DNA of 55,945 nucleotides from Bacteroidales bacterium (GTDB lineage Bacteria > Bacteroidota > Bacteroidia > Bacteroidales > Salinivirgaceae): the NCBI GenBank assembly GCA_012519055.1, contig JAAYQU010000027.1:1-55945 (forward strand). Reading direction: 5' to 3'. Of the stretch, positions 1-55,945 are shown in pieces. The notes beneath the pieces were generated by a model. It had not been told where the DNA came from and did no database searches. It saw only the letters and a program-made list of their open reading frames with translations. Every line of letters begins with the position of its first letter. Position 1 is the stretch's first letter. A program made the position numbers and the translations under genes.

Positions 1-2766
1 AATATAGGTGTTATATGTCACGAATTTGGACACGTTTTGGGTGCCCCTGACTATTATGACACCGATTATGAAACAGGCGGTCAATACTCCGGAACAGGTG
101 ACTGGGATATGATGGCAGGTGGTTCATGGAATAATAATGGAGCCACACCAGCACACCATAACGGATACACAAAAACCAAAGTATATAATTGGGCGCCAGC
201 TGTTGTTTTAAATCAACCTGCTTCGGTTACAATTGAACATGCAGCATATAGCACAACAAGCTTTTACCAAATAAATACAACAACCACAAATGAATATTTT
301 TTAATTGAAAATCGCCAAAAACAAGGATTTGATACATATATACCTGGTAATGGTATGATTATTTACCATGTTCACTCAGGTGTAAACCAAGTTGGTAATA
401 AAATTAATGCAACACACCCACAAAGGATGTATCCTGTTTGTGCTTCAGCAACAATGGATCCAACATCAAATCCATCATCATACGGAAATATTAACAGTCA
501 AGGTTGCGCTTGGCCCTATAGTGAAAAAACTTCATTTACTGACCAGACTCTCCCAAGCTCTAAATCTTGGGCTGGCAACAATACAAACAAACCAATAACC
601 AATATAACAAGAGATTATATAGAAAAAACTGTTTCTTTTGATTTTATGGGAGGAGAGGGTAATCCTACCATATTCGAGGCAACGGCTCTCAATGGTTCTG
701 AAATTCAATTAGTATGGGACCATACTACTGTAAATTATATGGTTTTAGCGTACAGTCCAACAGGAGTGTTTGGAACTCCTGCAAATGGCACTAACTATAC
801 AGTAGGCAGTACAATTCCAGGCGGAGGCGTAGTGATTTATGCCGGAACAAACACATCATTTATACATCAAAATCTAAACGCGTCAACTGCGCACTACTAT
901 AAAATTTGGGCACGTAAAAACAATGTTCCGGAATATTCAAGGGGAAAAAAAGCTTTTGCATACACTGACTGCAATAAGGTTAACCGTTTCCCATTTGTTG
1001 AAAACTTCGGAAGCAAATCTTGTCCTCCATGCTTTACAATAGTTGACAGCATAGGTAACAGTAAAGTATGGTTATTTGACAATCCCAGAAACAGACCTTT
1101 TGAATCGACAACAGGAGCCAACGGATTTGCAATTTTAGATAGCGAATACTATGGATCGGAAAGTTCTCAAAATTCACAGATGATAACCGGCTTATTCGAC
1201 TTTAGCGAATATGAAACGGTAAATGTATCATTTGAACATTTTTACAGACATAGAAACAGCACCGCCAGATTTTTCTATAGCACAGACGGAGGAGAAACAT
1301 ATCAACAAATAGCTGCTTATACATCTACAGTTGGGTCGTTTTCATCTCCAGCCACAGCTTCATTTAACCTATCATCACAACTGTCAGGACAAAGTAATGT
1401 TAGGTTTAAATGGAGTTATACTGCAGATTTTGGAATATACTGGTGCATTGACGATTTTACGATAATGGCACAAGATCGCAAAGCCATGTCGATAAAGCAT
1501 TTAAATCAAACGTATGAAAATGGAGGAAAAGTAGTTGACTACGCAACTGTTAATGTTGGAAGTTCAAAAAACTACAGCTTCTACATTCATTCCATAGGCG
1601 ATTTACCATTAACTGTATCAAACCCAACTGTTAATTCAAGCAAATATACGATTACTACTAACCCTGCATCGACAATCCAACCGGGAGACAGTTCACTGTT
1701 TGTTGTAAAATATCAACCCACATCAGCCGGAACTGATACTGTAGTTGTAACAATTAACAACAATACACCCATTAACAACCCATACAGATTTACACTTAAA
1801 TCAAACGTTGCCAACCAATTTAACGCAACATTTACAATTAACGATGGTCTTGACCCCGTTGAAGGAGTATTAATTGCACTTACCGGTTATGGTTCGCAAA
1901 CAACCAACTCAAACGGACAAACTACATTCAACAATGTGCAAGCAGGTGTTGATATTTCGTTTACAGCTTCCAAAACAGGGCATATAACTACAACTGGAAC
2001 AATTAAATTGATTGATGCCAACACTAATTTTACAGTCACTGTCCCAAGAACAGATGTTGATATTACTTTCCATTTAAAAAATGAAACTGGAGGAAATGTA
2101 ATGAATGCTAGGGTATCAGTTGAAGGATATGGTCAACAAACCACATCCGGAGGTAAAGCTACATTTACTTTGCCACCACTTACCAATGTTGACTTTACTT
2201 GCTCTGCTACTAATTACGTAACCTATACTGGAACCATAAATACAGGTACAGCTGACCGAACCGAAGTGATAGTAATGGAAAGAGTAACTTATACTGTAAC
2301 AGTAAATGTTAATTCAACAACTGGAGAGCCTATAGAAGGGGCGCTGGTAATTCTTGGATCATATCCAGATTACTATACTAATGCGGAAGGCGTTGCTGTT
2401 ATTACAGGTGTTTTACCTACAAACTCTATTAATCTTTGGGTGGGTAAAGAGGGATGCGATACTCACACATCTACAATTAAAGTTACAGGAGACTGCACAA
2501 TTGACGTGTCACTTGTTGGTATTGAAAATGACGTATTTGGAGAAATTCAAATATTCCCAATTCCAACATCAGGTATTTTACAAATTAATAATATTGGAGT
2601 ACCTGCAAATTATAATTTGGTTGATATAAGTGGAAGAGTTTTATTAAGCGGAACCCTTCAAACAGGAGATAATTTAATAAACCTTGGACAACTAAATTCC
2701 GGTATTTATCATATTACACTGATATCAGACGGAATGCATAAAACTTATAAGGTAGTAAAACAATAG
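1..2766 (+). CDS. Secreted M6-like metalloprotease with T9SS sorting tail (5' partial)
   Basis: The open frame runs in from the window edge, so the signal peptide, propeptide and most of the catalytic domain are missing. Residues 7-17 of the visible part read HEFGHVLGAPD, a HExxHxxGxxD zinc site, and a likely Met-turn (DMMAGGSW) follows near residues 36-43; this pattern fits peptidase family M6 (immune inhibitor A type). Downstream lie a jelly-roll domain of the cleaved-adhesin/MAM type (about 330-490, ending WCIDDFTI), an Ig-like choice-of-anchor segment (about 500-610) and three carboxypeptidase-regulatory-like repeats (about 610-845). The last 75 residues form a type A T9SS sorting domain (IFPIPTSG near its start, GIYHI and a basic end). 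The protein should therefore be exported across the outer membrane by T9SS and be released or surface-anchored. The exact peptidase family is inferred from the short visible motif. Confidence 0.85.
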   Translation, partial: NIGVICHEFGHVLGAPDYYDTDYETGGQYSGTGDWDMMAGGSWNNNGATPAHHNGYTKTKVYNWAPAVVLNQPASVTIEHAAYSTTSFYQINTTTTNEYFLIENRQKQGFDTYIPGNGMIIYHVHSGVNQVGNKINATHPQRMYPVCASATMDPTSNPSSYGNINSQGCAWPYSEKTSFTDQTLPSSKSWAGNNTNKPITNITRDYIEKTVSFDFMGGEGNPTIFEATALNGSEIQLVWDHTTVNYMVLAYSPTGVFGTPANGTNYTVGSTIPGGGVVIYAGTNTSFIHQNLNASTAHYYKIWARKNNVPEYSRGKKAFAYTDCNKVNRFPFVENFGSKSCPPCFTIVDSIGNSKVWLFDNPRNRPFESTTGANGFAILDSEYYGSESSQNSQMITGLFDFSEYETVNVSFEHFYRHRNSTARFFYSTDGGETYQQIAAYTSTVGSFSSPATASFNLSSQLSGQSNVRFKWSYTADFGIYWCIDDFTIMAQDRKAMSIKHLNQTYENGGKVVDYATVNVGSSKNYSFYIHSIGDLPLTVSNPTVNSSKYTITTNPASTIQPGDSSLFVVKYQPTSAGTDTVVVTINNNTPINNPYRFTLKSNVANQFNATFTINDGLDPVEGVLIALTGYGSQTTNSNGQTTFNNVQAGVDISFTASKTGHITTTGTIKLIDANTNFTVTVPRTDVDITFHLKNETGGNVMNARVSVEGYGQQTTSGGKATFTLPPLTNVDFTCSATNYVTYTGTINTGTADRTEVIVMERVTYTVTVNVNSTTGEPIEGALVILGSYPDYYTNAEGVAVITGVLPTNSINLWVGKEGCDTHTSTIKVTGDCTIDVSLVGIENDVFGEIQIFPIPTSGILQINNIGVPANYNLVDISGRVLLSGTLQTGDNLINLGQLNSGIYHITLISDGMHKTYKVVKQ

Positions 2767-2780
2767 AGTTACTAACAGAA

Positions 2781-2810
2781 AAACGGAGGAGATTTTCCTC
2801 CGTTTTTTTT
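2781..2810 (+). terminator. Intrinsic terminator after the metalloprotease gene
   Basis: A perfect 10-bp stem (AAACGGAGGA at 2781-2790 with TCCTCCGTTT at 2796-2805) with a 5-nt loop is followed by a run of T. It lies 15 nt after the stop codon. Confidence 0.85.
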
Positions 2811-2864
2811 ATTATTAAAAAGTAAAACCATCAAAAAAAAATAATAACATAGCCAAATAAATAA

Positions 2865-2894
2865 TTGTAAAAAGTTGGCTTTGTTATATCTTTG
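2865..2894 (+). promoter_or_regulatory. Bacteroidota-type promoter
   Basis: TTG at 2865-2867 is followed after 19 bp by TATCTTTG at 2887-2894, matching the phylum's -33 (TTTG) and -7 (TAnnTTTG) boxes. It would drive the membrane protein gene at 3031 through a leader of about 130 nt that consists of a structured repeat. Confidence 0.6.
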
Positions 2895-2900
2895 GGCTTT

Positions 2901-3031
2901 TATACCGATTGGACAGCTACTATAGTCCAAACTTCACTATTGTTTGTTTGGACTATGTATCTGTAACATCGGTATTTACAATTGTAAAATTTTAAAAAGA
3001 TTGAACTATTTTAAAATTACAATTGGTATTA
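2901..3031 (+). repeat. MITE-like structured repeat, copy 1
   Basis: This 130-bp AT-rich block has imperfect inverted ends (ATACCGATTG at 2902-2911 and CAATTGGTAT at 3019-3028). It folds into two hairpins. The first stacks ATACCGAT/ATCGGTAT (2902-2909, 2968-2975), ACAG/CTGT and an 11-bp perfect stem ATAGTCCAAAC/GTTTGGACTAT (2922-2932, 2946-2956). The second pairs 2979-2997 with about 3009-3025 with a 2-nt bulge. The segment 2957-3030 matches the reverse complement of 55282-55360. It carries no transposase, so a MITE or a conserved RNA element are both possible. Confidence 0.6.
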
Positions 3032-3819
3032 TGAGCACCGTTGTTTATAACGTTATTCTTTCTTTTATAATTGCCGGCGTCTGGATCTCGGTTTCAACAT
3101 GGATTGCAGAGCGTCTTGGAACTAAATTGGGTGGGGTGCTAGCACTACTTCCAAGCACTATTTTGGTTTCATTGCTGTTTGTAGCTATTACTGTCGGCAA
3201 GGAGTATGCAGCTAATGCTGCATTGTCAGCTCCTTTGGGAATGGCGTTAAATTGTATTTTTTTAACGGTCTTTGTGTTCACTTTAAACAAAGGCTTAGTA
3301 AAAGCTACAATCATTTCGTTAATTGTGTGGATATGCTGTGCACTGTTTTTCCAACAACTTAATATTCAGTCGGTTGTTGTTACTACCACTATATTTATTG
3401 TGATAATGTCAACCACTTACTTTATCTTAGAACATGTTGCAAAAATAAAATCGGTAGCAAAACGGGAACAAAAGTTCCGAATTTCTCTGATACTGTACAG
3501 AGCTATTTTTGCAGGCTCGGTTGTTGGTACGACGGTAATTATTAGCCAATTTGCCTCACACTTCTGGACAGGCATTTTTAGTACATTCCCCGCAGTTATG
3601 CTCACAAGTATGGTTATTTTAACACGCTCTCAAGGGAAAGATTTTGCACGTGCCACCGCAAAAACCATGATTCTTGCAAGTGGAAATATCGTTGTTTTCG
3701 CTTTCGGAGTCAACTATTTATATAAAATAACAAACATTGCCCTTGCTACTTTTCTTTCTTTTATCTTTGCTGTTGTTTATATTTTGATTTTAATGCCACT
3801 ACTAATTCGTTCTAAGTAA
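3031..3819 (+). CDS. Polytopic inner-membrane protein with internal duplication (GlpM/DUF3147-like)
   Basis: This 262-residue protein is almost wholly hydrophobic, with about nine or ten membrane segments. A longer reading frame starts at 2944, but that part translates the upstream repeat, so the ATG at 3031 was chosen. The two halves resemble each other: LGGVLALLPSTILVSLLF (about 33-50) followed by GKEYA matches WTGIFSTFPAVMLTSMVI followed by GKDFA. A basic cytoplasmic loop (KIKSVAKREQKFR) joins the halves. The glycine-phenylalanine/leucine-proline pattern recalls GlpM/DUF3147 proteins, which are about half this length; this would be a fused tandem form. Function is unknown, and transport is only a guess. 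Its stop codon overlaps the tadA start (TAATG), so the two are co-transcribed. Confidence 0.6.
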   Translation: MSTVVYNVILSFIIAGVWISVSTWIAERLGTKLGGVLALLPSTILVSLLFVAITVGKEYAANAALSAPLGMALNCIFLTVFVFTLNKGLVKATIISLIVWICCALFFQQLNIQSVVVTTTIFIVIMSTTYFILEHVAKIKSVAKREQKFRISLILYRAIFAGSVVGTTVIISQFASHFWTGIFSTFPAVMLTSMVILTRSQGKDFARATAKTMILASGNIVVFAFGVNYLYKITNIALATFLSFIFAVVYILILMPLLIRSK

Positions 3820-4274
3820 TGTTTGATGATACTTATTTTATGAAAGCTGCTTTTCGCGAAGCCCTGAAAGCATACGAGGCTGACGAAATACCCATAGGTG
3901 CTGTTATAGTAGCCAACAATCGTATAATTGGCAAAGGACATAACCAAACACAAAAACTAAAAGATGTTACGGCGCATGCCGAAATTATTGCAATATCATC
4001 GGCGACAGAGGCTCTTGGAGCCAAATATTTAGAGGATTGTACTCTTTATGTTACTTTAGAACCGTGCGTTATGTGCGCTGGTGCTCTTTTTTGGACTAAA
4101 ATAGAGCGCGTTGTCTTTGGTGCTCCCGACACAAAATTTGGAAGTAGTAAATTTGGTAATTTATATCATCCTAAAACCATTGTTAAAGGAAATGTAATGG
4201 CTGATGACTGCGCAGACCTTATTAAAGATTTTTTTCAGAAAAAGAGAGGAACGTCACAATCTAATAAATTTTAA
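3819..4274 (+). CDS. tadA: tRNA-specific adenosine deaminase TadA
   Basis: This 151-residue cytidine/deoxycytidylate deaminase-family protein has the zinc-binding and catalytic set HAE (H53, E55) and PCVMC (C83, C86). The CAGALFW stretch after it is typical of TadA. TadA converts adenosine to inosine at position 34 of tRNA-Arg(ACG), which allows decoding of CGN codons. Length is normal for TadA. The ATG overlaps the upstream stop by one base (TAATG), implying translational coupling to the membrane protein. A guanine deaminase is the main alternative, but HAE plus PCVMCAGA and the essential single-copy character favour TadA. Confidence 0.88.
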   Translation: MFDDTYFMKAAFREALKAYEADEIPIGAVIVANNRIIGKGHNQTQKLKDVTAHAEIIAISSATEALGAKYLEDCTLYVTLEPCVMCAGALFWTKIERVVFGAPDTKFGSSKFGNLYHPKTIVKGNVMADDCADLIKDFFQKKRGTSQSNKF

Positions 4275-4303
4275 CTGCCAAACGTATTATCTTATAATTG
4301 AAC

Positions 4304-5545
4304 ATGATAAATACTAATAACGGAAAACGCATAGTTTATTTAACCTACGACGGACTGACCGATTCTCTCGGACAATCGCAGATTATCCCCTATTTAAAAG
4401 AGTTGTCGAAATTAAACAACAAAATTACCATTATTAGTGCAGAAAAGAATGAGGCTTTTTTAAGAAAAAGAGAGGAGATACAATCCTATCTTGAACAAAA
4501 CAATATTACCTGGATACCAATAAAATACACAAAAAAACCACCTGTACTCTCTACAATAAACGATATTTACAAATTCGCAAAAGAATTAAAAAAAATATAT
4601 ATAAATGAGGGGTTTGATATAGTACACTGCAGAAGCTACATTACATCAATTGTTGGGTTAAAATTCAAAAAAAGATATGGAGTAAAATTTATTTTCGATA
4701 TGCGAGGGTTTTGGGCTGACGAACGTATAGATGGCAATATCTGGAGTTTATCAAATCCATTATACCGTTTGGTTTACAAATACTTTAAAAGAAGAGAGAG
4801 AGAGTTTTTAACAAATGCCGACCACGTTGTAAGTCTTACAAACAATGCGATAGAAACTATAAACAGTAGCTTTGACATTAAAGTTTTAGATACAGATTAT
4901 TCTGTTATTCCATGCTGCGCCGATCTTGACCATTTTCAAAAAACAGATAAAAACGAAACGGACAGAGCTACTTGGAGAAAAAAGTTAGGGATTAAACAAG
5001 ACGCTTTTGTATTAACATATCTAGGTTCGCTAGGAACGTGGTATTTAACTGAAGAGATGGTTAAATTCTTTAAAATATTGGTAACAAAATTTTGTCCGGA
5101 TTCTGTTTTCTTAGTTGTTACACACGATAACATAGAGATAATACACAAATCGGCAATTATACATCAAATATCGTTAGATTTAATCAAAACGTTACATGCC
5201 GATAGAAGCCAATTGCCTGAAATTCTTTCTGTTAGTGATGCAGCTGTCAGCTTTATAAAACCTTCGTTTAGCAAAAAAGCGTCGTCTCCTACTAAATTAG
5301 CCGAGCTATTCGGACTAGGAATACCTGTTTTTAGCAATATTGGAGTTGGTGATATCGAAGAGTATTACAGAACGATAAAATCGTTAATAGTCAAAGATTT
5401 TGAATACGAAACGCTTTATGACGTTTGGGACAATTACTTTTCTTCAGGCAAGGTTGATGAAAAAGTCTTGGTTGATATCGCACACAAATACTTTTCTTTA
5501 AATTTGGGGGTTGAGAGATATAATAATATTTATCGTAGCTTATGA
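4304..5545 (+). CDS. Glycosyltransferase, GT-B fold (family 4-like)
   Basis: The protein has about 413 residues counted from the ATG at 4304; a TTG two codons upstream is a poorer start. The N-terminal Rossmann half has YLTYDGLTDSLGQSQ and FDIVHCRS (about 105-112), and KFIFDMRGFWADER follows. The C-terminal half has FVLTYLGSLGTWY and SPTKLAELFGLGIPVFS, the nucleotide-sugar binding region of GT4/GT1-type enzymes. It probably adds a sugar to a lipid-linked or surface glycan on the cytoplasmic side. Donor and acceptor cannot be read from the sequence. It overlaps the next glycosyltransferase by four bases (ATGA), so the two act in one pathway. Confidence 0.8.
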   Translation: MINTNNGKRIVYLTYDGLTDSLGQSQIIPYLKELSKLNNKITIISAEKNEAFLRKREEIQSYLEQNNITWIPIKYTKKPPVLSTINDIYKFAKELKKIYINEGFDIVHCRSYITSIVGLKFKKRYGVKFIFDMRGFWADERIDGNIWSLSNPLYRLVYKYFKRREREFLTNADHVVSLTNNAIETINSSFDIKVLDTDYSVIPCCADLDHFQKTDKNETDRATWRKKLGIKQDAFVLTYLGSLGTWYLTEEMVKFFKILVTKFCPDSVFLVVTHDNIEIIHKSAIIHQISLDLIKTLHADRSQLPEILSVSDAAVSFIKPSFSKKASSPTKLAELFGLGIPVFSNIGVGDIEEYYRTIKSLIVKDFEYETLYDVWDNYFSSGKVDEKVLVDIAHKYFSLNLGVERYNNIYRSL

Positions 5546-6633
5546 AAAAGAGACGTATTCTATATTTAGTTCCTCACAGAATGGGACGTTCGCCGGGGCA
5601 ACGCTTTCGTTGTGAGCATTTTATTCCCTTTTTAGAGGAGTCGGGATACGAAATAACATACTCAAATATTCTTAGCACATGGGACGATAAACACTTTTAT
5701 AGCCATAGAAACTATATCATAAAGCTATTCATTGTTATAAAAAGTTTTATAAAACGCATTCGTGATATTATTCGCGTAAAAAATTATGATGCTGTTTTCA
5801 TTTATCGCGAGGCATTTATGTTGGGAACCGTATTTTTCGAACGAACTATAAAATGGCTAAAAGTGCCAATTATATTCGATTTCGACGATAGCATTTGGCT
5901 GAACGATACATCACAAGGAAATCAGAGTTTAAGGTGGCTGAAACGCCCATCGAAAACTGCCGATATTTGTAAACTTGCCACAACAGTTATTGTAGGTAAC
6001 TCATATTTAGCACAATATGCTAAACAGTATGCTAAAAACGTATTTATCATACCCACTACAATCGACACTGACTATCATAAACCAATGGAAAAAACCATTG
6101 AAAACAAAGATTCGGTTATTATAGGCTGGACGGGAACAAGCACAACACTGAAACATTTAGCCACAATCCAATCTACACTATCAGACTTAAAAAAGAGATA
6201 TGGTGATAAAGTAAAGTTTAAAATAATTGCCGACTTATCTCCTGAAATTGAGGGTGTTGAGTTCGAGTTTGTAAAATGGAACCTTGAGAACGAAATTGAA
6301 CAACTTTCACATTTTGATATTGGTATAATGCCCCTACCCGACAATCAGTGGGCCCGTGGCAAGTGCGGGTTTAAAGGTCTTCAGTATATGGCATTGGAAA
6401 TACCTTCGGTAATGTCACCAGTAGGCGTTAACAACGACATTATCACAAATGGTAAAAATGGTTATTTGGCATCAACAGATCAAGAGTGGTTTAACATTTT
6501 AAGTATGCTTATCGAAAATCCTGAGCTAAGATTGAAGATAGGCAAAGAGGGAAGAAAAACAGTTTTTGAAAAATTTTCGGTAAAAAACAATAATCTTAAC
6601 TACCTAAAAATTGTCGATGGTACAACAAAATAG
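5542..6633 (+). CDS. Glycosyltransferase, GT-B fold (group 1)
   Basis: This 363-residue GT-B enzyme starts inside the stop of the preceding glycosyltransferase (ATGA overlap). The N-terminal domain opens with PHRMGRSPGQRFR and includes VPIIFDFDDSIW (about 110-121). The C-terminal domain has IIGWTGTSTTLKHL (nucleotide-sugar loop) and IGIMPLPDNQWARGKCGFK followed by LQYMALEIPSVMSPVG, the usual group 1 end motif. Together with its neighbour it suggests a two-step glycan modification. No export or polymerase gene lies nearby, so the product (LPS, exopolysaccharide or glycolipid) is unknown. Confidence 0.8.
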   Translation: MKKRRILYLVPHRMGRSPGQRFRCEHFIPFLEESGYEITYSNILSTWDDKHFYSHRNYIIKLFIVIKSFIKRIRDIIRVKNYDAVFIYREAFMLGTVFFERTIKWLKVPIIFDFDDSIWLNDTSQGNQSLRWLKRPSKTADICKLATTVIVGNSYLAQYAKQYAKNVFIIPTTIDTDYHKPMEKTIENKDSVIIGWTGTSTTLKHLATIQSTLSDLKKRYGDKVKFKIIADLSPEIEGVEFEFVKWNLENEIEQLSHFDIGIMPLPDNQWARGKCGFKGLQYMALEIPSVMSPVGVNNDIITNGKNGYLASTDQEWFNILSMLIENPELRLKIGKEGRKTVFEKFSVKNNNLNYLKIVDGTTK

Positions 6634-6733
6634 GCATTTCGTAAAAATAACAAGCTCATTAGCACTGTTTTACAAAAAAATATGCCAAATTTGTACATAG
6701 TACAATGCAAGAACCATTTATAATTTATTACAA

Positions 6734-7324
6734 ATGTCCTTTACCGTTTTAGTCTCTTTTCTACTTTTATTTACAGGCGTGGGTGAAAAAATCGCTTACG
6801 ACAACTCGGGGCTAATTACGACCTACAGTGTAGGAGATAAAGCTCCTACTGGACAGTATTTTTACATTGTATCGTCAATGGCTGTCGATAGCACATCTGA
6901 AAATGTGGAAATTGACAGTATTTCTAAGAACCTTATGTTAAGTAGCGCATTTTATAATCCGCAATCCGATTCTGTTTTTCGTTTCGACAAAGACCCGTAC
7001 GAACTGTATTACAAAATACTTCTTGGACGCTCTTACCAAAGCGCTATTGACGTAACAACAAACACATTACAACCTTGTCAGAGTTTATCGGTAAATAAGA
7101 TTAATTACGGTAGCGGACAACATTTTTACCTAAAGCATATGGGAAACGGTCGTTATAAAATATATCACTGCTCGGGAAAAATAGTGACGATAAGCCTTAA
7201 TAAAACCAATAATAGCTCAAATGCCATTCTAACTGATGATACAGATTCTCCTGAAAGTGAATGGATTTTTGTTGATTCTGGTACTCTCGAAATTTACAAG
7301 CCGCTTTTAGCAATTATAAAGTAA
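6734..7324 (+). CDS. Small secreted protein with ricin-like beta-trefoil features
   Basis: This 196-residue protein starts with a hydrophobic segment (residues 2-16) that looks like a signal peptide. It has no lipobox and no T9SS tail. The middle and end include QHFYLKHMGNGRYKIYHC followed by SGKIVTISLN and SEWIFVD, a pattern seen in ricin-type beta-trefoil (RICIN/CBM13-like) repeats, where a GxYxI strand is followed by a tryptophan. That similarity is weak and only one repeat is clear. It lies 100 nt after the glycosyltransferase pair on the same strand. Carbohydrate binding in the periplasm is a possibility, not a conclusion. Confidence 0.5.
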   Translation: MSFTVLVSFLLLFTGVGEKIAYDNSGLITTYSVGDKAPTGQYFYIVSSMAVDSTSENVEIDSISKNLMLSSAFYNPQSDSVFRFDKDPYELYYKILLGRSYQSAIDVTTNTLQPCQSLSVNKINYGSGQHFYLKHMGNGRYKIYHCSGKIVTISLNKTNNSSNAILTDDTDSPESEWIFVDSGTLEIYKPLLAIIK

Positions 7325-7443
7325 AAGGTACAAGGAAAAAGTACTTTCACCTTGCTCCTTTTACCTTGTTCCTTGCAAATTGCTTTCACTCCAAGGTAAC
7401 ACTTGCGCTACACTTCGTTCCTGACGCTCGTTTCCTCCATAAA

Positions 7444-7530
7444 CTAAAGTCTTGGTCCTGTAAGTGCTGTAATAGGATACTTGTCAATCAATTGTTCTAT
7501 TGAATCTTTTATTTTGCGAGAAACTAACAT
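7444..7530 (-). pseudogene. 5' stub of an AAA-14/DUF4143-type ATPase gene
   Basis: Reading on the minus strand from the ATG at 7530 gives 28 codons and a TAG. The product starts MLVSRKIKDSIEQLIDKY and continues PITALTGPR. This is the typical N-terminus of Bacteroidota ATPases of the AAA_14/DUF4143 family, where TGPR is normally followed by the rest of the Walker A motif (xxGKTT). Here the frame ends one residue after TGPR, so the ATPase core is gone. It keeps a -7 box and an upstream repeat array. The family assignment rests on about 27 residues. Confidence 0.55.
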
Positions 7531-7560
7531 AATAGACTCTTTTTAAGGTTATTTATACCT

Positions 7561-7568
7561 CAAAGATA
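7561..7568 (-). promoter_or_regulatory. -7 promoter box of the ATPase relic
   Basis: On the minus strand this reads TATCTTTG, a perfect TAnnTTTG box, 31 nt before the ATG at 7530. The 22-bp repeat array begins 1 nt upstream of it, so the repeats overlie the -33 region. Confidence 0.5.
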
Positions 7569-7569
7569 A

Positions 7570-7635
7570 AAGAGAATTTTAAATTTACAGGGGAATTATT
7601 TTAAAATTACAGGAAGATTATTTTAAAATTACAGG
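7570..7635 (-). repeat. Three 22-bp direct repeats upstream of the ATPase relic
   Basis: On the minus strand three units in exact 22-bp register start CCTGTAATTTTAAAAT, CCTGTAATTTTAAAAT and CCTGTAAATTTAAAAT (plus-strand ACAGG ends at 7591, 7613 and 7635). Two helical turns separate equivalent bases. They resemble operator iterons rather than CRISPR repeats, since there are no spacers. Confidence 0.75.
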
Positions 7636-7657
7636 AAACTCAATAGTAGTTAATTTC

Positions 7658-8221
7658 TTATTGAAAAAAACCTTCTGGCGAACAAACCCCATCTAATTTA
7701 ACGTCGTGTGGCTCTGACGGTACATCATCAACAATTTGATGGCTAAAGCAAACGCCTATTTTAGTAGCATTCGGTATTTGCGTCAGAAACTTATCATAAA
7801 ACCCTTTACCACGCCCCATTCTATTACCTTTTTTATCGAACGCCATTCCCGGGACAACAACAAAATCTATTTTATCGTACTCTTTAAACTCTTCGCCAAC
7901 TGGTTCAAAGATACCAAAAACAGGTTCGGCAACCATTTTATCTTTACCTTCAAAACTGCGTAGAACAAGGTTGTCGCCAACCACTACGGGGAGCAATACC
8001 TTTTTTGTATTTTTCACTGATTCAATAAATTCAGTGGTATTTAGCTCACTCTCCATTGACCAATAAAAGACAACTGTTTTAGCGTTTACAAACTTTTCGT
8101 ACTGCGAAAGAATACTCCACACTCTCTTTGATTGAATTAATCGTTGTTCTGTTGACAACTCCTTAGTAGCTATGCGAATTTCCCTTCGAAGAGCTTTCTT
8201 TTGTTCTAAAATTTTTGTCAT
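7658..8221 (-). CDS. 5-formyltetrahydrofolate cyclo-ligase
   Basis: This 187-residue enzyme converts 5-formyl-THF to 5,10-methenyl-THF with ATP in cytoplasmic one-carbon metabolism. Visible signatures are KKALRREIR at the N-terminus (residues 8-16), FYWSMESELNTTEFI near residue 52, VVPGMAFDKKGNRMGRGKG and FYDKFL (about 121-145), the family's ATP/folate loop. Length is normal. It lies 37 nt downstream of gldB on the same strand and may be co-transcribed with it. The names fthC, ygfA and fau are all used for this family, so no symbol is assigned. Confidence 0.9.
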   Translation of the reverse strand: MTKILEQKKALRREIRIATKELSTEQRLIQSKRVWSILSQYEKFVNAKTVVFYWSMESELNTTEFIESVKNTKKVLLPVVVGDNLVLRSFEGKDKMVAEPVFGIFEPVGEEFKEYDKIDFVVVPGMAFDKKGNRMGRGKGFYDKFLTQIPNATKIGVCFSHQIVDDVPSEPHDVKLDGVCSPEGFFQ

Positions 8222-8258
8222 TGTTACTATTATACAGATAAGCTACTATACGGTCATG

Positions 8259-9272
8259 CTAATTAGGCGAATAGCCCGACTCAATTAATATTTGATGATG
8301 ATCGTTCATTTCTAGTAATTCATTAACTGTCACATTTGGATGTTTTTTCATATAGCTTCGCACAATTTGCCATCCTATCCAACATCCTATTCTTCCCGGA
8401 CTATCATCTCCGAATACTGCAACAAATGGCGCATCATCAGTATATTTTTTAATCTCTCGTAAGTCGGTGTTGAATAGTAGTTTTTTATCTAAGATGTACG
8501 CCCACATATGTTTCTCGCTCTTTTTTGCCCAAATAATATCATTTTCGTTAAAGCTTATTTTCAGATGGTCAGGATATTTAGGGAAGGCGGCATCCATAAG
8601 GTACAATATTTTACCGTGATAAATCATAACGTTTGCCATATTGTAAACCGAATCAAGATTTTCAAACTCAGTATAAGCCCAGTTACGCACGACTTCAACA
8701 GGAAGCAATTCAGGATTAGAACGTTTCCTCATATATCGGGGTACTGAAACGCGTTCATAGAAAATACTATTTTGCCCAAGAAACTTGTCTAAGGAAATTG
8801 TAATAGCACTGTCAGTCATTAGTATAGACTCGTTAAATCCTGATACAACGGTATAAATTTCCGGAACTAGGAAATCGGGTATATAGTGTTTAATATATGA
8901 AAATGCTTTTTCTATTTCATTTTTTTGTTTTGAAAAATCGCCATATACAACTTTGATTGAATCATAGCTTTCGCGTATTTCGGGGTTTCTCAAAAACAGT
9001 TGCAAATAGTCAACAAAATTTCTCGTTTCAGGACCTCCCACACGAGCAATGCGTCTCATGAAAATATCAAATATATCGGGATATTCGACATAAAACTTAT
9101 CAATAGTTGACACAACAGTCTCATAATCAGGCTCAAACATTGCAGAATCGAGCCTTGTAACGTTAATTTCTACTTTATCGTTTAATTTAATATCAAAAGG
9201 GTTGTTATCACACGAAAATAGTGTAAACAAGCATATAAAAGCAATAATAGTTTTAAGCGAAATTGACTTCAT
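8259..9272 (-). CDS. gldB: Gliding motility lipoprotein GldB
   Basis: This 337-residue protein has a lipoprotein signal peptide with a LFSC lipobox (cysteine at residue 21), so it should be an anchored envelope lipoprotein. The GldB signature is clear near the C-terminus: DDSPGRIGCWIGWQIVRSY followed by MKKHPNVTVNELL. GldB is needed for gliding in Flavobacterium, but it also occurs widely in non-gliding Bacteroidota, and its biochemical role is not settled. It begins a minus-strand pair with the 5-formyl-THF cyclo-ligase gene. No other gld genes lie beside it. Confidence 0.88.
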   Translation of the reverse strand: MKSISLKTIIAFICLFTLFSCDNNPFDIKLNDKVEINVTRLDSAMFEPDYETVVSTIDKFYVEYPDIFDIFMRRIARVGGPETRNFVDYLQLFLRNPEIRESYDSIKVVYGDFSKQKNEIEKAFSYIKHYIPDFLVPEIYTVVSGFNESILMTDSAITISLDKFLGQNSIFYERVSVPRYMRKRSNPELLPVEVVRNWAYTEFENLDSVYNMANVMIYHGKILYLMDAAFPKYPDHLKISFNENDIIWAKKSEKHMWAYILDKKLLFNTDLREIKKYTDDAPFVAVFGDDSPGRIGCWIGWQIVRSYMKKHPNVTVNELLEMNDHHQILIESGYSPN

Positions 9273-9374
9273 GTTTTTAAGTTAAAAATTAACAGTAGTC
9301 AGGTTGTTCTACAAAGAAACTAAAAAAAATTAAAATTTTCATTTACTTACGGCTTTAATAAAGTGCGGATGTCA

Positions 9375-9421
9375 GAAAACAAGAAACGCCTTTCTTAGGT
9401 TATACCCTTGAAAAGCGTTTC
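9375..9421 (-). terminator. Probable terminator of the adhesin gene
   Basis: GAAACGC (9383-9389) pairs with GCGTTTC (9415-9421), and TTTC/GAAA continues the stem past a bulge. On the minus strand the stem is followed by TTGTTTT. It lies just after the adhesin stop at 9450. Confidence 0.5.
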
Positions 9422-9449
9422 CGGCTTTTAAAATAGAATAAAGAAATAG

Positions 9450-11987
9450 CTATTTGGTTTTTAACTGTTCATTGACTGTTTTCAACTCTTCAAAAAGTTT
9501 ATCTATTAGCTCTTTTTGCTCTTTAATTGCACCTTTTAACTCTTCTATGGTCTCGTTTTGCTCTTTATTCATTTCATTTAGAGATTTGTTTTCTGCATTT
9601 AGTTCTTTAATAGCTTCTACTAACACTGGTGTTAGTGTTGCATACTCAATGCTATAGTATATTTCGTTACCTTGTTCATCTTTTCCACCACCGTTCACGA
9701 TTTCAGGTAACACCTCTTTTACCTCTTGTGCAATAAAACCCACATTGCGTCCGGGGCGGTGGTTGGTTTCATCTTTCCAATTAAAGGTTACGCCTTGCAA
9801 TTTAAGCACACTTTGTAGTGCATCCTCTAAGGGTTTAATATTGGTTTTTAAACGTTTATCGCTATCCAGTAGCCATGCTTGTGTACCTCCTGCTATACCA
9901 TCTACTTTAAGTCTCCAATTTCCCGGGTTTACAGTGTTAATACCCACGTAGCCACCCATAATTGCCATGGTATTGAGGGTGTTAATTACTGGAGGTGTTG
10001 AGTTATAACTTAATCCTATACCGAATGAACCTTCTTTTGCTGCTTTAATAGAAATGCCCATTGCTGTACTAAACTGTCCGCTTGCTGTGGTTTGATAACC
10101 AATTGCAGTACTAATCTGTCCACTTGCTATGTTATTTCGCCCCATTGCAGTGCTAGCCTCTCCACTTGCAGTATTTTGATAACCCATTACTGTGCTATTC
10201 TCTCCACTTGCTGTGGTTTCACGACCCATTGCTGTGCTAGTCTTTTTGTTCGCTTGGGTTGCATAACCCATTGCAGTGCTAAAATCTCCACTTGCTGTGG
10301 TTTCACGACCCATTGCTGTGCTAGCCTCTCCGCTGGATTTATTTCCAGCACCCATTGCAATGCTCCACGTTCCACTGGCTTTGTTAGTACTACCCATTGT
10401 AGTGCTCCACCACCCGCTGGCTTCATTTGCGGCACCCATTGCTAATGCAAAATTATTAGATGCCACACTCTTAAATCCCATTGCAATGCTACCTTTGCCT
10501 TCTGCCTTAGTTCCATTTCCTATAGCAAATGAAAAGTCGCCAGTTGCTTCGGGTGCACCTGCTTCTCCCCAAGCATATTGCCCATCACTACCTGCGGGTG
10601 CTGCACTACCGAAGGCAAAACTTCTCTGTCCTGTGGCTTTAGCCCCACGCCCAAAAGCGTAGCTTTCAATACCACCTGCGAAAGCCTTTTCTCCAAGAGC
10701 AAATGAATTGGTATTGGTTGACTTGGCTTCATTACCAATAGCGGTAGAGTTTGTGCCTGAAGCCACAGCTTTATAGCCCAATGCCTGAGAATAGTCGCCC
10801 TGAGCCTGACTCTCATAACCGCTCGAAAAGGAGTTTTCACCAACAGAATCGACACTTAACACATACAGGCGTCCTGCCATAAAGGCATTTTTTTGTGGAT
10901 ACCACAATACTCGGTTTTGATTGGTAATGGTATCTGGTACTGTAGATGTGTTTATATCAAAATAGTTTTTACCCTCACCTTTTGCGGTTGAGCGTCCTCC
11001 TACTGTAAAACGTCCACTGCTGCCGTCGCCTGTTTCTTCGCTAACATATATTTTTGTGCTATCAACTGTGGCAACAAAGATGTTTTTTACTGGAAGCCCT
11101 TTACCTGAAGAGAGTCCACCAATAGCGAAACCACCTTTCCCAGCTTTAGTAGAATCGGTGCTTATGTATATACGTGCGCTATCCCGGTCTATGAAAAACA
11201 GGTCTTGAGTAACCTCCTTACCTGAAGAGAGTCCTCCGATAGCAAATCCTCCCTTCCCTGCTTTGCCTTGATTTTCGCGCAACAGAACTCTTACACTGTC
11301 GGGTGTAACTCTAAAGAACTTATTGTCGTTATTTTTGTATGAAGATAGTCCACCAATAGCAAAGCCACCTTTTCCGGCCTTGGCATTGTTGGTATCGTCA
11401 ACATTAATTCGTACACCCGCTTGATATACACCAAAAACCACTTGTCCCAATTTGTTTTTAACTTCAAATATTGGATCATTATCTCCGGCTGTAGAATCGC
11501 TTATTACTTCTACGTTTGGGTTTACGTTAAATGATTTTACGTCTGTTAATTGTGAGTCTCCTGACCATACAGCTATTTTTCCTGCAGTTCCTGTTCCCGT
11601 AACGGCATTTGTTGCATGCAAAGCATAAGGAACAGCCATAATAGGAGATGTTCCCATAGAAACAAAATTGTTATCAACCTTTAACTCAATGCTAATCAAT
11701 ATTGTTTCGCTCTCCCATGGTATGTCAGTAAAGTTGCCTGATAAAGCCTCGCCCTGCCCTATTACTAAACTAACTATACCAAAATTGTTGGTAGTACTGT
11801 TTTGTGTTTCAGAGTAATATACGGTATTGCTGCTTTGTCCAATGAGGCTTATACGTAAAGTAACCTCTTGATTATGAAGCGTAGCACCATCTTGTTTTTG
11901 TATGGCGGCTTGGTAGTTAAAACCTTGTTGTTGTGCTGTTGCAAATAGTGTTATGCTTAACAGCAATGATAAAAACAAATGTTTCAT
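9450..11987 (-). CDS. Large repeat-built surface adhesin with YadA-like head and S74 chaperone domain
   Basis: The frame extends upstream to 12101, but a signal peptide (MKHLFLSLLLSITLFATAQ) begins at 11987, giving 845 residues. Residues 20-130 form a beta-rich domain starting QQGFNYQAAIQKQDG, common at the N-terminus of Bacteroidota surface proteins. Four repeats follow, three containing GKGGFAIGGLSS and one degenerate. Next come many 14-residue YadA/Hep-Hag head repeats of the type STAMGRETTASGDF, which stack as a left-handed roll in trimeric adhesins. From residue 709 (SDKRLKTNIKPL) lies a peptidase S74 intramolecular chaperone domain, which normally trimerises and self-cleaves before that serine. 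A coiled coil closes the protein. No YadA membrane anchor or T9SS tail is seen, so its route to the surface is unclear. Its N-terminus closely matches the partial gene at 55762. Confidence 0.85.
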   Translation of the reverse strand: MKHLFLSLLLSITLFATAQQQGFNYQAAIQKQDGATLHNQEVTLRISLIGQSSNTVYYSETQNSTTNNFGIVSLVIGQGEALSGNFTDIPWESETILISIELKVDNNFVSMGTSPIMAVPYALHATNAVTGTGTAGKIAVWSGDSQLTDVKSFNVNPNVEVISDSTAGDNDPIFEVKNKLGQVVFGVYQAGVRINVDDTNNAKAGKGGFAIGGLSSYKNNDNKFFRVTPDSVRVLLRENQGKAGKGGFAIGGLSSGKEVTQDLFFIDRDSARIYISTDSTKAGKGGFAIGGLSSGKGLPVKNIFVATVDSTKIYVSEETGDGSSGRFTVGGRSTAKGEGKNYFDINTSTVPDTITNQNRVLWYPQKNAFMAGRLYVLSVDSVGENSFSSGYESQAQGDYSQALGYKAVASGTNSTAIGNEAKSTNTNSFALGEKAFAGGIESYAFGRGAKATGQRSFAFGSAAPAGSDGQYAWGEAGAPEATGDFSFAIGNGTKAEGKGSIAMGFKSVASNNFALAMGAANEASGWWSTTMGSTNKASGTWSIAMGAGNKSSGEASTAMGRETTASGDFSTAMGYATQANKKTSTAMGRETTASGENSTVMGYQNTASGEASTAMGRNNIASGQISTAIGYQTTASGQFSTAMGISIKAAKEGSFGIGLSYNSTPPVINTLNTMAIMGGYVGINTVNPGNWRLKVDGIAGGTQAWLLDSDKRLKTNIKPLEDALQSVLKLQGVTFNWKDETNHRPGRNVGFIAQEVKEVLPEIVNGGGKDEQGNEIYYSIEYATLTPVLVEAIKELNAENKSLNEMNKEQNETIEELKGAIKEQKELIDKLFEELKTVNEQLKTK

Positions 11988-12085
11988 ATAATTAGAAGTT
12001 AGAAATTTGAAGTTTATTTTCGCAGATATTGAGATATTTAGATGCAAAAAGACTTTGTAAAAATATAGGAAACTATATCGTTTGA

Positions 12086-12124
12086 AGTGGCTAAACAACA
12101 AAAATTAGTGGCTAAACAACAAAA
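12086..12124 (-). promoter_or_regulatory. Two 18-bp direct repeats with 21-bp period: candidate AraC-type operator
   Basis: On the minus strand TTTTGTTGTTTAGCCACT occurs twice, at 12107-12124 and 12086-12103, identical and 21 bp apart. It lies between the AraC-type regulator gene (stop at 12128) and the adhesin start (11987). AraC-family dimers classically bind direct half-sites spaced 21 bp. A poor -7-like sequence (TCTTTTTG, 12045-12052) follows about 34 bp downstream, as expected for an activated promoter. Binding by the neighbouring regulator is inference. Confidence 0.6.
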
Positions 12125-12127
12125 CAC

Positions 12128-13270
12128 CTAATTTGATAAGTTTTTTTGTTTCCAAACAGAGGGTTGAACTCCCTCTTTGGCTTTAAACTGACGAAAAAAT
12201 GTGCTTGTATCGGCATAGCCCAGACGAGAGGCAAGCTCTGTCATTGTTATTTTTGAATCGTCAGTTATGATAAGCTTTGCCTCCTCTATTCTCAAAATAT
12301 TAATCCACTGACGGAATGTAATACCCTTTTCTGTGTTGAAGTAGGATGATATGTAGGTGCGATTTGTGCCCAAGAACTTAGCCAAGTCGTCCATTGTAAT
12401 GCCCGACTTTAAAAAATGCTTTTCTGCTATCCATTGCTCTATAGATGTATCACTATTGGTATGAAGCATATCTTGGTAACTCGTGAGTCCAGTCACGGTG
12501 TTAGGTGCCGAAAACGATTGTTCATATTTGGTTTTTTCAGTCATTGGCATTTCTATTATTTCGAACTGCCATGGATAGTTAAGAAGTCTTATACCGAAAA
12601 ATGTGTAAAAACAGAGCGAAGTTAGATTGAAAATAGTTTCGTTAACAACACTACAATAATAAGTAACAAACAAGGCAAACGTCCCTATAAAAAGAGCAGC
12701 AAAAAAGGCTACTTTAATCCAATGCATGCGGGCCGTAACATCGTCTGAATAGAAGTTATCCATGATAATTCTGAATTGACGAAAGTGGCGCAAAAAACGA
12801 ACAGTAAAATAGCCAAGGGCTATAAAATATATCACAGTAAGTACAAACACAACTGCTTCTGTTGCCTTTTTAGGTAGTAGTAAATAGCTTAATATGGCTA
12901 CGGTTATGTAAATAACCAATGCAACTACCTGATATTTAACTATTTTAGAATTAATCTTTTTGGTGTCAAGAAGAAGCATAGTCGAATGAGTAAAGATAAA
13001 CGCTTGCGTTATTGCAACTGTCAGGTTTATAACTTGCGAAAACAATATATCTCGGGAACCGACGATTGTTGTACCACTTAACTGCACCAATAATTCTGGT
13101 AACGAGCCAACAGCAACTGCCAAATATGCCACTGTTAATATTCGTTTTACGATACGATAATTTCGCAACGTAGCCTTATTTTCATTAAATTGCGTAAGAA
13201 AAAGCAATCCAAAAATAGAAGTCGCGATAAACAGTGCTGTAAGTGAATTATAATATATTAAAGTGCTCAT
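12128..13270 (-). CDS. Membrane-bound AraC-family transcriptional regulator
   Basis: The 380-residue protein has about seven hydrophobic segments in its first 250 residues (for example 10-26, 43-65, 78-100, 115-136), then a cytoplasmic AraC/XylS DNA-binding region at about 280-376. Both helix-turn-helix units are visible: TMDDLAKFLGTNRTYISSYF with RQWINILRIEEAK, and TMTELASRLGYADTSTFFRQF with KAKEGVQPSVWK. Such proteins sense a membrane or envelope signal and bind DNA directly. It is transcribed toward the adhesin gene 140 nt downstream, and an AraC-style repeat pair lies just past its stop codon, so it probably controls that gene. Confidence 0.85.
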   Translation of the reverse strand: MSTLIYYNSLTALFIATSIFGLLFLTQFNENKATLRNYRIVKRILTVAYLAVAVGSLPELLVQLSGTTIVGSRDILFSQVINLTVAITQAFIFTHSTMLLLDTKKINSKIVKYQVVALVIYITVAILSYLLLPKKATEAVVFVLTVIYFIALGYFTVRFLRHFRQFRIIMDNFYSDDVTARMHWIKVAFFAALFIGTFALFVTYYCSVVNETIFNLTSLCFYTFFGIRLLNYPWQFEIIEMPMTEKTKYEQSFSAPNTVTGLTSYQDMLHTNSDTSIEQWIAEKHFLKSGITMDDLAKFLGTNRTYISSYFNTEKGITFRQWINILRIEEAKLIITDDSKITMTELASRLGYADTSTFFRQFKAKEGVQPSVWKQKNLSN

Positions 13271-13394
13271 CGAACTATCATATGTTTCTAAATCCTGTAT
13301 GCTACTTTCAATACTTTTATCAATCTAAATACAAAAATAAAAAAATGAGTTGTAGTTTTAAATTTTACCAACAAAATTTATTATCAAAAAACAT

Positions 13395-13402
13395 TATCTT
13401 TG
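13395..13402 (+). promoter_or_regulatory. -7 promoter box (TATCTTTG)
   Basis: Perfect TAnnTTTG box 44 nt before the ATG at 13447. No clear -33 box is seen at the usual distance. Confidence 0.45.
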
Positions 13403-13446
13403 TTTTTTGTATTATGCAGATTAACAACAATCTAAACTACTTGTAA

Positions 13447-14115
13447 ATGAAAAAGATACTTATAGCATTTCTAATTTTCACATCAATTTCAGTCTATTCA
13501 CAAGAGAAAAAACTCTCTTTTGGTATAGATATTATTCCTTCAGTAAACTGGACAGCTACTAATACCAAAGATGCTAAAAACGACGGTGTTTCTGCTGGAA
13601 TATCTTATGGGGCAAATCTTACAGCATTAAGAGGACAAAATTGGGGCTTTCTTACAGGCGTTCGAATGTCACACCTGAATTTTAATGTTAAATACAACTA
13701 TCTGTTTGGTTTCCAGACATATGACTCGCTCTATTCTTCCATAAGTTCGGGCTCTTCTGTAGAATACAAAATGCAACAAATAGAGGTCCCGCTTGGTTTT
13801 TCATTTCGTTCACGTGAAATAGGATACACAACCATAACAGGTGAAGTTGGTGTTATACCTGCTTACTGCATTAAAACAAAAGTTAATATCAACAGCGCTA
13901 ATGTTAGTAGAGAAACTGCAAAAAATGAAATATCAATGTTTTCAGCCGGATACTTTCTAGGAGGAGGAGTATTATATAGCTTGGGTGGCAGTACTGCTAT
14001 TAAAGCAATGCTTTCATTTTCAAGTGGTTTGACAGATTTGACTACTGATAAAAACAGCAAAGAAGATCACGTTTACTATTACAGATTAGGCTTAACTTTA
14101 GGGATAATTTTTTAA
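13447..14115 (+). CDS. Outer-membrane beta-barrel protein
   Basis: A cleavable signal peptide (MKKILIAFLIFTSISVYSQ) precedes about 200 residues of alternating amphipathic strands, such as GISYGANLTALRGQNWGFLTGVRM. The protein ends YYYRLGLTLGIIF, and a terminal phenylalanine with alternating hydrophobic residues is the outer-membrane insertion signal. The size fits the small eight- to ten-strand porin/OmpW-like barrels (PF13568-like) of Bacteroidota. The role is unknown. It is transcribed divergently from the AraC-type regulator gene, with 176 bp between them. Confidence 0.75.
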   Translation: MKKILIAFLIFTSISVYSQEKKLSFGIDIIPSVNWTATNTKDAKNDGVSAGISYGANLTALRGQNWGFLTGVRMSHLNFNVKYNYLFGFQTYDSLYSSISSGSSVEYKMQQIEVPLGFSFRSREIGYTTITGEVGVIPAYCIKTKVNINSANVSRETAKNEISMFSAGYFLGGGVLYSLGGSTAIKAMLSFSSGLTDLTTDKNSKEDHVYYYRLGLTLGIIF

Positions 14116-14214
14116 TTGCCAATAGCTTATTATTAAGCAATAGTAACTAACAAAATCTTAATAACGGGACATAATTGTCAAGATTTTACTTTAGAACAGA
14201 TTAATAACAACAAT

Positions 14215-15870
14215 ATGAAGATTGTTTTATCACAAATAAATACTCATGTTGGAAATTTTGAGTTGAACACTCAAAAAATAATCGAAGCTATCGAAAATGC
14301 TAAGATAAAAAAAGCTGATTTGGTTATTTTTCCAGAGCTATCTGTTTGCGGGTATCCTCCCAAAGATTTACTAAAAAGCAGGGGATTCATAGAAAAGTCT
14401 CAAAAAGCAATAAACGATATTTTACTACATACTACAAATATTGCTGCAATTATTGGTGCTCCTTCAATATCCAACAGTAAAAAAGATAACAAAAGACTAT
14501 ATAACTCCGCTTATGTTTTAGACAACGGCATAATAAAACACATAATACACAAAACTGCTCTTTCAAATTATGATGTATTTGATGGGTGCCGATATTTTAA
14601 CTCAAACAAAAATTTTAATATTGTTGATATAAAAGGAATTCCAATTGCTATTACAATAAGTGATGACATTTCATGCGGTATGTCTTTATTCGACCCTTAC
14701 AGAAATATAGAACACTGTACAAACAATCCGCTTGAAGAATTAAAGAAGTTAAATCCTTCACTTATAGTAAATATTTCGGCAAAGCCATTTTCGTATTTAC
14801 AGGAAAACAGAAAAATAGAGATGTTTCGACAAATAGTTTCAAAATACAACATTCCGCTGATAAACGTAAACTTAGTTGGAGGTAATGGCGACTTGATTTT
14901 TAATGGAGAGTCATTAGTTTTAAATCAAGATTTAAAAGTTGCGGCACAGTTAAAGAGTTTCTCGGAGGATACACTAATTTTTGATTTTTCGAATATCCAC
15001 AAAACCATTATAACACCCTCCCTCCAAACAGATTCTTTAATAAAAATCAAAGAGGCTTTAATTTTAGGTATCAGAGATTTTTTTGCTAAGAACAGTTTTT
15101 CTAAAGCCTTGATTGGACTCTCTGGTGGCTTAGATTCAGCTGTTGTGGCTGCTTTGGCAACAGAGGCTTTGGGTAATAATAATGTTATTGGAGTGTTGAT
15201 GCCTTCGGAATTTAGTTCCGACCATTCGGTTGTAGATGCAATGCAACTGGCAAAAAATTTGGATATTGAATATCATCAAATACATATAAACTCACTTTTT
15301 GACAGTTATCGCAAAACCTTGCAACCAATTTTCAGAGATTTACCTTTTGGGCTAGCCGAAGAAAATCTGCAAGCACGTATTAGAGGGACATTATTAATGG
15401 CTATCAGCAATAAATTTGGACACATAGTTTTAAATTGCAGTAATAAAAGTGAATTTGCAGTCGGATATTCAACCATGTACGGCGATTCGGTCGGGGCGAT
15501 ATCAGTTATCGGAGATGTTTACAAAACTGACGTCTATTCGTTGGCGAAACTAATTAACTTTAAACAAACAATAATTCCAAACAATATCATAACAAAGCCA
15601 CCATCGGCAGAATTACGCCCCAATCAAAAGGATACTGATAGTTTACCTGATTACGATGTGTTAGATAAAATTTTGTTCAATTATATTGAGAAGCAAATGT
15701 CTGAGTATGATATTGTTGATTTAGGTTTTGACGCAGATGTTGTAAAAAAGGTAATTCGATTGGTAAACAGTTCGGAATACAAGCGTTTGCAAGCTCCTCC
15801 AATACTTCGGGTATCTTCCAAAGCTTTTGGCTTCGGACGCAGGTTTCCTATTGTATCAAAACTAGATTAG
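14215..15870 (+). CDS. nadE: NAD+ synthetase with degenerate glutaminase domain
   Basis: The 551-residue protein has the two-domain layout of glutamine-dependent NadE, which amidates deamido-NAD to NAD. The N-terminal nitrilase-like domain keeps the catalytic Glu (FPEL, E41) and Lys (HKTALSNYDVFD, K113). The expected ICED segment reads ISDD, putting serine (S149) at the nucleophile cysteine. The usual FDE is FDG (G124), and NISASPF is NISAKPF. The C-terminal synthetase domain looks intact: SGGLDS P-loop (303-308), MPSEFSS, ENLQARIRG, NKSEFAVGYSTMYGD. The enzyme is therefore predicted to use free ammonia. The codon at 14659-14661 is AGT in a clean frame, so no frameshift explains it. Confidence 0.88.
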   Translation: MKIVLSQINTHVGNFELNTQKIIEAIENAKIKKADLVIFPELSVCGYPPKDLLKSRGFIEKSQKAINDILLHTTNIAAIIGAPSISNSKKDNKRLYNSAYVLDNGIIKHIIHKTALSNYDVFDGCRYFNSNKNFNIVDIKGIPIAITISDDISCGMSLFDPYRNIEHCTNNPLEELKKLNPSLIVNISAKPFSYLQENRKIEMFRQIVSKYNIPLINVNLVGGNGDLIFNGESLVLNQDLKVAAQLKSFSEDTLIFDFSNIHKTIITPSLQTDSLIKIKEALILGIRDFFAKNSFSKALIGLSGGLDSAVVAALATEALGNNNVIGVLMPSEFSSDHSVVDAMQLAKNLDIEYHQIHINSLFDSYRKTLQPIFRDLPFGLAEENLQARIRGTLLMAISNKFGHIVLNCSNKSEFAVGYSTMYGDSVGAISVIGDVYKTDVYSLAKLINFKQTIIPNNIITKPPSAELRPNQKDTDSLPDYDVLDKILFNYIEKQMSEYDIVDLGFDADVVKKVIRLVNSSEYKRLQAPPILRVSSKAFGFGRRFPIVSKLD

Positions 15871-15886
15871 TCCTCCTATCTAGCTA

Positions 15887-16540
15887 TTAGTTTTTACTAC
15901 CATAAGCCAAGTCCCCTGCATCGCCTAATCCGGGCACTATATAAGATTTTGATGTGAGTTCATCGTCAACAACTCCAACCCAAAGAGTTACATTTTTGTT
16001 ACTTAAGTGTCGTTGAACATACTCGACTCCCTCTTTCGAGGCGATTATTGCAGCAATATGAACATGCAACGGTGTTCCACTTTTCAATAACGCATTATAA
16101 GACAAAACCATACTAGCGCCGGTAGCAAGCATAGCATCGCATAAAATCACGGTCTTACCATCAAGCGAGGGTGTAGATATGTGCTCAAAGCTGATTGTAA
16201 AAGAACCGTCTGGCTCGTAAGACCTATAGGCTGATATAAAAGCGTTCTCGGCTTTGTCAAAAATATCTAACATACCTTGATGTTGCGGTAATCCAGCCCT
16301 TAATATTGTTGCAAGAACTGGCTGCGCTTTTAAAACAGGAACTGAAGCCTGTCCTAAAGATGTTTGTGTCATGCGGTCGGTATATTCCAATGTTTTGCTT
16401 ATTTCATAAGCCATAATACTGCCTATACGTCTCATATTATTTCTAAAGCGCATGCTATCTTTTTGAATATCAATATCTCGCAATTCTGCCATATATTGAT
16501 TAAATACCGAGCTATAAGAGCATAAAAGTTTTATTTCCAT
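15887..16540 (-). CDS. upp: Uracil phosphoribosyltransferase
   Basis: The 217-residue enzyme makes UMP from uracil and PRPP in pyrimidine salvage. The PRPP loop is VILCDAMLATGAS (131-143), ILRAGLPQHQGML lies at 79-91, and the uracil-binding end is YIVPGLGDAGDLAYG. Length is close to the family norm. It follows radC by 30 bp on the same strand, an apparently incidental pairing. The N-terminus is slightly unusual for Upp, but all catalytic motifs are present. Confidence 0.92.
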   Translation of the reverse strand: MEIKLLCSYSSVFNQYMAELRDIDIQKDSMRFRNNMRRIGSIMAYEISKTLEYTDRMTQTSLGQASVPVLKAQPVLATILRAGLPQHQGMLDIFDKAENAFISAYRSYEPDGSFTISFEHISTPSLDGKTVILCDAMLATGASMVLSYNALLKSGTPLHVHIAAIIASKEGVEYVQRHLSNKNVTLWVGVVDDELTSKSYIVPGLGDAGDLAYGSKN

Positions 16541-16570
16541 AATTTTCTGAACTAAAGTTTACATTAATTC

Positions 16571-17269
16571 CTATAACAAGTTTTTTTCTGAGAAACTAAC
16601 AAAAGTACTGTCAGTTACTATTATATGATCGTGTAAAACAATGTCTAACGTTTGCGCTGCCGATTTAATTCGTTGTGTTATTTTTTTGTCAGGTTCGCTA
16701 ATTACTGTGCTACCTGATGGGTGATTATGACAAACTATTATTGATACAGCATTATCAGCCAACACTCTTTGAAAGATAACTCTTAAATCAACAGTTGTTG
16801 AAGTGAGCCCTCCTTGCGAAATCTTATACTTCGATATTATTTGGTTTGATGCGGATAGACACAATATCCAAAACTCCTCATGTTTAACTCCTATTAATGT
16901 TGGGAGAATTGCTCTGTAGGCATCTTCGGGGGAGTGTACAAATGTTGGAGTTTTCTCGCCTTTTGAGGCTACATAACGTCTTGCCAATTCAATAGCTGCC
17001 ATTATGGTAACCGATTTTGCTTCTCCTACTCCTTTAAATTTCTGTAAATCAGCAATTGATGCTCCGAAAAACTCTGACAAATCATCGTTGTAAGCTTTCA
17101 TTATCCGCTTTGACAAATCAACAGCACTCTCTGTGATACTTCCTGAACCTAATAAAATTGCCAACAACTCGGCATTGCTGAGTTCTCTACTTCCTTTTAA
17201 TAGGAGTTTCTCACGCGGTCTATCTTCGAGTGCCCATTGATTAATTGACAATTTTTTGGAGTTGCTCAT
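16571..17269 (-). CDS. radC: RadC family JAB/MPN-domain protein
   Basis: This 232-residue protein has the N-terminal helix-hairpin-helix region (PREKLLLKGSRELSNAELL, FKGVGEAKSVTI) and the C-terminal JAB1/MPN+ metalloprotease-like site HNHPSGSTVISEPD (H181, H183, D194). RadC was named for DNA repair, but the original phenotype was withdrawn and its role is unclear. It lies downstream of rpsT, separated from it by a terminator, and upstream of upp. Confidence 0.92.
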   Translation of the reverse strand: MSNSKKLSINQWALEDRPREKLLLKGSRELSNAELLAILLGSGSITESAVDLSKRIMKAYNDDLSEFFGASIADLQKFKGVGEAKSVTIMAAIELARRYVASKGEKTPTFVHSPEDAYRAILPTLIGVKHEEFWILCLSASNQIISKYKISQGGLTSTTVDLRVIFQRVLADNAVSIIVCHNHPSGSTVISEPDKKITQRIKSAAQTLDIVLHDHIIVTDSTFVSFSEKNLL

Positions 17270-17305
17270 GTAAAAGAGTAGGTTTAATTTCCCAAAGCTA
17301 CAAAA

Positions 17306-17333
17306 AAAGGGATAACTAAACAGTTATCCCTTT
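17306..17333 (-). terminator. Intrinsic terminator after rpsT
   Basis: A 12-bp perfect stem (17306-17317 with 17322-17333) with a 4-nt loop is followed on the minus strand by a T run. It lies 20 nt past the rpsT stop. Confidence 0.85.
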
Positions 17334-17352
17334 GAAATTTATTGTATATCTA

Positions 17353-17604
17353 TTACAGTTTATTTACAAACAGAGTCAATTTCGACTTTAAGTTCGAAGC
17401 TTTATTGTCGTGTATAATGCCTCTTTTTGACAAACGGTCAACAAGCGATACAACTTTTGGTAGAGCTTCTTGTGCTTCTTTCTTGTCTGTCATGGCACGT
17501 AATTTTTTAATTGCATTACGTGTAGTTCTTGCATAGTAGCGATTATACAATCTTCTTCTTTCAGTCTGACGAACTCTTTTCTTAGCTGACTTATGATTTG
17601 CCAT
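17353..17604 (-). CDS. rpsT: 30S ribosomal protein S20
   Basis: The 83-residue, very basic protein begins [18 protein letters not shown] and has RNAIKKLR and [19 protein letters not shown], the S20 hallmark. It binds 16S rRNA early in 30S assembly. It sits 30 nt downstream of a tRNA-Glu gene and shares that gene's promoter, ending at a strong terminator. Confidence 0.97.
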
Positions 17605-17634
17605 AATACTTTTCTCCTTAATATGTTGAATTTG

Positions 17635-17706
17635 TAGCCCGTAGGGGAATCGAACCCCTGCTACCAGAATGAAAATCTGGCGTCCTAACCGCTAGACGAA
17701 CGGGCC
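17635..17706 (-). tRNA. tRNA-Glu (anticodon TTC)
   Basis: The minus strand folds into a complete cloverleaf. The acceptor stem is GGCCCGT/ACGGGCT, the D arm contains TCTAGCGGTTAGGA, the anticodon stem is CCAGA/TCTGG with loop TTTTCAT (anticodon TTC), and the T arm is AGGGG TTCGATT CCCCT. The discriminator is A and CCA is not encoded. Confidence 0.97.
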
Positions 17707-17747
17707 TTGCTTTTTTAAGAAACACTACTTTGTTTCTTTTGCGGTTG

Positions 17748-17777
17748 CAAAGGTAGTTATATTTTCCTGGTTACAAA
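17748..17777 (-). promoter_or_regulatory. Promoter of tRNA-Glu and rpsT
   Basis: On the minus strand TTTG (17774-17777) is followed after 18 bp by TACCTTTG (17748-17755), a near-consensus Bacteroidota promoter. It is about 40 nt upstream of the tRNA. Confidence 0.7.
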
Positions 17778-17842
17778 ATTTTTTTACACTTTTTTTCTCA
17801 TAAAATAGCGGTGTTCAATTAATAAAGTCCAATGAACAATTA

Positions 17843-18475
17843 CTAGTAATTGGTTGTAATTTGAATATAGACTATTCGCTTTTCTTTAAAAAACTCTTCT
17901 TTAAAGAAGTCTGTAATTTCGTAAATTTCGCTGTATTGCTTGATTTTATCGAGTTCATGTCTAAAATCTCCTCCTTTAAGATATAGTATTCCGTTGGGAA
18001 TTGAATTTCTGTCACGCGGTGAGAGCAAATGTTGTGTAAATCCAATAAATTGCGGAATATCTGTTACTGCTCTGCTAACAACAAAATCGAATTTCTTTTT
18101 GATGTTTTCGGAACGTGATTGTACAGCTGTAACATTATTTAGCCCTAACTCCTTAGCAACCTCTTTTACTACGGTTATTTTTTTCCCTATACTATCAATC
18201 AGATGGAACCCAACATTGGGAAACATTATAGCAAGCGGTATCCCCGGGAAGCCTCCGCCTGTGCCAACATCAATAATTTTAGTGCCGTTAACGAATTTGA
18301 TAAGCTTGGCTATTGATAGTGAATGAAGTACATGTCGTTCGTATAGGTTTTCTATATCTTTTCTTGAGATAACATTAATCTTCTCGTTCCAATCGGTGTA
18401 GAGTGGCTGCAGTTGCTTAAACTGCTCAATTTGAACGGGTTGTAAATCGGGAAAATAGTTTAAAATCTGGTTCAT
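17843..18475 (-). CDS. rsmG: 16S rRNA (guanine(527)-N7)-methyltransferase RsmG
   Basis: The 210-residue Rossmann-fold methyltransferase has the SAM motif IIDVGTGGGFPGIPLAI and upstream LYERHVLHSLSIAK, both characteristic of RsmG/GidB. It methylates G527 of 16S rRNA in the 530 loop, and loss gives low-level streptomycin resistance. The ATG at 18475 shares one base with the stop of the sigma-factor gene (TGATG), so it is translationally coupled. A TTG one codon further upstream is less likely. Confidence 0.93.
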   Translation of the reverse strand: MNQILNYFPDLQPVQIEQFKQLQPLYTDWNEKINVISRKDIENLYERHVLHSLSIAKLIKFVNGTKIIDVGTGGGFPGIPLAIMFPNVGFHLIDSIGKKITVVKEVAKELGLNNVTAVQSRSENIKKKFDFVVSRAVTDIPQFIGFTQHLLSPRDRNSIPNGILYLKGGDFRHELDKIKQYSEIYEITDFFKEEFFKEKRIVYIQITTNY

Positions 18476-19086
18476 CAAATACTCTGTTTTTTATCGCGAA
18501 GTATGTTGTATAAAAGTTCCTTAGCTCTAAATAGTTGAGCTTTAACGGTTCCTATGGGCATATTCATTATTTCGGCAATCTCTTCATAACTGTGCTCTTC
18601 AAAATATCTTAACTCTATTAGCTTGCTATACTTGGGTTTTAACTCTTTAACAATAGAACGTAAGATATTTGCCTTTTGTTTGTTTATCAGTAAGCCTTCG
18701 GGGTTTAAATCTGGTGTTTCGACCTGTATATATCTGTGATTTCCATCTTCCCATCTGTCATCTTGGCTCACTCCAGCAATTCGGGTATGCTCTTTTTTAC
18801 GGCGTATAAAATCAATACAATGGTTAGAAGCGATTCTGAATAACCAAGTGCTAAAAGCATAGTACGGAGAATATTTGTCGATATTTTGGAAAACTTTTGC
18901 AAATGTTTCGATGGTTAAATCTTCCGCATCTGTCTGATTATTAACCATTTTACAGAGCATAAAATAGACAGAATCCTTGTATCGTCTTAACAAAATGGCA
19001 AACGCTTTTTCATCGCCCTTTTGAACTTGCAAAACCAGCTCGTAATCTTCTCGTGCCCTTTGTGACAAACCGGGATTTATCTCCAT
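18475..19086 (-). CDS. ECF RNA polymerase sigma factor
   Basis: From the ATG at 19086 this is a 203-residue ECF sigma factor. Region 2 has FAILLRRYKDSVYFMLCKMV, DAEDLTIETFAKVFQNI and FSTWLFRIASNHCIDFIRR. Region 4 has RYFEEHSYEEIAEIMNMPIG followed by TVKAQLFRAKE. The frame is open for 74 more codons upstream, but those lie inside the glycosyltransferase gene and do not look like protein. No anti-sigma gene is adjacent. It overlaps the GT2 gene by 10 bp and rsmG by 1 bp, so it belongs to that operon. Its regulon is unknown. Confidence 0.9.
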   Translation of the reverse strand: MEINPGLSQRAREDYELVLQVQKGDEKAFAILLRRYKDSVYFMLCKMVNNQTDAEDLTIETFAKVFQNIDKYSPYYAFSTWLFRIASNHCIDFIRRKKEHTRIAGVSQDDRWEDGNHRYIQVETPDLNPEGLLINKQKANILRSIVKELKPKYSKLIELRYFEEHSYEEIAEIMNMPIGTVKAQLFRAKELLYNILRDKKQSI

Positions 19087-20228
19087 GGAATTGACCTTTT
19101 TCTGAATCTGTTTGACAACATCATTCCAAAGGTAAATAGTGGTAAGATAATATCGAAAATAGGTGCCAATAACCAAATTCCTTTCTCGTTTAACTTCCTC
19201 ATATTGAGCTTTAGAATGGTCATAAATACGATAAATCGTAGCAAAGAGAGTGCCAATGCTACTAAACACCATTCTTCCACGAAATACAATGGTATTGGTG
19301 CAAACCAAACAATCAAACGAGTAAAAGGCTCGAATGCCAACAGGAACTTGTCTCTTTTTTTATACATTGCCGATGCACGCAAATGACGACCTTTTTGATT
19401 TCTCCATCTTTTAAAGGTTTCAGGCGCTTTTGATATTGTATGTGCATCAGGGTGTATTTCAATTGTACAATTATTTCTGTTGGCAGCAGCGTTAATCAAT
19501 AGATCATCATCTCCAGATTCAATATGAGAGTGTTTCGAAAATCCTCCTTGAGCATCATATACGCTTCGCTTATATGCCAAGTTTCTGCCCACTCCCATAT
19601 ATGGAAGTCCCGACAAAGCCATACCAAGATATTGTTGCCCAATAAAGAATGTGTCATATCTAATGATACGGTTGAGAAATCCTTTTTGTGGCTTATATTT
19701 ACCATAGCCAAGCACTATATCGTAACCTGCATTAAAATGATATGCCATTCTTGTAATCCAATTTTGCGAAGCTGGATAACAATCTGCATCGGTTAGTAAT
19801 AATTTATCACTTTTTGCACCTTTAATGCCAACTGTCAGCGCAAGTTTTTTCCCGTGGGTAAATTTATCATCTTTAACTATCACTGTGTATCTCAAACAAC
19901 TGTACTCTTTTACAAGATTTTTCATCAAATCAAGTGAGCCGTCAATGCAAGCATCGAGAATTATGAAAACCTCGTAATTTGAATAGTTTTGCGATACGAG
20001 TTTGGGAAGATTATCAATTAAATTCTGCTCCTCGTTACGAGCACAAATTACCACAGAAACATCTCTGTTTATATCTTCAGTTTTTTTGTGCCTATGTAGT
20101 GTTACTCTGAAATAGACAAAAAAGTAGTAAATAAGCTGAATAAAGACAGCCACAGCGACAATAAAGAACAAATAGAGGCTCCAGTTTTGCGTAAGTAGCT
20201 GTTTATTAATATTTAATAAGTCGAACAT
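19077..20228 (-). CDS. Membrane-associated family 2 glycosyltransferase
   Basis: The 383-residue protein has an N-terminal membrane anchor (about 17-38), a GT-A catalytic domain and two or three C-terminal membrane segments (about 295-370). Catalytic landmarks are VVICARNEEQNL, LDACIDGS, LLTDADC (the DxD-type site), GVGRNLAYKRSVYDAQGGF and SGDDDLLI, with a QxxR-like NQKGRHL. It probably transfers a sugar to a lipid or polysaccharide at the inner membrane. It leads the operon with the ECF sigma factor and rsmG. Confidence 0.85.
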   Translation of the reverse strand: MFDLLNINKQLLTQNWSLYLFFIVAVAVFIQLIYYFFVYFRVTLHRHKKTEDINRDVSVVICARNEEQNLIDNLPKLVSQNYSNYEVFIILDACIDGSLDLMKNLVKEYSCLRYTVIVKDDKFTHGKKLALTVGIKGAKSDKLLLTDADCYPASQNWITRMAYHFNAGYDIVLGYGKYKPQKGFLNRIIRYDTFFIGQQYLGMALSGLPYMGVGRNLAYKRSVYDAQGGFSKHSHIESGDDDLLINAAANRNNCTIEIHPDAHTISKAPETFKRWRNQKGRHLRASAMYKKRDKFLLAFEPFTRLIVWFAPIPLYFVEEWCLVALALSLLRFIVFMTILKLNMRKLNEKGIWLLAPIFDIILPLFTFGMMLSNRFRKRSIPWR

Positions 20229-20310
20229 AATTCCTGTGAATTAATTTACAATTTTATCAAAGATTTTTGAAGTTACAAAGCAAAATTGCATTCAATAATT
20301 AATAACGAAG

Positions 20311-20318
20311 TATCTTTG
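20311..20318 (+). promoter_or_regulatory. -7 promoter box (TATCTTTG)
   Basis: Perfect TAnnTTTG box 38 nt before the pgeF start; a TTG at 20286-20288 is a possible, slightly distant -33 box. Confidence 0.45.
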
Positions 20319-20356
20319 TTTATCTAATAAAATATTACTTTACTAAAAAACAACGT

Positions 20357-21151
20357 ATGATCTTTTTTGACACACCTATCAGCTATTTCAAATTTGAAAA
20401 CCTTAGCAAGTTCTCAGACCGAATTGTCCATTTTATTACAACACGAAACCATTTGAATGACAACAACTTCAGCATCGGACTTAATGATTTCATACCCAAC
20501 AATAAGGTTATAGACAACAGAAAGGCACTTGCTAATCAATTTAATTTAGAACTGAACAACTTTGTTTTTGCAAATCAAATACATAGCGACAAAATAGCAT
20601 TAATAACTGATATTCACAAGGGTTTAGGAACAATTAACCGCGAAACTGCAATTGCCGACACCGATGCTATGATTACCCATTACCCGAATATCTGCATTAT
20701 GTCTCAATCAGCCGATTGTGTTCCTATTCTTTTTTACGATCCTGTGAAAAACGTTATAGCTGCAGCCCACGCTGGATGGAAAGGGACAATTGCCAGAATT
20801 GCCGAAAATGTGGTAAAATATTTCGTTGAAAAATATAACTCCAATCCTTCAGATTTAGTTGTCGGAATTGGTCCTTGCATTGGAACGTGTTGCTACGAAG
20901 TTGGAGAGGAAGTGATTGAACAAGCCAAATCATCGTTAAAAAATGCAGATGGGTTATTTACTGTAATCCCAAAATTTAAAAACCCTGTATTTGACTTAGT
21001 AAAAGCTAATTACAATATTTTGATAGAATTGGGCTTGAACCCCAAAAACATTGAAACAGCCAATATTTGCACAAAGTGCAATAACGAGATGTTTTTCTCT
21101 GCACGTGCAGGCGATAGGGGGCGCTTTGGAGCATTCATATTGCTACGCTGA
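20357..21151 (+). CDS. pgeF: PgeF/YfiH family multicopper-like purine nucleoside phosphorylase / polyphenol oxidase
   Basis: The 264-residue protein has the DUF152/LACC1 motifs: QIHSDK (H76), SADCVP (C121), AAHAGWKGT (H138), which together bind zinc, and GIGPCIGTCCYEVG. Family members act as peptidoglycan-editing factor in E. coli (YfiH) and have adenosine deaminase and purine nucleoside phosphorylase activity in LACC1-like proteins. The end MFFSARAGDRGRFGAFILLR is the conserved C-terminus. It is divergent from the GT2-sigma-rsmG operon. Confidence 0.9.
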   Translation: MIFFDTPISYFKFENLSKFSDRIVHFITTRNHLNDNNFSIGLNDFIPNNKVIDNRKALANQFNLELNNFVFANQIHSDKIALITDIHKGLGTINRETAIADTDAMITHYPNICIMSQSADCVPILFYDPVKNVIAAAHAGWKGTIARIAENVVKYFVEKYNSNPSDLVVGIGPCIGTCCYEVGEEVIEQAKSSLKNADGLFTVIPKFKNPVFDLVKANYNILIELGLNPKNIETANICTKCNNEMFFSARAGDRGRFGAFILLR

Positions 21152-21477
21152 AAATTTAAATTTAGAATTGGTAATTGTAAATGGCGTTTCGACACTTCGC
21201 TAGTTATTGAGATAGTTGCACACTTTACAAACATTTAACTACTGATATTGAACCATTAAGAAGTTAAGGTATATTAAGAAGAGGAGACGGAGCATGCTCC
21301 GTCTCTACAACACCTTAACATTCAGTTTATTATTCATTGCACACTACGGCTACGCTAAGTGTATCGCACTGTTAATTGCACATTGTTAATTGCTAATTGC
21401 TTTCAGCTTTTAACTTTTTTTCGTAGGTTTGGGCTTTTAATTTTTGAAATGTAGTTAAACACAAAATCAATTTTAAT
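21152..21477. other. Intergenic region with short repeats
   Basis: The 326-bp gap holds an AACCATTAAGAAGTTAAGG stretch (compare the region near 45421), a 22-bp perfect palindrome at 21284-21305, a CTACGGCTACGCTAAGTG segment, and GTTAATTGCACATTGTTAATTGC repeats. No coding capacity is apparent. Confidence 0.6.
21284..21305. repeat. 22-bp perfect palindrome
   Basis: GAGACGGAGCA is followed directly by its reverse complement TGCTCCGTCTC, flanked by GAG and TAC. It is much more GC-rich than its surroundings, like a dispersed palindromic repeat, but only one copy is seen here. Confidence 0.8.
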
Positions 21478-23466
21478 ATGTCAGACGAACAAACCGAAAA
21501 AATCAAGGGTCTTCCCGACAATGCTTACACCGAGTTGAAGGAAGGTGAAGAGTATCAACCCGTAATGTCGCCCTATAAAGATGTACCTGAGGTAAACTTA
21601 TGGTCGGTATCCATAGGGCTTTTAATGGCTATTCTGTTTTCTGCAGCGGCAGCTTATCTGGGATTAAAAATCGGACAAGTGTTCGAAGCAGCTATCCCAA
21701 TTGCAATTATTGCTGTGGGATTGTCAACAGCATTTAAACGCAAAGGCTCTTTGGGGGAAAACGTTATTATTCAGAGTATTGGAGCCAGTTCGGGCGTTAT
21801 TGTTGCTGGTGCAATTTTCACATTGCCTGCCCTTTATATTTTGGGTTTGAACGCCGAGTTTTACAAAGTGTTTCTATCATCGCTTATTGGAGGTGTTTTA
21901 GGTATTCTTTTTTTAATTCCATTCCGCAAGTACTTTGTTTCCGATATGCACGGAAAACTTCCTTTCCCCGAAGCCACCGCCACAACTGAGGTGCTTATTT
22001 CGGGCGAAAAAGGTGGAAGCCAAGCTAAGTTATTGGTTATCAGTATGCTTATTGGAGGGATTTACGACTTTATAATCGCAACTTTTGGATGGTGGAGCGA
22101 GGTTATTACAACCCGCGTAACCGAATTTGGAGCGCAATTAGCAGAAAAAGCAAAATTAGTGTTCAAACTCAATGTTGGTGCAGCAGTTATGGGACTTGGC
22201 TATATAATTGGATTACGCTACACAGCCATTATTGCAGCAGGTTCTTTCCTTGCTTGGTTAGTTCTTATTCCAATTATAAGTTATTTGGCTCCTGGAATGA
22301 CAGTGCCCGTTGGTTTTAATGTTTCGGAGGTACTTTCGACAATGTCAGCCGAAGAGATATTTACTAATTATATACGTCCTGTAGGTATCGGAGGTATTGC
22401 TATGGCAGGTATTATTGGCATAATAAATTCATCGAATATAATTAAAAAAGCTTTTGGATTGGCTGCTTCTGAGTTGTTCAAAAAAGATAAATCAGTAGCA
22501 AAAGAGGAGCTGCGTACACGTCGTGATATCTCTATGAAGATTATTGCTATCGGTACACTAATTACAATTATTGCAATGTTTATATTCTTCTACTTTGGAA
22601 TTCTACACAACCTAACACAAACGATTGTAGCTGTTTTGATAGTTATGATAATTGCATTTCTGTTTACCACAGTTGCAGCTAACGCAATTGCAATTGTAGG
22701 CTCAAACCCAGTTTCAGGAATGACTTTGATGACATTGATTATTGCTTCAATAGTACTTACATCAGTTGGATTATCGGGAGAATCGGGAATGGTTGCAGCT
22801 CTAATAATCGGAGGTGTGGTTTGTACAGCACTATCAATGGCTGGCGGATTTATATCCGACTTAAAAGTTGGATATTGGTTAGGATCATCTCCATACAAAC
22901 AACAGACATGGAAATTCTTAGGAACTTTGGTTTCTGCCGCTACCGTTGGTGGAGTAATCATTTTATTAAATAAAACTTACGGTTTTACTGGCGAAGGAGC
23001 CTTAGTTGCACCACAAGCAAACGCTATGGCAGCTGTGATAGAGCCAATGATGAGCGGAAATCCTGCTCCATGGTTACTTTACGTGGCTGGTGCTTTTCTT
23101 GCACTAATTCTGACTTTGATAAAAATTCCTGCATTAGCATTTGCTTTGGGAATGTTCTTGCCCATGGAACTTACAGCACCACTACTTGTTGGTGGTGTGA
23201 TAGCTCACATTGTATCAACAAGAAGTAAAGATGCTGCTGTGAACAAATCACGCAAAGAGCGCGGAACGCTTATAGCATCAGGATTTATCGCAGGAGGAGC
23301 TTTAATGGGAGTTGTTAGCGCAATATTAAAATTTGGTGGTATTGACCTTATCAATGAAGCGTGGGCAAAATCAAACAGCGCCGAAATCCTTGGGTTTGTA
23401 ATGTTTATAGGACTTTGCGGATATTTAATTTGGGAGTCTTTGAGAGCTAAACCCGAAGTTGAATAA
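21478..23466 (+). CDS. OPT family oligopeptide transporter
   Basis: This 662-residue polytopic protein has about 14-16 membrane segments. It starts with a hydrophilic tail, then LWSVSIGLLMAILFSAAAAYLGLK, FPEATATTEVL, GSNPVSGMTLM, GGVVCTALSMAGGFISDLKVG and ALAFALGMFLPMELTAPLLVGG, all typical of prokaryotic OPT proteins. OPT carriers take up oligopeptides or siderophore-like chelates with protons. A dipeptide/tripeptide role would fit the pepT gene that follows 145 bp downstream on the same strand. Confidence 0.9.
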   Translation: MSDEQTEKIKGLPDNAYTELKEGEEYQPVMSPYKDVPEVNLWSVSIGLLMAILFSAAAAYLGLKIGQVFEAAIPIAIIAVGLSTAFKRKGSLGENVIIQSIGASSGVIVAGAIFTLPALYILGLNAEFYKVFLSSLIGGVLGILFLIPFRKYFVSDMHGKLPFPEATATTEVLISGEKGGSQAKLLVISMLIGGIYDFIIATFGWWSEVITTRVTEFGAQLAEKAKLVFKLNVGAAVMGLGYIIGLRYTAIIAAGSFLAWLVLIPIISYLAPGMTVPVGFNVSEVLSTMSAEEIFTNYIRPVGIGGIAMAGIIGIINSSNIIKKAFGLAASELFKKDKSVAKEELRTRRDISMKIIAIGTLITIIAMFIFFYFGILHNLTQTIVAVLIVMIIAFLFTTVAANAIAIVGSNPVSGMTLMTLIIASIVLTSVGLSGESGMVAALIIGGVVCTALSMAGGFISDLKVGYWLGSSPYKQQTWKFLGTLVSAATVGGVIILLNKTYGFTGEGALVAPQANAMAAVIEPMMSGNPAPWLLYVAGAFLALILTLIKIPALAFALGMFLPMELTAPLLVGGVIAHIVSTRSKDAAVNKSRKERGTLIASGFIAGGALMGVVSAILKFGGIDLINEAWAKSNSAEILGFVMFIGLCGYLIWESLRAKPEVE

Positions 23467-23470
23467 AAAA

Positions 23471-23559
23471 TGCGGTGCCTCATAAGTGCCCAACTGCTGC
23501 GTTGCTTTCGATATTCGGGCTCAGTGCCTTGCATTTGGACACTTCTGAGACACCTTGCA
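23471..23559. repeat. Long imperfect hairpin between OPT and pepT
   Basis: The arms 23471-23492 and 23535-23559 pair over about 20 positions with three mismatches and a 2-nt bulge, around a 42-nt loop. Two mismatches are C/A on the plus strand but G-U on the minus strand. There is no T run, so it is not a standard terminator. It may be a dispersed intergenic element. Confidence 0.55.
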
Positions 23560-23611
23560 ACTTTTCAGTTGAATGTTTTTTAACAGCTATTACATTAAAG
23601 ATTAAACAATT

Positions 23612-24850
23612 ATGATAAATAAACAATCACTTATCGACCGTTTTTTACGGTATGTAAAAATTGATACACAAAGTGACCCTACGGTTACCGACAAATTTCC
23701 GAGCACAGAAAAGCAACTTAATCTATCGAACCTCTTGGTTAAAGAACTGAAAGAGATGGGATTATCGGACGTTTCGATTGATAAATATGGATACGTTATG
23801 GCTACCATTCCTGCAAACGTCACCCACGAAGTCCCCACAATCGGATTTTTGGCGCACGTTGACACTGCCCCCGATATGTCAGGCAAAGATGTCGCTCCCA
23901 GATTTATCGAAAACTACGATGGTAAGGATATCGTACTAAACAAAGAGATGGGCGTAACCCTGTCGGTAAAAGATTTTCCAGAACTAAACAACTATAAAGG
24001 TCAAACACTTATCGTAACAGACGGAACAACCCTTTTGGGTGCAGACGATAAAGCCGGAATTGCCGAGATAATGAGTGCTGTGGAGTATATAATGAAAAAC
24101 AAGGATTTCAAACACGGCACTATCAAAATCGGATTTACTGTTGACGAAGAGGTAGGACGAGGAGTCGATCATTTTAACGTTAAACGCTTTGCCGCCGACT
24201 ATGCATATACCTTAGATGGTGGAGCAATTGGCGAAATTGAGTACGAAAACTTTAATGCTGCCGGAGCAACAATAACCATACAGGGAAAAAATATCCACCC
24301 GGGTTACGCAAAAGACAAGATGATTAACTCAATGCAAGTTGCACACGAGTTTAACGCTATGCTACCGCCTCAACAACGCCCCGAACACACAGCAGGCTAC
24401 GAGGGATTTTATCATCTGATTGGAATTAATGGAGAAGTTGAAAACACCACGCTACAATATATTGTACGCGACCACGACCGCAACATTTTCGAAGCACGTA
24501 AAAAGGCGATGCAGGATATAACAGCCTATCTGAACAATAAGTATGGCGAAAAGGTTGTAACACTCAACCTTACCGACCAATATTACAATATGCGCGAAAA
24601 GGTAGAGCCTGTGTATCACGTTGTTGAGCTTGCAACAAAAGCTATGGAAGCGGTAAACGTTAAACCCAAAATAAAACCAATACGTGGTGGCACCGATGGT
24701 GCGCGACTGTCGTATATGGGACTCCCCTGCCCTAACCTGTTTGCAGGTGGCGAGAACTTTCACGGACGATATGAATACGTTGCAGTAGAGAGCATGATTA
24801 AAGCTACCGAAGTGATATTGAAGATTATTGAGCTTTACGCTAAGAAGTAG
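23612..24850 (+). CDS. pepT: Peptidase T (tripeptide aminopeptidase)
   Basis: The 412-residue M20B peptidase removes the N-terminal residue of tripeptides in the cytoplasm. The two-zinc site is complete: AHVD (H82), LLGADDKAG (D145), TVDEE (E179, E180), LDGG (D202) and the C-terminal GGENFHG histidine. Length equals that of E. coli PepT. It follows the OPT transporter and could complete a peptide uptake and breakdown pair. Confidence 0.95.
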   Translation: MINKQSLIDRFLRYVKIDTQSDPTVTDKFPSTEKQLNLSNLLVKELKEMGLSDVSIDKYGYVMATIPANVTHEVPTIGFLAHVDTAPDMSGKDVAPRFIENYDGKDIVLNKEMGVTLSVKDFPELNNYKGQTLIVTDGTTLLGADDKAGIAEIMSAVEYIMKNKDFKHGTIKIGFTVDEEVGRGVDHFNVKRFAADYAYTLDGGAIGEIEYENFNAAGATITIQGKNIHPGYAKDKMINSMQVAHEFNAMLPPQQRPEHTAGYEGFYHLIGINGEVENTTLQYIVRDHDRNIFEARKKAMQDITAYLNNKYGEKVVTLNLTDQYYNMREKVEPVYHVVELATKAMEAVNVKPKIKPIRGGTDGARLSYMGLPCPNLFAGGENFHGRYEYVAVESMIKATEVILKIIELYAKK

Positions 24851-24898
24851 TTGTGGCCAATACAAAAATGAGATTGCAAACTTAAAAACCAACTAAAA

Positions 24899-25549
24899 AT
24901 GAGAAAGATAGTTTTAGGATTAATAGGATTTTTATTTACAATCTTTTCATCTGGACAAGAATTGACGGTTGATGTAGAAGTTGACACATTGAAAGTTATT
25001 AAAACTGTTGAAATACCGACTAAAGAAATATGTTTTGAAATTCCTTATGGAAAAGTATTTATCAGTAAAGCATCTATAATTGAATTATGGGATAATGAAC
25101 TCGCATTATGGAAGGCTGAACTTGATAAAGCCTCACAAAATAAGGATTGGCAGATTGAGGATTATAAAAAATCAAAGTCGTACCTTGAATTTGTAAAAAG
25201 GCAGGAGAGGTTATTTTTAAAATATTTTAGTGACGATCACTATTCCCTAACTCAACAATTTGAGGAACGCAGACCAGAAACAGATACATTGTATCATATG
25301 GAGCAACATTTAAAAGAGATTGTTTGCAATCTTCTTAATATTGGTGAATTTGAAGTACATATTGAAAACAAGAGGATTGAAAATGTCATTAAAGCAGAAG
25401 TTAGACGATCAACATATTATAATGAGACAATTTCAACGGAATATATAATTAATGATTCAATATATTTTTGGGTTTGTCCGCCGATAATACATTCTGATTT
25501 TGATGTAGAACCTGAAGACTTTCATATCTCCAAACCTCCAAAAGATTGA
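24899..25549 (+). CDS. Secreted protein of unknown function
   Basis: A signal peptide (MRKIVLGLIGFLFTIFSSGQ) leads a 216-residue protein not recognised as any known family. The mature part has a lysine/glutamate-rich helical middle (about 60-130, WDNELALWKAELDKASQ), then a short beta-rich end. It ends without a lipobox, sorting tail or barrel signature, so a periplasmic place is likely. It lies 48 nt downstream of pepT on the same strand. Confidence 0.6.
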   Translation: MRKIVLGLIGFLFTIFSSGQELTVDVEVDTLKVIKTVEIPTKEICFEIPYGKVFISKASIIELWDNELALWKAELDKASQNKDWQIEDYKKSKSYLEFVKRQERLFLKYFSDDHYSLTQQFEERRPETDTLYHMEQHLKEIVCNLLNIGEFEVHIENKRIENVIKAEVRRSTYYNETISTEYIINDSIYFWVCPPIIHSDFDVEPEDFHISKPPKD

Positions 25550-25719
25550 TATCAAAAATTAATAAGACACTTGCTACAACACACTACAACTAACAGTGGC
25601 ATTGATTTCAATAACCACTGTTTTTTGTTCTAACAAATATTATTTTTTAGCATAAAATTTGCAAGATAATTAGTTGATTGTTATTTTTACGCAATCTAAA
25701 TAAACAATTGAAAAATTGT

Positions 25720-25727
25720 TACCTTTG
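25720..25727 (+). promoter_or_regulatory. -7 promoter box (TACCTTTG) of feoAB
   Basis: Perfect TAnnTTTG box only 13 nt before the chosen ATG at 25741, so the transcript would have a very short leader. It supports that start over the longer frame that begins at 25678. Confidence 0.5.
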
Positions 25728-25740
25728 CAAAAAAATAAAT

Positions 25741-28191
25741 ATGAAGCTTTCGGAATTAAAAACAGGCGAAACGGCAGTTATTGTAAAGATTAGAGGGTAC
25801 GGCGAATTTCGTCACCGAATTACCGAAATGGGCTTTGTAAAAAGCAAAGAAGTTTATGTGGTTAAACACGCCCCACTCCGCGACCCAATTGAATACAGGG
25901 TTATGGGCTACGACGTTTCGCTAAGACACACCGAAGCCGATTTAATAGAAGTAGTCAAGATTGATGAGCCTGGATATCAACAAAAAGCAGGGCAATTCGA
26001 AATAATTGACCGTGAAGAACTAAAAAAAGGTCTTGTTAAAAAAGGAAAAAATATTCATGTCGCGTTTGTGGGCAATCCAAATGCTGGAAAAACAACTCTT
26101 TTTAATGCGCTCAGTGGCTCTCACGAAAAGGTTGGCAACTACGGTGGTGTTACAGTTGACCTAAAACAGACCGTTTCACACTTTAACGACTACACCATTA
26201 CATTTGTTGACCTGCCCGGAACTTACAGTCTATCAGCATATTCGCAAGAGGAGATTTTTGTACGCAACTATATTTTTAATAAAAAACCCGATATCGTTGT
26301 CAACGTAGTTGATTCGGGCAATTTTGAACGAAACCTATATCTCACCACACAGCTAATCGACATGGACATAAAAGTTATTATGGCTCTGAACATGTACGAT
26401 GAGATGATCCAAAAGGGTGCAAAGCTCGATAGCCAAAGCCTGTCACAAATGCTTGGTATTCCAATGATACCTACCGTTGGACATAAGGGTAAAGGAATAA
26501 CTAAACTAATGCAAAAAATAGTCGATGTTTATGAGGATAAAGACCCAATAGTCAGACATATACATATCCACTACGGTGCCGAGGTTGAGAAAGCAATTGA
26601 ATGTATAGAGCCTTTAATAAATGAAAATAGAGATATTATTGCTCACCGATCGCCCCGATATTTGGCTATAAGAGCATTAGAGTCTGATGCTTTAGTTAGA
26701 GGGATTTTATCGAAAGCCGATAATTTTGAGGATATTCATAAAGTAACTAAAGAGAACGCAAAAAGAATTGAGACCTACTATACCGAAAAAATCGAAACTA
26801 TAATTGCCGATGCCCGATATGGCTTTATTTCCGGAGCATTGCGGGAAACATATAAACAAACAAAACAAAACAGAAGGCAACTAACCGATTCGATAGACGC
26901 TGTATTAACCCACAAAATTTTCGGTTTCCCCATATTTTTTGCGTTTATGTTTATAATGTTTTACGCAACATTTAACTTGGGCAAGTATCCCGTAGAATGG
27001 ATTGAATCGGCTGTTAGCTGGATTAACAGTATAGTTTCAAATATCCTGCCTGATGGCTCTTTCAAAGATTTGCTGACCGATGGAATAATAAGCGGTGTTG
27101 GAAGTGTTTTGGTGTTCTTGCCTAATATTCTAATACTATTCTTTTTTATTTCATTTATGGAAGATACTGGTTATATGGCTCGTGCAGCATTTATTATGGA
27201 TAAAGTAATGCATAAAATGGGGCTGCACGGGAAGAGCTTTATATCGCTTCTTATGGGTTTTGGTTGCAATGTTCCTGCTATTCTGAGTACCCGAATGCTT
27301 GAGAATAAAAATGACCGTATCCTTACAATGTTAATCAATCCATTTATGTCGTGCAGTGCGCGGTTGCCTGTGTATATATTGATTATTGGTGCTTTCTTCC
27401 CAAAATATCCCACACTTATGTTAATGGGAATATATCTGTTTGGAATTTTATTGGCAGTCGTGACAGCTATTATTTTCAAAAAAACGCTGTTTAAACAGAA
27501 AGAGGCTCCTTTTGTAATGGAGCTTCCTCCCTATCGCATGCCAACAGCAAAGGTTGTTTTAAGAAATATGTGGAACAAGAGCTACGAGTATATAAGAAAA
27601 GTAGGTGGAACTATTTTAGTTGCCGTAATCATCATATGGTCATTAGGTTATTTCCCAAGAAACAGTGAATTGGACACACAAAAAGAGCAAGAGATAGCCT
27701 CTGTTGTTTCAAATAGTGACAGTTACACCAACCCTACAGCAGTAATTGATTCTATTTCAAACGAATACAAATCGAAACATTTCGAACAATCTTATCTAAG
27801 GTCTATTGGGACAGCAATTGAACCTATTTTACGTCCTGCCGGCATTGATTGGCAATTAGGAGTAAGTATAGTTACTGGAATTGCAGCCAAAGAGGTAATA
27901 ATAAGTACATTAAGCGTAATCTATCACGTAAACGATGACAACGAAGATAACACATCGTTAAAAGAGATACTAATTGCTAAATCTAAGAACGATGAATCAG
28001 GTATAACACACTTATCTGCGCTGTCGTTCCTTGTTTTTGTGCTAATTTACTTTCCATGTGTTGGAGTTGTGGTAGCGGTAAAAAAAGAGACAAACGGCTG
28101 GAAATGGCCCCTATTTTTGGTTGCCTACACTACAATTCTTGCGTGGGTAATTGCTGTAATTGTTTATCAGGTGGGGAGCTTGTTTTTATAG
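25741..28191 (+). CDS. feoB: Fused FeoA-FeoB ferrous iron transporter
   Basis: The protein has 816 residues. Residues 1-72 form a FeoA SH3-like domain (MKLSELKTGETAVIVKIRG, HRITEMGFV). A FeoB G domain follows with GNPNAGKTT (111-119), DLPGTYSL and the NxxD base motif in ALNMYDE. The C-terminal part has about ten membrane segments including GFGCNVPAI and SCSARLPVYILIIGAFF. FeoB moves Fe2+ across the inner membrane. FeoA-FeoB fusion is the usual Bacteroidota arrangement. The ATG at 25741 begins exactly at the FeoA domain. Confidence 0.95.
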   Translation: MKLSELKTGETAVIVKIRGYGEFRHRITEMGFVKSKEVYVVKHAPLRDPIEYRVMGYDVSLRHTEADLIEVVKIDEPGYQQKAGQFEIIDREELKKGLVKKGKNIHVAFVGNPNAGKTTLFNALSGSHEKVGNYGGVTVDLKQTVSHFNDYTITFVDLPGTYSLSAYSQEEIFVRNYIFNKKPDIVVNVVDSGNFERNLYLTTQLIDMDIKVIMALNMYDEMIQKGAKLDSQSLSQMLGIPMIPTVGHKGKGITKLMQKIVDVYEDKDPIVRHIHIHYGAEVEKAIECIEPLINENRDIIAHRSPRYLAIRALESDALVRGILSKADNFEDIHKVTKENAKRIETYYTEKIETIIADARYGFISGALRETYKQTKQNRRQLTDSIDAVLTHKIFGFPIFFAFMFIMFYATFNLGKYPVEWIESAVSWINSIVSNILPDGSFKDLLTDGIISGVGSVLVFLPNILILFFFISFMEDTGYMARAAFIMDKVMHKMGLHGKSFISLLMGFGCNVPAILSTRMLENKNDRILTMLINPFMSCSARLPVYILIIGAFFPKYPTLMLMGIYLFGILLAVVTAIIFKKTLFKQKEAPFVMELPPYRMPTAKVVLRNMWNKSYEYIRKVGGTILVAVIIIWSLGYFPRNSELDTQKEQEIASVVSNSDSYTNPTAVIDSISNEYKSKHFEQSYLRSIGTAIEPILRPAGIDWQLGVSIVTGIAAKEVIISTLSVIYHVNDDNEDNTSLKEILIAKSKNDESGITHLSALSFLVFVLIYFPCVGVVVAVKKETNGWKWPLFLVAYTTILAWVIAVIVYQVGSLFL

Positions 28192-28200
28192 GAAGAATAT

Positions 28201-28243
28201 AAAAAACATAGCCAACTAAATCATTACTGTATAGTTGGCTATG
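28201..28243 (-). terminator. Intrinsic terminator of gcvH, possibly bidirectional
   Basis: CATAGCCAACTA (28207-28218) pairs perfectly with TAGTTGGCTATG (28232-28243). On the minus strand the stem is followed by TTTTTT, so it ends gcvH; on the plus strand it lies 15 nt after feoB with only a weak T run. Confidence 0.8.
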
Positions 28244-28276
28244 CGATTTCAAATGTCGTTTTGCTTACAAAGCTGA

Positions 28277-28654
28277 TTAACTTATATGAGCTTTATATTC
28301 ATCTTCACTAAGTAGGTCATCTTTTTCAGACATGTTTGTCATTTTAACTTTAATCATCCAACCTTTTCCGTATGGATCTTTATTAACTGTTTCGGGGCTT
28401 GAATTAAGTTCCTCGTTTACTTCAATAACTTCACCTGATAATGGCATAAATAGGTCTGAAACAGTTTTAACTGCTTCTACTGTTCCAAAAACCTCGCCTT
28501 TAGATAAGGTTTCGCCTTCAGTTTCGATTTCTACAAATACGATATCGCCAAGTTGTTGTTGTGCAAAATCGGTAATACCAATGGTTGCAATATCTCCTTC
28601 AATTACTACCCATTCGTGTTCTTCTGTAAATTTAATATTAGCTGGTAATTTCAT
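28277..28654 (-). CDS. gcvH: Glycine cleavage system H protein
   Basis: The 125-residue lipoyl carrier has the biotin/lipoyl fold with the lipoylation site GTVEAVKTVSDL (K63). N-terminal FTEEHEWV and ITDFAQQQLGDIVFVE are standard. It shuttles the aminomethyl arm between P, T and L proteins. The P and T genes are not nearby. It lies downstream of the five-gene sensor operon on the same strand but has its own -7 box at 28683-28690. Confidence 0.96.
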   Translation of the reverse strand: MKLPANIKFTEEHEWVVIEGDIATIGITDFAQQQLGDIVFVEIETEGETLSKGEVFGTVEAVKTVSDLFMPLSGEVIEVNEELNSSPETVNKDPYGKGWMIKVKMTNMSEKDDLLSEDEYKAHIS

Positions 28655-28682
28655 AGTTTTATTAATTTTAAAAGATTGTTTG

Positions 28683-28690
28683 CAAATATA
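28683..28690 (-). promoter_or_regulatory. -7 promoter box (TATATTTG) of gcvH
   Basis: On the minus strand TATATTTG lies 28 nt before the gcvH ATG. The -33 region is very AT-rich and shows no clear box. Confidence 0.45.
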
Positions 28691-28804
28691 TATATTTTAT
28701 TTCATATGTCTATATTTTTTCTATCTAAGGCAGAATGAAGCTCAAATACCTTATATTCATTTACTTGTCTACTAAATTTGTTTAGCATATTGGCTTCGGG
28801 ATTA

Positions 28805-31141
28805 TTATTTTGTATGAGATTCTATTTCCGAAATTATCGTAGCGATTTCTCTGTCATACTCTACTTTCTTGGTTACATCAACGAGGACTAGTGTTATTTG
28901 CTCAATAATAAATTCGTCGTCATCTTTAGGTATCGGGATGTATGTTTCTGACAGATACATTGTTTGCTTATTAATTTTTACTTTTTGAATTTTCTTTTGT
29001 GAGTTACCTGATAGTACTTCAGCCCAAAGCAATTCCTGTTCTCTTTTTGAAGCATCGTCTGGTGTCGTAAATGCATCCAAATAATTACCTACCATTTGTA
29101 GTGCTGATAATCCGAAGAATAAAGCAAATGATTCACTTACTTCTGTAATTTTACCTTCTGGAGAAAGAGTAGCGTACATTGTATTTGTATTTAGAATATC
29201 CAAAACGGCACTAAGTTCTTGCTCGCGTTTTTCAGCTTCCTCCTGTGTTGCAATCATTTCTTCCATATTTTGACGCATCTCCTCTTCGTGCTGTGCTAAC
29301 ACATCTTTTTGCTCATGTGACTGTTTTAATAGAGCAGCAGTTCTAATATTAGTTTTTGCACTATTAAATGTTGATGCTATATTAGCACCTAATTTATCGA
29401 CAAACTCCATTTCATGCTCTTCAAACGGTTCGTAACCTAAAATTTCCACCACACCCATCATAACCTCACCACTTATAAGTGGTGCTATCAATGCGCTGCT
29501 TGGTATTTTATCGGTAACTAGCTCTGGTTTAATAATCGGAAAATCTTCTGTTGTATTTTCTATGTGTAACGTTTTTTTGTCTAATGCAACTCTACCAATT
29601 AACTCTTCTCCAATCTTAACTTTTTTATCAATAATTTTAGGATATCCATAAGCATGTGCTGCAATTAATTCATATTCAATCTCCTCAGAATCATCATTTA
29701 CAATATACAGGGCACATTGCGGTTTACTCATATAAGAGCAGATGTTCGACACAATATTTTCAGACAATAGTTCAAGATTATCATTGTTTTGACGTAATAT
29801 TTCTACAAAATGCGCAATTCCTTGGGTAACCCATGCTTGTTTATTATCAATCTCCTTTTGAATATTTTCTTCGATTTTGGCATGTACCAGGCTCTGTCTC
29901 ATTTTATTCAGAGATTTTCCCAAAAGATCATTTTTACTTAGTAGTTTATATTCTGCATCTAAATTGCCTTTTCCAATTTCGGATGCAAATCCTGCCATTA
30001 GGTTAAGTCCGTCAATCAGACGGTTAACGCTTTTAGCGGTATCACTTATCTCGTCATTTGTCTTGATTTTCAGTTTATTCTCATAAGATATGTTACCTAC
30101 AGCAACATCATGGAGCGACGATGTTAGCGAAGAGATCAGCTTGGTAATATAACGAGCTATAAACCAAATAAAGATACCTAAGATAATCAAGCCCATCACT
30201 GCGCTAACAAACGACAAATAATAGTTTCTTTTTGCTTCTTTTAGTATATGCCACGAGGGAGATGCTAAAACAAGTACATAATTGTCAGTGTTTTCTGATA
30301 TTTTAAAAGGTGCAAACGAAATAAAATAACTTGATTGGCTGAAAGGGAAGTAACCTTCAATTACAGACGATTTACTATTTGCACGGCAATTCTCAAACAT
30401 ATGCATAAATACTGTATCAAAGCCTAGTTCTGTAAAATTTTCTCCAACTAACGAGTCTTCAGAATGAGAAATAATGACGTTGTTATAATCGACAACAAAA
30501 ATTTGCTCTTTTTTGTTAGTTTTAAACGATGACAAGAATGACTGAAAATCACTAGAATAGCCATTAATAGATGTTGCTCCTATAAACTGATTTCTCTCAA
30601 CAATTGGAACGCAATAGCTGTTTTGTATAACTGTGGTATTATCGTATTGATATTGATGAGGCGGCAGTATAGTTTCATGCATATTTTTCTGGGATAGTAA
30701 ATATTGCGACATAACAGACAAATCACTACTATCAAAATCAATAGTATTTTGCATTCTGGTGTAAGAAATATTTATTTGCTCATCATTTTCAATAATAGTT
30801 GAAGGCTCAATAGATGTGCTGATTGACAGAAAATTTGGTGAATTAAATAGAATATTCTTAATGGAAGTTTCATAGATTGTCTGTCTCTCTTTCTCACTTA
30901 TATCGTCATAAACAAGAAAAAGGTTATCTATTGTTTTTGCTGTAACTATATACTCTTGAATAAAAAGTTTTGCCTTATGACTTAACGCTTTGGCATTTGA
31001 TTGGATTTGACTTTTATTAGTTTCTATAGAGTTGTCTTTAATTCTTTTGCTAACAATACCAATACTTACTCCAAAAACAACTGTCGCTGTGAGCAAAACA
31101 AGTATTAGCATTTTATTATGTATTTTCATTCTAATTCTCAT
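28805..31141 (-). CDS. Sensor A: Cache-HAMP-GAF-PAS protein without output domain
   Basis: This 778-residue membrane protein is the last of five paralogues. It has TM1 at 11-30, a periplasmic double Cache-type domain at about 38-300 (CVPIVERNQFIGATSI; SEDSLVGENFTELG), TM2 at 307-330, HAMP units at 331-425 (the second with GKGNLDAEYKLLSKNDLLGKS), and GAF at about 445-600. A coiled coil follows with HEEEMRQNMEEMIATQEE (618-635) and then a PAS domain (about 645-757, ending LVLVDVT). Nothing resembling HisKA/HATPase, GGDEF, EAL, SpoIIE or an MCP signalling tip follows. Its GAF lacks the SGLG motif shared by the other four, making it the most diverged there. It lies 35 nt after sensor B. The ligand and partner are unknown. 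Confidence 0.8.
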   Translation of the reverse strand: MRIRMKIHNKMLILVLLTATVVFGVSIGIVSKRIKDNSIETNKSQIQSNAKALSHKAKLFIQEYIVTAKTIDNLFLVYDDISEKERQTIYETSIKNILFNSPNFLSISTSIEPSTIIENDEQINISYTRMQNTIDFDSSDLSVMSQYLLSQKNMHETILPPHQYQYDNTTVIQNSYCVPIVERNQFIGATSINGYSSDFQSFLSSFKTNKKEQIFVVDYNNVIISHSEDSLVGENFTELGFDTVFMHMFENCRANSKSSVIEGYFPFSQSSYFISFAPFKISENTDNYVLVLASPSWHILKEAKRNYYLSFVSAVMGLIILGIFIWFIARYITKLISSLTSSLHDVAVGNISYENKLKIKTNDEISDTAKSVNRLIDGLNLMAGFASEIGKGNLDAEYKLLSKNDLLGKSLNKMRQSLVHAKIEENIQKEIDNKQAWVTQGIAHFVEILRQNNDNLELLSENIVSNICSYMSKPQCALYIVNDDSEEIEYELIAAHAYGYPKIIDKKVKIGEELIGRVALDKKTLHIENTTEDFPIIKPELVTDKIPSSALIAPLISGEVMMGVVEILGYEPFEEHEMEFVDKLGANIASTFNSAKTNIRTAALLKQSHEQKDVLAQHEEEMRQNMEEMIATQEEAEKREQELSAVLDILNTNTMYATLSPEGKITEVSESFALFFGLSALQMVGNYLDAFTTPDDASKREQELLWAEVLSGNSQKKIQKVKINKQTMYLSETYIPIPKDDDEFIIEQITLVLVDVTKKVEYDREIATIISEIESHTK

Positions 31142-31176
31142 GGATATGTAGTATTATAATGTTGAATATAATGATA

Positions 31177-33963
31177 TTAAAATGATTCTATCTGTATTAA
31201 TTCTTTTTCTACTTCTTCCCAAATGTTTGTTATTTCTTCAACTATTTTGTTGGTTGTGTCATCGATACTCTGTAATGAGACTTGTCTTTCTAATTGTCTT
31301 GACAAGCTGTTCATATCTTTAACCCCTAAATATGTCATTTTAGTACGGAATGCAACAATTTTTGCTTTTAACAGACTCCATTCACGTGAACTTAGTAATT
31401 CTTTTATTTCGTCAATTTGTATCGGAATGGCTTCTTTATATATTCTTAGTATATTAATGATTTTGTCACTATCGCCCTTATAAACTTTGAACAGATGATC
31501 TAAGCGTATATGTTTGAACTTAGAGCTATCTTTCAGCAACTCTTCAATATTCTTCTTGCTCTTCTTTTCTACTTTCTTTCTCGTAGCTTTAACTAATTCG
31601 TGCTTTTCTCTAAGTACAGCTAATTGGGCCTCTTTACGTTTTTCTTCGCTTATATCAACAGCGATATTTATAACCTTATAAGGTGTTCCGTTTCCGTCCA
31701 ATATAGGTATATATATTTCTTGTAGCCAAATTTCCCGACCAAGATATTTTGCATAAAACTCTTGTTTTACCTCTTCACCTTTTTCTAATCTTGACCAAAA
31801 TGCAATACGAGACTCTCTTTTTTCTTTACTTATGAATTCATGTTGTCCTATTTTTTTCCCTATCGCTTGTTCTCGTTTCATTTGGAACAGTTGGAGTAAA
31901 CGGTCGTTTATATCTATTACAACTCCGTCCATATCGTATTCTACGTAGCATATTGCACTGGTTACAGAGTCTATAAGTTTTAAATATCGTTTCTCGCGTT
32001 CAGACGATTCTTCTTGAGTCGCTGCCAACTCCTCAATGTTTTGTCTCATCTCCTCTTCCTGTTGTGTTAGCTCATCGGCTTGAGTTCTTGATTCGTTAAG
32101 GAGTTCAGCTGTACGTACATTTATACGAACAATTGAAATTATTGAGGCTATAGAAACACTAACGGTCTCGACAAAACGTATTTTATATTCTTCAATAGGT
32201 TTCAATCCTAAAAGTTCAATGGCTCCTATTAACTCTTCGTTTACTATAAGTGGAGTTATCAACACGCTTCCGGGACTTGTTTGTCCAAGACCTGATGTGA
32301 TTTTTGAAAAATCAGATGGAACATCATCAATGTATATTGTCTGTTTTTCGATTAAACAACGCCCTACAGCCCCTTGATTTTCATATATCTTATCTTGATT
32401 TATTCTATCTTTTGGGAAACCACTTGACGCATATAGTTTTAAATATGTGTCATATTCACTGTTCTCTACCAAATACAGTGCTCCTGATTGCACGTCAATA
32501 TAATCAACAAGTTTTGTAATAACCTCTTGTCCTAGTTTGTACAAATCGTCATTGTATTGTCTTAATGATACTGCAAACATATTAAGACCTTGTGTGCTCC
32601 AATTTTTATGAAAATCTTCTTTTTGGCGCTTTTCTTCATCTTTTTGGGCTTTAATAAGCGAATCGCGCATATTTAAAATACTATTACCTAAGATATCCTC
32701 TTCGCTCAGAGGTTCGAATTGGTGTTCATAATCGCCATCCTTAATTTTCTCTGCAAATGCAAGAGTATTTTTTAGCCCACTGATAACTTGATTAACAGAC
32801 TCGCTCATCAACTGTATCTCATCGCCTGTTTTTATGTTGAGTTGATTTACATTTTGAATATCTCCCAAGGAAAGTTGATAAAGTATTTTCGTAGTTTTTC
32901 TCAATGGAAGAACTATCATCATAGAAATAATTATGATAATTAATATTAAAAGAATAAAGCCATGAAATGCGATTTGCTTAGTATAAGCCATATGGGCATC
33001 TACTTTCCCTATGATTGTTTTTAGGGGCATATTAATTGCCAAAGCCCATGTAGTGCCACTATTGCCTATTTCTAAAGGCATAAATACTGTGTAGGTAAAT
33101 GCATTTGTTCTGTTCGAGAAATATTCGAAATCATATGCTTTCCCATTAGTAAAATTTTGAATTATTTCATTAATATCAATATCTAAACTATCAGATTCTA
33201 AGTAACTTTTCCCTAATAGTGATTTGTCGGGGTGCGCAATAATTGTTGATCGGTCAGAAACTAAAAAGGCTTCTGAGCCATCGAAGGGTTTAATTGAATC
33301 TATCATTCCTACGAAATTTTCCAATGCAATGTCAACTCCCACAATTCCTGCAAACTCATTATTAATATTTAAAGGCACACCAATTGAGGCCATTAAAACT
33401 AAATTATCTCCTAGTTTATAAAAATAAGGTTCCGTTATGAACTCTTTGTTAGTTATTTTTATATTATAATACATACTTGCGGTATCGTCACCTTCGAAGT
33501 TTATGGAGTCCCCCGCATACTGTATTTGATCTCCTTCCCGAAAAAATGAAGTTATTATTCTGCCAAATTTTTTGGTATAATTTTTATTTAAAAAACGGTA
33601 CTCCCATGAATCCCAAACTGACGCGTATTTTGGATTCTCACTTGCTGATTTCTTCAATGATGACTTAAAAAAGGCTTTTGCTTCTGATTTAGGTATGTTA
33701 GGATATGTAGAGAACACATGGGAAAGTACTCGCATCTCGAAAAAAACGCTGTTAATTTCTGTTTGAACCTCACATCCATAATCGTACGCTACTGTTTTTG
33801 CCAAGTCTTTAGATTCTTTAATAGCTACTTTTTCAAAATCATGATTTATATATCTGAAAACTACGAAATAAACTAAAGCCGTCGATGCTGAAACACCTAA
33901 CGTTAGCTTTAACACTAGACCAAATCTAAATTTTCGGAACCTATTTTTTTTATTTACCGCCAT
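31177..33963 (-). CDS. Sensor B: Cache-HAMP-GAF-PAS protein with histidine-less HPt-like tail
   Basis: The longest paralogue, 928 residues. TM1 lies at about 13-37, Cache at about 45-325 (FITEPYFYKLGDNLVLM; GIVGVDIALENF), TM2 at 331-353, HAMP at 354-460, GAF at about 480-635 with ITSGLGQTSPGS, then a coiled coil with QEEEMRQNIEELAATQEE and PAS at about 690-800. A charged linker leads to a helical region (about 821-925) that looks like an HPt domain: LFKVYKGDSDKIINILRIY, then KIVAFRTKMTYLG. In HPt domains the aligned core is AHxxKxxxxYLG; here valine 870 replaces the phospho-accepting histidine. It could bind a receiver domain without phosphotransfer. It lies 61 nt after sensor C. HPt homology is inferred from pattern only. 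Confidence 0.78.
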   Translation of the reverse strand: MAVNKKNRFRKFRFGLVLKLTLGVSASTALVYFVVFRYINHDFEKVAIKESKDLAKTVAYDYGCEVQTEINSVFFEMRVLSHVFSTYPNIPKSEAKAFFKSSLKKSASENPKYASVWDSWEYRFLNKNYTKKFGRIITSFFREGDQIQYAGDSINFEGDDTASMYYNIKITNKEFITEPYFYKLGDNLVLMASIGVPLNINNEFAGIVGVDIALENFVGMIDSIKPFDGSEAFLVSDRSTIIAHPDKSLLGKSYLESDSLDIDINEIIQNFTNGKAYDFEYFSNRTNAFTYTVFMPLEIGNSGTTWALAINMPLKTIIGKVDAHMAYTKQIAFHGFILLILIIIIISMMIVLPLRKTTKILYQLSLGDIQNVNQLNIKTGDEIQLMSESVNQVISGLKNTLAFAEKIKDGDYEHQFEPLSEEDILGNSILNMRDSLIKAQKDEEKRQKEDFHKNWSTQGLNMFAVSLRQYNDDLYKLGQEVITKLVDYIDVQSGALYLVENSEYDTYLKLYASSGFPKDRINQDKIYENQGAVGRCLIEKQTIYIDDVPSDFSKITSGLGQTSPGSVLITPLIVNEELIGAIELLGLKPIEEYKIRFVETVSVSIASIISIVRINVRTAELLNESRTQADELTQQEEEMRQNIEELAATQEESSEREKRYLKLIDSVTSAICYVEYDMDGVVIDINDRLLQLFQMKREQAIGKKIGQHEFISKEKRESRIAFWSRLEKGEEVKQEFYAKYLGREIWLQEIYIPILDGNGTPYKVINIAVDISEEKRKEAQLAVLREKHELVKATRKKVEKKSKKNIEELLKDSSKFKHIRLDHLFKVYKGDSDKIINILRIYKEAIPIQIDEIKELLSSREWSLLKAKIVAFRTKMTYLGVKDMNSLSRQLERQVSLQSIDDTTNKIVEEITNIWEEVEKELIQIESF

Positions 33964-34024
33964 GTTTGCCCGGTTTGTGATTGTTATTAATTGTTAATTG
34001 ACTTATGGTTTATGACATTAAGCA

Positions 34025-36355
34025 CTAAGTATTTGTTTTACTTTGAGTTAAATCAATAGTTATATTATAAACTTTATCGGGTTCTCCATATGAATTGAGT
34101 ACAGGTGTGTACAACTCTGTAATCCACATTGTTTTTCCGTTAACTTCTATCTCTTGAGTTATTTGTCTGGTTTCTCCATTTCTTAAATCCAACCACAAAC
34201 TATCAAACAATTTGGACGTCTGCTTTTTTGTAGCAAAACTGCCCTGTTTTTTCCCTAATAAACTTTCTTTGGGAAGACCCAACACATCGCAAAACTTTTG
34301 ATTTATGTCTATCAAAGTTCCATCCATATCGTATAAAGCAACCATTGACACCGTGTTTATCGCATCAATTAATTTACGCGTACTCTCTTCGCGCTTTTGC
34401 GATTCCTCTTGAGTTGCCCGCATCTCTTCAATGTTTTGGCGCATTTCCTCTTCCTGTTGTGTCAACATTTCGGTTTGTTCTTGTAATTGGCTTAAAAGAG
34501 TATCTGTTCTACGTGATATTTTTAACGAATTGATAAATGAGGCTATTCCCTCACTTGATTTTTCAATAAATGTTATTTCATGAGGCTTTAATTTATTGAA
34601 CGATATTAATTCAAGTACTCCTAATGCTATGTTGTCATTAATTAAAGGGAACAGAGCAATACAGTTTGGACTAGCGTCGCCCAAACCGCTGGAGATGTTT
34701 ATGTAATTATCTGGAACGTCAGTAAGCAAGACTGTCATTTTTTCAAATGCACAACGTCCAACTAATCCTTCCTCTGGTTTTATTTTGGCATGTATTAGTC
34801 TGTCTCTATCATATGCAACTGCTGATACTAATTCATAATAAATATCATCGGAATCATTATCATTTAATATATATAACGCACCTTGACATGCTTCAATCTG
34901 ATTTATAATAAACCGCACCACCTCATATCCCATATTTTTAATTGATCCTGATGTGTTCCTTATAATGTCAGCCAATTTTGCTTGGTTTTGAGTAATCCAT
35001 ATTTGTATTTTTTCTTCTTCCTGCTTTTTCGCAAGTTCTTCATCTGCTTTTTGTAGGTTTTCTCGCATCTCTATGAGTGCTTGTCCCAGAGTGTCCTGCT
35101 CACTTAATTTATTATACTGGGCATTAATATTTCCTGAACCTATTTCTTTTGCAAAACTTAACGCATTCAATAGTCCGTTACTCAGAGTTTCAATGCTTCG
35201 TTCCATCTCTCCTATTTCGTCACTGCGCGTCGTATCAAGGTCCTTATTGAACTCAATTTGACCGAGTGCCAATTTTTTAATTAATTGTGTTGTTTGTCTT
35301 ATGGGACGCGAGATACTATAAGATACTAAATAAACAATGACAGTCATAAGAACAAAACCAATTATGCCTATAAGAAGAGAAAATCTCATCATGCTTTTTG
35401 CTGGAGCAAGTACCACATCCATAGGAACCGCAACACAAAGTGTCCATGGTCTATCGTCTCCAATTGATATTATGGGAGAAAAGGCATAAAATCTCTCATT
35501 ACCCAAAGAGTCGTTGTCTATGACTGTAAAAGAAGTACCGCTCTGTATTTTATCTAAAATCTCATGCCTTGTTGCAAATCCTTTATTTGTTTCTGTGATT
35601 TTTTTACCGTAAAAGCTCTTGTTTGGGGCTGTAACCCATGATCCGTCATTGCTTAGTATAAAGGCATAACCTTGCTCAAAAGAGCTCAGATTATCACAAA
35701 TATCTTGAAAATACCCAAGATCAACATCTACTCCTGTTACACCCACAAACTCGCTATTATAAACAATTGGTGTACTAAAGTTTGTGTTCAAAACGTTGTC
35801 TTCCTCTTTGCCCGAGTATGAGTAATATTCAGGATTACTTAACCAATCTTTCTTTGTTGTTTTTAATTGATAATAGGAACTTTTAACATCATCTCCTTCC
35901 ATATTTCTATACGCATCAAAGTATGTTACTGTTCTATTATTACGGAAATATCCGAATAGATATCGTCCATAAGTATGCTTATATGCCGCATCAATGAACC
36001 TTAATTCAAAACTTGTAGCTGTTGACAGAAAACCTTTGTTTTGTTCAATTATATTTTTTTGTGTTTCGAGAAATATAGGAGAGAATTTGTCCCAATCTAA
36101 TTGATGGAAAGTTGCGCCCAAATCTGCTAGTGTTCGTGTAATTGCAAAAATACCATCCAATTCACCTTTAATTTGTTTTGCATATTCTTCCGAATTTGAT
36201 ATTGCCAACTGCTTTGCAGATTTATTTAAGCTATTTATACTATGAATACTTAAATATCCGAAAGAAACAACATAAACAATTGTTGCCGAGGAAAGTATAT
36301 AAAGTAGTAATCTTCCTTTTATATTTAGTTTTAATCTATCTGAAATTTTAATCAT
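34025..36355 (-). CDS. Sensor C: Cache-HAMP-GAF-PAS protein without output domain
   Basis: This 776-residue paralogue has TM1 (about 14-36) and a periplasmic Cache domain (about 40-310) with TPIVYNSEFVGVTGVDVDLG and the small-residue loop GYAFILSNDGSW. TM2 follows (about 325-347, LIGIIGFVLMTVIVYLVSY), then HAMP units ending GSGNINAQYNKLSEQDTLG. GAF (about 460-610) has LVGRCAFEK and ISSGLGDASPNC. The coiled coil reads QEEEMRQNIEEMRATQEE, and the PAS domain has ALYDMDGTLIDIN and closes ITIDLT. The protein stops there, with no kinase or other catalytic end. Gaps of 56 and 61 nt separate it from sensors D and B. Confidence 0.8.
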   Translation of the reverse strand: MIKISDRLKLNIKGRLLLYILSSATIVYVVSFGYLSIHSINSLNKSAKQLAISNSEEYAKQIKGELDGIFAITRTLADLGATFHQLDWDKFSPIFLETQKNIIEQNKGFLSTATSFELRFIDAAYKHTYGRYLFGYFRNNRTVTYFDAYRNMEGDDVKSSYYQLKTTKKDWLSNPEYYSYSGKEEDNVLNTNFSTPIVYNSEFVGVTGVDVDLGYFQDICDNLSSFEQGYAFILSNDGSWVTAPNKSFYGKKITETNKGFATRHEILDKIQSGTSFTVIDNDSLGNERFYAFSPIISIGDDRPWTLCVAVPMDVVLAPAKSMMRFSLLIGIIGFVLMTVIVYLVSYSISRPIRQTTQLIKKLALGQIEFNKDLDTTRSDEIGEMERSIETLSNGLLNALSFAKEIGSGNINAQYNKLSEQDTLGQALIEMRENLQKADEELAKKQEEEKIQIWITQNQAKLADIIRNTSGSIKNMGYEVVRFIINQIEACQGALYILNDNDSDDIYYELVSAVAYDRDRLIHAKIKPEEGLVGRCAFEKMTVLLTDVPDNYINISSGLGDASPNCIALFPLINDNIALGVLELISFNKLKPHEITFIEKSSEGIASFINSLKISRRTDTLLSQLQEQTEMLTQQEEEMRQNIEEMRATQEESQKREESTRKLIDAINTVSMVALYDMDGTLIDINQKFCDVLGLPKESLLGKKQGSFATKKQTSKLFDSLWLDLRNGETRQITQEIEVNGKTMWITELYTPVLNSYGEPDKVYNITIDLTQSKTNT

Positions 36356-36411
36356 AACAAGGACATATATGTTAGAATGATTTTTCTATCTGTTTGAGTT
36401 TACTATTGTTA

Positions 36412-38730
36412 TTATAACATGTATTCAGTTGCTACACAAATTACTTTAATAAAATTACCTGCAGTGTCATTTACGGGACTATAAACTTCAGATAATTTTC
36501 GAATATTACCTGCAAAAGAGTACGTTCTATCAACTTTTACAACTTCACCATTTGACAATAGTTCCCATAAATAGGAGTTTGACATTTCTTCGGGCTCTGA
36601 TATTTCAACATCTCTTATAAAATTAAAACTTTTTCCTAATAGTTGTTCTTTTGAAATACCCATGAAGTTACAAAAATTATTATTCACATATACAATTTCT
36701 CCTGACAAATCTAAATGGAATATATATGCTAAAACGTTAACAGCATCTTTCAAACTCTCTGTCTCTGCGTCTCGCTTTGCAAACTCCTCTTGTGTTGCTA
36801 TCAATTCCTCCATATTCTGACGCATCTCTTCCTCTTTTTGTGTCAACTCTTCTGTTTGCATCTTTGTTTGCTCAAGCAAGTTGCTTGTTCTTTCAGCAAC
36901 CTGTCTTGCTGCAATAGTCGATGCAAGACTGTAACATGCCTTTTCAATAAATTCTATTTCATGTTCAGCTATCGGATTAAATGATGCTATTTCAACAACT
37001 CCCAATACATCGCCGTTCATTTCTAAAGGAATCAATATAATGTAATTTGGATTTGCTTTTCCTAAACCTGATGTTATGTTTACATAATTTTTTGGTACCT
37101 GAGTTAAGTATATTGACGCTTTCTCAAAAGCACATCGCCCTACCAATGATTCGCCTATTTTGTAGGCTTTTGTTATTGAGCGTTTCCTTCCCCATGCAAG
37201 CGCTGCAAATGCAACGAACTCAACGTTTTCTTCTTCGTTCTCTGGATTTTCAATTTCTTGAGCAAGAAACAAAACACCCTGATTTGCTTTTACATAATCT
37301 ACAACAAATTTTAATGCCGAATATGTATGTCCTTGAAAATCTAAATCTTGCCGACGAAGTATTTCGTTCATTTTCGCCACTCCACTATTTATCCAAGTTT
37401 GCAACTCTTCACTTTTTCTCCGTTGTATATCCTGATCTCTTGCTTCCTTAAGGTTATTTTGCATCTCAATGAGACTCAATCCAATAACATCGTTTTCACT
37501 ATGTGCTTTATATTCAGCATCAAGGCGCCCTTCTCCAATTCCTTTTGTAAATTCTGACATTTCAAACATCCTGTCTATCAAAAGATTTAGCGAATTGTTT
37601 ATTTGTCCTATCTCATCGTTATTATCGTTTGTTAATCTGTTTACAGATTCAATTTCACCAAGTGCCAACTTGTTAATTGCTTTTGACACATCGTTCAAAG
37701 GTTTGATAAGTCTTATGGCAAATAAATAAGCAGCTAAAAGCACAATAATAAGTCCTACTAAACATACTATTACTGTGTTGAACAGTATTTCGTTACTTTT
37801 AGAAAAATGAGCTTTTTGAGAAAAAGCCAATCCAAAGCTCCAAGGAGTATCTGTATTTCCTGCATAAACAGGTGAAAAACAAATATAATAGTTCGTCTTG
37901 TCGCTACCGTTTTGATAAAAGGCAAATCGTTTCCCGACATTTATTAAAGAGTTTATATCGAACTCTCGGTTTTCTAGTATTTCGGTAATATTGTCACCAA
38001 TTATTTCCCCGTATTCGTGCGAAATAATTGTACCTTGGTTTGAAATAAAAAAAGTTTGACTTCCATCTAAAAACTCTATTTTTTGCACCAAATTATTAAA
38101 ATAGTTTAACGGCAAATCTATTCCCACAACTCCTGCAAATTGACCTTTGTACATTATCGGGCTGCAGACACTAATTACCTTATTCTCTTGTTCCCCCAAA
38201 TAGTTTATATAGGGCTCAGATATTGTATTTTCAGGATTTGCTTTTATTTGTTGATACAATCCTTTAGTACTATATCCTGTGTGTTCAAGAGTATCTACTT
38301 TGAATTTTACTGCGTTGTTATGTCTATAAAAACCACTCTTAACATTGCCATATTGAAAATTAGTGTTGATCTTATTTAACTCCCATTGTAACCAGATGTT
38401 TTGAATGTGATTATGCTCGTTAATAGCACTTTTAAGTATCTCTTTAGTAATGCTGTCACTAATCGATTGTTTATAATTGGGCATCTGACCTAATGTTGTG
38501 CTTAAGTTTTGTACTAAACTAAAATCTTGATTTAACTCAGTTGTCAATTTTTGAGCGAGACTTGTTGTTACTTGGGTTAAATACAGTTCTGTATCTTCCC
38601 TAAAAATGCGAGATGTTTTTATGCTCAGATAACCTACAGTTAAAATTAGAAGAAAAATTGTTGTTGATAATGCGAAAAACAACAATTTTGCCCTAAATGA
38701 AGAGGTTGTTTTTTTATATTTATTTAACAT
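36412..38730 (-). CDS. Sensor D: Cache-HAMP-GAF-PAS protein without output domain
   Basis: This 772-residue paralogue starts 11 bp inside the end of sensor E, so the two are translationally coupled. TM1 lies at about 15-36. The Cache domain has TISEPYINYLGEQENKVIS and GVVGIDLPLNYF, and TM2 is at about 322-345. HAMP follows, with a second unit GEGRLDAEYKAHSENDVIG. GAF has LVGRCAFEKASIYLTQVP and ITSGLGKANPNY. The coiled coil is KEEEMRQNMEELIATQEE and a PAS domain ends the protein. Conservation of the Cache aspartate-containing GVVGxD strand suggests a soluble ligand, but ligand residues cannot be assigned. Confidence 0.8.
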   Translation of the reverse strand: MLNKYKKTTSSFRAKLLFFALSTTIFLLILTVGYLSIKTSRIFREDTELYLTQVTTSLAQKLTTELNQDFSLVQNLSTTLGQMPNYKQSISDSITKEILKSAINEHNHIQNIWLQWELNKINTNFQYGNVKSGFYRHNNAVKFKVDTLEHTGYSTKGLYQQIKANPENTISEPYINYLGEQENKVISVCSPIMYKGQFAGVVGIDLPLNYFNNLVQKIEFLDGSQTFFISNQGTIISHEYGEIIGDNITEILENREFDINSLINVGKRFAFYQNGSDKTNYYICFSPVYAGNTDTPWSFGLAFSQKAHFSKSNEILFNTVIVCLVGLIIVLLAAYLFAIRLIKPLNDVSKAINKLALGEIESVNRLTNDNNDEIGQINNSLNLLIDRMFEMSEFTKGIGEGRLDAEYKAHSENDVIGLSLIEMQNNLKEARDQDIQRRKSEELQTWINSGVAKMNEILRRQDLDFQGHTYSALKFVVDYVKANQGVLFLAQEIENPENEEENVEFVAFAALAWGRKRSITKAYKIGESLVGRCAFEKASIYLTQVPKNYVNITSGLGKANPNYIILIPLEMNGDVLGVVEIASFNPIAEHEIEFIEKACYSLASTIAARQVAERTSNLLEQTKMQTEELTQKEEEMRQNMEELIATQEEFAKRDAETESLKDAVNVLAYIFHLDLSGEIVYVNNNFCNFMGISKEQLLGKSFNFIRDVEISEPEEMSNSYLWELLSNGEVVKVDRTYSFAGNIRKLSEVYSPVNDTAGNFIKVICVATEYML

Positions 38731-41062
38731 TTTTATCTCCGTATGAATGAGTTATGTCTATTGCAATGTTTATTACTTTTAATATTTTCCCTTGACTATC
38801 TTTAACAGGAACATAAGTTTCAGATAAAACAATGTTTTTGAACCCGGCATCAATTATTTGCACTGATGTAACTGTTTCACCTTTACGCAATTTTGCCCAC
38901 ATTTTGTCGTTTTTCTCCCTGTTTTCGACTTTGTCAAAGCTACCTTGTTTTTTACCAATAATCTGCTGCCTGTCAACACCAAGAAGACGTAGAAAATTAT
39001 CATTGATGTCTGTTAAATATCCATCAATATCATACTCAGATACCATTGAAATTTGATTAACAGCGCTTACTAGCGATGATATTTGTTCTATTCTGTGACG
39101 GGCTTCTTCTTGAGTTGCGTTTAACTCTTCGAGAGTTTGTCTGGCTTGTTCTTCTTTTAACGCCAAGGCCTTACTCTGTCTTTGTGATTGTTCTAGCAAA
39201 CGCACAGTCTTTTGGTTTGTTATGACATTTGCCACTGTAACAGCCATGTCATCACCTACTTTTTCCAAAAACTCAATTTCAAAATCTTCGTACTCCTTGA
39301 AAGAGATTAACTCAACAACTCCTAATACCTCTTCATTTGTTTTCATAGGAACAAGCACAATAACATTGGGTGTAGCATTGCCGAGCCCCGATTTAATTCT
39401 GGGATAATTGTCTGGAATCTCAGTAAGATATATGGTTAGCTTTTCAGATGCACAACGACCAACTAAGCCTTCTTCAAGTTTTATTTTGCCTTTGGCGATC
39501 TTTTCTCTTCCAAATGCTATTGCTGCCGTCATTTCAAAATAAAGATCGTCTTCAGTATCATAATTCTTCACATATACTCCACCTTGTACTGCATCAACAT
39601 ATTCCATAGTAAACTTCAATGCAGAAAAAGTCAGCTGGCTCATACTTTGACTATGCTGACGTAATATTTCACTTACCTTGTTTATACCTGTCGCTGACCA
39701 CTGCTTTCGATCGTCTAATAGCTTTTGTTCGGCCTCTCTCTTATTCAAAATGCGTTTGTTTTCTCTAATATCAATGAGGGCATTACCAATAATGTCCGAT
39801 TCGCTAAGTGGCTTAAATTCAGCATCTAAATTCCCTTTGCTCATTTCTGTTGCAAATTTAGCAAGGGTGTTCATATTGTCAATCAATTGATTAATTTGAC
39901 AACTCATAGCATAAAGTTCGTCATTGGTATTTAGGATTATTTTTTGACTTTCATCAAATACACCTCGACTAAAACTATCAAAAACGCTTATGAAAAGCTT
40001 TGTTGGGGAAAGTACTCTTTTTATAATCAAGTATATAATCACCAATGCTAATATAAGCCCCAAAATACCAGCTACTATAGAGAAAATCAAAAACTCATTG
40101 TTACTTTTTAAAATATTGTCTAACGGAGTAATCAAACATAAAGCCCACGGAGCTATATCATCATTAATTTTTATGGGGAATATAGTTACATAACTCTCCT
40201 TTCTATCGGTAATAAATGAGATGGGTTTACCTGCCTCCACATATTTTAAAAAGTTAAACCCCATGTTTTTAAACTGTTCTAAATTTGTTATGTTTCTGCC
40301 GTTTTGGCTGTCGTCAGGATGAAGTGCAACAGTTCCTTTATTGGACAATAGTATAGCATAACTATCTGGGGAAGAAGTTGTTTTACTTATCAAACTTTCC
40401 AAAGATATATCAACACTTACAACACCTTTAAAAACATTGTTTTTGATTATGGGTACTGTAAAATTTGCTACTAAATTCTCAGAGCCATTATTATTTGAGT
40501 AAGATGCTAAACGAGGGTCGTCTAAAGCAGATATTCCACTTGCTTTAACTTTGTTAATAGCTAAGTCTGTAATTTCATTCGTTTTAGAATCTTCATCAGC
40601 GGTAAGTTTTTTAACCTTATTGCTCAAACGATAATAAGCAAAGTTGAAATTATTTTTATGTGTATCGTTAATATTACTTGTGTCGGCAACAACAGAATCT
40701 TCTTCGTTCTGAAATATGCACCATATTGCTAAAATATTAGCATTACTTACCATAGCTCTAGCAATATTGTTTTCTATGTATTCAGCACGTTTTTCCTCAA
40801 TTGTATATTCCCGTGTCTCAATAATGCTTTTTAAAAAGTATGCTGAACTTTGACACTCTTTAAATACTATTTGACTTTTATAGGCATTTTCACTACAAAC
40901 TGCATCTAATGTCTTTTTGATGCTATCAATTGTTTCTTGATTTCTTTTTATAGAAACAGCAATTAATACTGGAATAAGCACAACAATAACTACAAGAGTT
41001 GTGTATGCTATCAGTTTAGAACTAAGGTTCTTTTTTCTACTTCTTGATGAAAAATTTTTCAT
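38720..41062 (-). CDS. Sensor E: Cache-HAMP-GAF-PAS protein, first gene of the array
   Basis: This 780-residue protein is the promoter-proximal paralogue. TM1 lies at about 17-40 after a basic N-terminus (SSRSRKKNLSSK). The Cache domain has PIIKNNVFKGVVSVDISLESL, and TM2 is at about 325-347. HAMP units include SKGNLDAEFKPLSESDIIG. GAF has LVGRCASEKLTIYLTEIP and IKSGLGNATPNV. The coiled coil is the most changed of the five (KEEQARQTLEELNATQEE). PAS ends with INIAIDIT. As in the others, no output domain follows. A TAACTTTG box upstream could start the whole 12-kb transcript. Confidence 0.8.
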   Translation of the reverse strand: MKNFSSRSRKKNLSSKLIAYTTLVVIVVLIPVLIAVSIKRNQETIDSIKKTLDAVCSENAYKSQIVFKECQSSAYFLKSIIETREYTIEEKRAEYIENNIARAMVSNANILAIWCIFQNEEDSVVADTSNINDTHKNNFNFAYYRLSNKVKKLTADEDSKTNEITDLAINKVKASGISALDDPRLASYSNNNGSENLVANFTVPIIKNNVFKGVVSVDISLESLISKTTSSPDSYAILLSNKGTVALHPDDSQNGRNITNLEQFKNMGFNFLKYVEAGKPISFITDRKESYVTIFPIKINDDIAPWALCLITPLDNILKSNNEFLIFSIVAGILGLILALVIIYLIIKRVLSPTKLFISVFDSFSRGVFDESQKIILNTNDELYAMSCQINQLIDNMNTLAKFATEMSKGNLDAEFKPLSESDIIGNALIDIRENKRILNKREAEQKLLDDRKQWSATGINKVSEILRQHSQSMSQLTFSALKFTMEYVDAVQGGVYVKNYDTEDDLYFEMTAAIAFGREKIAKGKIKLEEGLVGRCASEKLTIYLTEIPDNYPRIKSGLGNATPNVIVLVPMKTNEEVLGVVELISFKEYEDFEIEFLEKVGDDMAVTVANVITNQKTVRLLEQSQRQSKALALKEEQARQTLEELNATQEEARHRIEQISSLVSAVNQISMVSEYDIDGYLTDINDNFLRLLGVDRQQIIGKKQGSFDKVENREKNDKMWAKLRKGETVTSVQIIDAGFKNIVLSETYVPVKDSQGKILKVINIAIDITHSYGDKNVK

Positions 41063-41164
41063 TCAGAGCTTGTTTTAACCCGAAAACATTTTTAAAAGTA
41101 AGAACAATTGTGCTTAAATGCTATAAAAAGCCTTAAATGTTAATCGAAATAGATTTGAATTTCC

Positions 41165-41172
41165 CAAAGTTA
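41165..41172 (-). promoter_or_regulatory. -7 promoter box (TAACTTTG) upstream of the sensor array
   Basis: On the minus strand TAACTTTG lies 102 nt before the ATG of sensor E and after the trpS stop. No good -33 box is seen, and read-through from trpS is possible. Confidence 0.4.
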
Positions 41173-41234
41173 TTAATTTCTTTTAATTTATAGCATACAC
41201 GATTGTATAAAAACGGCTTATTTCAACACGTTTT

Positions 41235-42224
41235 TTACAGTGTTCTTATACCCATAATTTCTCTTACTTCTCGGACTGTTTTTGATGCACTCTCTCGCGC
41301 TTTCTCTGCTCCTATTCTAGCTGTCTTTTTTAGCATATCTTCGTTGCTGCTTAGCTCTTGCATTCGCTCATAAATAGGTGTTGTAAATTTTATAATATCC
41401 TCTGCCAGCTGCTTTTTTAGGTCTCCATACCTGATAGTGCAATTTGCATATGATTCACGGAAAAATTTAACTGTCTTACTATCTGAAACAACGTCCATTA
41501 TTGTAAACAGATTGTTTACGCTTTCCGAAACGGGCGAATTTGGCTTGGTTGGACCCGAATCGGTAACTGCTTTCATAACTTTTTTGCGAATAACTGAAGG
41601 CTCATCGGCTAAGAAAATTCCATTTCCTTCTGATTTTCCCATTTTTCCTGACCCATCAAGACCTGGTATTTTTATTAGCTCTTGACCAAAATTAAATGCA
41701 GTAGGTTCTTTAAAATACTGAACGTTATAGATATTGTTAAATCTACTTGCAAAGGTTCGTGTCATCTCCAAATGCTGCTCTTGATCTTTCCCCACTGGAA
41801 CTTTAGCCGCATGATGAATAAGAATATCGGCAGCCATTAACACAGGATAAGTTAGTAATCCAGCATTAACGTTGTTGGGATTTAGCCTTACTTTATCCTT
41901 AAAACTGGTGGTACGATTAAGCTCTCCGATATAAACAATCATATTTAGTAACGAATATAGCTCATATGTTTCAGGCACATCACTCTGTACATATATAACC
42001 GCTTTCTCAGGATCAAGTCCCGATGCTAAATATTCTATTAAAGTTTGGCGGACATTGCCGTGTAAATCAACCGGATTTGGATGTGTTGTGAGAGAATGTA
42101 CGTCTGCAATAAAAAACATACAGTCGTTTGTTTCCTGCATTTTCACAAAATTTACCATTGCTCCAAAGTAATTCCCCAAATGAAGCCTGCCTGTTGGGCG
42201 AATACCGCTTACTACTCTTTCCAT
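41235..42224 (-). CDS. trpS: Tryptophanyl-tRNA synthetase
   Basis: The 329-residue class I synthetase charges tRNA-Trp. The HIGH-type motif is PTGRLHLGN (10-18), and the KMSKS loop is KMGKSEGN near residue 195. FFIADVHSLTTHPNP and VPVGKDQEQHLEMTR are standard TrpRS segments. Length is normal. It precedes the sensor operon on the same strand, with a 172-nt gap and a weak hairpin (AAAAACG/CGTTTTT) between them. Confidence 0.96.
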   Translation of the reverse strand: MERVVSGIRPTGRLHLGNYFGAMVNFVKMQETNDCMFFIADVHSLTTHPNPVDLHGNVRQTLIEYLASGLDPEKAVIYVQSDVPETYELYSLLNMIVYIGELNRTTSFKDKVRLNPNNVNAGLLTYPVLMAADILIHHAAKVPVGKDQEQHLEMTRTFASRFNNIYNVQYFKEPTAFNFGQELIKIPGLDGSGKMGKSEGNGIFLADEPSVIRKKVMKAVTDSGPTKPNSPVSESVNNLFTIMDVVSDSKTVKFFRESYANCTIRYGDLKKQLAEDIIKFTTPIYERMQELSSNEDMLKKTARIGAEKARESASKTVREVREIMGIRTL

Positions 42225-42256
42225 ATTTGTAGATTTCTTGTTTTATATATTACTTA

Positions 42257-42288
42257 CAAAACTAATCGCAAATCGGTTATTTGACAAA
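42257..42288 (-). promoter_or_regulatory. Promoter of trpS
   Basis: On the minus strand TTTG (42285-42288), a 20-bp spacer and TAGTTTTG (42257-42264) match both Bacteroidota boxes. It starts transcription about 25 nt before the trpS ATG. Confidence 0.7.
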
Positions 42289-42496
42289 TATTTGTTGTGC
42301 AATAATTGCTGTTTTTTACTTAACAAAACATATAAATATATTATTATCAACCTAATAGCGCGATATAAATATGTCAGATTTATAGTTATTTTCAATTTAA
42401 TGGTAGGTTAAACCAGAAAATACTTTCTTTTACTTATTAATTTTGTATCTTTACTTCGTAAGTTATTTGTTAGCAACAGTTAAAAGAATTAGAAAA

Positions 42497-43348
42497 ATGA
42501 AAAGGATTACGACAATTTTATTTTTAATACTTATAGTTGAACAGACTAATGCACAATATTTAGTAATTGGCGATAGCAATTTGGGAGGAAACAATATTCC
42601 ATTTCAGGACACAATAATATCTTCTTATGATTCCATGAGTTGCTCTACTTTTAATTACTACCTTGATATAGATCAAGATTCAAATCCAGATATACATTTT
42701 TATTTAAATTGCTACATAGGAGGACTTGGAAATAGCTTTGAAATCTCTTTAACTACATCTAATGATTTTTCAATCCATATAGATACAAGTTACATAGAAC
42801 ATTTTCAATTCATAAATTCTAACGGGCAGGTTCAAGATACTACAAGAAGAACATCCGTAGTGAAAAAGTATAATTTTGGTGATACAATTTTCAGCAATCA
42901 GGTTTTTTGTAATACTGAAGGAACATTGTTGAATTACAGTAGTGGGCACTACCCTCCATGCGTATATAATAATGTTGTTTTATTTCTCGAGGACACATCA
43001 TATATTGCTTTGGAAAAAAGTAATGGAGATTTATTTTATTTTAAAATATATATGTGCAATAAATCAACTCTTGAACTAATTCATGGAAAGACTAATACCC
43101 TACTATCTATAGGCGAACTTACAACATTACAGAGCCACATATTTCCTAATCCTGCTACCAATGTAATTCATTTTAAAGACAACTACGATTCTATAGAGAT
43201 ATATTCAGTAGAAGGCATTTTGTTAATTGAAAGAAATAAGCTAGGTACTCATAAGACTATAGACATATCAAGTCTTAAAAGCGGCTTTTATATAGTTGTT
43301 CTTAAAAAGGATAAATACAGCTATACAACTAAATTGTTGAAAATGTAA
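42497..43348 (+). CDS. Secreted protein with T9SS sorting domain
   Basis: From the ATG at 42497 the product has 283 residues and a signal peptide (MKRITTILFLILIVEQTNAQ). The frame is open 18 codons further upstream, but that part does not resemble a signal sequence. The body (about 25-205) is not recognised; it has several cysteines (for example SCSTFNYYLDIDQDSNPD). The last 75 residues are a type A T9SS sorting domain: HIFPNPATNVIHF near its start, then GFYIVVLK and a lysine-rich end. It should be secreted through T9SS and either released or anchored. Confidence 0.8.
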   Translation: MKRITTILFLILIVEQTNAQYLVIGDSNLGGNNIPFQDTIISSYDSMSCSTFNYYLDIDQDSNPDIHFYLNCYIGGLGNSFEISLTTSNDFSIHIDTSYIEHFQFINSNGQVQDTTRRTSVVKKYNFGDTIFSNQVFCNTEGTLLNYSSGHYPPCVYNNVVLFLEDTSYIALEKSNGDLFYFKIYMCNKSTLELIHGKTNTLLSIGELTTLQSHIFPNPATNVIHFKDNYDSIEIYSVEGILLIERNKLGTHKTIDISSLKSGFYIVVLKKDKYSYTTKLLKM

Positions 43349-43522
43349 CTAAGCCAACAAGTAGCTTATTTCACTAAGACTACTGTTTTAAACACAAAAT
43401 TACACATTGCATTTGCAAACTTTTTGTTTCATTTGCCATATAATTTTTAATAATTAATTACTAGTTAAATCCGCTTAAAACTCTTGTGCTCCGATTTATT
43501 AGGAGAATTAAAGCTATTTTTA

Positions 43523-43530
43523 TAATTTTG
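43523..43530 (+). promoter_or_regulatory. -7 promoter box (TAATTTTG)
   Basis: TAATTTTG, 46 nt before the ATG of the MORN lipoprotein gene, fits TAnnTTTG. Confidence 0.45.
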
Positions 43531-43576
43531 CACTCGCAAAAAAAATCGTATTCAAAAAATTAAAAACAGATGAGCT

Positions 43577-44044
43577 ATGTATAAGATATTTGTTATCGGT
43601 TTAGTAGGATTCATGTTAGTTTCATGCAATAAATCAAAGAGTGTTGAAATTGTTGAAACTTATGAAAATGGTGAAATAAAGATTAGAAAGACCACAAAAA
43701 ACACAAAAGAAAATATCTATTTGTACGAGGAGCTGTACCAATCGGGACAAGTGAAAATTATTGGTGAAATGAAAGACGATAAGCGTTTTGGTGAATGGAG
43801 GGCTTATCACGAAAACGGTAACGTTTGGAGTGTAGGCGAATATGTTGAGGGTAAACGTCAAGGCTTTTCTGAGGTATTTTTTCCTGGTGGGGTAATAAAC
43901 ATGTCCGGTTATTATAAAGATGACAGACCCGACAGTCTTTGGGTTATCTATGACAATTTAGGAGACACTTCTCAAGTTACACTATATAGAAATAATGAAA
44001 TTGTAAAAAGCTATAATAAATCGACAATGGCTCCATTGAAATAA
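43577..44044 (+). CDS. Lipoprotein with MORN-type repeats
   Basis: The 155-residue protein has a lipoprotein signal with LVSC (cysteine 17). Three or four MORN_2-like repeats follow, each of the form YxNGxxxxxGxxxxxxxxGxW, for example YQSGQVKIIGEMKDDKRFG then YHENGNVWSVGEYVEGKRQG. Such repeats occur in many Bacteroidota envelope lipoproteins (annotated YwqK-like) and probably mediate membrane or protein contacts. No toxin partner lies beside it, so an antitoxin label is not supported. It ends 25 nt before the arginine deiminase gene. Confidence 0.75.
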   Translation: MYKIFVIGLVGFMLVSCNKSKSVEIVETYENGEIKIRKTTKNTKENIYLYEELYQSGQVKIIGEMKDDKRFGEWRAYHENGNVWSVGEYVEGKRQGFSEVFFPGGVINMSGYYKDDRPDSLWVIYDNLGDTSQVTLYRNNEIVKSYNKSTMAPLK

Positions 44045-44069
44045 CAGAAGGGTTTAAAACATAAAACTT

Positions 44070-45329
44070 ATGAGCAGCAAATTAAAAGTAGGCGTCACAT
44101 CTGAAATTGGCGATCTAGAGGGTGTAATAATCCATGTCCCCGGATTAGAGGTTGAAAATATGACCCCGAAAAATCACGAAAGTGCACTTTATGGCGATAT
44201 ATTAAATTTATCTATTGCGCAGCAAGAGTACTACTACTTTAAAACTGTATTGGAAAAACATGCCAACGTATTTTTAGTTAATGACCTCCTTGCAGAAACA
44301 ATCGCAAACTTCCGGGCTAAAGAGTTTTTAATTGATGCAATGTACAAAAATGAAAAGCCACTATTTCCTAAAAAGCAACTTATAATGTTATCTGACAGCG
44401 AACTGGCACGACAACTTATTGAAGGTGTTGCACTCGCAAAAGATAATCTTACAAAATATCTTAGTAAAGAGTACTATGCAATAAAACCCTTGCATAATTT
44501 CTTTTTCACGCGCGATTCATCAATAGCAATTGGAGACAAAATGCTTATAGCCCGAATGGCAAACAAAGTTCGTGAAAGAGAATCACTCATTATGCAAACA
44601 ATATTCGAATATCATCCACTTCTACGAACTACAACAGTAAACCCTGTCGAAAAATCACTCTTTAATGACAACGTCGCAATAGAGGGAGGAGACATTCTTG
44701 TTGCACGAGAAGACGTTTTAATTATTGGCTTAAGTTCAAGAACAACATCACAAGGAATAGACTTTATTTTAGAAGAGTTTGGAGTGAAGGGTCAAATAAA
44801 ACACATTCTTGTTCAAGAACTTCCTTCATCTCCTGGTTCTTTCATCCACTTGGATATGATTTTTACTCTTTTAGATCAAGATTCATGCATGGTATTTGAG
44901 CCAATTATTCTTAAACCCAATCGTTATCAGACCATACACATAACTATTGATAATGACAATGTTACTGTAAAAAATGAAGCAAATTTATTATCGGCTTTAA
45001 AAAAATTAGGAATGGATTTGAAGCCAATTAATTGCGGAGGTACAATAGACACTTGGATTATGGAGAGAGAACAATGGCACAGTGGGGCAAACTTTTTTGC
45101 ATTGGGACCGGGTAAAGTAATTGGATATGCAAGAAATGTACACACTATACATGAATTAAATAAACATGGATTTGAAGTTCTTGCAGCTGCTGACATTTGC
45201 TCTAACAAAGTAAATGTGAACGATTATAAAAAATATGTTGTCACCCTCGATGGAAATGAGTTGCCACGTGGTGGCGGCGGAGCACGTTGTATGACAATGC
45301 CATTTGCGAGAAAACAAGTAAATTGGTAA
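44070..45329 (+). CDS. arcA: Arginine deiminase
   Basis: The 419-residue enzyme should hydrolyse arginine to citrulline and ammonia. The guanidine-modifying fold signatures are FTRDS (146-150), EGGD (205-208), HLDM with the catalytic histidine H260, and the C-terminal nucleophile in RGGGGARCMTMPF (C407). The usual sequence before the cysteine is GPHC, so ARC is a small deviation. The arcB, arcC and arcD genes are absent here, so it is not a standard deiminase-pathway operon. Length is that of bacterial ADI. It lies 25 nt after the MORN lipoprotein gene. Confidence 0.88.
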   Translation: MSSKLKVGVTSEIGDLEGVIIHVPGLEVENMTPKNHESALYGDILNLSIAQQEYYYFKTVLEKHANVFLVNDLLAETIANFRAKEFLIDAMYKNEKPLFPKKQLIMLSDSELARQLIEGVALAKDNLTKYLSKEYYAIKPLHNFFFTRDSSIAIGDKMLIARMANKVRERESLIMQTIFEYHPLLRTTTVNPVEKSLFNDNVAIEGGDILVAREDVLIIGLSSRTTSQGIDFILEEFGVKGQIKHILVQELPSSPGSFIHLDMIFTLLDQDSCMVFEPIILKPNRYQTIHITIDNDNVTVKNEANLLSALKKLGMDLKPINCGGTIDTWIMEREQWHSGANFFALGPGKVIGYARNVHTIHELNKHGFEVLAAADICSNKVNVNDYKKYVVTLDGNELPRGGGGARCMTMPFARKQVNW

Positions 45330-45653
45330 GTCTGCAATTAGCAATTGGAACACAGATGACACGGATTAAACAGATTACCACAGATTTAATGTGGGTGCAA
45401 CCCTTGTAGTCGCCCAAAACTTAATGGTTCTTAATACCTTAATGGTTTAATTATTATATTGAAGTTGAAAGAGATTTAATAAAAATCGGGTATCAAAACA
45501 CACCATTTTATACAATATATTATATCTTTGTCGTTTACAAAAGCAAAATGGTTGAAGTTGTTACGCAATTTTGGAGTAAATTTGTTTGAAAAATCGGCAA
45601 AGTTGTTATAAATTTGGAATAAAAATATCAATAAACGAATAAACATTTTTAAT
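45330..45653. other. Intergenic region with short dispersed repeats and a promoter
   Basis: The 324-bp gap contains ACGGATTAAACAGATTACC and related sequence, a TTAATGGTTCTTAATACCTTAATGG stretch similar to one near 21251 in opposite orientation, and the porE-like gene's -7 box. No gene is seen. Confidence 0.55.
45523..45530 (+). promoter_or_regulatory. -7 promoter box (TATCTTTG)
   Basis: Perfect TAnnTTTG box giving a leader of about 120 nt before the ATG at 45654. Confidence 0.45.
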
Positions 45654-47660
45654 ATGAAGGCATTACGGCTGGTTATATTGCTTGTAGGAATTACTCTATT
45701 TTCGGGTTTAAATGCCCAAACGGTAGTTACCACAAAAGCTGATGAAGCACTGAATAAAGGAAAGTATTTCGAAGCTATTGACTTGTATAAATATGCATTT
45801 GCTAAGGCAAAAGACCCTTTAACAAAAAGATATATCAATTATCAGGTAGCTTGTTGTTACAAAATTATTAACGATTACAGACAGGCAGAATCATGGTTTA
45901 GAAAAGTAACCCGTAGAGATCCGCACTCAAACTTGGCATATTTATACTATGCCGAAGCCTTACATGCAAATGGTAATTACGATGCTGCAATAGAAAACTA
46001 CAAAAAATTCCTTGAGTTTGAACCATCAAGTCAACGCGGACAGCGTGGCCTTAAATCAGTTGAGTCAGCAAAAAAATGGACGGAAAATCCTACCCGACAC
46101 AAAGTCATTCCAATGTATTACTTCAACTCAAGAGAGAGTGATTATGGTGTAGCATACGCACGTGACAATTATCAAGGAGTATTTTTTACATCTGGGAATG
46201 ACAAATCTTCTGGAGGAAAAATTAACCCTGTAACCGGTCAATATTATTCCGATATTTTCACATCGGTAATAGATAGGAAAGGAAATTGGTCAAAACCAGA
46301 ACCTATTGATGGAGAAGTGAATACCGATTATGAAGAGGGAGCGTTGTGTACAAATGCCAAAGCAAATACAATGTGGTTTACATCAATGAGACCAAATGAC
46401 AGAGGAAAGCTTACAACACAAATATATGTATCGAAAAAGCAGGGCTTATCTTGGGGAAAAGCAGAAAGAGTACCTCTTTTTGAATCAGACTCAATTGCAG
46501 TAGGTCATCCTGCAATATCACCAGATGAAAATACACTTTACTTTGTAACAAATATGCCAGGAGGACAAGGAGGAAAAGATATATGGTATTCAACCTTCGA
46601 GGGCGGACAGTGGAGCAGACCAAAAAATTTAGGTCCTGAAATAAATACCCCCGGTGACGAAGTTTTTCCATATGTACACGCAGATGGTACTCTATATTTC
46701 AGTTCAGATGGACATTTAGGCATGGGAGGGTTAGATATTTTTAGTGCCAGTAAAGTTGATGGAAAATGGGAAGTCAAAAATTTGCAATATCCAATTAACT
46801 CTGTTAGAGATGATTTTGGGATTGTATTTGAATCGGAAAAAGAGAGAGGTTACCTTTCATCAAATAGACCAGAATCACGAGGAAAAGATGATATCTTCCA
46901 ATTTACACTCCCTCCGCTTGAGTTTAAAATGATGTTAACCGTAAAAAGTGAACGCACCAACGACGGAATATCAGATGCTGCAGTTAACATTATTGGAAGC
47001 GACGGTACTAATGAAACAAAATCAACAGAACAAAACGGAACACTTACTGTAAATCTTAATCCAAATACAGATTATCGCATTATAACTAGGAAAGGGGGCT
47101 TCCTTGCAGGTAGAGGAAAAGAGTCTACATTCGGGATTACTGAAAACAAAACAATCACACCCGTTATTTACATGACACCAAACGATGCTCCCAGACTAGT
47201 AAACGTTATGTACGACTTTGGAAAATGGGACTTAAGACCTGAGTCAATGACAGCATTGGAGGAACTTGTGGAAATTTTACGCGACGACAACCCTAATATT
47301 ACTATTGAGCTTAGTGCTCACACAGATGCTCGTGGTAGTGCCGAATTTAATAAAGACCTTTCGCAAAAACGCGCGCAATCGGTTGTCGACTTTTTAGTTC
47401 TATACGGAATCGATATCGAACGTCTTACAGCTGTAGGATATGGAAAAGAGAGACCGAAATTAATTACCCCAAAAGAGGCAGCCGATTTTGAAACAATGCC
47501 GGGATACGAATTTTTGAAATCTGGAGTTATTTTGACTGAAACATATATTAACAGTCTCCCCTTGGAAGAGATGCAGGAGATCGCTCATAGTCTCAATCGT
47601 AGAACCGAGTTTAGGGTTACTGGAACCGATTACGTACCTCGTATCAGAAGAAGAAAATAA
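45654..47660 (+). CDS. porE: PorE-like T9SS envelope protein (TPR, PD40 propeller, CRD, OmpA)
   Basis: The 668-residue protein has a signal peptide, TPR repeats at about 25-135 (YFEAIDLYKYAFAKAK, AESWFRKVTRRDP) and a WD40/PD40 beta-propeller at about 150-420 (GHPAISPDENTLYFVTNMPG; YFSSDGHLGMGGLDIFSAS). A carboxypeptidase-regulatory-like domain at about 425-505 and an OmpA domain at about 515-660 follow, the latter with SAHTDARGSAEFNKDLSQKR, the D and R that bind peptidoglycan. This four-domain order and length match PorE of Porphyromonas gingivalis, which links the T9SS to peptidoglycan. No lipobox is visible, unlike some relatives. Several paralogues of this architecture can occur, so the name is probable rather than certain. 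Confidence 0.75.
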   Translation: MKALRLVILLVGITLFSGLNAQTVVTTKADEALNKGKYFEAIDLYKYAFAKAKDPLTKRYINYQVACCYKIINDYRQAESWFRKVTRRDPHSNLAYLYYAEALHANGNYDAAIENYKKFLEFEPSSQRGQRGLKSVESAKKWTENPTRHKVIPMYYFNSRESDYGVAYARDNYQGVFFTSGNDKSSGGKINPVTGQYYSDIFTSVIDRKGNWSKPEPIDGEVNTDYEEGALCTNAKANTMWFTSMRPNDRGKLTTQIYVSKKQGLSWGKAERVPLFESDSIAVGHPAISPDENTLYFVTNMPGGQGGKDIWYSTFEGGQWSRPKNLGPEINTPGDEVFPYVHADGTLYFSSDGHLGMGGLDIFSASKVDGKWEVKNLQYPINSVRDDFGIVFESEKERGYLSSNRPESRGKDDIFQFTLPPLEFKMMLTVKSERTNDGISDAAVNIIGSDGTNETKSTEQNGTLTVNLNPNTDYRIITRKGGFLAGRGKESTFGITENKTITPVIYMTPNDAPRLVNVMYDFGKWDLRPESMTALEELVEILRDDNPNITIELSAHTDARGSAEFNKDLSQKRAQSVVDFLVLYGIDIERLTAVGYGKERPKLITPKEAADFETMPGYEFLKSGVILTETYINSLPLEEMQEIAHSLNRRTEFRVTGTDYVPRIRRRK

Positions 47661-47664
47661 ACAC

Positions 47665-47700
47665 AAACGGCATCTGATTTTAGATGCCGTTTTTATTTTT
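47665..47700 (+). terminator. Intrinsic terminator after the porE-like gene
   Basis: An 11-bp perfect stem (AAACGGCATCT at 47665-47675 with AGATGCCGTTT at 47682-47692) is followed by TTATTTTT. It starts 5 nt after the stop codon. Confidence 0.85.
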
Positions 47701-47739
47701 AATCTATTTTGATTAAATTTGTGTTAAACCTTAAATTAT

Positions 47740-48429
47740 ATGTCAATGAAAAAAGTTGTTGTATTATCAGGAGCCGGGATGTCGGCAGAAAGTGGAATTC
47801 GTACATTCCGCGATATGGGCGGATTATGGGAAGAATACGATGTTATGGAAGTTGCAAGCCCGGAAGGTTGGAGAAAAGACCCCGAACTTGTAACAAAGTT
47901 TTATAACGATAGAAGAAAACAGTTGGAAACATCTAAGCCAAATGCAGGCCATATAGATCTGGCAAAAGCCGAAGAAAAATACGATATCCACATAATTACA
48001 CAAAATGTTGACAATTTGCACGAAAGGGCTGGTAGCTCAAAAGTTCTCCATTTGCACGGAGAGCTTACAAAAGTCCGTTCGACATATGATGATAGTTTGG
48101 TTTATGATATTGGATACAAAGAGATTAAAATAGGCGACAAATGCGAAAAAGGATACCAGCTGCGTCCTGATATTGTTTGGTTTGGCGAAGCTGTACCTGC
48201 AATTTCAGAAGCTGCAGAAATATCGAGTACAGCAGAAGTCTTTATAATTATTGGAACCTCGATGAATGTTTATCCTGCCGCAGGACTTATTAACTATGTT
48301 CCAAGAGGTGTACCTATTTTTGTAGTTGATCCTAATCCAATTGCGGTATCGTCTTACCCAAATATCACATTTGTTAAAGAACCTGCCTCTACAGGAGTGA
48401 AAAAGGTTTTTGAGATGTTGGAACCGTAA
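47740..48429 (+). CDS. cobB: Sir2-family NAD-dependent protein deacylase (zinc-less)
   Basis: The 229-residue sirtuin has GAGMSAESGIRTFRD (11-25), ITQNVDNLHERAG (86-98), the catalytic histidine in LHLHGEL (H106) and GTSMNVYPAAGL. FYNDRR at 54-59 gives Y55 and R58, the Tyr/Arg pair of class III sirtuins that prefer succinyl- or malonyl-lysine. The zinc module is reduced: only one cysteine (KCEKGYQLRP) remains where four are usual. It removes acyl groups from lysines using NAD and gives nicotinamide. A second possible start lies two codons downstream. Confidence 0.9.
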   Translation: MSMKKVVVLSGAGMSAESGIRTFRDMGGLWEEYDVMEVASPEGWRKDPELVTKFYNDRRKQLETSKPNAGHIDLAKAEEKYDIHIITQNVDNLHERAGSSKVLHLHGELTKVRSTYDDSLVYDIGYKEIKIGDKCEKGYQLRPDIVWFGEAVPAISEAAEISSTAEVFIIIGTSMNVYPAAGLINYVPRGVPIFVVDPNPIAVSSYPNITFVKEPASTGVKKVFEMLEP

Positions 48430-48513
48430 AGTGAGAGGTAAAAGGTAAAAGATTCATGTAATAGTTAATTGCTTACTTCGACTGTGCTCAGCGCAACGCT
48501 TTTAACTTTTAAC

Positions 48514-49002
48514 TCAAATTGCTACCCATAATTCCCTGACAAATACCCAGATTATATAACCGGAAATCATAAATTTTAGCAATGTCCCAAAAACAAAGCC
48601 GCCAAAGGTTGCCAAGCTGCCTTTTACGGCTTTTTTTGCATCTGATGAAACTGTTATCTCCCCGATATAAGCCCCAACTAATGGTCCTATTATTATCCCT
48701 ATCGGAGGGAAAAATATTAGTCCAACTATCAAACCTATAGTAGCACCCCAAGTTGCTCGCTTAGAGGCGCCTGATTTTTTCACAAACCATATGGGCAAAA
48801 AATAATCGAGAACTGTAACTATTACTGTAACTGCAAATAAAATCCATAACAATTGGTTATCAATATCTACCAAATCAGTCCATTCTAAAAGCATTAGAGC
48901 CAAGAAAGATAAAGGTGGTCCCGGAATTACCGGAACAATGCAACCTACAAGTCCCCCAATCAGAAAAATAATTCCGAGAATTATTAAGAGCGTGTCAATC
49001 AT
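48514..49002 (-). CDS. DUF456 family membrane protein
   Basis: The 162-residue protein has about five membrane segments, with GCIVPVIPGPPLSFLALM near the N-terminus and GLIVGLIFFPPIGIIIGPLV then GAYIGE in the middle, the DUF456 hallmark. The function of the family is unknown. Its start overlaps the end of the flippase-like gene by 8 bp, so they form an operon. It lies 84 bp from the convergent sirtuin gene; the gap holds AGGTAAAAGGTAAAAG and ACTTCGACTGTGCTCAG intergenic motifs. Confidence 0.88.
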   Translation of the reverse strand: MIDTLLIILGIIFLIGGLVGCIVPVIPGPPLSFLALMLLEWTDLVDIDNQLLWILFAVTVIVTVLDYFLPIWFVKKSGASKRATWGATIGLIVGLIFFPPIGIIIGPLVGAYIGEITVSSDAKKAVKGSLATFGGFVFGTLLKFMISGYIIWVFVRELWVAI

Positions 49003-49981
49003 ATTTTTTTGTTTTTAAAGAGTTTAGCATAATAGAACCTATAACAGAAGGGATCACCAGATTGAATACCCACATAGCAAGTGAAGCAGAAATAATGCCA
49101 ACATCATTACTGTTAAAAACAGAGAGAAACGCAACACTCAATGCGCTTCTAACAGCTGGTTCGGCAAATGTCAAAATAGGAAGCAAAGCCATAACCAAAT
49201 ACATTATACCAACACCGTAAAATGTCTCGATAAATGGAATTTGAGCATCGAAAATTTTCAGCAACAACCAAAATTGAACTATAAACACCAAATATCTGCA
49301 AAAGCTTAAACACCACACTTTTATGGTTAAAGGTATTGTCCAGTATGATATAAAATCGCGAATAGGTTGAATTATAGTACGTTTAAACCATGTAGGATTT
49401 AAAATAAAAAATAGAAGTGAAAAAATTAGGACTAATAGAATAAGGAAAAATATTATTACAAATAGATTTATTTTGCCAAAATCAAGCTGAAAGGGGAGCT
49501 CGTTGCTTTTTTGCCAAAAATAGAGAGCAAAAGCACCAAATATTAACGTTACAGACAGCTGCAGAATATTTGCAAATACAGTAGCAACGACTGATTTAAC
49601 TCTAAACTTCGAGGGTATAACCCAAATGCGACCTACGTACTCTCCCGACCTATTGGGAGTAAAAATCGCAACCGACAAACCGAATAAAACTCCCAGAAAT
49701 GATTTTGGAAACGATATTTTATGAAATCCTGAAAGAGAAAATTTCCATTTGTAACTCTCTAATCCCCAATTGACAAACACAAGTGTCAGAACTAAAGTTA
49801 TTTGCAGTAAAAAGTTGTTATCAATTGAGATATAAAACAGACGGCTGACATTGAAAAAGTCATCAAAAATAAAACGATAGAGTATATAGCCCCATGATAC
49901 TACAAGTATTAAACGTTTTGTTAATACGGCAACCCATTGAGGAATTTTGCTTGTAGGAAATTCGTTTTTAACTCTTTCCAA
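48995..49981 (-). CDS. Lysylphosphatidylglycerol-synthase-type (UPF0104) membrane protein
   Basis: The 328-residue protein has about eight membrane segments and the motif AIFTPNRSGEYVGR (about 118-131), found in the flippase half of MprF and in the stand-alone AglD/UPF0104 family. A C-terminal SALSVAFLSVF and LAMWVFNLVIPS fit as well. No cytoplasmic lysyl-transferase domain is attached, so it does not aminoacylate lipids. Lipid or glycolipid translocation across the inner membrane is the usual guess. It leads the two-gene operon with the DUF456 gene. Confidence 0.82.
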   Translation of the reverse strand: MERVKNEFPTSKIPQWVAVLTKRLILVVSWGYILYRFIFDDFFNVSRLFYISIDNNFLLQITLVLTLVFVNWGLESYKWKFSLSGFHKISFPKSFLGVLFGLSVAIFTPNRSGEYVGRIWVIPSKFRVKSVVATVFANILQLSVTLIFGAFALYFWQKSNELPFQLDFGKINLFVIIFFLILLVLIFSLLFFILNPTWFKRTIIQPIRDFISYWTIPLTIKVWCLSFCRYLVFIVQFWLLLKIFDAQIPFIETFYGVGIMYLVMALLPILTFAEPAVRSALSVAFLSVFNSNDVGIISASLAMWVFNLVIPSVIGSIMLNSLKTKKYD

Positions 49982-50190
49982 AACTTGTCAATTTAAGTGA
50001 AGCAACAAATATATTGATAATTTGTAGTTGTTTACAACAAAAAATCACTCCAACTTGTCTGCTTACTAAAATATTAGTTTGCCAAATCTATCGTATCTGT
50101 TTTTCTTCAAATATTCAAACATATCCCTAACAATATTTTTGACTTGTGCAAATAAAAAAGCAATTTTTTAACGTTTTTTTAACAAAATAC

Positions 50191-50221
50191 TTGACAAATC
50201 AATTTTTATTCTTTAGATTTG
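50191..50221 (+). promoter_or_regulatory. Promoter of the tandem propeller genes
   Basis: TTG (50191-50193), a 20-bp spacer and TAGATTTG (50214-50221) match the -33 and -7 boxes. Transcription would start near 50228, leaving a leader of about 140 nt. Confidence 0.65.
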
Positions 50222-50272
50222 ACAGGAATAATGCGCAACTCAAACTGCACTTTTTTGTGATTAAACAAAATA

Positions 50273-50308
50273 ACACGATCTCCCTGTTTTTGACAGAGAG
50301 ATGGGTGT
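50273..50308 (+). promoter_or_regulatory. Leader-RNA hairpin
   Basis: ATCTCCCTGT (50278-50287) pairs with ACAGAGAGAT (50293-50302) with one C/A mismatch, and ACAC/GTGT extends the stem. It lies between the promoter and the start codon and has no T run, so it may affect mRNA stability or translation. Confidence 0.45.
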
Positions 50309-50366
50309 GCGTTTGAATATTAGATTAAAACTGTTTTAAGCATGTAGCACACCAAAAACAAATACC

Positions 50367-51788
50367 ATGAAAAACAAAATATCCAACATATCACTAACCT
50401 TATACTGCCTACTGTTATTTGCTATTTTAATAGCTCCAAAAACCACAAAGGCGCAAGAGTGGAGCGAACCAATAACCATATTTCAAGGAACTTATTATGC
50501 AGAAGATCTTGATTTTGTAATTGACAACAATAACCATATACACGTTGTATGGGAATACTATATGTCTGATAACCTTAGAAAAATACTATATTCAAAATCA
50601 ACCGATCAAGGAGAAACTTGGAGCGAACCTTACGATATAGTTAATAATATATCTCTTTGGATGTGCGGTCCTAAAATAGCTGTTGGACCTGATAATAAGC
50701 TATATGTTACATATACTTATAATGCAAGTACTGAAACCACATCTAGGATACATATGCAAATTTTTGATGGCAATATATGGGGAGAGCCAATAGATATAAG
50801 CGAAGGTATGAGTAGTTCCCACGAAAGCAGTTTAGTAATGGATAAAAGAGGAATACTACATATATTTTGGCACCGTTTTTCAACACGGGAACTTCTATAT
50901 CGAACATATTCAAATGGTGATTTTAGTCCTATTTCTAGGCCATATCCAAGTGACAAAAGAGTTTCTAACACTAAAGTCCAACTTGACAAATATAATAATA
51001 TACACGCGATAACAAGCGAACTTTCACAATCTGGTGTATCACATATTACTTACTTTAAAAAAGTGAGAAACATATGGACATATCCGGATTCTGTATGCAA
51101 ACCGCGATATGTTAGCATGAGCTTGGCTATCGGAAAAAACTGTGAACCACATATTGTTTGGGTTTCAAGGGCAAATTATATGGATACAACACATTACACA
51201 ACACTAATTGATAACCGATGGCAAACATCTGTACTTACACCTAAACGTAGCAATAAACATTCATTGATTGTAGAGCTAAATGGCACTGTACATATTGTGC
51301 AAAGTGAGGAAACAGGAACAGGGTACAACCAGATGCATTATACATTACAAAACGCTATTTGTGTATCTCAAATAATTGAATCTGGAGAACGAAAATTTTA
51401 CAACCACAAGCTTGTTACTAAAGACACATTACTGTACCTCATGTTTTTCAATAGTCCATCCTCTAATTCCAATATTCGGCTTTTAATAAGAAAACTTAAA
51501 ATTGAAAATCAAAACCCAAATAGTATAGAACAAACAGCAGATTTAAAAGGTTTTACTTTACGTGTTTTTCCAAATCCCTCTAAAATTCATAAGGGAATAA
51601 AAATAGAAACAAACTCAACAAGCAGTGTGCAAGTGGAGATTTATAATATAAAAGGCTTTTTGGTTTTTAAAACAACTGCACCACCGTCCCAAAATATTAT
51701 GGAAACAAAAATACCGCCAGGAGTATATTTAGTTAAAGCAGTATCGGATAAACAGGTAAAAACAGAAACAATAGTAATAACCGAATAG
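50367..51788 (+). CDS. T9SS-exported beta-propeller (sialidase/BNR-like) protein, copy 1
   Basis: The 473-residue protein has a signal peptide (about 1-29, ending TKAQ) followed by EWSEPITI. The body shows repeats of the BNR/sialidase propeller type: HIHVVWEYY with STDQGETWSEPYDI, then ILHIFWHRF, HIVWVS and TVHIVQSEE at regular spacing of about 45-60 residues. No sialidase arginine triad or catalytic Asp can be assigned, so it is more likely a binding module than an enzyme. The last 80 residues are a type A T9SS sorting domain (LRVFPNPSKI; PPGVYLVKA). A paralogue of equal length begins 16 bp downstream. Confidence 0.8.
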   Translation: MKNKISNISLTLYCLLLFAILIAPKTTKAQEWSEPITIFQGTYYAEDLDFVIDNNNHIHVVWEYYMSDNLRKILYSKSTDQGETWSEPYDIVNNISLWMCGPKIAVGPDNKLYVTYTYNASTETTSRIHMQIFDGNIWGEPIDISEGMSSSHESSLVMDKRGILHIFWHRFSTRELLYRTYSNGDFSPISRPYPSDKRVSNTKVQLDKYNNIHAITSELSQSGVSHITYFKKVRNIWTYPDSVCKPRYVSMSLAIGKNCEPHIVWVSRANYMDTTHYTTLIDNRWQTSVLTPKRSNKHSLIVELNGTVHIVQSEETGTGYNQMHYTLQNAICVSQIIESGERKFYNHKLVTKDTLLYLMFFNSPSSNSNIRLLIRKLKIENQNPNSIEQTADLKGFTLRVFPNPSKIHKGIKIETNSTSSVQVEIYNIKGFLVFKTTAPPSQNIMETKIPPGVYLVKAVSDKQVKTETIVITE

Positions 51789-51804
51789 ATAAAAAACAAA
51801 CACC

Positions 51805-53226
51805 ATGTGCTATAGGATATCTAATTTACTACTTGCTTTTTACGGTTTATTGCTGTTCGCTATTTTAATAACTCCCCAGAAAGCAAAAGCGCAAGAATGG
51901 AGCGAACCGGTTTATATAACTACCCCATATGATATGATATATATCAGCCAATCGGATATGATAATTGATAAAAATGGAGTGTTGCACGTTGTATGGGTTC
52001 AGCGCTTTGGGAGTACAACAAATTCCTTTTTGGTATATATTAAATCAATAAACCAGGGGCAGGACTGGACAGAGCCTATAACATTAACATTGGGTATCGG
52101 GTATTTGATTTATAATCCTATACTTGCCTTGTATAGCGATAATACAGTTTTATTATCATATTTTTCGCTAAAAACGGAGGTTGAACAATCTAGAATATTT
52201 TTAAAGAAATTAGAAGGGGATATATGGGGTGATGAGATTGCAGTTAACGGCTCACATGATTATCGTTATTGGCTTCGCACTCACTGCTTAGCAATAGATA
52301 GTAACGACAAAGCATATATTTTATGGCCCAAAGCAGATTTATCTTGCTCTTTGATTGTTATCTATTTTAATAATCAATTTAGTACTATAGTTCAAGGTCC
52401 AACAGACAATGCGAAAAGATTTACAACAGGGAAAGCTATGTTTGATAAAAATGATGTTTTGCATTATTCGGGTTTTCGGGGTAACACAATTGGTTATTCT
52501 TACTACAGTAACGGACAATGGCTACCCTTTAACTTAGTTGATGATAGTTATAAATACCACGATTTTACATTAGATAAAGACTCTATCCCCTACTTTGTTC
52601 TCAATTCTGTTATAGATGGAGGTTCAACAATGTTTGGAAATTATTATAGGAACAGATGGCATTTTGAGAAAATTGCCTCTGGATATAGTGAGTCACACTC
52701 TCTGTTTATTGAGCAGAATGGCACAAAGCATATTGCGGGAGGTTGGGGCAATTCGTTAAAATATTATAGAAATAATAATGATGGTTGGACAGATACCCTT
52801 TTAGAATCAAAGCAGCCTATTTTTAATAAACTTCTTGCAAAGGACTCACTATTGTATTTACTTAGTAATATAAGGATCAACGATGAACGTACATATTTAG
52901 AAATTAGAAAATTGGCTATTGAAAACCAGGTAGGCATTCAAGAACAGCCACGGTTAGTAGATAAGACAATTAATATATATCCTAATCCTGCAAGAGAAAC
53001 GGTAAATATAAACTTCTTTTCTCCGGAAGGGCAAGCAACAATAAAAATAATAAACTTACAGGGCAAACAAATTTACTCAACTACTGTTAAAAATTCCAAT
53101 ATGGGCATATTTGATTTTCAATGGAATAGAGAGTGTACTAAAGGTAATGTTGCCCCTACAGGAATTTATTTTGTGGTTATTCAAACAGGTGAGCAGGTGT
53201 TTGCGGAGAAGTTAGTTTTATTCTAA
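51805..53226 (+). CDS. T9SS-exported beta-propeller protein, copy 2
   Basis: This 473-residue paralogue of the upstream gene shares its signal region (LLLFAILI, then KAQEWSEP) and propeller strands such as GVLHVVWVQRF, INQGQDWTEPI and GTKHIAGGWG. Overall identity is moderate and the sorting domain differs: it reads INIYPNPARE and ends NVAPTGIYFVVIQTG then FAEKLVLF. The two arose by tandem duplication and then diverged, and both should reach the cell surface by T9SS. The 16-bp gap implies one transcript from the promoter at 50191. Confidence 0.8.
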   Translation: MCYRISNLLLAFYGLLLFAILITPQKAKAQEWSEPVYITTPYDMIYISQSDMIIDKNGVLHVVWVQRFGSTTNSFLVYIKSINQGQDWTEPITLTLGIGYLIYNPILALYSDNTVLLSYFSLKTEVEQSRIFLKKLEGDIWGDEIAVNGSHDYRYWLRTHCLAIDSNDKAYILWPKADLSCSLIVIYFNNQFSTIVQGPTDNAKRFTTGKAMFDKNDVLHYSGFRGNTIGYSYYSNGQWLPFNLVDDSYKYHDFTLDKDSIPYFVLNSVIDGGSTMFGNYYRNRWHFEKIASGYSESHSLFIEQNGTKHIAGGWGNSLKYYRNNNDGWTDTLLESKQPIFNKLLAKDSLLYLLSNIRINDERTYLEIRKLAIENQVGIQEQPRLVDKTINIYPNPARETVNINFFSPEGQATIKIINLQGKQIYSTTVKNSNMGIFDFQWNRECTKGNVAPTGIYFVVIQTGEQVFAEKLVLF

Positions 53227-53249
53227 AGAAAAAAAGATAGCCTTTTAGC

Positions 53250-53954
53250 TTAATCTTTAGCTGCACCAATAGTTGCCACCGAAACAACTGTCCCTTCTAT
53301 CTCTAAAACAGTGTGGATACACGCCTCTAAAGTTGAGCCAGTGGTTATAATATCATCGACAAGCAAAATATGTTTATCGCGGATTGCTTGGGGGTCAACG
53401 ACTTTAAAGATATTTTCTACATTTTTCCACCGCTCAAATTTGCTCTTTTTGGTTTGAGTTGAAGTTTCAAGCGTTCGCTGTACCGATTTGGTATTGACGG
53501 GTTTACCCATCGCTTTTCCAATCCCTTGTGCAATCCACTCAGCTTGGTTGTAACCGCGTTTTCTCTCTTTTTTGATGTGTAATGGAATGGGAACTATTAC
53601 GTCTATTTCATTGAATACAGAGTTTTTAAGTTCGTTACCAAATTCATGACCTAAAACAAACCCTATCTCCTTTTGTCCATGATATTTTAATTTGAATATC
53701 ATTTGTTGTAACTTGCTTTCTTTGTGGTAAAAACAATACGCTGTAGCATATCTTACTAACACCCTACCCCAAAATATTTGCTCAATTACATTATCACGTT
53801 GGTTATGAAAATTTGTGCGATGCAAATTGTACAAACAGTGTAAACAAACCTGACTTTCGCCCTTTATTAATGGATTGCCACAGCCTGCACAAAGCCTTGG
53901 ATAAAAGAGATTTACTACATCCTCAAAAATTGATATTTCACGTAATTTTACCAC
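53250..53954 (-). CDS. comF: ComF family phosphoribosyltransferase-like protein
   Basis: The 234-residue protein has an N-terminal zinc finger (C22, C25, C37, C40: LCAGC and CLHC) and a type I PRTase domain with PIPLHIKKERKRGYNQAE and the PRPP loop ILLVDDIITTGSTLEAC. ComF acts in DNA uptake in competent bacteria; in Bacteroidota the homologue is widespread, and its role may be competence or nucleotide metabolism. It overlaps yraN by 7 bp. Confidence 0.9.
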   Translation of the reverse strand: MVKLREISIFEDVVNLFYPRLCAGCGNPLIKGESQVCLHCLYNLHRTNFHNQRDNVIEQIFWGRVLVRYATAYCFYHKESKLQQMIFKLKYHGQKEIGFVLGHEFGNELKNSVFNEIDVIVPIPLHIKKERKRGYNQAEWIAQGIGKAMGKPVNTKSVQRTLETSTQTKKSKFERWKNVENIFKVVDPQAIRDKHILLVDDIITTGSTLEACIHTVLEIEGTVVSVATIGAAKD

Positions 53955-54310
53955 TGTGGAGTTACTGCGTTTTCGTAATGTTTAATCCAATGTTTATTGC
54001 CTTTTACATATATCGAAATCAGGTCAATTCGTGATTCCATTTCAATATCATTTGCTTTTATATAAGTGTCAGCAGCATTTATAAGCTGCTTTTGTTTGGC
54101 ACGCGTCATACTATCTTCGGGCGTTGATATCGGACTTGGTGTACGTGTTTTTACTTCAACAAATACCAACGTATTATCCTTAACTGCAATAATATCAACC
54201 TCGTATTTTCTGAAACGCCAATTGGTACACCTAATTTGAAATCCTGCGTTTCTTAAATATTTAAGGGCTAACTCTTCGCCATATTTACCTAAATCGTTGT
54301 GTTCAGCCAT
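53948..54310 (-). CDS. yraN: YraN family (UPF0102) endonuclease-fold protein
   Basis: The 120-residue protein starts HNDLGKYGEELALKYL and has the restriction-endonuclease-like core NWRFRKYEVDIIAVKDN then LVFVEVKTR, giving the D...ExK catalytic pattern. Family members are thought to process branched or damaged DNA. It overlaps both neighbours (8 bp with ldcA, 7 bp with comF), so the three genes form one operon transcribed from ldcA. Confidence 0.9.
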   Translation of the reverse strand: MAEHNDLGKYGEELALKYLRNAGFQIRCTNWRFRKYEVDIIAVKDNTLVFVEVKTRTPSPISTPEDSMTRAKQKQLINAADTYIKANDIEMESRIDLISIYVKGNKHWIKHYENAVTPQW

Positions 54311-55229
54311 TGTAACTTAGCTTTACTTTTTCTTTTCCAACCTCTATGGTAGCCGAAGCTCCATGCAAGAATGGCAAATTATAATCTATATGACCAAATG
54401 GAGCATCGAATGCCCTAACATTGATTTGGTTGATATTGGAATACCGCTCAATAATTTCGTTTGCCGTCATTCCGAAGTTTATGGTATTATCGTTCATTTT
54501 GGTAAACTGTCCGGAAATTAGGGCTGCTAAATTCTTAAATTTTCCCCCGATATGAAAGTTAACACACATTCTATCAATATGATACAAATATTCGTCTATA
54601 TCCTCTAACAGCAAAATAGTGTCGGTTGTATCAATATCGTACTTAGTTCCACGCAACGAGTAAATAACCGATAAGTTTCCGCCAACAATATTACCTTTGG
54701 CAATACCCTGAACATCTTTATCGCTTTTACACCACTGTATTGACTCATACTTACCAGTTAAATACGAAAACATTAATTTAAGAGAAGCTCCATTTTCTTT
54801 GGTATCGTTGACATTTATGGGCATTGGAGCGTGCATACTTATTAACCCCTCATTGTATAACGCTGCGTGTAAGGCTGTTATATCACTAAAGCCGATTATC
54901 CATTTTGGATTTTTCTTTAGAGCCGAAAAATCAATCATATCTAAAATTCTCGCCGTACCATAGCCTCCCCGTGCACACCAAATTGCTTTAACGTGAGGGT
55001 CATTTATAGCGTTCTGTAAATCTTCGGCACGCTCATTGTCTGTTCCTCCAAACTGATGGTCAACACTGCCAATCGTTTTTCCGTATTCTACTTTAAAACC
55101 TATATTTTCAATCCATTCAGCAGCTTTCAAAATTTCACTCAACACCACTGAACGTGCTGTACATACAATTCTTACAGTATCGCCTTGCTTTAATGACTGT
55201 GGAAAACTTAATGGTGTTTGGTTCATCAT
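54303..55229 (-). CDS. ldcA: LD-carboxypeptidase (peptidase S66)
   Basis: The 308-residue serine peptidase trims the terminal D-Ala from murein tetrapeptides during peptidoglycan recycling. Landmarks are WCARGGYGTARILD, GFSDITALH with the nucleophile S115, the catalytic glutamate in LLLEDIDEY, and the histidine in APFGHIDYN. Length is normal. It has no signal peptide, so it acts in the cytoplasm. Either of two adjacent ATGs (55229 or 55226) could be used. It leads the ldcA-yraN-comF operon. Confidence 0.9.
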   Translation of the reverse strand: MMNQTPLSFPQSLKQGDTVRIVCTARSVVLSEILKAAEWIENIGFKVEYGKTIGSVDHQFGGTDNERAEDLQNAINDPHVKAIWCARGGYGTARILDMIDFSALKKNPKWIIGFSDITALHAALYNEGLISMHAPMPINVNDTKENGASLKLMFSYLTGKYESIQWCKSDKDVQGIAKGNIVGGNLSVIYSLRGTKYDIDTTDTILLLEDIDEYLYHIDRMCVNFHIGGKFKNLAALISGQFTKMNDNTINFGMTANEIIERYSNINQINVRAFDAPFGHIDYNLPFLHGASATIEVGKEKVKLSYNG

Positions 55230-55281
55230 GTTTGTGGACAGTTACATTGAAATCTCAAGTCAAAAGTAAAACATATTTTTG

Positions 55282-55385
55282 TTATACCAGTTGTTATTTT
55301 ATAAAAGTCCATTCTTTTATAAAATTTTACAATGGTTAATGCCGATGTAAAATACACATACCCAAAAGAAAGATAACTGGTTTAC
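55282..55385 (-). repeat. MITE-like structured repeat, copy 2
   Basis: Short inverted ends (ACCAGTT at 55286-55292, AACTGGT at 55375-55381) bound about 100 bp. Read on the minus strand, 55282-55360 matches 2957-3030: ATCGGCATTAACCATTGTAA against ATCGGTATTTACAATTGTAA. The internal hairpin is kept (minus-strand TTGTAAAATTTTATAAAAG with CTTTTATAAAATAACAA, again with a 2-nt bulge), with paired changes relative to copy 1. Confidence 0.6.
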
Positions 55386-55440
55386 ACATACTTCGGATTC
55401 CGATGGTTCAACAACCATCGAAGTGCGATTATTGTGTTGG

Positions 55441-55530
55441 CTTCGACTGTTGTTGAGTTTATCGAGACATAAACTCAGCCAACATATCTCGCTCACTGAG
55501 TTCATCGTGATACACTAAACGTAGTCGAAG
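55441..55530. repeat. Inverted-repeat-bounded intergenic element
   Basis: CTTCGACT (55441-55448) and AGTCGAAG (55523-55530) frame a segment with an 8-bp hairpin and CTCACTGAG. Similar TTCGACTG/CTCAG wording occurs near 48478, so this looks like a dispersed repeat. Confidence 0.45.
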
Positions 55531-55761
55531 TAAAGTGACCATTGGGACACTTTATAAACTTTTACTTTATTTTTTAACAATTCATTAACTTACCTTTTAT
55601 TCAACATATACTTAATTCATGCTATTAATAATCAAGTTATTATAAAAATTGCAAAATACACCTAACTCACTACGTAATAATAGGTCTTGCTTTATAAAAT
55701 TATTTTTTTTACTTTACAATACAAAAGGTATTAACACGTAATAAATTAAAAACCAGACGCT

Positions 55762-55945
55762 ATGAAACGAAATTTATTCTCTATTTTATTGTGCATAGTG
55801 GTATTTACAACAGCAACAGCACAACAACAAGGCTTTAACTATCAAGCCGCCATACAAAAACAAGATGGCACAACACTTCAAAACAAAGAGGTTAATTTAC
55901 GGATTAGTCTGATTAACCAAAACAGCAGCTCCGTTTATTACTCTG
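55762..55945 (+). CDS. Adhesin N-terminus, paralogue of the 9450-11987 gene (3' partial)
   Basis: Sixty-one codons are visible before the window ends. A signal peptide (MKRNLFSILLCIVVFTTATAQ) is followed by QQGFNYQAAIQKQDGTTLQ, then NKEVNLRISLINQNSSSVYYS. This is nearly identical in the first half to the N-terminal domain of the large repeat adhesin (QQGFNYQAAIQKQDGATLH), so a second surface protein of that type probably follows. The upstream region does not contain the 18-bp direct repeats seen before the first copy. Confidence 0.85.
   Translation, partial: MKRNLFSILLCIVVFTTATAQQQGFNYQAAIQKQDGTTLQNKEVNLRISLINQNSSSVYYS

Follow-up and report, generated by a model that had tools for sequence, protein, structure and literature searches.

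The stressosome (RsbR paralogues, RsbS, RsbT and RsbU) combines several sensor heads with one conserved scaffold and acts on a PP2C/SpoIIE phosphatase. Adaptation by reversible glutamate methylation is, to our knowledge, known mainly from chemoreceptor-CheA systems. The receptor genes described here share features with both, and with the SiaABCD system of Pseudomonas aeruginosa. In the open-licence PMC literature, as represented by titles and the starts of abstracts, we recognised no description of a receptor/CheR-CheB/SiaABC combination; its parts (SiaABC, CheR/CheB and the stressosome) are covered there.

The window analysed is a stretch of 55,945 nucleotides from a Bacteroidales bacterium and contains an array of five receptor genes, P1 to P5. 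We consider it reasonably likely that this array provides five chemoreceptor-like sensors to a CheA-independent, CheR/CheB-adapted network that would feed a SiaA-SiaB-SiaC switch; the coupling and the methylation in this reading are both deduced from sequence. The array and its borders are as follows.

28277..28654, minus strand: gcvH-like gene, presumably encoding glycine cleavage H protein; downstream border of the array and neighbour of P1 in G001, G003, G004 and G005
28805..31141, minus strand: P1 receptor; head (weak Cache match), HAMP, GAF, coil, PAS (ORF, Pfam; syntenic orthologues in G001, G003, G004 and G005)
31177..33963, minus strand: P2 receptor; Cache head, HAMP (weak), GAF, coil, PAS and a predicted C-terminal HPt-fold domain (ORF, Pfam, orthologues)
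34025..36355, minus strand: P3 receptor; Cache head, HAMP, GAF, coil, PAS (ORF, Pfam, orthologues)
36412..38730, minus strand: P4 receptor; dCache head, HAMP, GAF, coil, PAS (ORF, Pfam, orthologues)
38720..41062, minus strand: P5 receptor, first gene of the array; head (weak dCache_3), HAMP (weak), GAF, coil, PAS (ORF, Pfam, orthologues)
41235..42224, minus strand: trpS-like gene, presumably encoding tryptophan-tRNA ligase; upstream border of the array, adjoining P5 also in G001 (L018), G003 (L020) and G004 (L022)

The five open reading frames, all on the minus strand, encode proteins of 778, 928, 776, 772 and 780 aa (P1 to P5, respectively). They are separated by 35 nt (P1/P2), 61 nt (P2/P3) and 56 nt (P3/P4), and P4 and P5 overlap by 11 nt, in agreement with the original prediction of five head-to-tail paralogues with gaps of 35-61 nt and one 11-bp overlap. 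Inspection by eye of the DNA upstream of P5 yielded no promoter call. GAF and PAS models scored above the Pfam cut-off in all five proteins, HAMP in P1, P3 and P4 (below cut-off in P2 and P5), and dCache_1 in P4 only (slightly under cut-off for P2 and P3, with a weak match for P1); the P5 head matched dCache_3 below cut-off. In a PDB sequence search carried out for P2 only, the head matched solved chemoreceptor heads (9heh, E 7.6e-23), and its solved relatives were mostly chemoreceptors. The predicted pattern of divergent heads on one conserved scaffold is borne out by mean pairwise identities among P1-P5 of 21% for heads and 54% for the coil, with 36% for GAF and 28% for PAS. Two membrane segments had been proposed for each protein; two hydrophobic segments exceed the threshold in P4 and P5, three in P1 (one within the GAF region), and the second membrane segment only in P2 and P3.

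The proteins had also been described as stopping after PAS with no output domain. P1, P3, P4 and P5 do stop there, whereas P2 continues into an extra C-terminal domain. Pfam searches at E values up to 1 detected no MCP-signal, kinase, cyclase or phosphatase domain in P1-P5 and no MCP hairpin (PF00015; 0/5), and Pfam detected neither a HisKA/HATPase transmitter (0/5 array proteins, 0/65 C-termini of relatives) nor a STAS domain (0/5 array proteins, 0/18 hub-linked receptors). A hidden catalytic domain at the array C-termini was rejected on these negative Pfam results, which include the P2 C-terminus. NCBIfam matches to proteins of these signalling and catalytic kinds were weak, partial, below cut-off and made through PAS or HAMP only, and were rejected, as was a catalytic output from the PDB search (P2 only), where matches were confined to head, HAMP and PAS. 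No catalytic domain was found in P1-P5, in line with the prediction, but this is not peculiar to the array, as catalytic families were found in 0/65 C-termini of relatives. Like MCPs, the array receptors have periplasmic-type heads, HAMP and the methylation consensus at seven-residue spacing; unlike MCPs, they lack the PF00015 hairpin and carry GAF and PAS in the cytoplasmic part.

The receptors had been proposed to feed one common partner whose gene lies outside the array, and a protein at G000:C43 fits this role. This protein (the hub) has the same GAF-coil scaffold, no sensor head and a SiaA-like SpoIIE/PP2C phosphatase end, and also carries two PAS domains; its coupling to the receptors is putative. 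The scaffold family has 12 members in this genome, the hub and 11 proteins without a detected catalytic domain (Pfam), one of which is interrupted by contig ends and was analysed as two pieces. Encoded in the hub operon are CheR (CheR1), CheR2, a lone CheB, a GAF protein, SiaB (DUF6272), SiaC and an ABC/TerB protein. Pfam recognised the SpoIIE, DUF6272 and SiaC families, and we take the DUF6272 protein to be SiaB. The best PDB match of the hub phosphatase is 6k4e (E 1.8e-34; invariant Asp in 15/15), with 6kko/6k4f also best matches in the SiaABC set. SiaC keeps the Thr aligned with T68, and the lone CheB keeps the Ser, His and Asp aligned with 1chd, presumably the CheB catalytic triad. The hub-operon enzymes look intact.

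As in SiaABCD, a PP2C nearest to 6k4e in the PDB, a DUF6272 protein in the place of SiaB and a SiaC with conserved Thr occur in the same gene order. Unlike its SiaABCD counterpart, the phosphatase has GAF, coil and two PAS domains attached to it. CheR and CheB accompany it, together with scaffold matches that at the upper end number at least 30 per genome, and an ABC/TerB gene takes the place of siaD. This genome has no GGDEF protein (one is present in 1/28 hub genomes), and we therefore rejected a diguanylate cyclase as the object of SiaC action (the SiaD role). The resemblance to the stressosome lies in several sensor heads on one scaffold with a PP2C/SpoIIE phosphatase; the differences are that the receptor scaffold is a membrane-bound HAMP-GAF-coil rather than STAS and that methylation enzymes are present.

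Gene runs at 35 hub loci, a set that does not contain the G040 hub (L141), include SiaB in 34 cases, SiaC in 34, the ABC/TerB gene in 31, CheR in 22, lone CheB in 21 and an output-less receptor in 17. Pfam matches of 18 hub-linked receptors were to sensory families, plus a few weak unrelated matches, and none was catalytic. A receptor gene lies between CheR1 and CheR2 in G019, G029, G042, G047 and G069. Replacement of the hub by a histidine kinase at stand-alone CheR-CheR-CheB-GAF runs was rejected, as in six such loci the genes that follow look unrelated (by eye) and the hub is elsewhere in those genomes. Hubs of family f88 are 1119-1121 aa long and have ~300 extra residues before HAMP that appear by eye to be a head and have no Pfam match.

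Syntenic arrays are present in G001, G003, G004 and G005 (the G005 contig ends inside P5). Order, flanks and reading frames are kept across two genera at 36-58% identity, except for a broken P3 in G004. Checking for conserved neighbours, as had been suggested, showed that the trpS-like and gcvH-like genes border the array in related genomes; a 125-aa protein with a similar start adjoins P1 in G001, G003, G004 and G005 (by eye). In a tree, P1, P2, P4 and P5 each form one clade, and the four P3 rows form no single supported clade; in genus g2, the P3 orthologues have ~140 additional aa and what looks by eye like a second PAS. Recent tandem duplication, the counter-explanation named in the original prediction, is rejected by this synteny and tree. 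The array is judged to be old, as its gene order and flanking genes recur in two genera of the family.

Alternatively, P1-P5 could be independent or decaying sensors that have lost their output and have no common partner, as might be suspected from the lack of an output domain in all five and from an array that does not adjoin the hub (in the window it adjoins no Che or Sia gene). The array is also missing from one genome of the same genus (G002, which has the hub), and no hub was seen among 11 scaffold matches in the array-bearing G005 (draft 93% complete), for which reason we hold the network reading less firmly. Nevertheless, this reading is very improbable given the order, flanks and frames (bar P3 of G004) kept across two genera at such divergence and given that the catalytic domain is lacking family-wide (0/65 C-termini) rather than by local loss.

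We then turn to 80 genomes of the order, each from a different family, in which hubs were called at E<=1e-100 and receptor scaffolds at E<=1e-60. The hub occurs in 28/80 genomes, always as a single copy, and scaffold matches occur in 28/28 hub genomes compared to 2/52 hub-less genomes (G014 and G081; Fisher p 1.5e-19, kinship not corrected for). In G081 the scaffold protein (L178) is 1452 aa long and shows a receiver-like match. Weaker scaffold matches in hub-less genomes fall in long kinase-like proteins (L172, L174, L176, L177 and L179), including one of 1505 aa in G018 (L176). Of 198 genomes sampled from the phylum, four have the hub, and receptors were found in exactly these four; three of them belong to one family. 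Lone CheB, counted by an own-HMM score >200 bits, passes in 3 hub-less genomes and is absent from one hub genome (G012); a CheR/CheB pair of hub-operon type occurs in the hub-less G009, G031 and G038. Both gene order and the pattern of presence and absence link the hub with SiaB, SiaC, CheR, CheB and receptors, and joint inheritance could explain part of the co-occurrence.

The expectation that this genome has no CheA was rejected, as it encodes CheA, CheW, a receiver-domain CheB and five MCP-signal matches. P1-P5 might be atypical receptors that feed the cell's canonical CheA/CheW array, acting as MCP partners without the hairpin tip. This would agree with the association of CheW with the hub (22/28 hub genomes, this one included, and 5/52 hub-less), and with a single gene run in G034 that joins CheA, CheW, CheR, CheB, receptor, CheR1, CheR2, lone CheB, GAF, hub, SiaB and SiaC. 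A family member also adjoins a receiver-type CheB in nine order genomes chosen for closeness (L122-L130), and for this reason the receptors may feed CheA too. As a full explanation we find it rather unlikely: neither CheW nor an MCP match was found in six of the 28 hub genomes, which nevertheless have lone CheB and 3-11 scaffold matches; none of four CheW-positive, hub-less genomes (G007, G018, G063 and G078) has a scaffold match at E<=1e-60; and the MCP-signal domain was found in 0/5 array proteins. The array had been called unlike the chemoreceptor pattern, and in one respect this appears to hold, as CheA, CheW and the MCP hairpin seem dispensable in six families. The comparison otherwise needs correction, as CheR/CheB genes adjoin the hub and the coil bears the chemoreceptor methylation consensus. 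CheR/CheB genes linked to receptor genes in relatives and many receptors per genome are further MCP-like traits; the lone CheB without a receiver domain and a receptor output probably through a phosphatase are not.

EE-x-x-A-T is the MCP methylation consensus (PMC1079850). All five window receptors have one exact candidate site in the coil, flanked before and after by a Glx pair at a distance of seven residues; in P5, the first of the three Glx pairs is E-Q.

29237..29287, minus strand: candidate CheR methylation coil of P1, EEEMRQNMEEMIATQEE (consensus match, PMC1079850)
32008..32058, minus strand: candidate CheR methylation coil of P2, EEEMRQNIEELAATQEE (consensus match)
34403..34453, minus strand: candidate CheR methylation coil of P3, EEEMRQNIEEMRATQEE (consensus match)
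36784..36834, minus strand: candidate CheR methylation coil of P4, EEEMRQNMEELIATQEE (consensus match)
39104..39154, minus strand: candidate CheR methylation coil of P5, EEQARQTLEELNATQEE (consensus match)

Conservation of the site was measured in 79 receptor rows, from which 80 loci fetched with a motif-containing pattern were excluded; 7 rows gapped at the coil, hubs, small GAF proteins and long receiver-bearing proteins were also dropped, and one cut hub copy is included (L014, exact site). EE-x-x-A-[ST] is present in 52/79 rows, against a background of 20 in 604,575 residues, and the site is the best conserved 17-column stretch (0.80, compared to 0.56 for GAF). Receptors and hub could still form one network with an unmethylated coil, in which the Glu pattern serves the structure of the coil or forms an interaction surface, and the CheR/CheB substrate is another protein, for example the hub or the small GAF protein. 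Coiled coils are generally rich in Glu, and the site is exact in only 52/79 rows and 16/34 hubs and inexact in eight receptors near a hub (L186, L187, L190-L194 and L196); G014 (88% complete) keeps it in 2/2 receptors with no CheB found. We regard an unmethylated coil as unlikely, though a reading to be taken seriously. Two observations argue for methylation: the stretch of the scaffold that is best conserved contains the consensus in exact form at seven-residue spacing, and 14/16 receptors retain it in a set fetched from genomes that offer CheR no MCP substrate. Furthermore, among seven receptors adjoining CheR1, four have the exact site, two have T for A and one has lost it; the loss is in G012 (L197), the hub genome without lone CheB.

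In the proposed network, the signal from a ligand-bound head would reach the glutamate-rich coil by way of HAMP and GAF. Receptor scaffolds would associate with the homologous hub scaffold, and the state of the receptors would thereby determine how active the hub phosphatase is; sensitivity would be reset by CheR methylating and CheB demethylating the EE-x-x-A-T glutamates. The phosphorylation of SiaC would be set by the hub phosphatase and the kinase SiaB, and its target would more likely be the ABC/TerB protein of the neighbouring gene than a diguanylate cyclase. More tentatively, and at slightly short of an even balance, we propose a distinct class of adapting receptor system in 28/80 sampled families of the order, with many output-less receptors, coil methylation by CheR and demethylation by the lone CheB, and one SiaA-type hub per genome controlling SiaC Thr phosphorylation, along a pathway without CheA, CheW, CheY or the MCP hairpin. 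If true, CheR/CheB adaptation is a portable module whose signal can go to a serine/threonine phosphatase switch, and a role is found for the many Bacteroidota sensors that lack an output and are recognised only as HAMP/GAF/PAS proteins. The proposal offers a directly testable partner (the hub) and a chemical mark (glutamyl methyl esters in the coil).

The extra domain of P2 is conserved in four syntenic orthologues.

31180..31518, minus strand: pseudo-HPt domain of P2, predicted HPt fold (structure prediction, Foldseek, orthologues)
31354-31356, minus strand: codon of the P2 Val at the expected phospho-His position (by-eye ungapped alignment to the HPt consensus)

The HPt Pfam model was not detected at the P2 C-terminus. 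The structural model of the domain has an HPt fold (pLDDT 84.9), and the first ten Foldseek matches are HPt proteins (best E 1.9e-3, with none at E<=0.001; TM 0.65, and 0.70 for HptB). At what we take from the HPt consensus to be the phospho-His position, the five P2 orthologues have V, I, G, G and N (by eye). The P2 C-terminus is therefore predicted to be an HPt-fold domain without the phospho-histidine, and is probably a docking or regulatory module.

The genome that holds the window spans 2.71 Mb in 53 contigs, and the window is one complete contig of it (C27). The five tandem sensor genes at 28805-41062, referred to as P1-P5, lie where the original prediction had placed them:

28805-31141, minus strand, sensor gene P1
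31177-33963, minus strand, sensor gene P2
34025-36355, minus strand, sensor gene P3
36412-38730, minus strand, sensor gene P4
38720-41062, minus strand, sensor gene P5

Among P1-P5, mean pairwise identity is highest in the coil (54%), followed by GAF (36%), PAS (28%) and the heads (21%). Pfam matched GAF and PAS in all five proteins, with HAMP and Cache partly under the cut-off, and detected neither a transmitter nor a cyclase, a phosphatase or an MCP hairpin in any of them. The earlier description of Cache-HAMP-GAF-PAS proteins that then stop holds as regards the missing catalytic or MCP domain, but P2 has a further C-terminal domain that was overlooked. AlphaFold2 predicts a helical bundle for this domain (alignment of five orthologues, pLDDT 84.9), and HPt proteins take ranks 1-10 in a Foldseek comparison with solved structures (best E 1.9e-3). 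The phospho-histidine is absent from the five orthologues, which have Val, Ile, Gly, Gly and Asn at the expected position (set by eye). Judged by the hairpin, P1-P5 are not MCPs, and by the corresponding criteria they are neither histidine kinases nor stressosome sensors.

Searches with P3 and the receptor scaffold profile A2 revealed seven further family genes in this genome:

C37, 27068-29356 (locus L002), C-terminal hemerythrin domain
C29, Cache receptor resembling P1-P5
C45, two genes with other heads
C11, Cache receptor without PAS
C11 and C17, one gene divided between the contig ends and read in two pieces
C43, hub: headless; two membrane segments (by eye), GAF, coil and a pair of PAS domains, plus a SpoIIE phosphatase domain

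Together with P1-P5, this survey places one catalytic domain alongside eleven scaffold genes without one. Among relatives (80 named loci, the best 80 of 537), the matched region is followed by at least some 45 residues in 65; no catalytic family was found in these 65 C-termini, where PAS was seen, plus hemerythrin in three. The scan left aside 14 loci that stop at most 33 residues past the matched region and one (L071) that is P3 of G001. Lack of an output domain is common in the scaffold family. At one locus in G003 (C1:3505241-3509199, L033), two long family members stand in tandem.

By Pfam, the C43 operon encodes, in order, CheR (CheR1), CheR2, a lone CheB, a GAF protein, the scaffold-SpoIIE hub, a DUF6272 protein (SiaB), SiaC and an ABC transporter with a TerB match. 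CheR1 and CheR2 match solved CheR at E 8.9e-29 and 3.2e-14, respectively. CheR2 (L028:7536-8366) and its counterparts are conserved but diverged in one stretch, presumably the location of the cofactor-binding motif, and CheR2 might serve for docking or be an inactive paralogue. The lone CheB retains Ser, His and Asp where aligned with 1chd, which we take to be the CheB triad. The closest PDB match to the hub phosphatase domain is 6k4e (E 1.8e-34; next E 2.7e-4), which we take to be SiaA of Pseudomonas aeruginosa. Hub residues D334, D351, G354 and D482, G483, D535 (numbering of the hub profile A4) are invariant (15/15), and within each trio their spacing equals that of SiaA residues D457, D474, G477 and D600, G601, D653 (PMC7647112). 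SiaC can be aligned over almost its full length with 6kko/6k4f, and the T68-peptide threonine is retained (PMC7647112). The ABC/TerB gene is followed by one for a 310-aa protein that begins like a lipoprotein and matches nothing in Pfam (L028:16696-17628); many hub loci have a gene of similar length in its place.

In the likeliest reading, the five heads would sense different ligands and signal by way of a shared cytoplasmic relay to a single phosphatase hub, and methylation would set the gain. In adaptation, such a network would be like chemoreceptor arrays; in having many heads for one phosphatase, like stressosomes; and in output, like SiaABC. As regards a target for SiaC, no GGDEF protein was found in this genome, and one was found in 1 of 28 hub genomes; an ABC/TerB gene comes next at 31 of 35 hub loci. 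The whole combination was not recognised in searches of open-licence papers (PMC7647112, PMC1079850 and PMC9239204 among them), and the chance that the receptor-hub system merits a class of its own is nearly even.

Co-occurrence was assessed in an order sample of 80 genomes, one per family, including the present one. Profile A2 (E<=1e-60) matched 30 genomes and A4 (E<=1e-100) matched 28, in single copy in each. All 28 hub genomes were A2-positive, 27 with at least two matches, and the single match in G034 is apart from the hub. A2 without a hub occurred in G014 (88% complete) and G081. Since the genomes share ancestry, Fisher values for co-occurrence are not probabilities of function. A lone CheB above 200 bits (the operon's own HMM) was found in 27/28 hub genomes (not G012) versus 3/52 others (G009, G031, G038). 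In a phylum sample (n = 198), the genomes with a hub and those with receptors coincided: four in all, the present one plus three from family f88. Within the window's family (n = 6 genomes), the hub was fetched from five; in G005, which carries the array and whose draft is 93% complete, none of 11 scaffold matches was of hub size.

CheW was present in 22/28 hub genomes, and both CheW and MCP matches were absent from G019, G023, G048, G052, G058 and G071. CheW without a hub occurred in G007, G018, G063, G078 and G081. The receptors may have a second wiring, to CheA: a family member adjoins receiver-type CheB in nine order genomes, chosen for closeness (L122-L130), and is near one in G003 and G005, and G034 has both systems within one gene run. 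Family members in Che clusters of relatives (L122-L130, L139, L140) measure 625-771 aa and lie beside or near receiver-type CheB; two of them, read over their whole length, show three PAS and no output domain by eye. The gene split between C11 and C17 is this genome's counterpart, judged by its start. Hub-less G018, G025, G045, G055 and G079 encode longer kinase-like proteins with a weaker scaffold match beside CheR and CheB (L172, L174, L176, L177, L179). At L172, L174 and L176-L179 the proteins are 1175-1505 aa, add a receiver-like match and lie near a CheR/lone CheB pair; the one read, from L174, looks by eye like a hybrid histidine kinase. This is an apparent further use of CheR/CheB outside MCP systems.

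Linkage was scored at 35 hub-ORF loci (27 of the 28 order genomes, G001-G004, three of f88 and one Cyclobacteriaceae MAG) in same-strand gene runs with gaps of at most 350 bases; contig ends or wider gaps hide genes (e.g. the G021 ABC gene and two G022 receptors). SiaB and SiaC were each present at 34/35 loci (missing in G062), the ABC/TerB gene at 31/35, CheR at 22/35 and lone CheB at 21/35. An output-less family receptor lay within the hub's gene run at 17/35 loci, and between CheR1 and CheR2 in G019, G029, G042, G047 and G069. Families matched by the 18 hub-linked receptors were GAF, PAS, Cache, four-helix and HAMP, besides weak hits to a few unrelated ones. The f88 hub is 1119-1121 aa long; in the one scanned (L181), about 300 residues precede HAMP and match nothing in Pfam. 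We read this stretch by eye as a head and regard the f88 hub as a naturally occurring receptor-phosphatase fusion.

In 79 receptor rows that had been retrieved independently of the motif, the best conserved 17-column stretch of the scaffold is the coil after GAF, with consensus EEEMRQNMEELQATQEE; the mean top-residue share is 0.80 in the coil versus 0.56 in GAF. The coil contains EE-x-x-A-T, the MCP methylation consensus (PMC1079850), and three Glx pairs at seven-residue spacing. The exact site occurs in each of P1-P5. It is also found in 52 of the 79 rows; the EE pair occurs in 69, and 60 fit Glx-Glx-x-x-small-small, which we took as the broader rule. In CheW/MCP-less genomes, 14 of 16 fetched receptors have the exact site (five of the six genomes; 35 matches in all six, hubs included), and in the sixth, G019, T replaces A in the one receptor read. 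Seven receptors adjoin CheR1: the site is exact in four, has T in place of A in two and is lost in one (G012, without lone CheB). Two findings count against the methylation reading: the exact site is present in 16/34 hubs, and eight near-hub receptors lack it (L186, L187, L190-L194, L196); three others have it (two in L185, one in L189).

The array is old, with order and neighbours kept in two genera of the family. Beside a gcvH-like gene, the five genes keep their order in one genome of the same genus (G001) and in three of another genus (G003, G004, G005), with one-to-one identities of 36-58%. A trpS-like gene also adjoins it in G001, G003 and G004; the G005 contig ends within P5. In the scaffold tree, the sequences of both genera fall into a single clade for each of P1, P2, P4 and P5, and P3 has no such clear placement. 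G002, of the same genus, lacks the array yet has scaffold matches and the hub. In G004, P3 (L021:13345-16108) and the lone CheB (L035:5717-6283) are each broken into two reading frames, which may be assembly error given about 360 contigs. Elsewhere in the window, 9450-12101 (minus strand) encodes an adhesin-like surface protein with long degenerate ASGxxSTAMG-type repeats and, by eye, an endosialidase-chaperone-like C-terminus.
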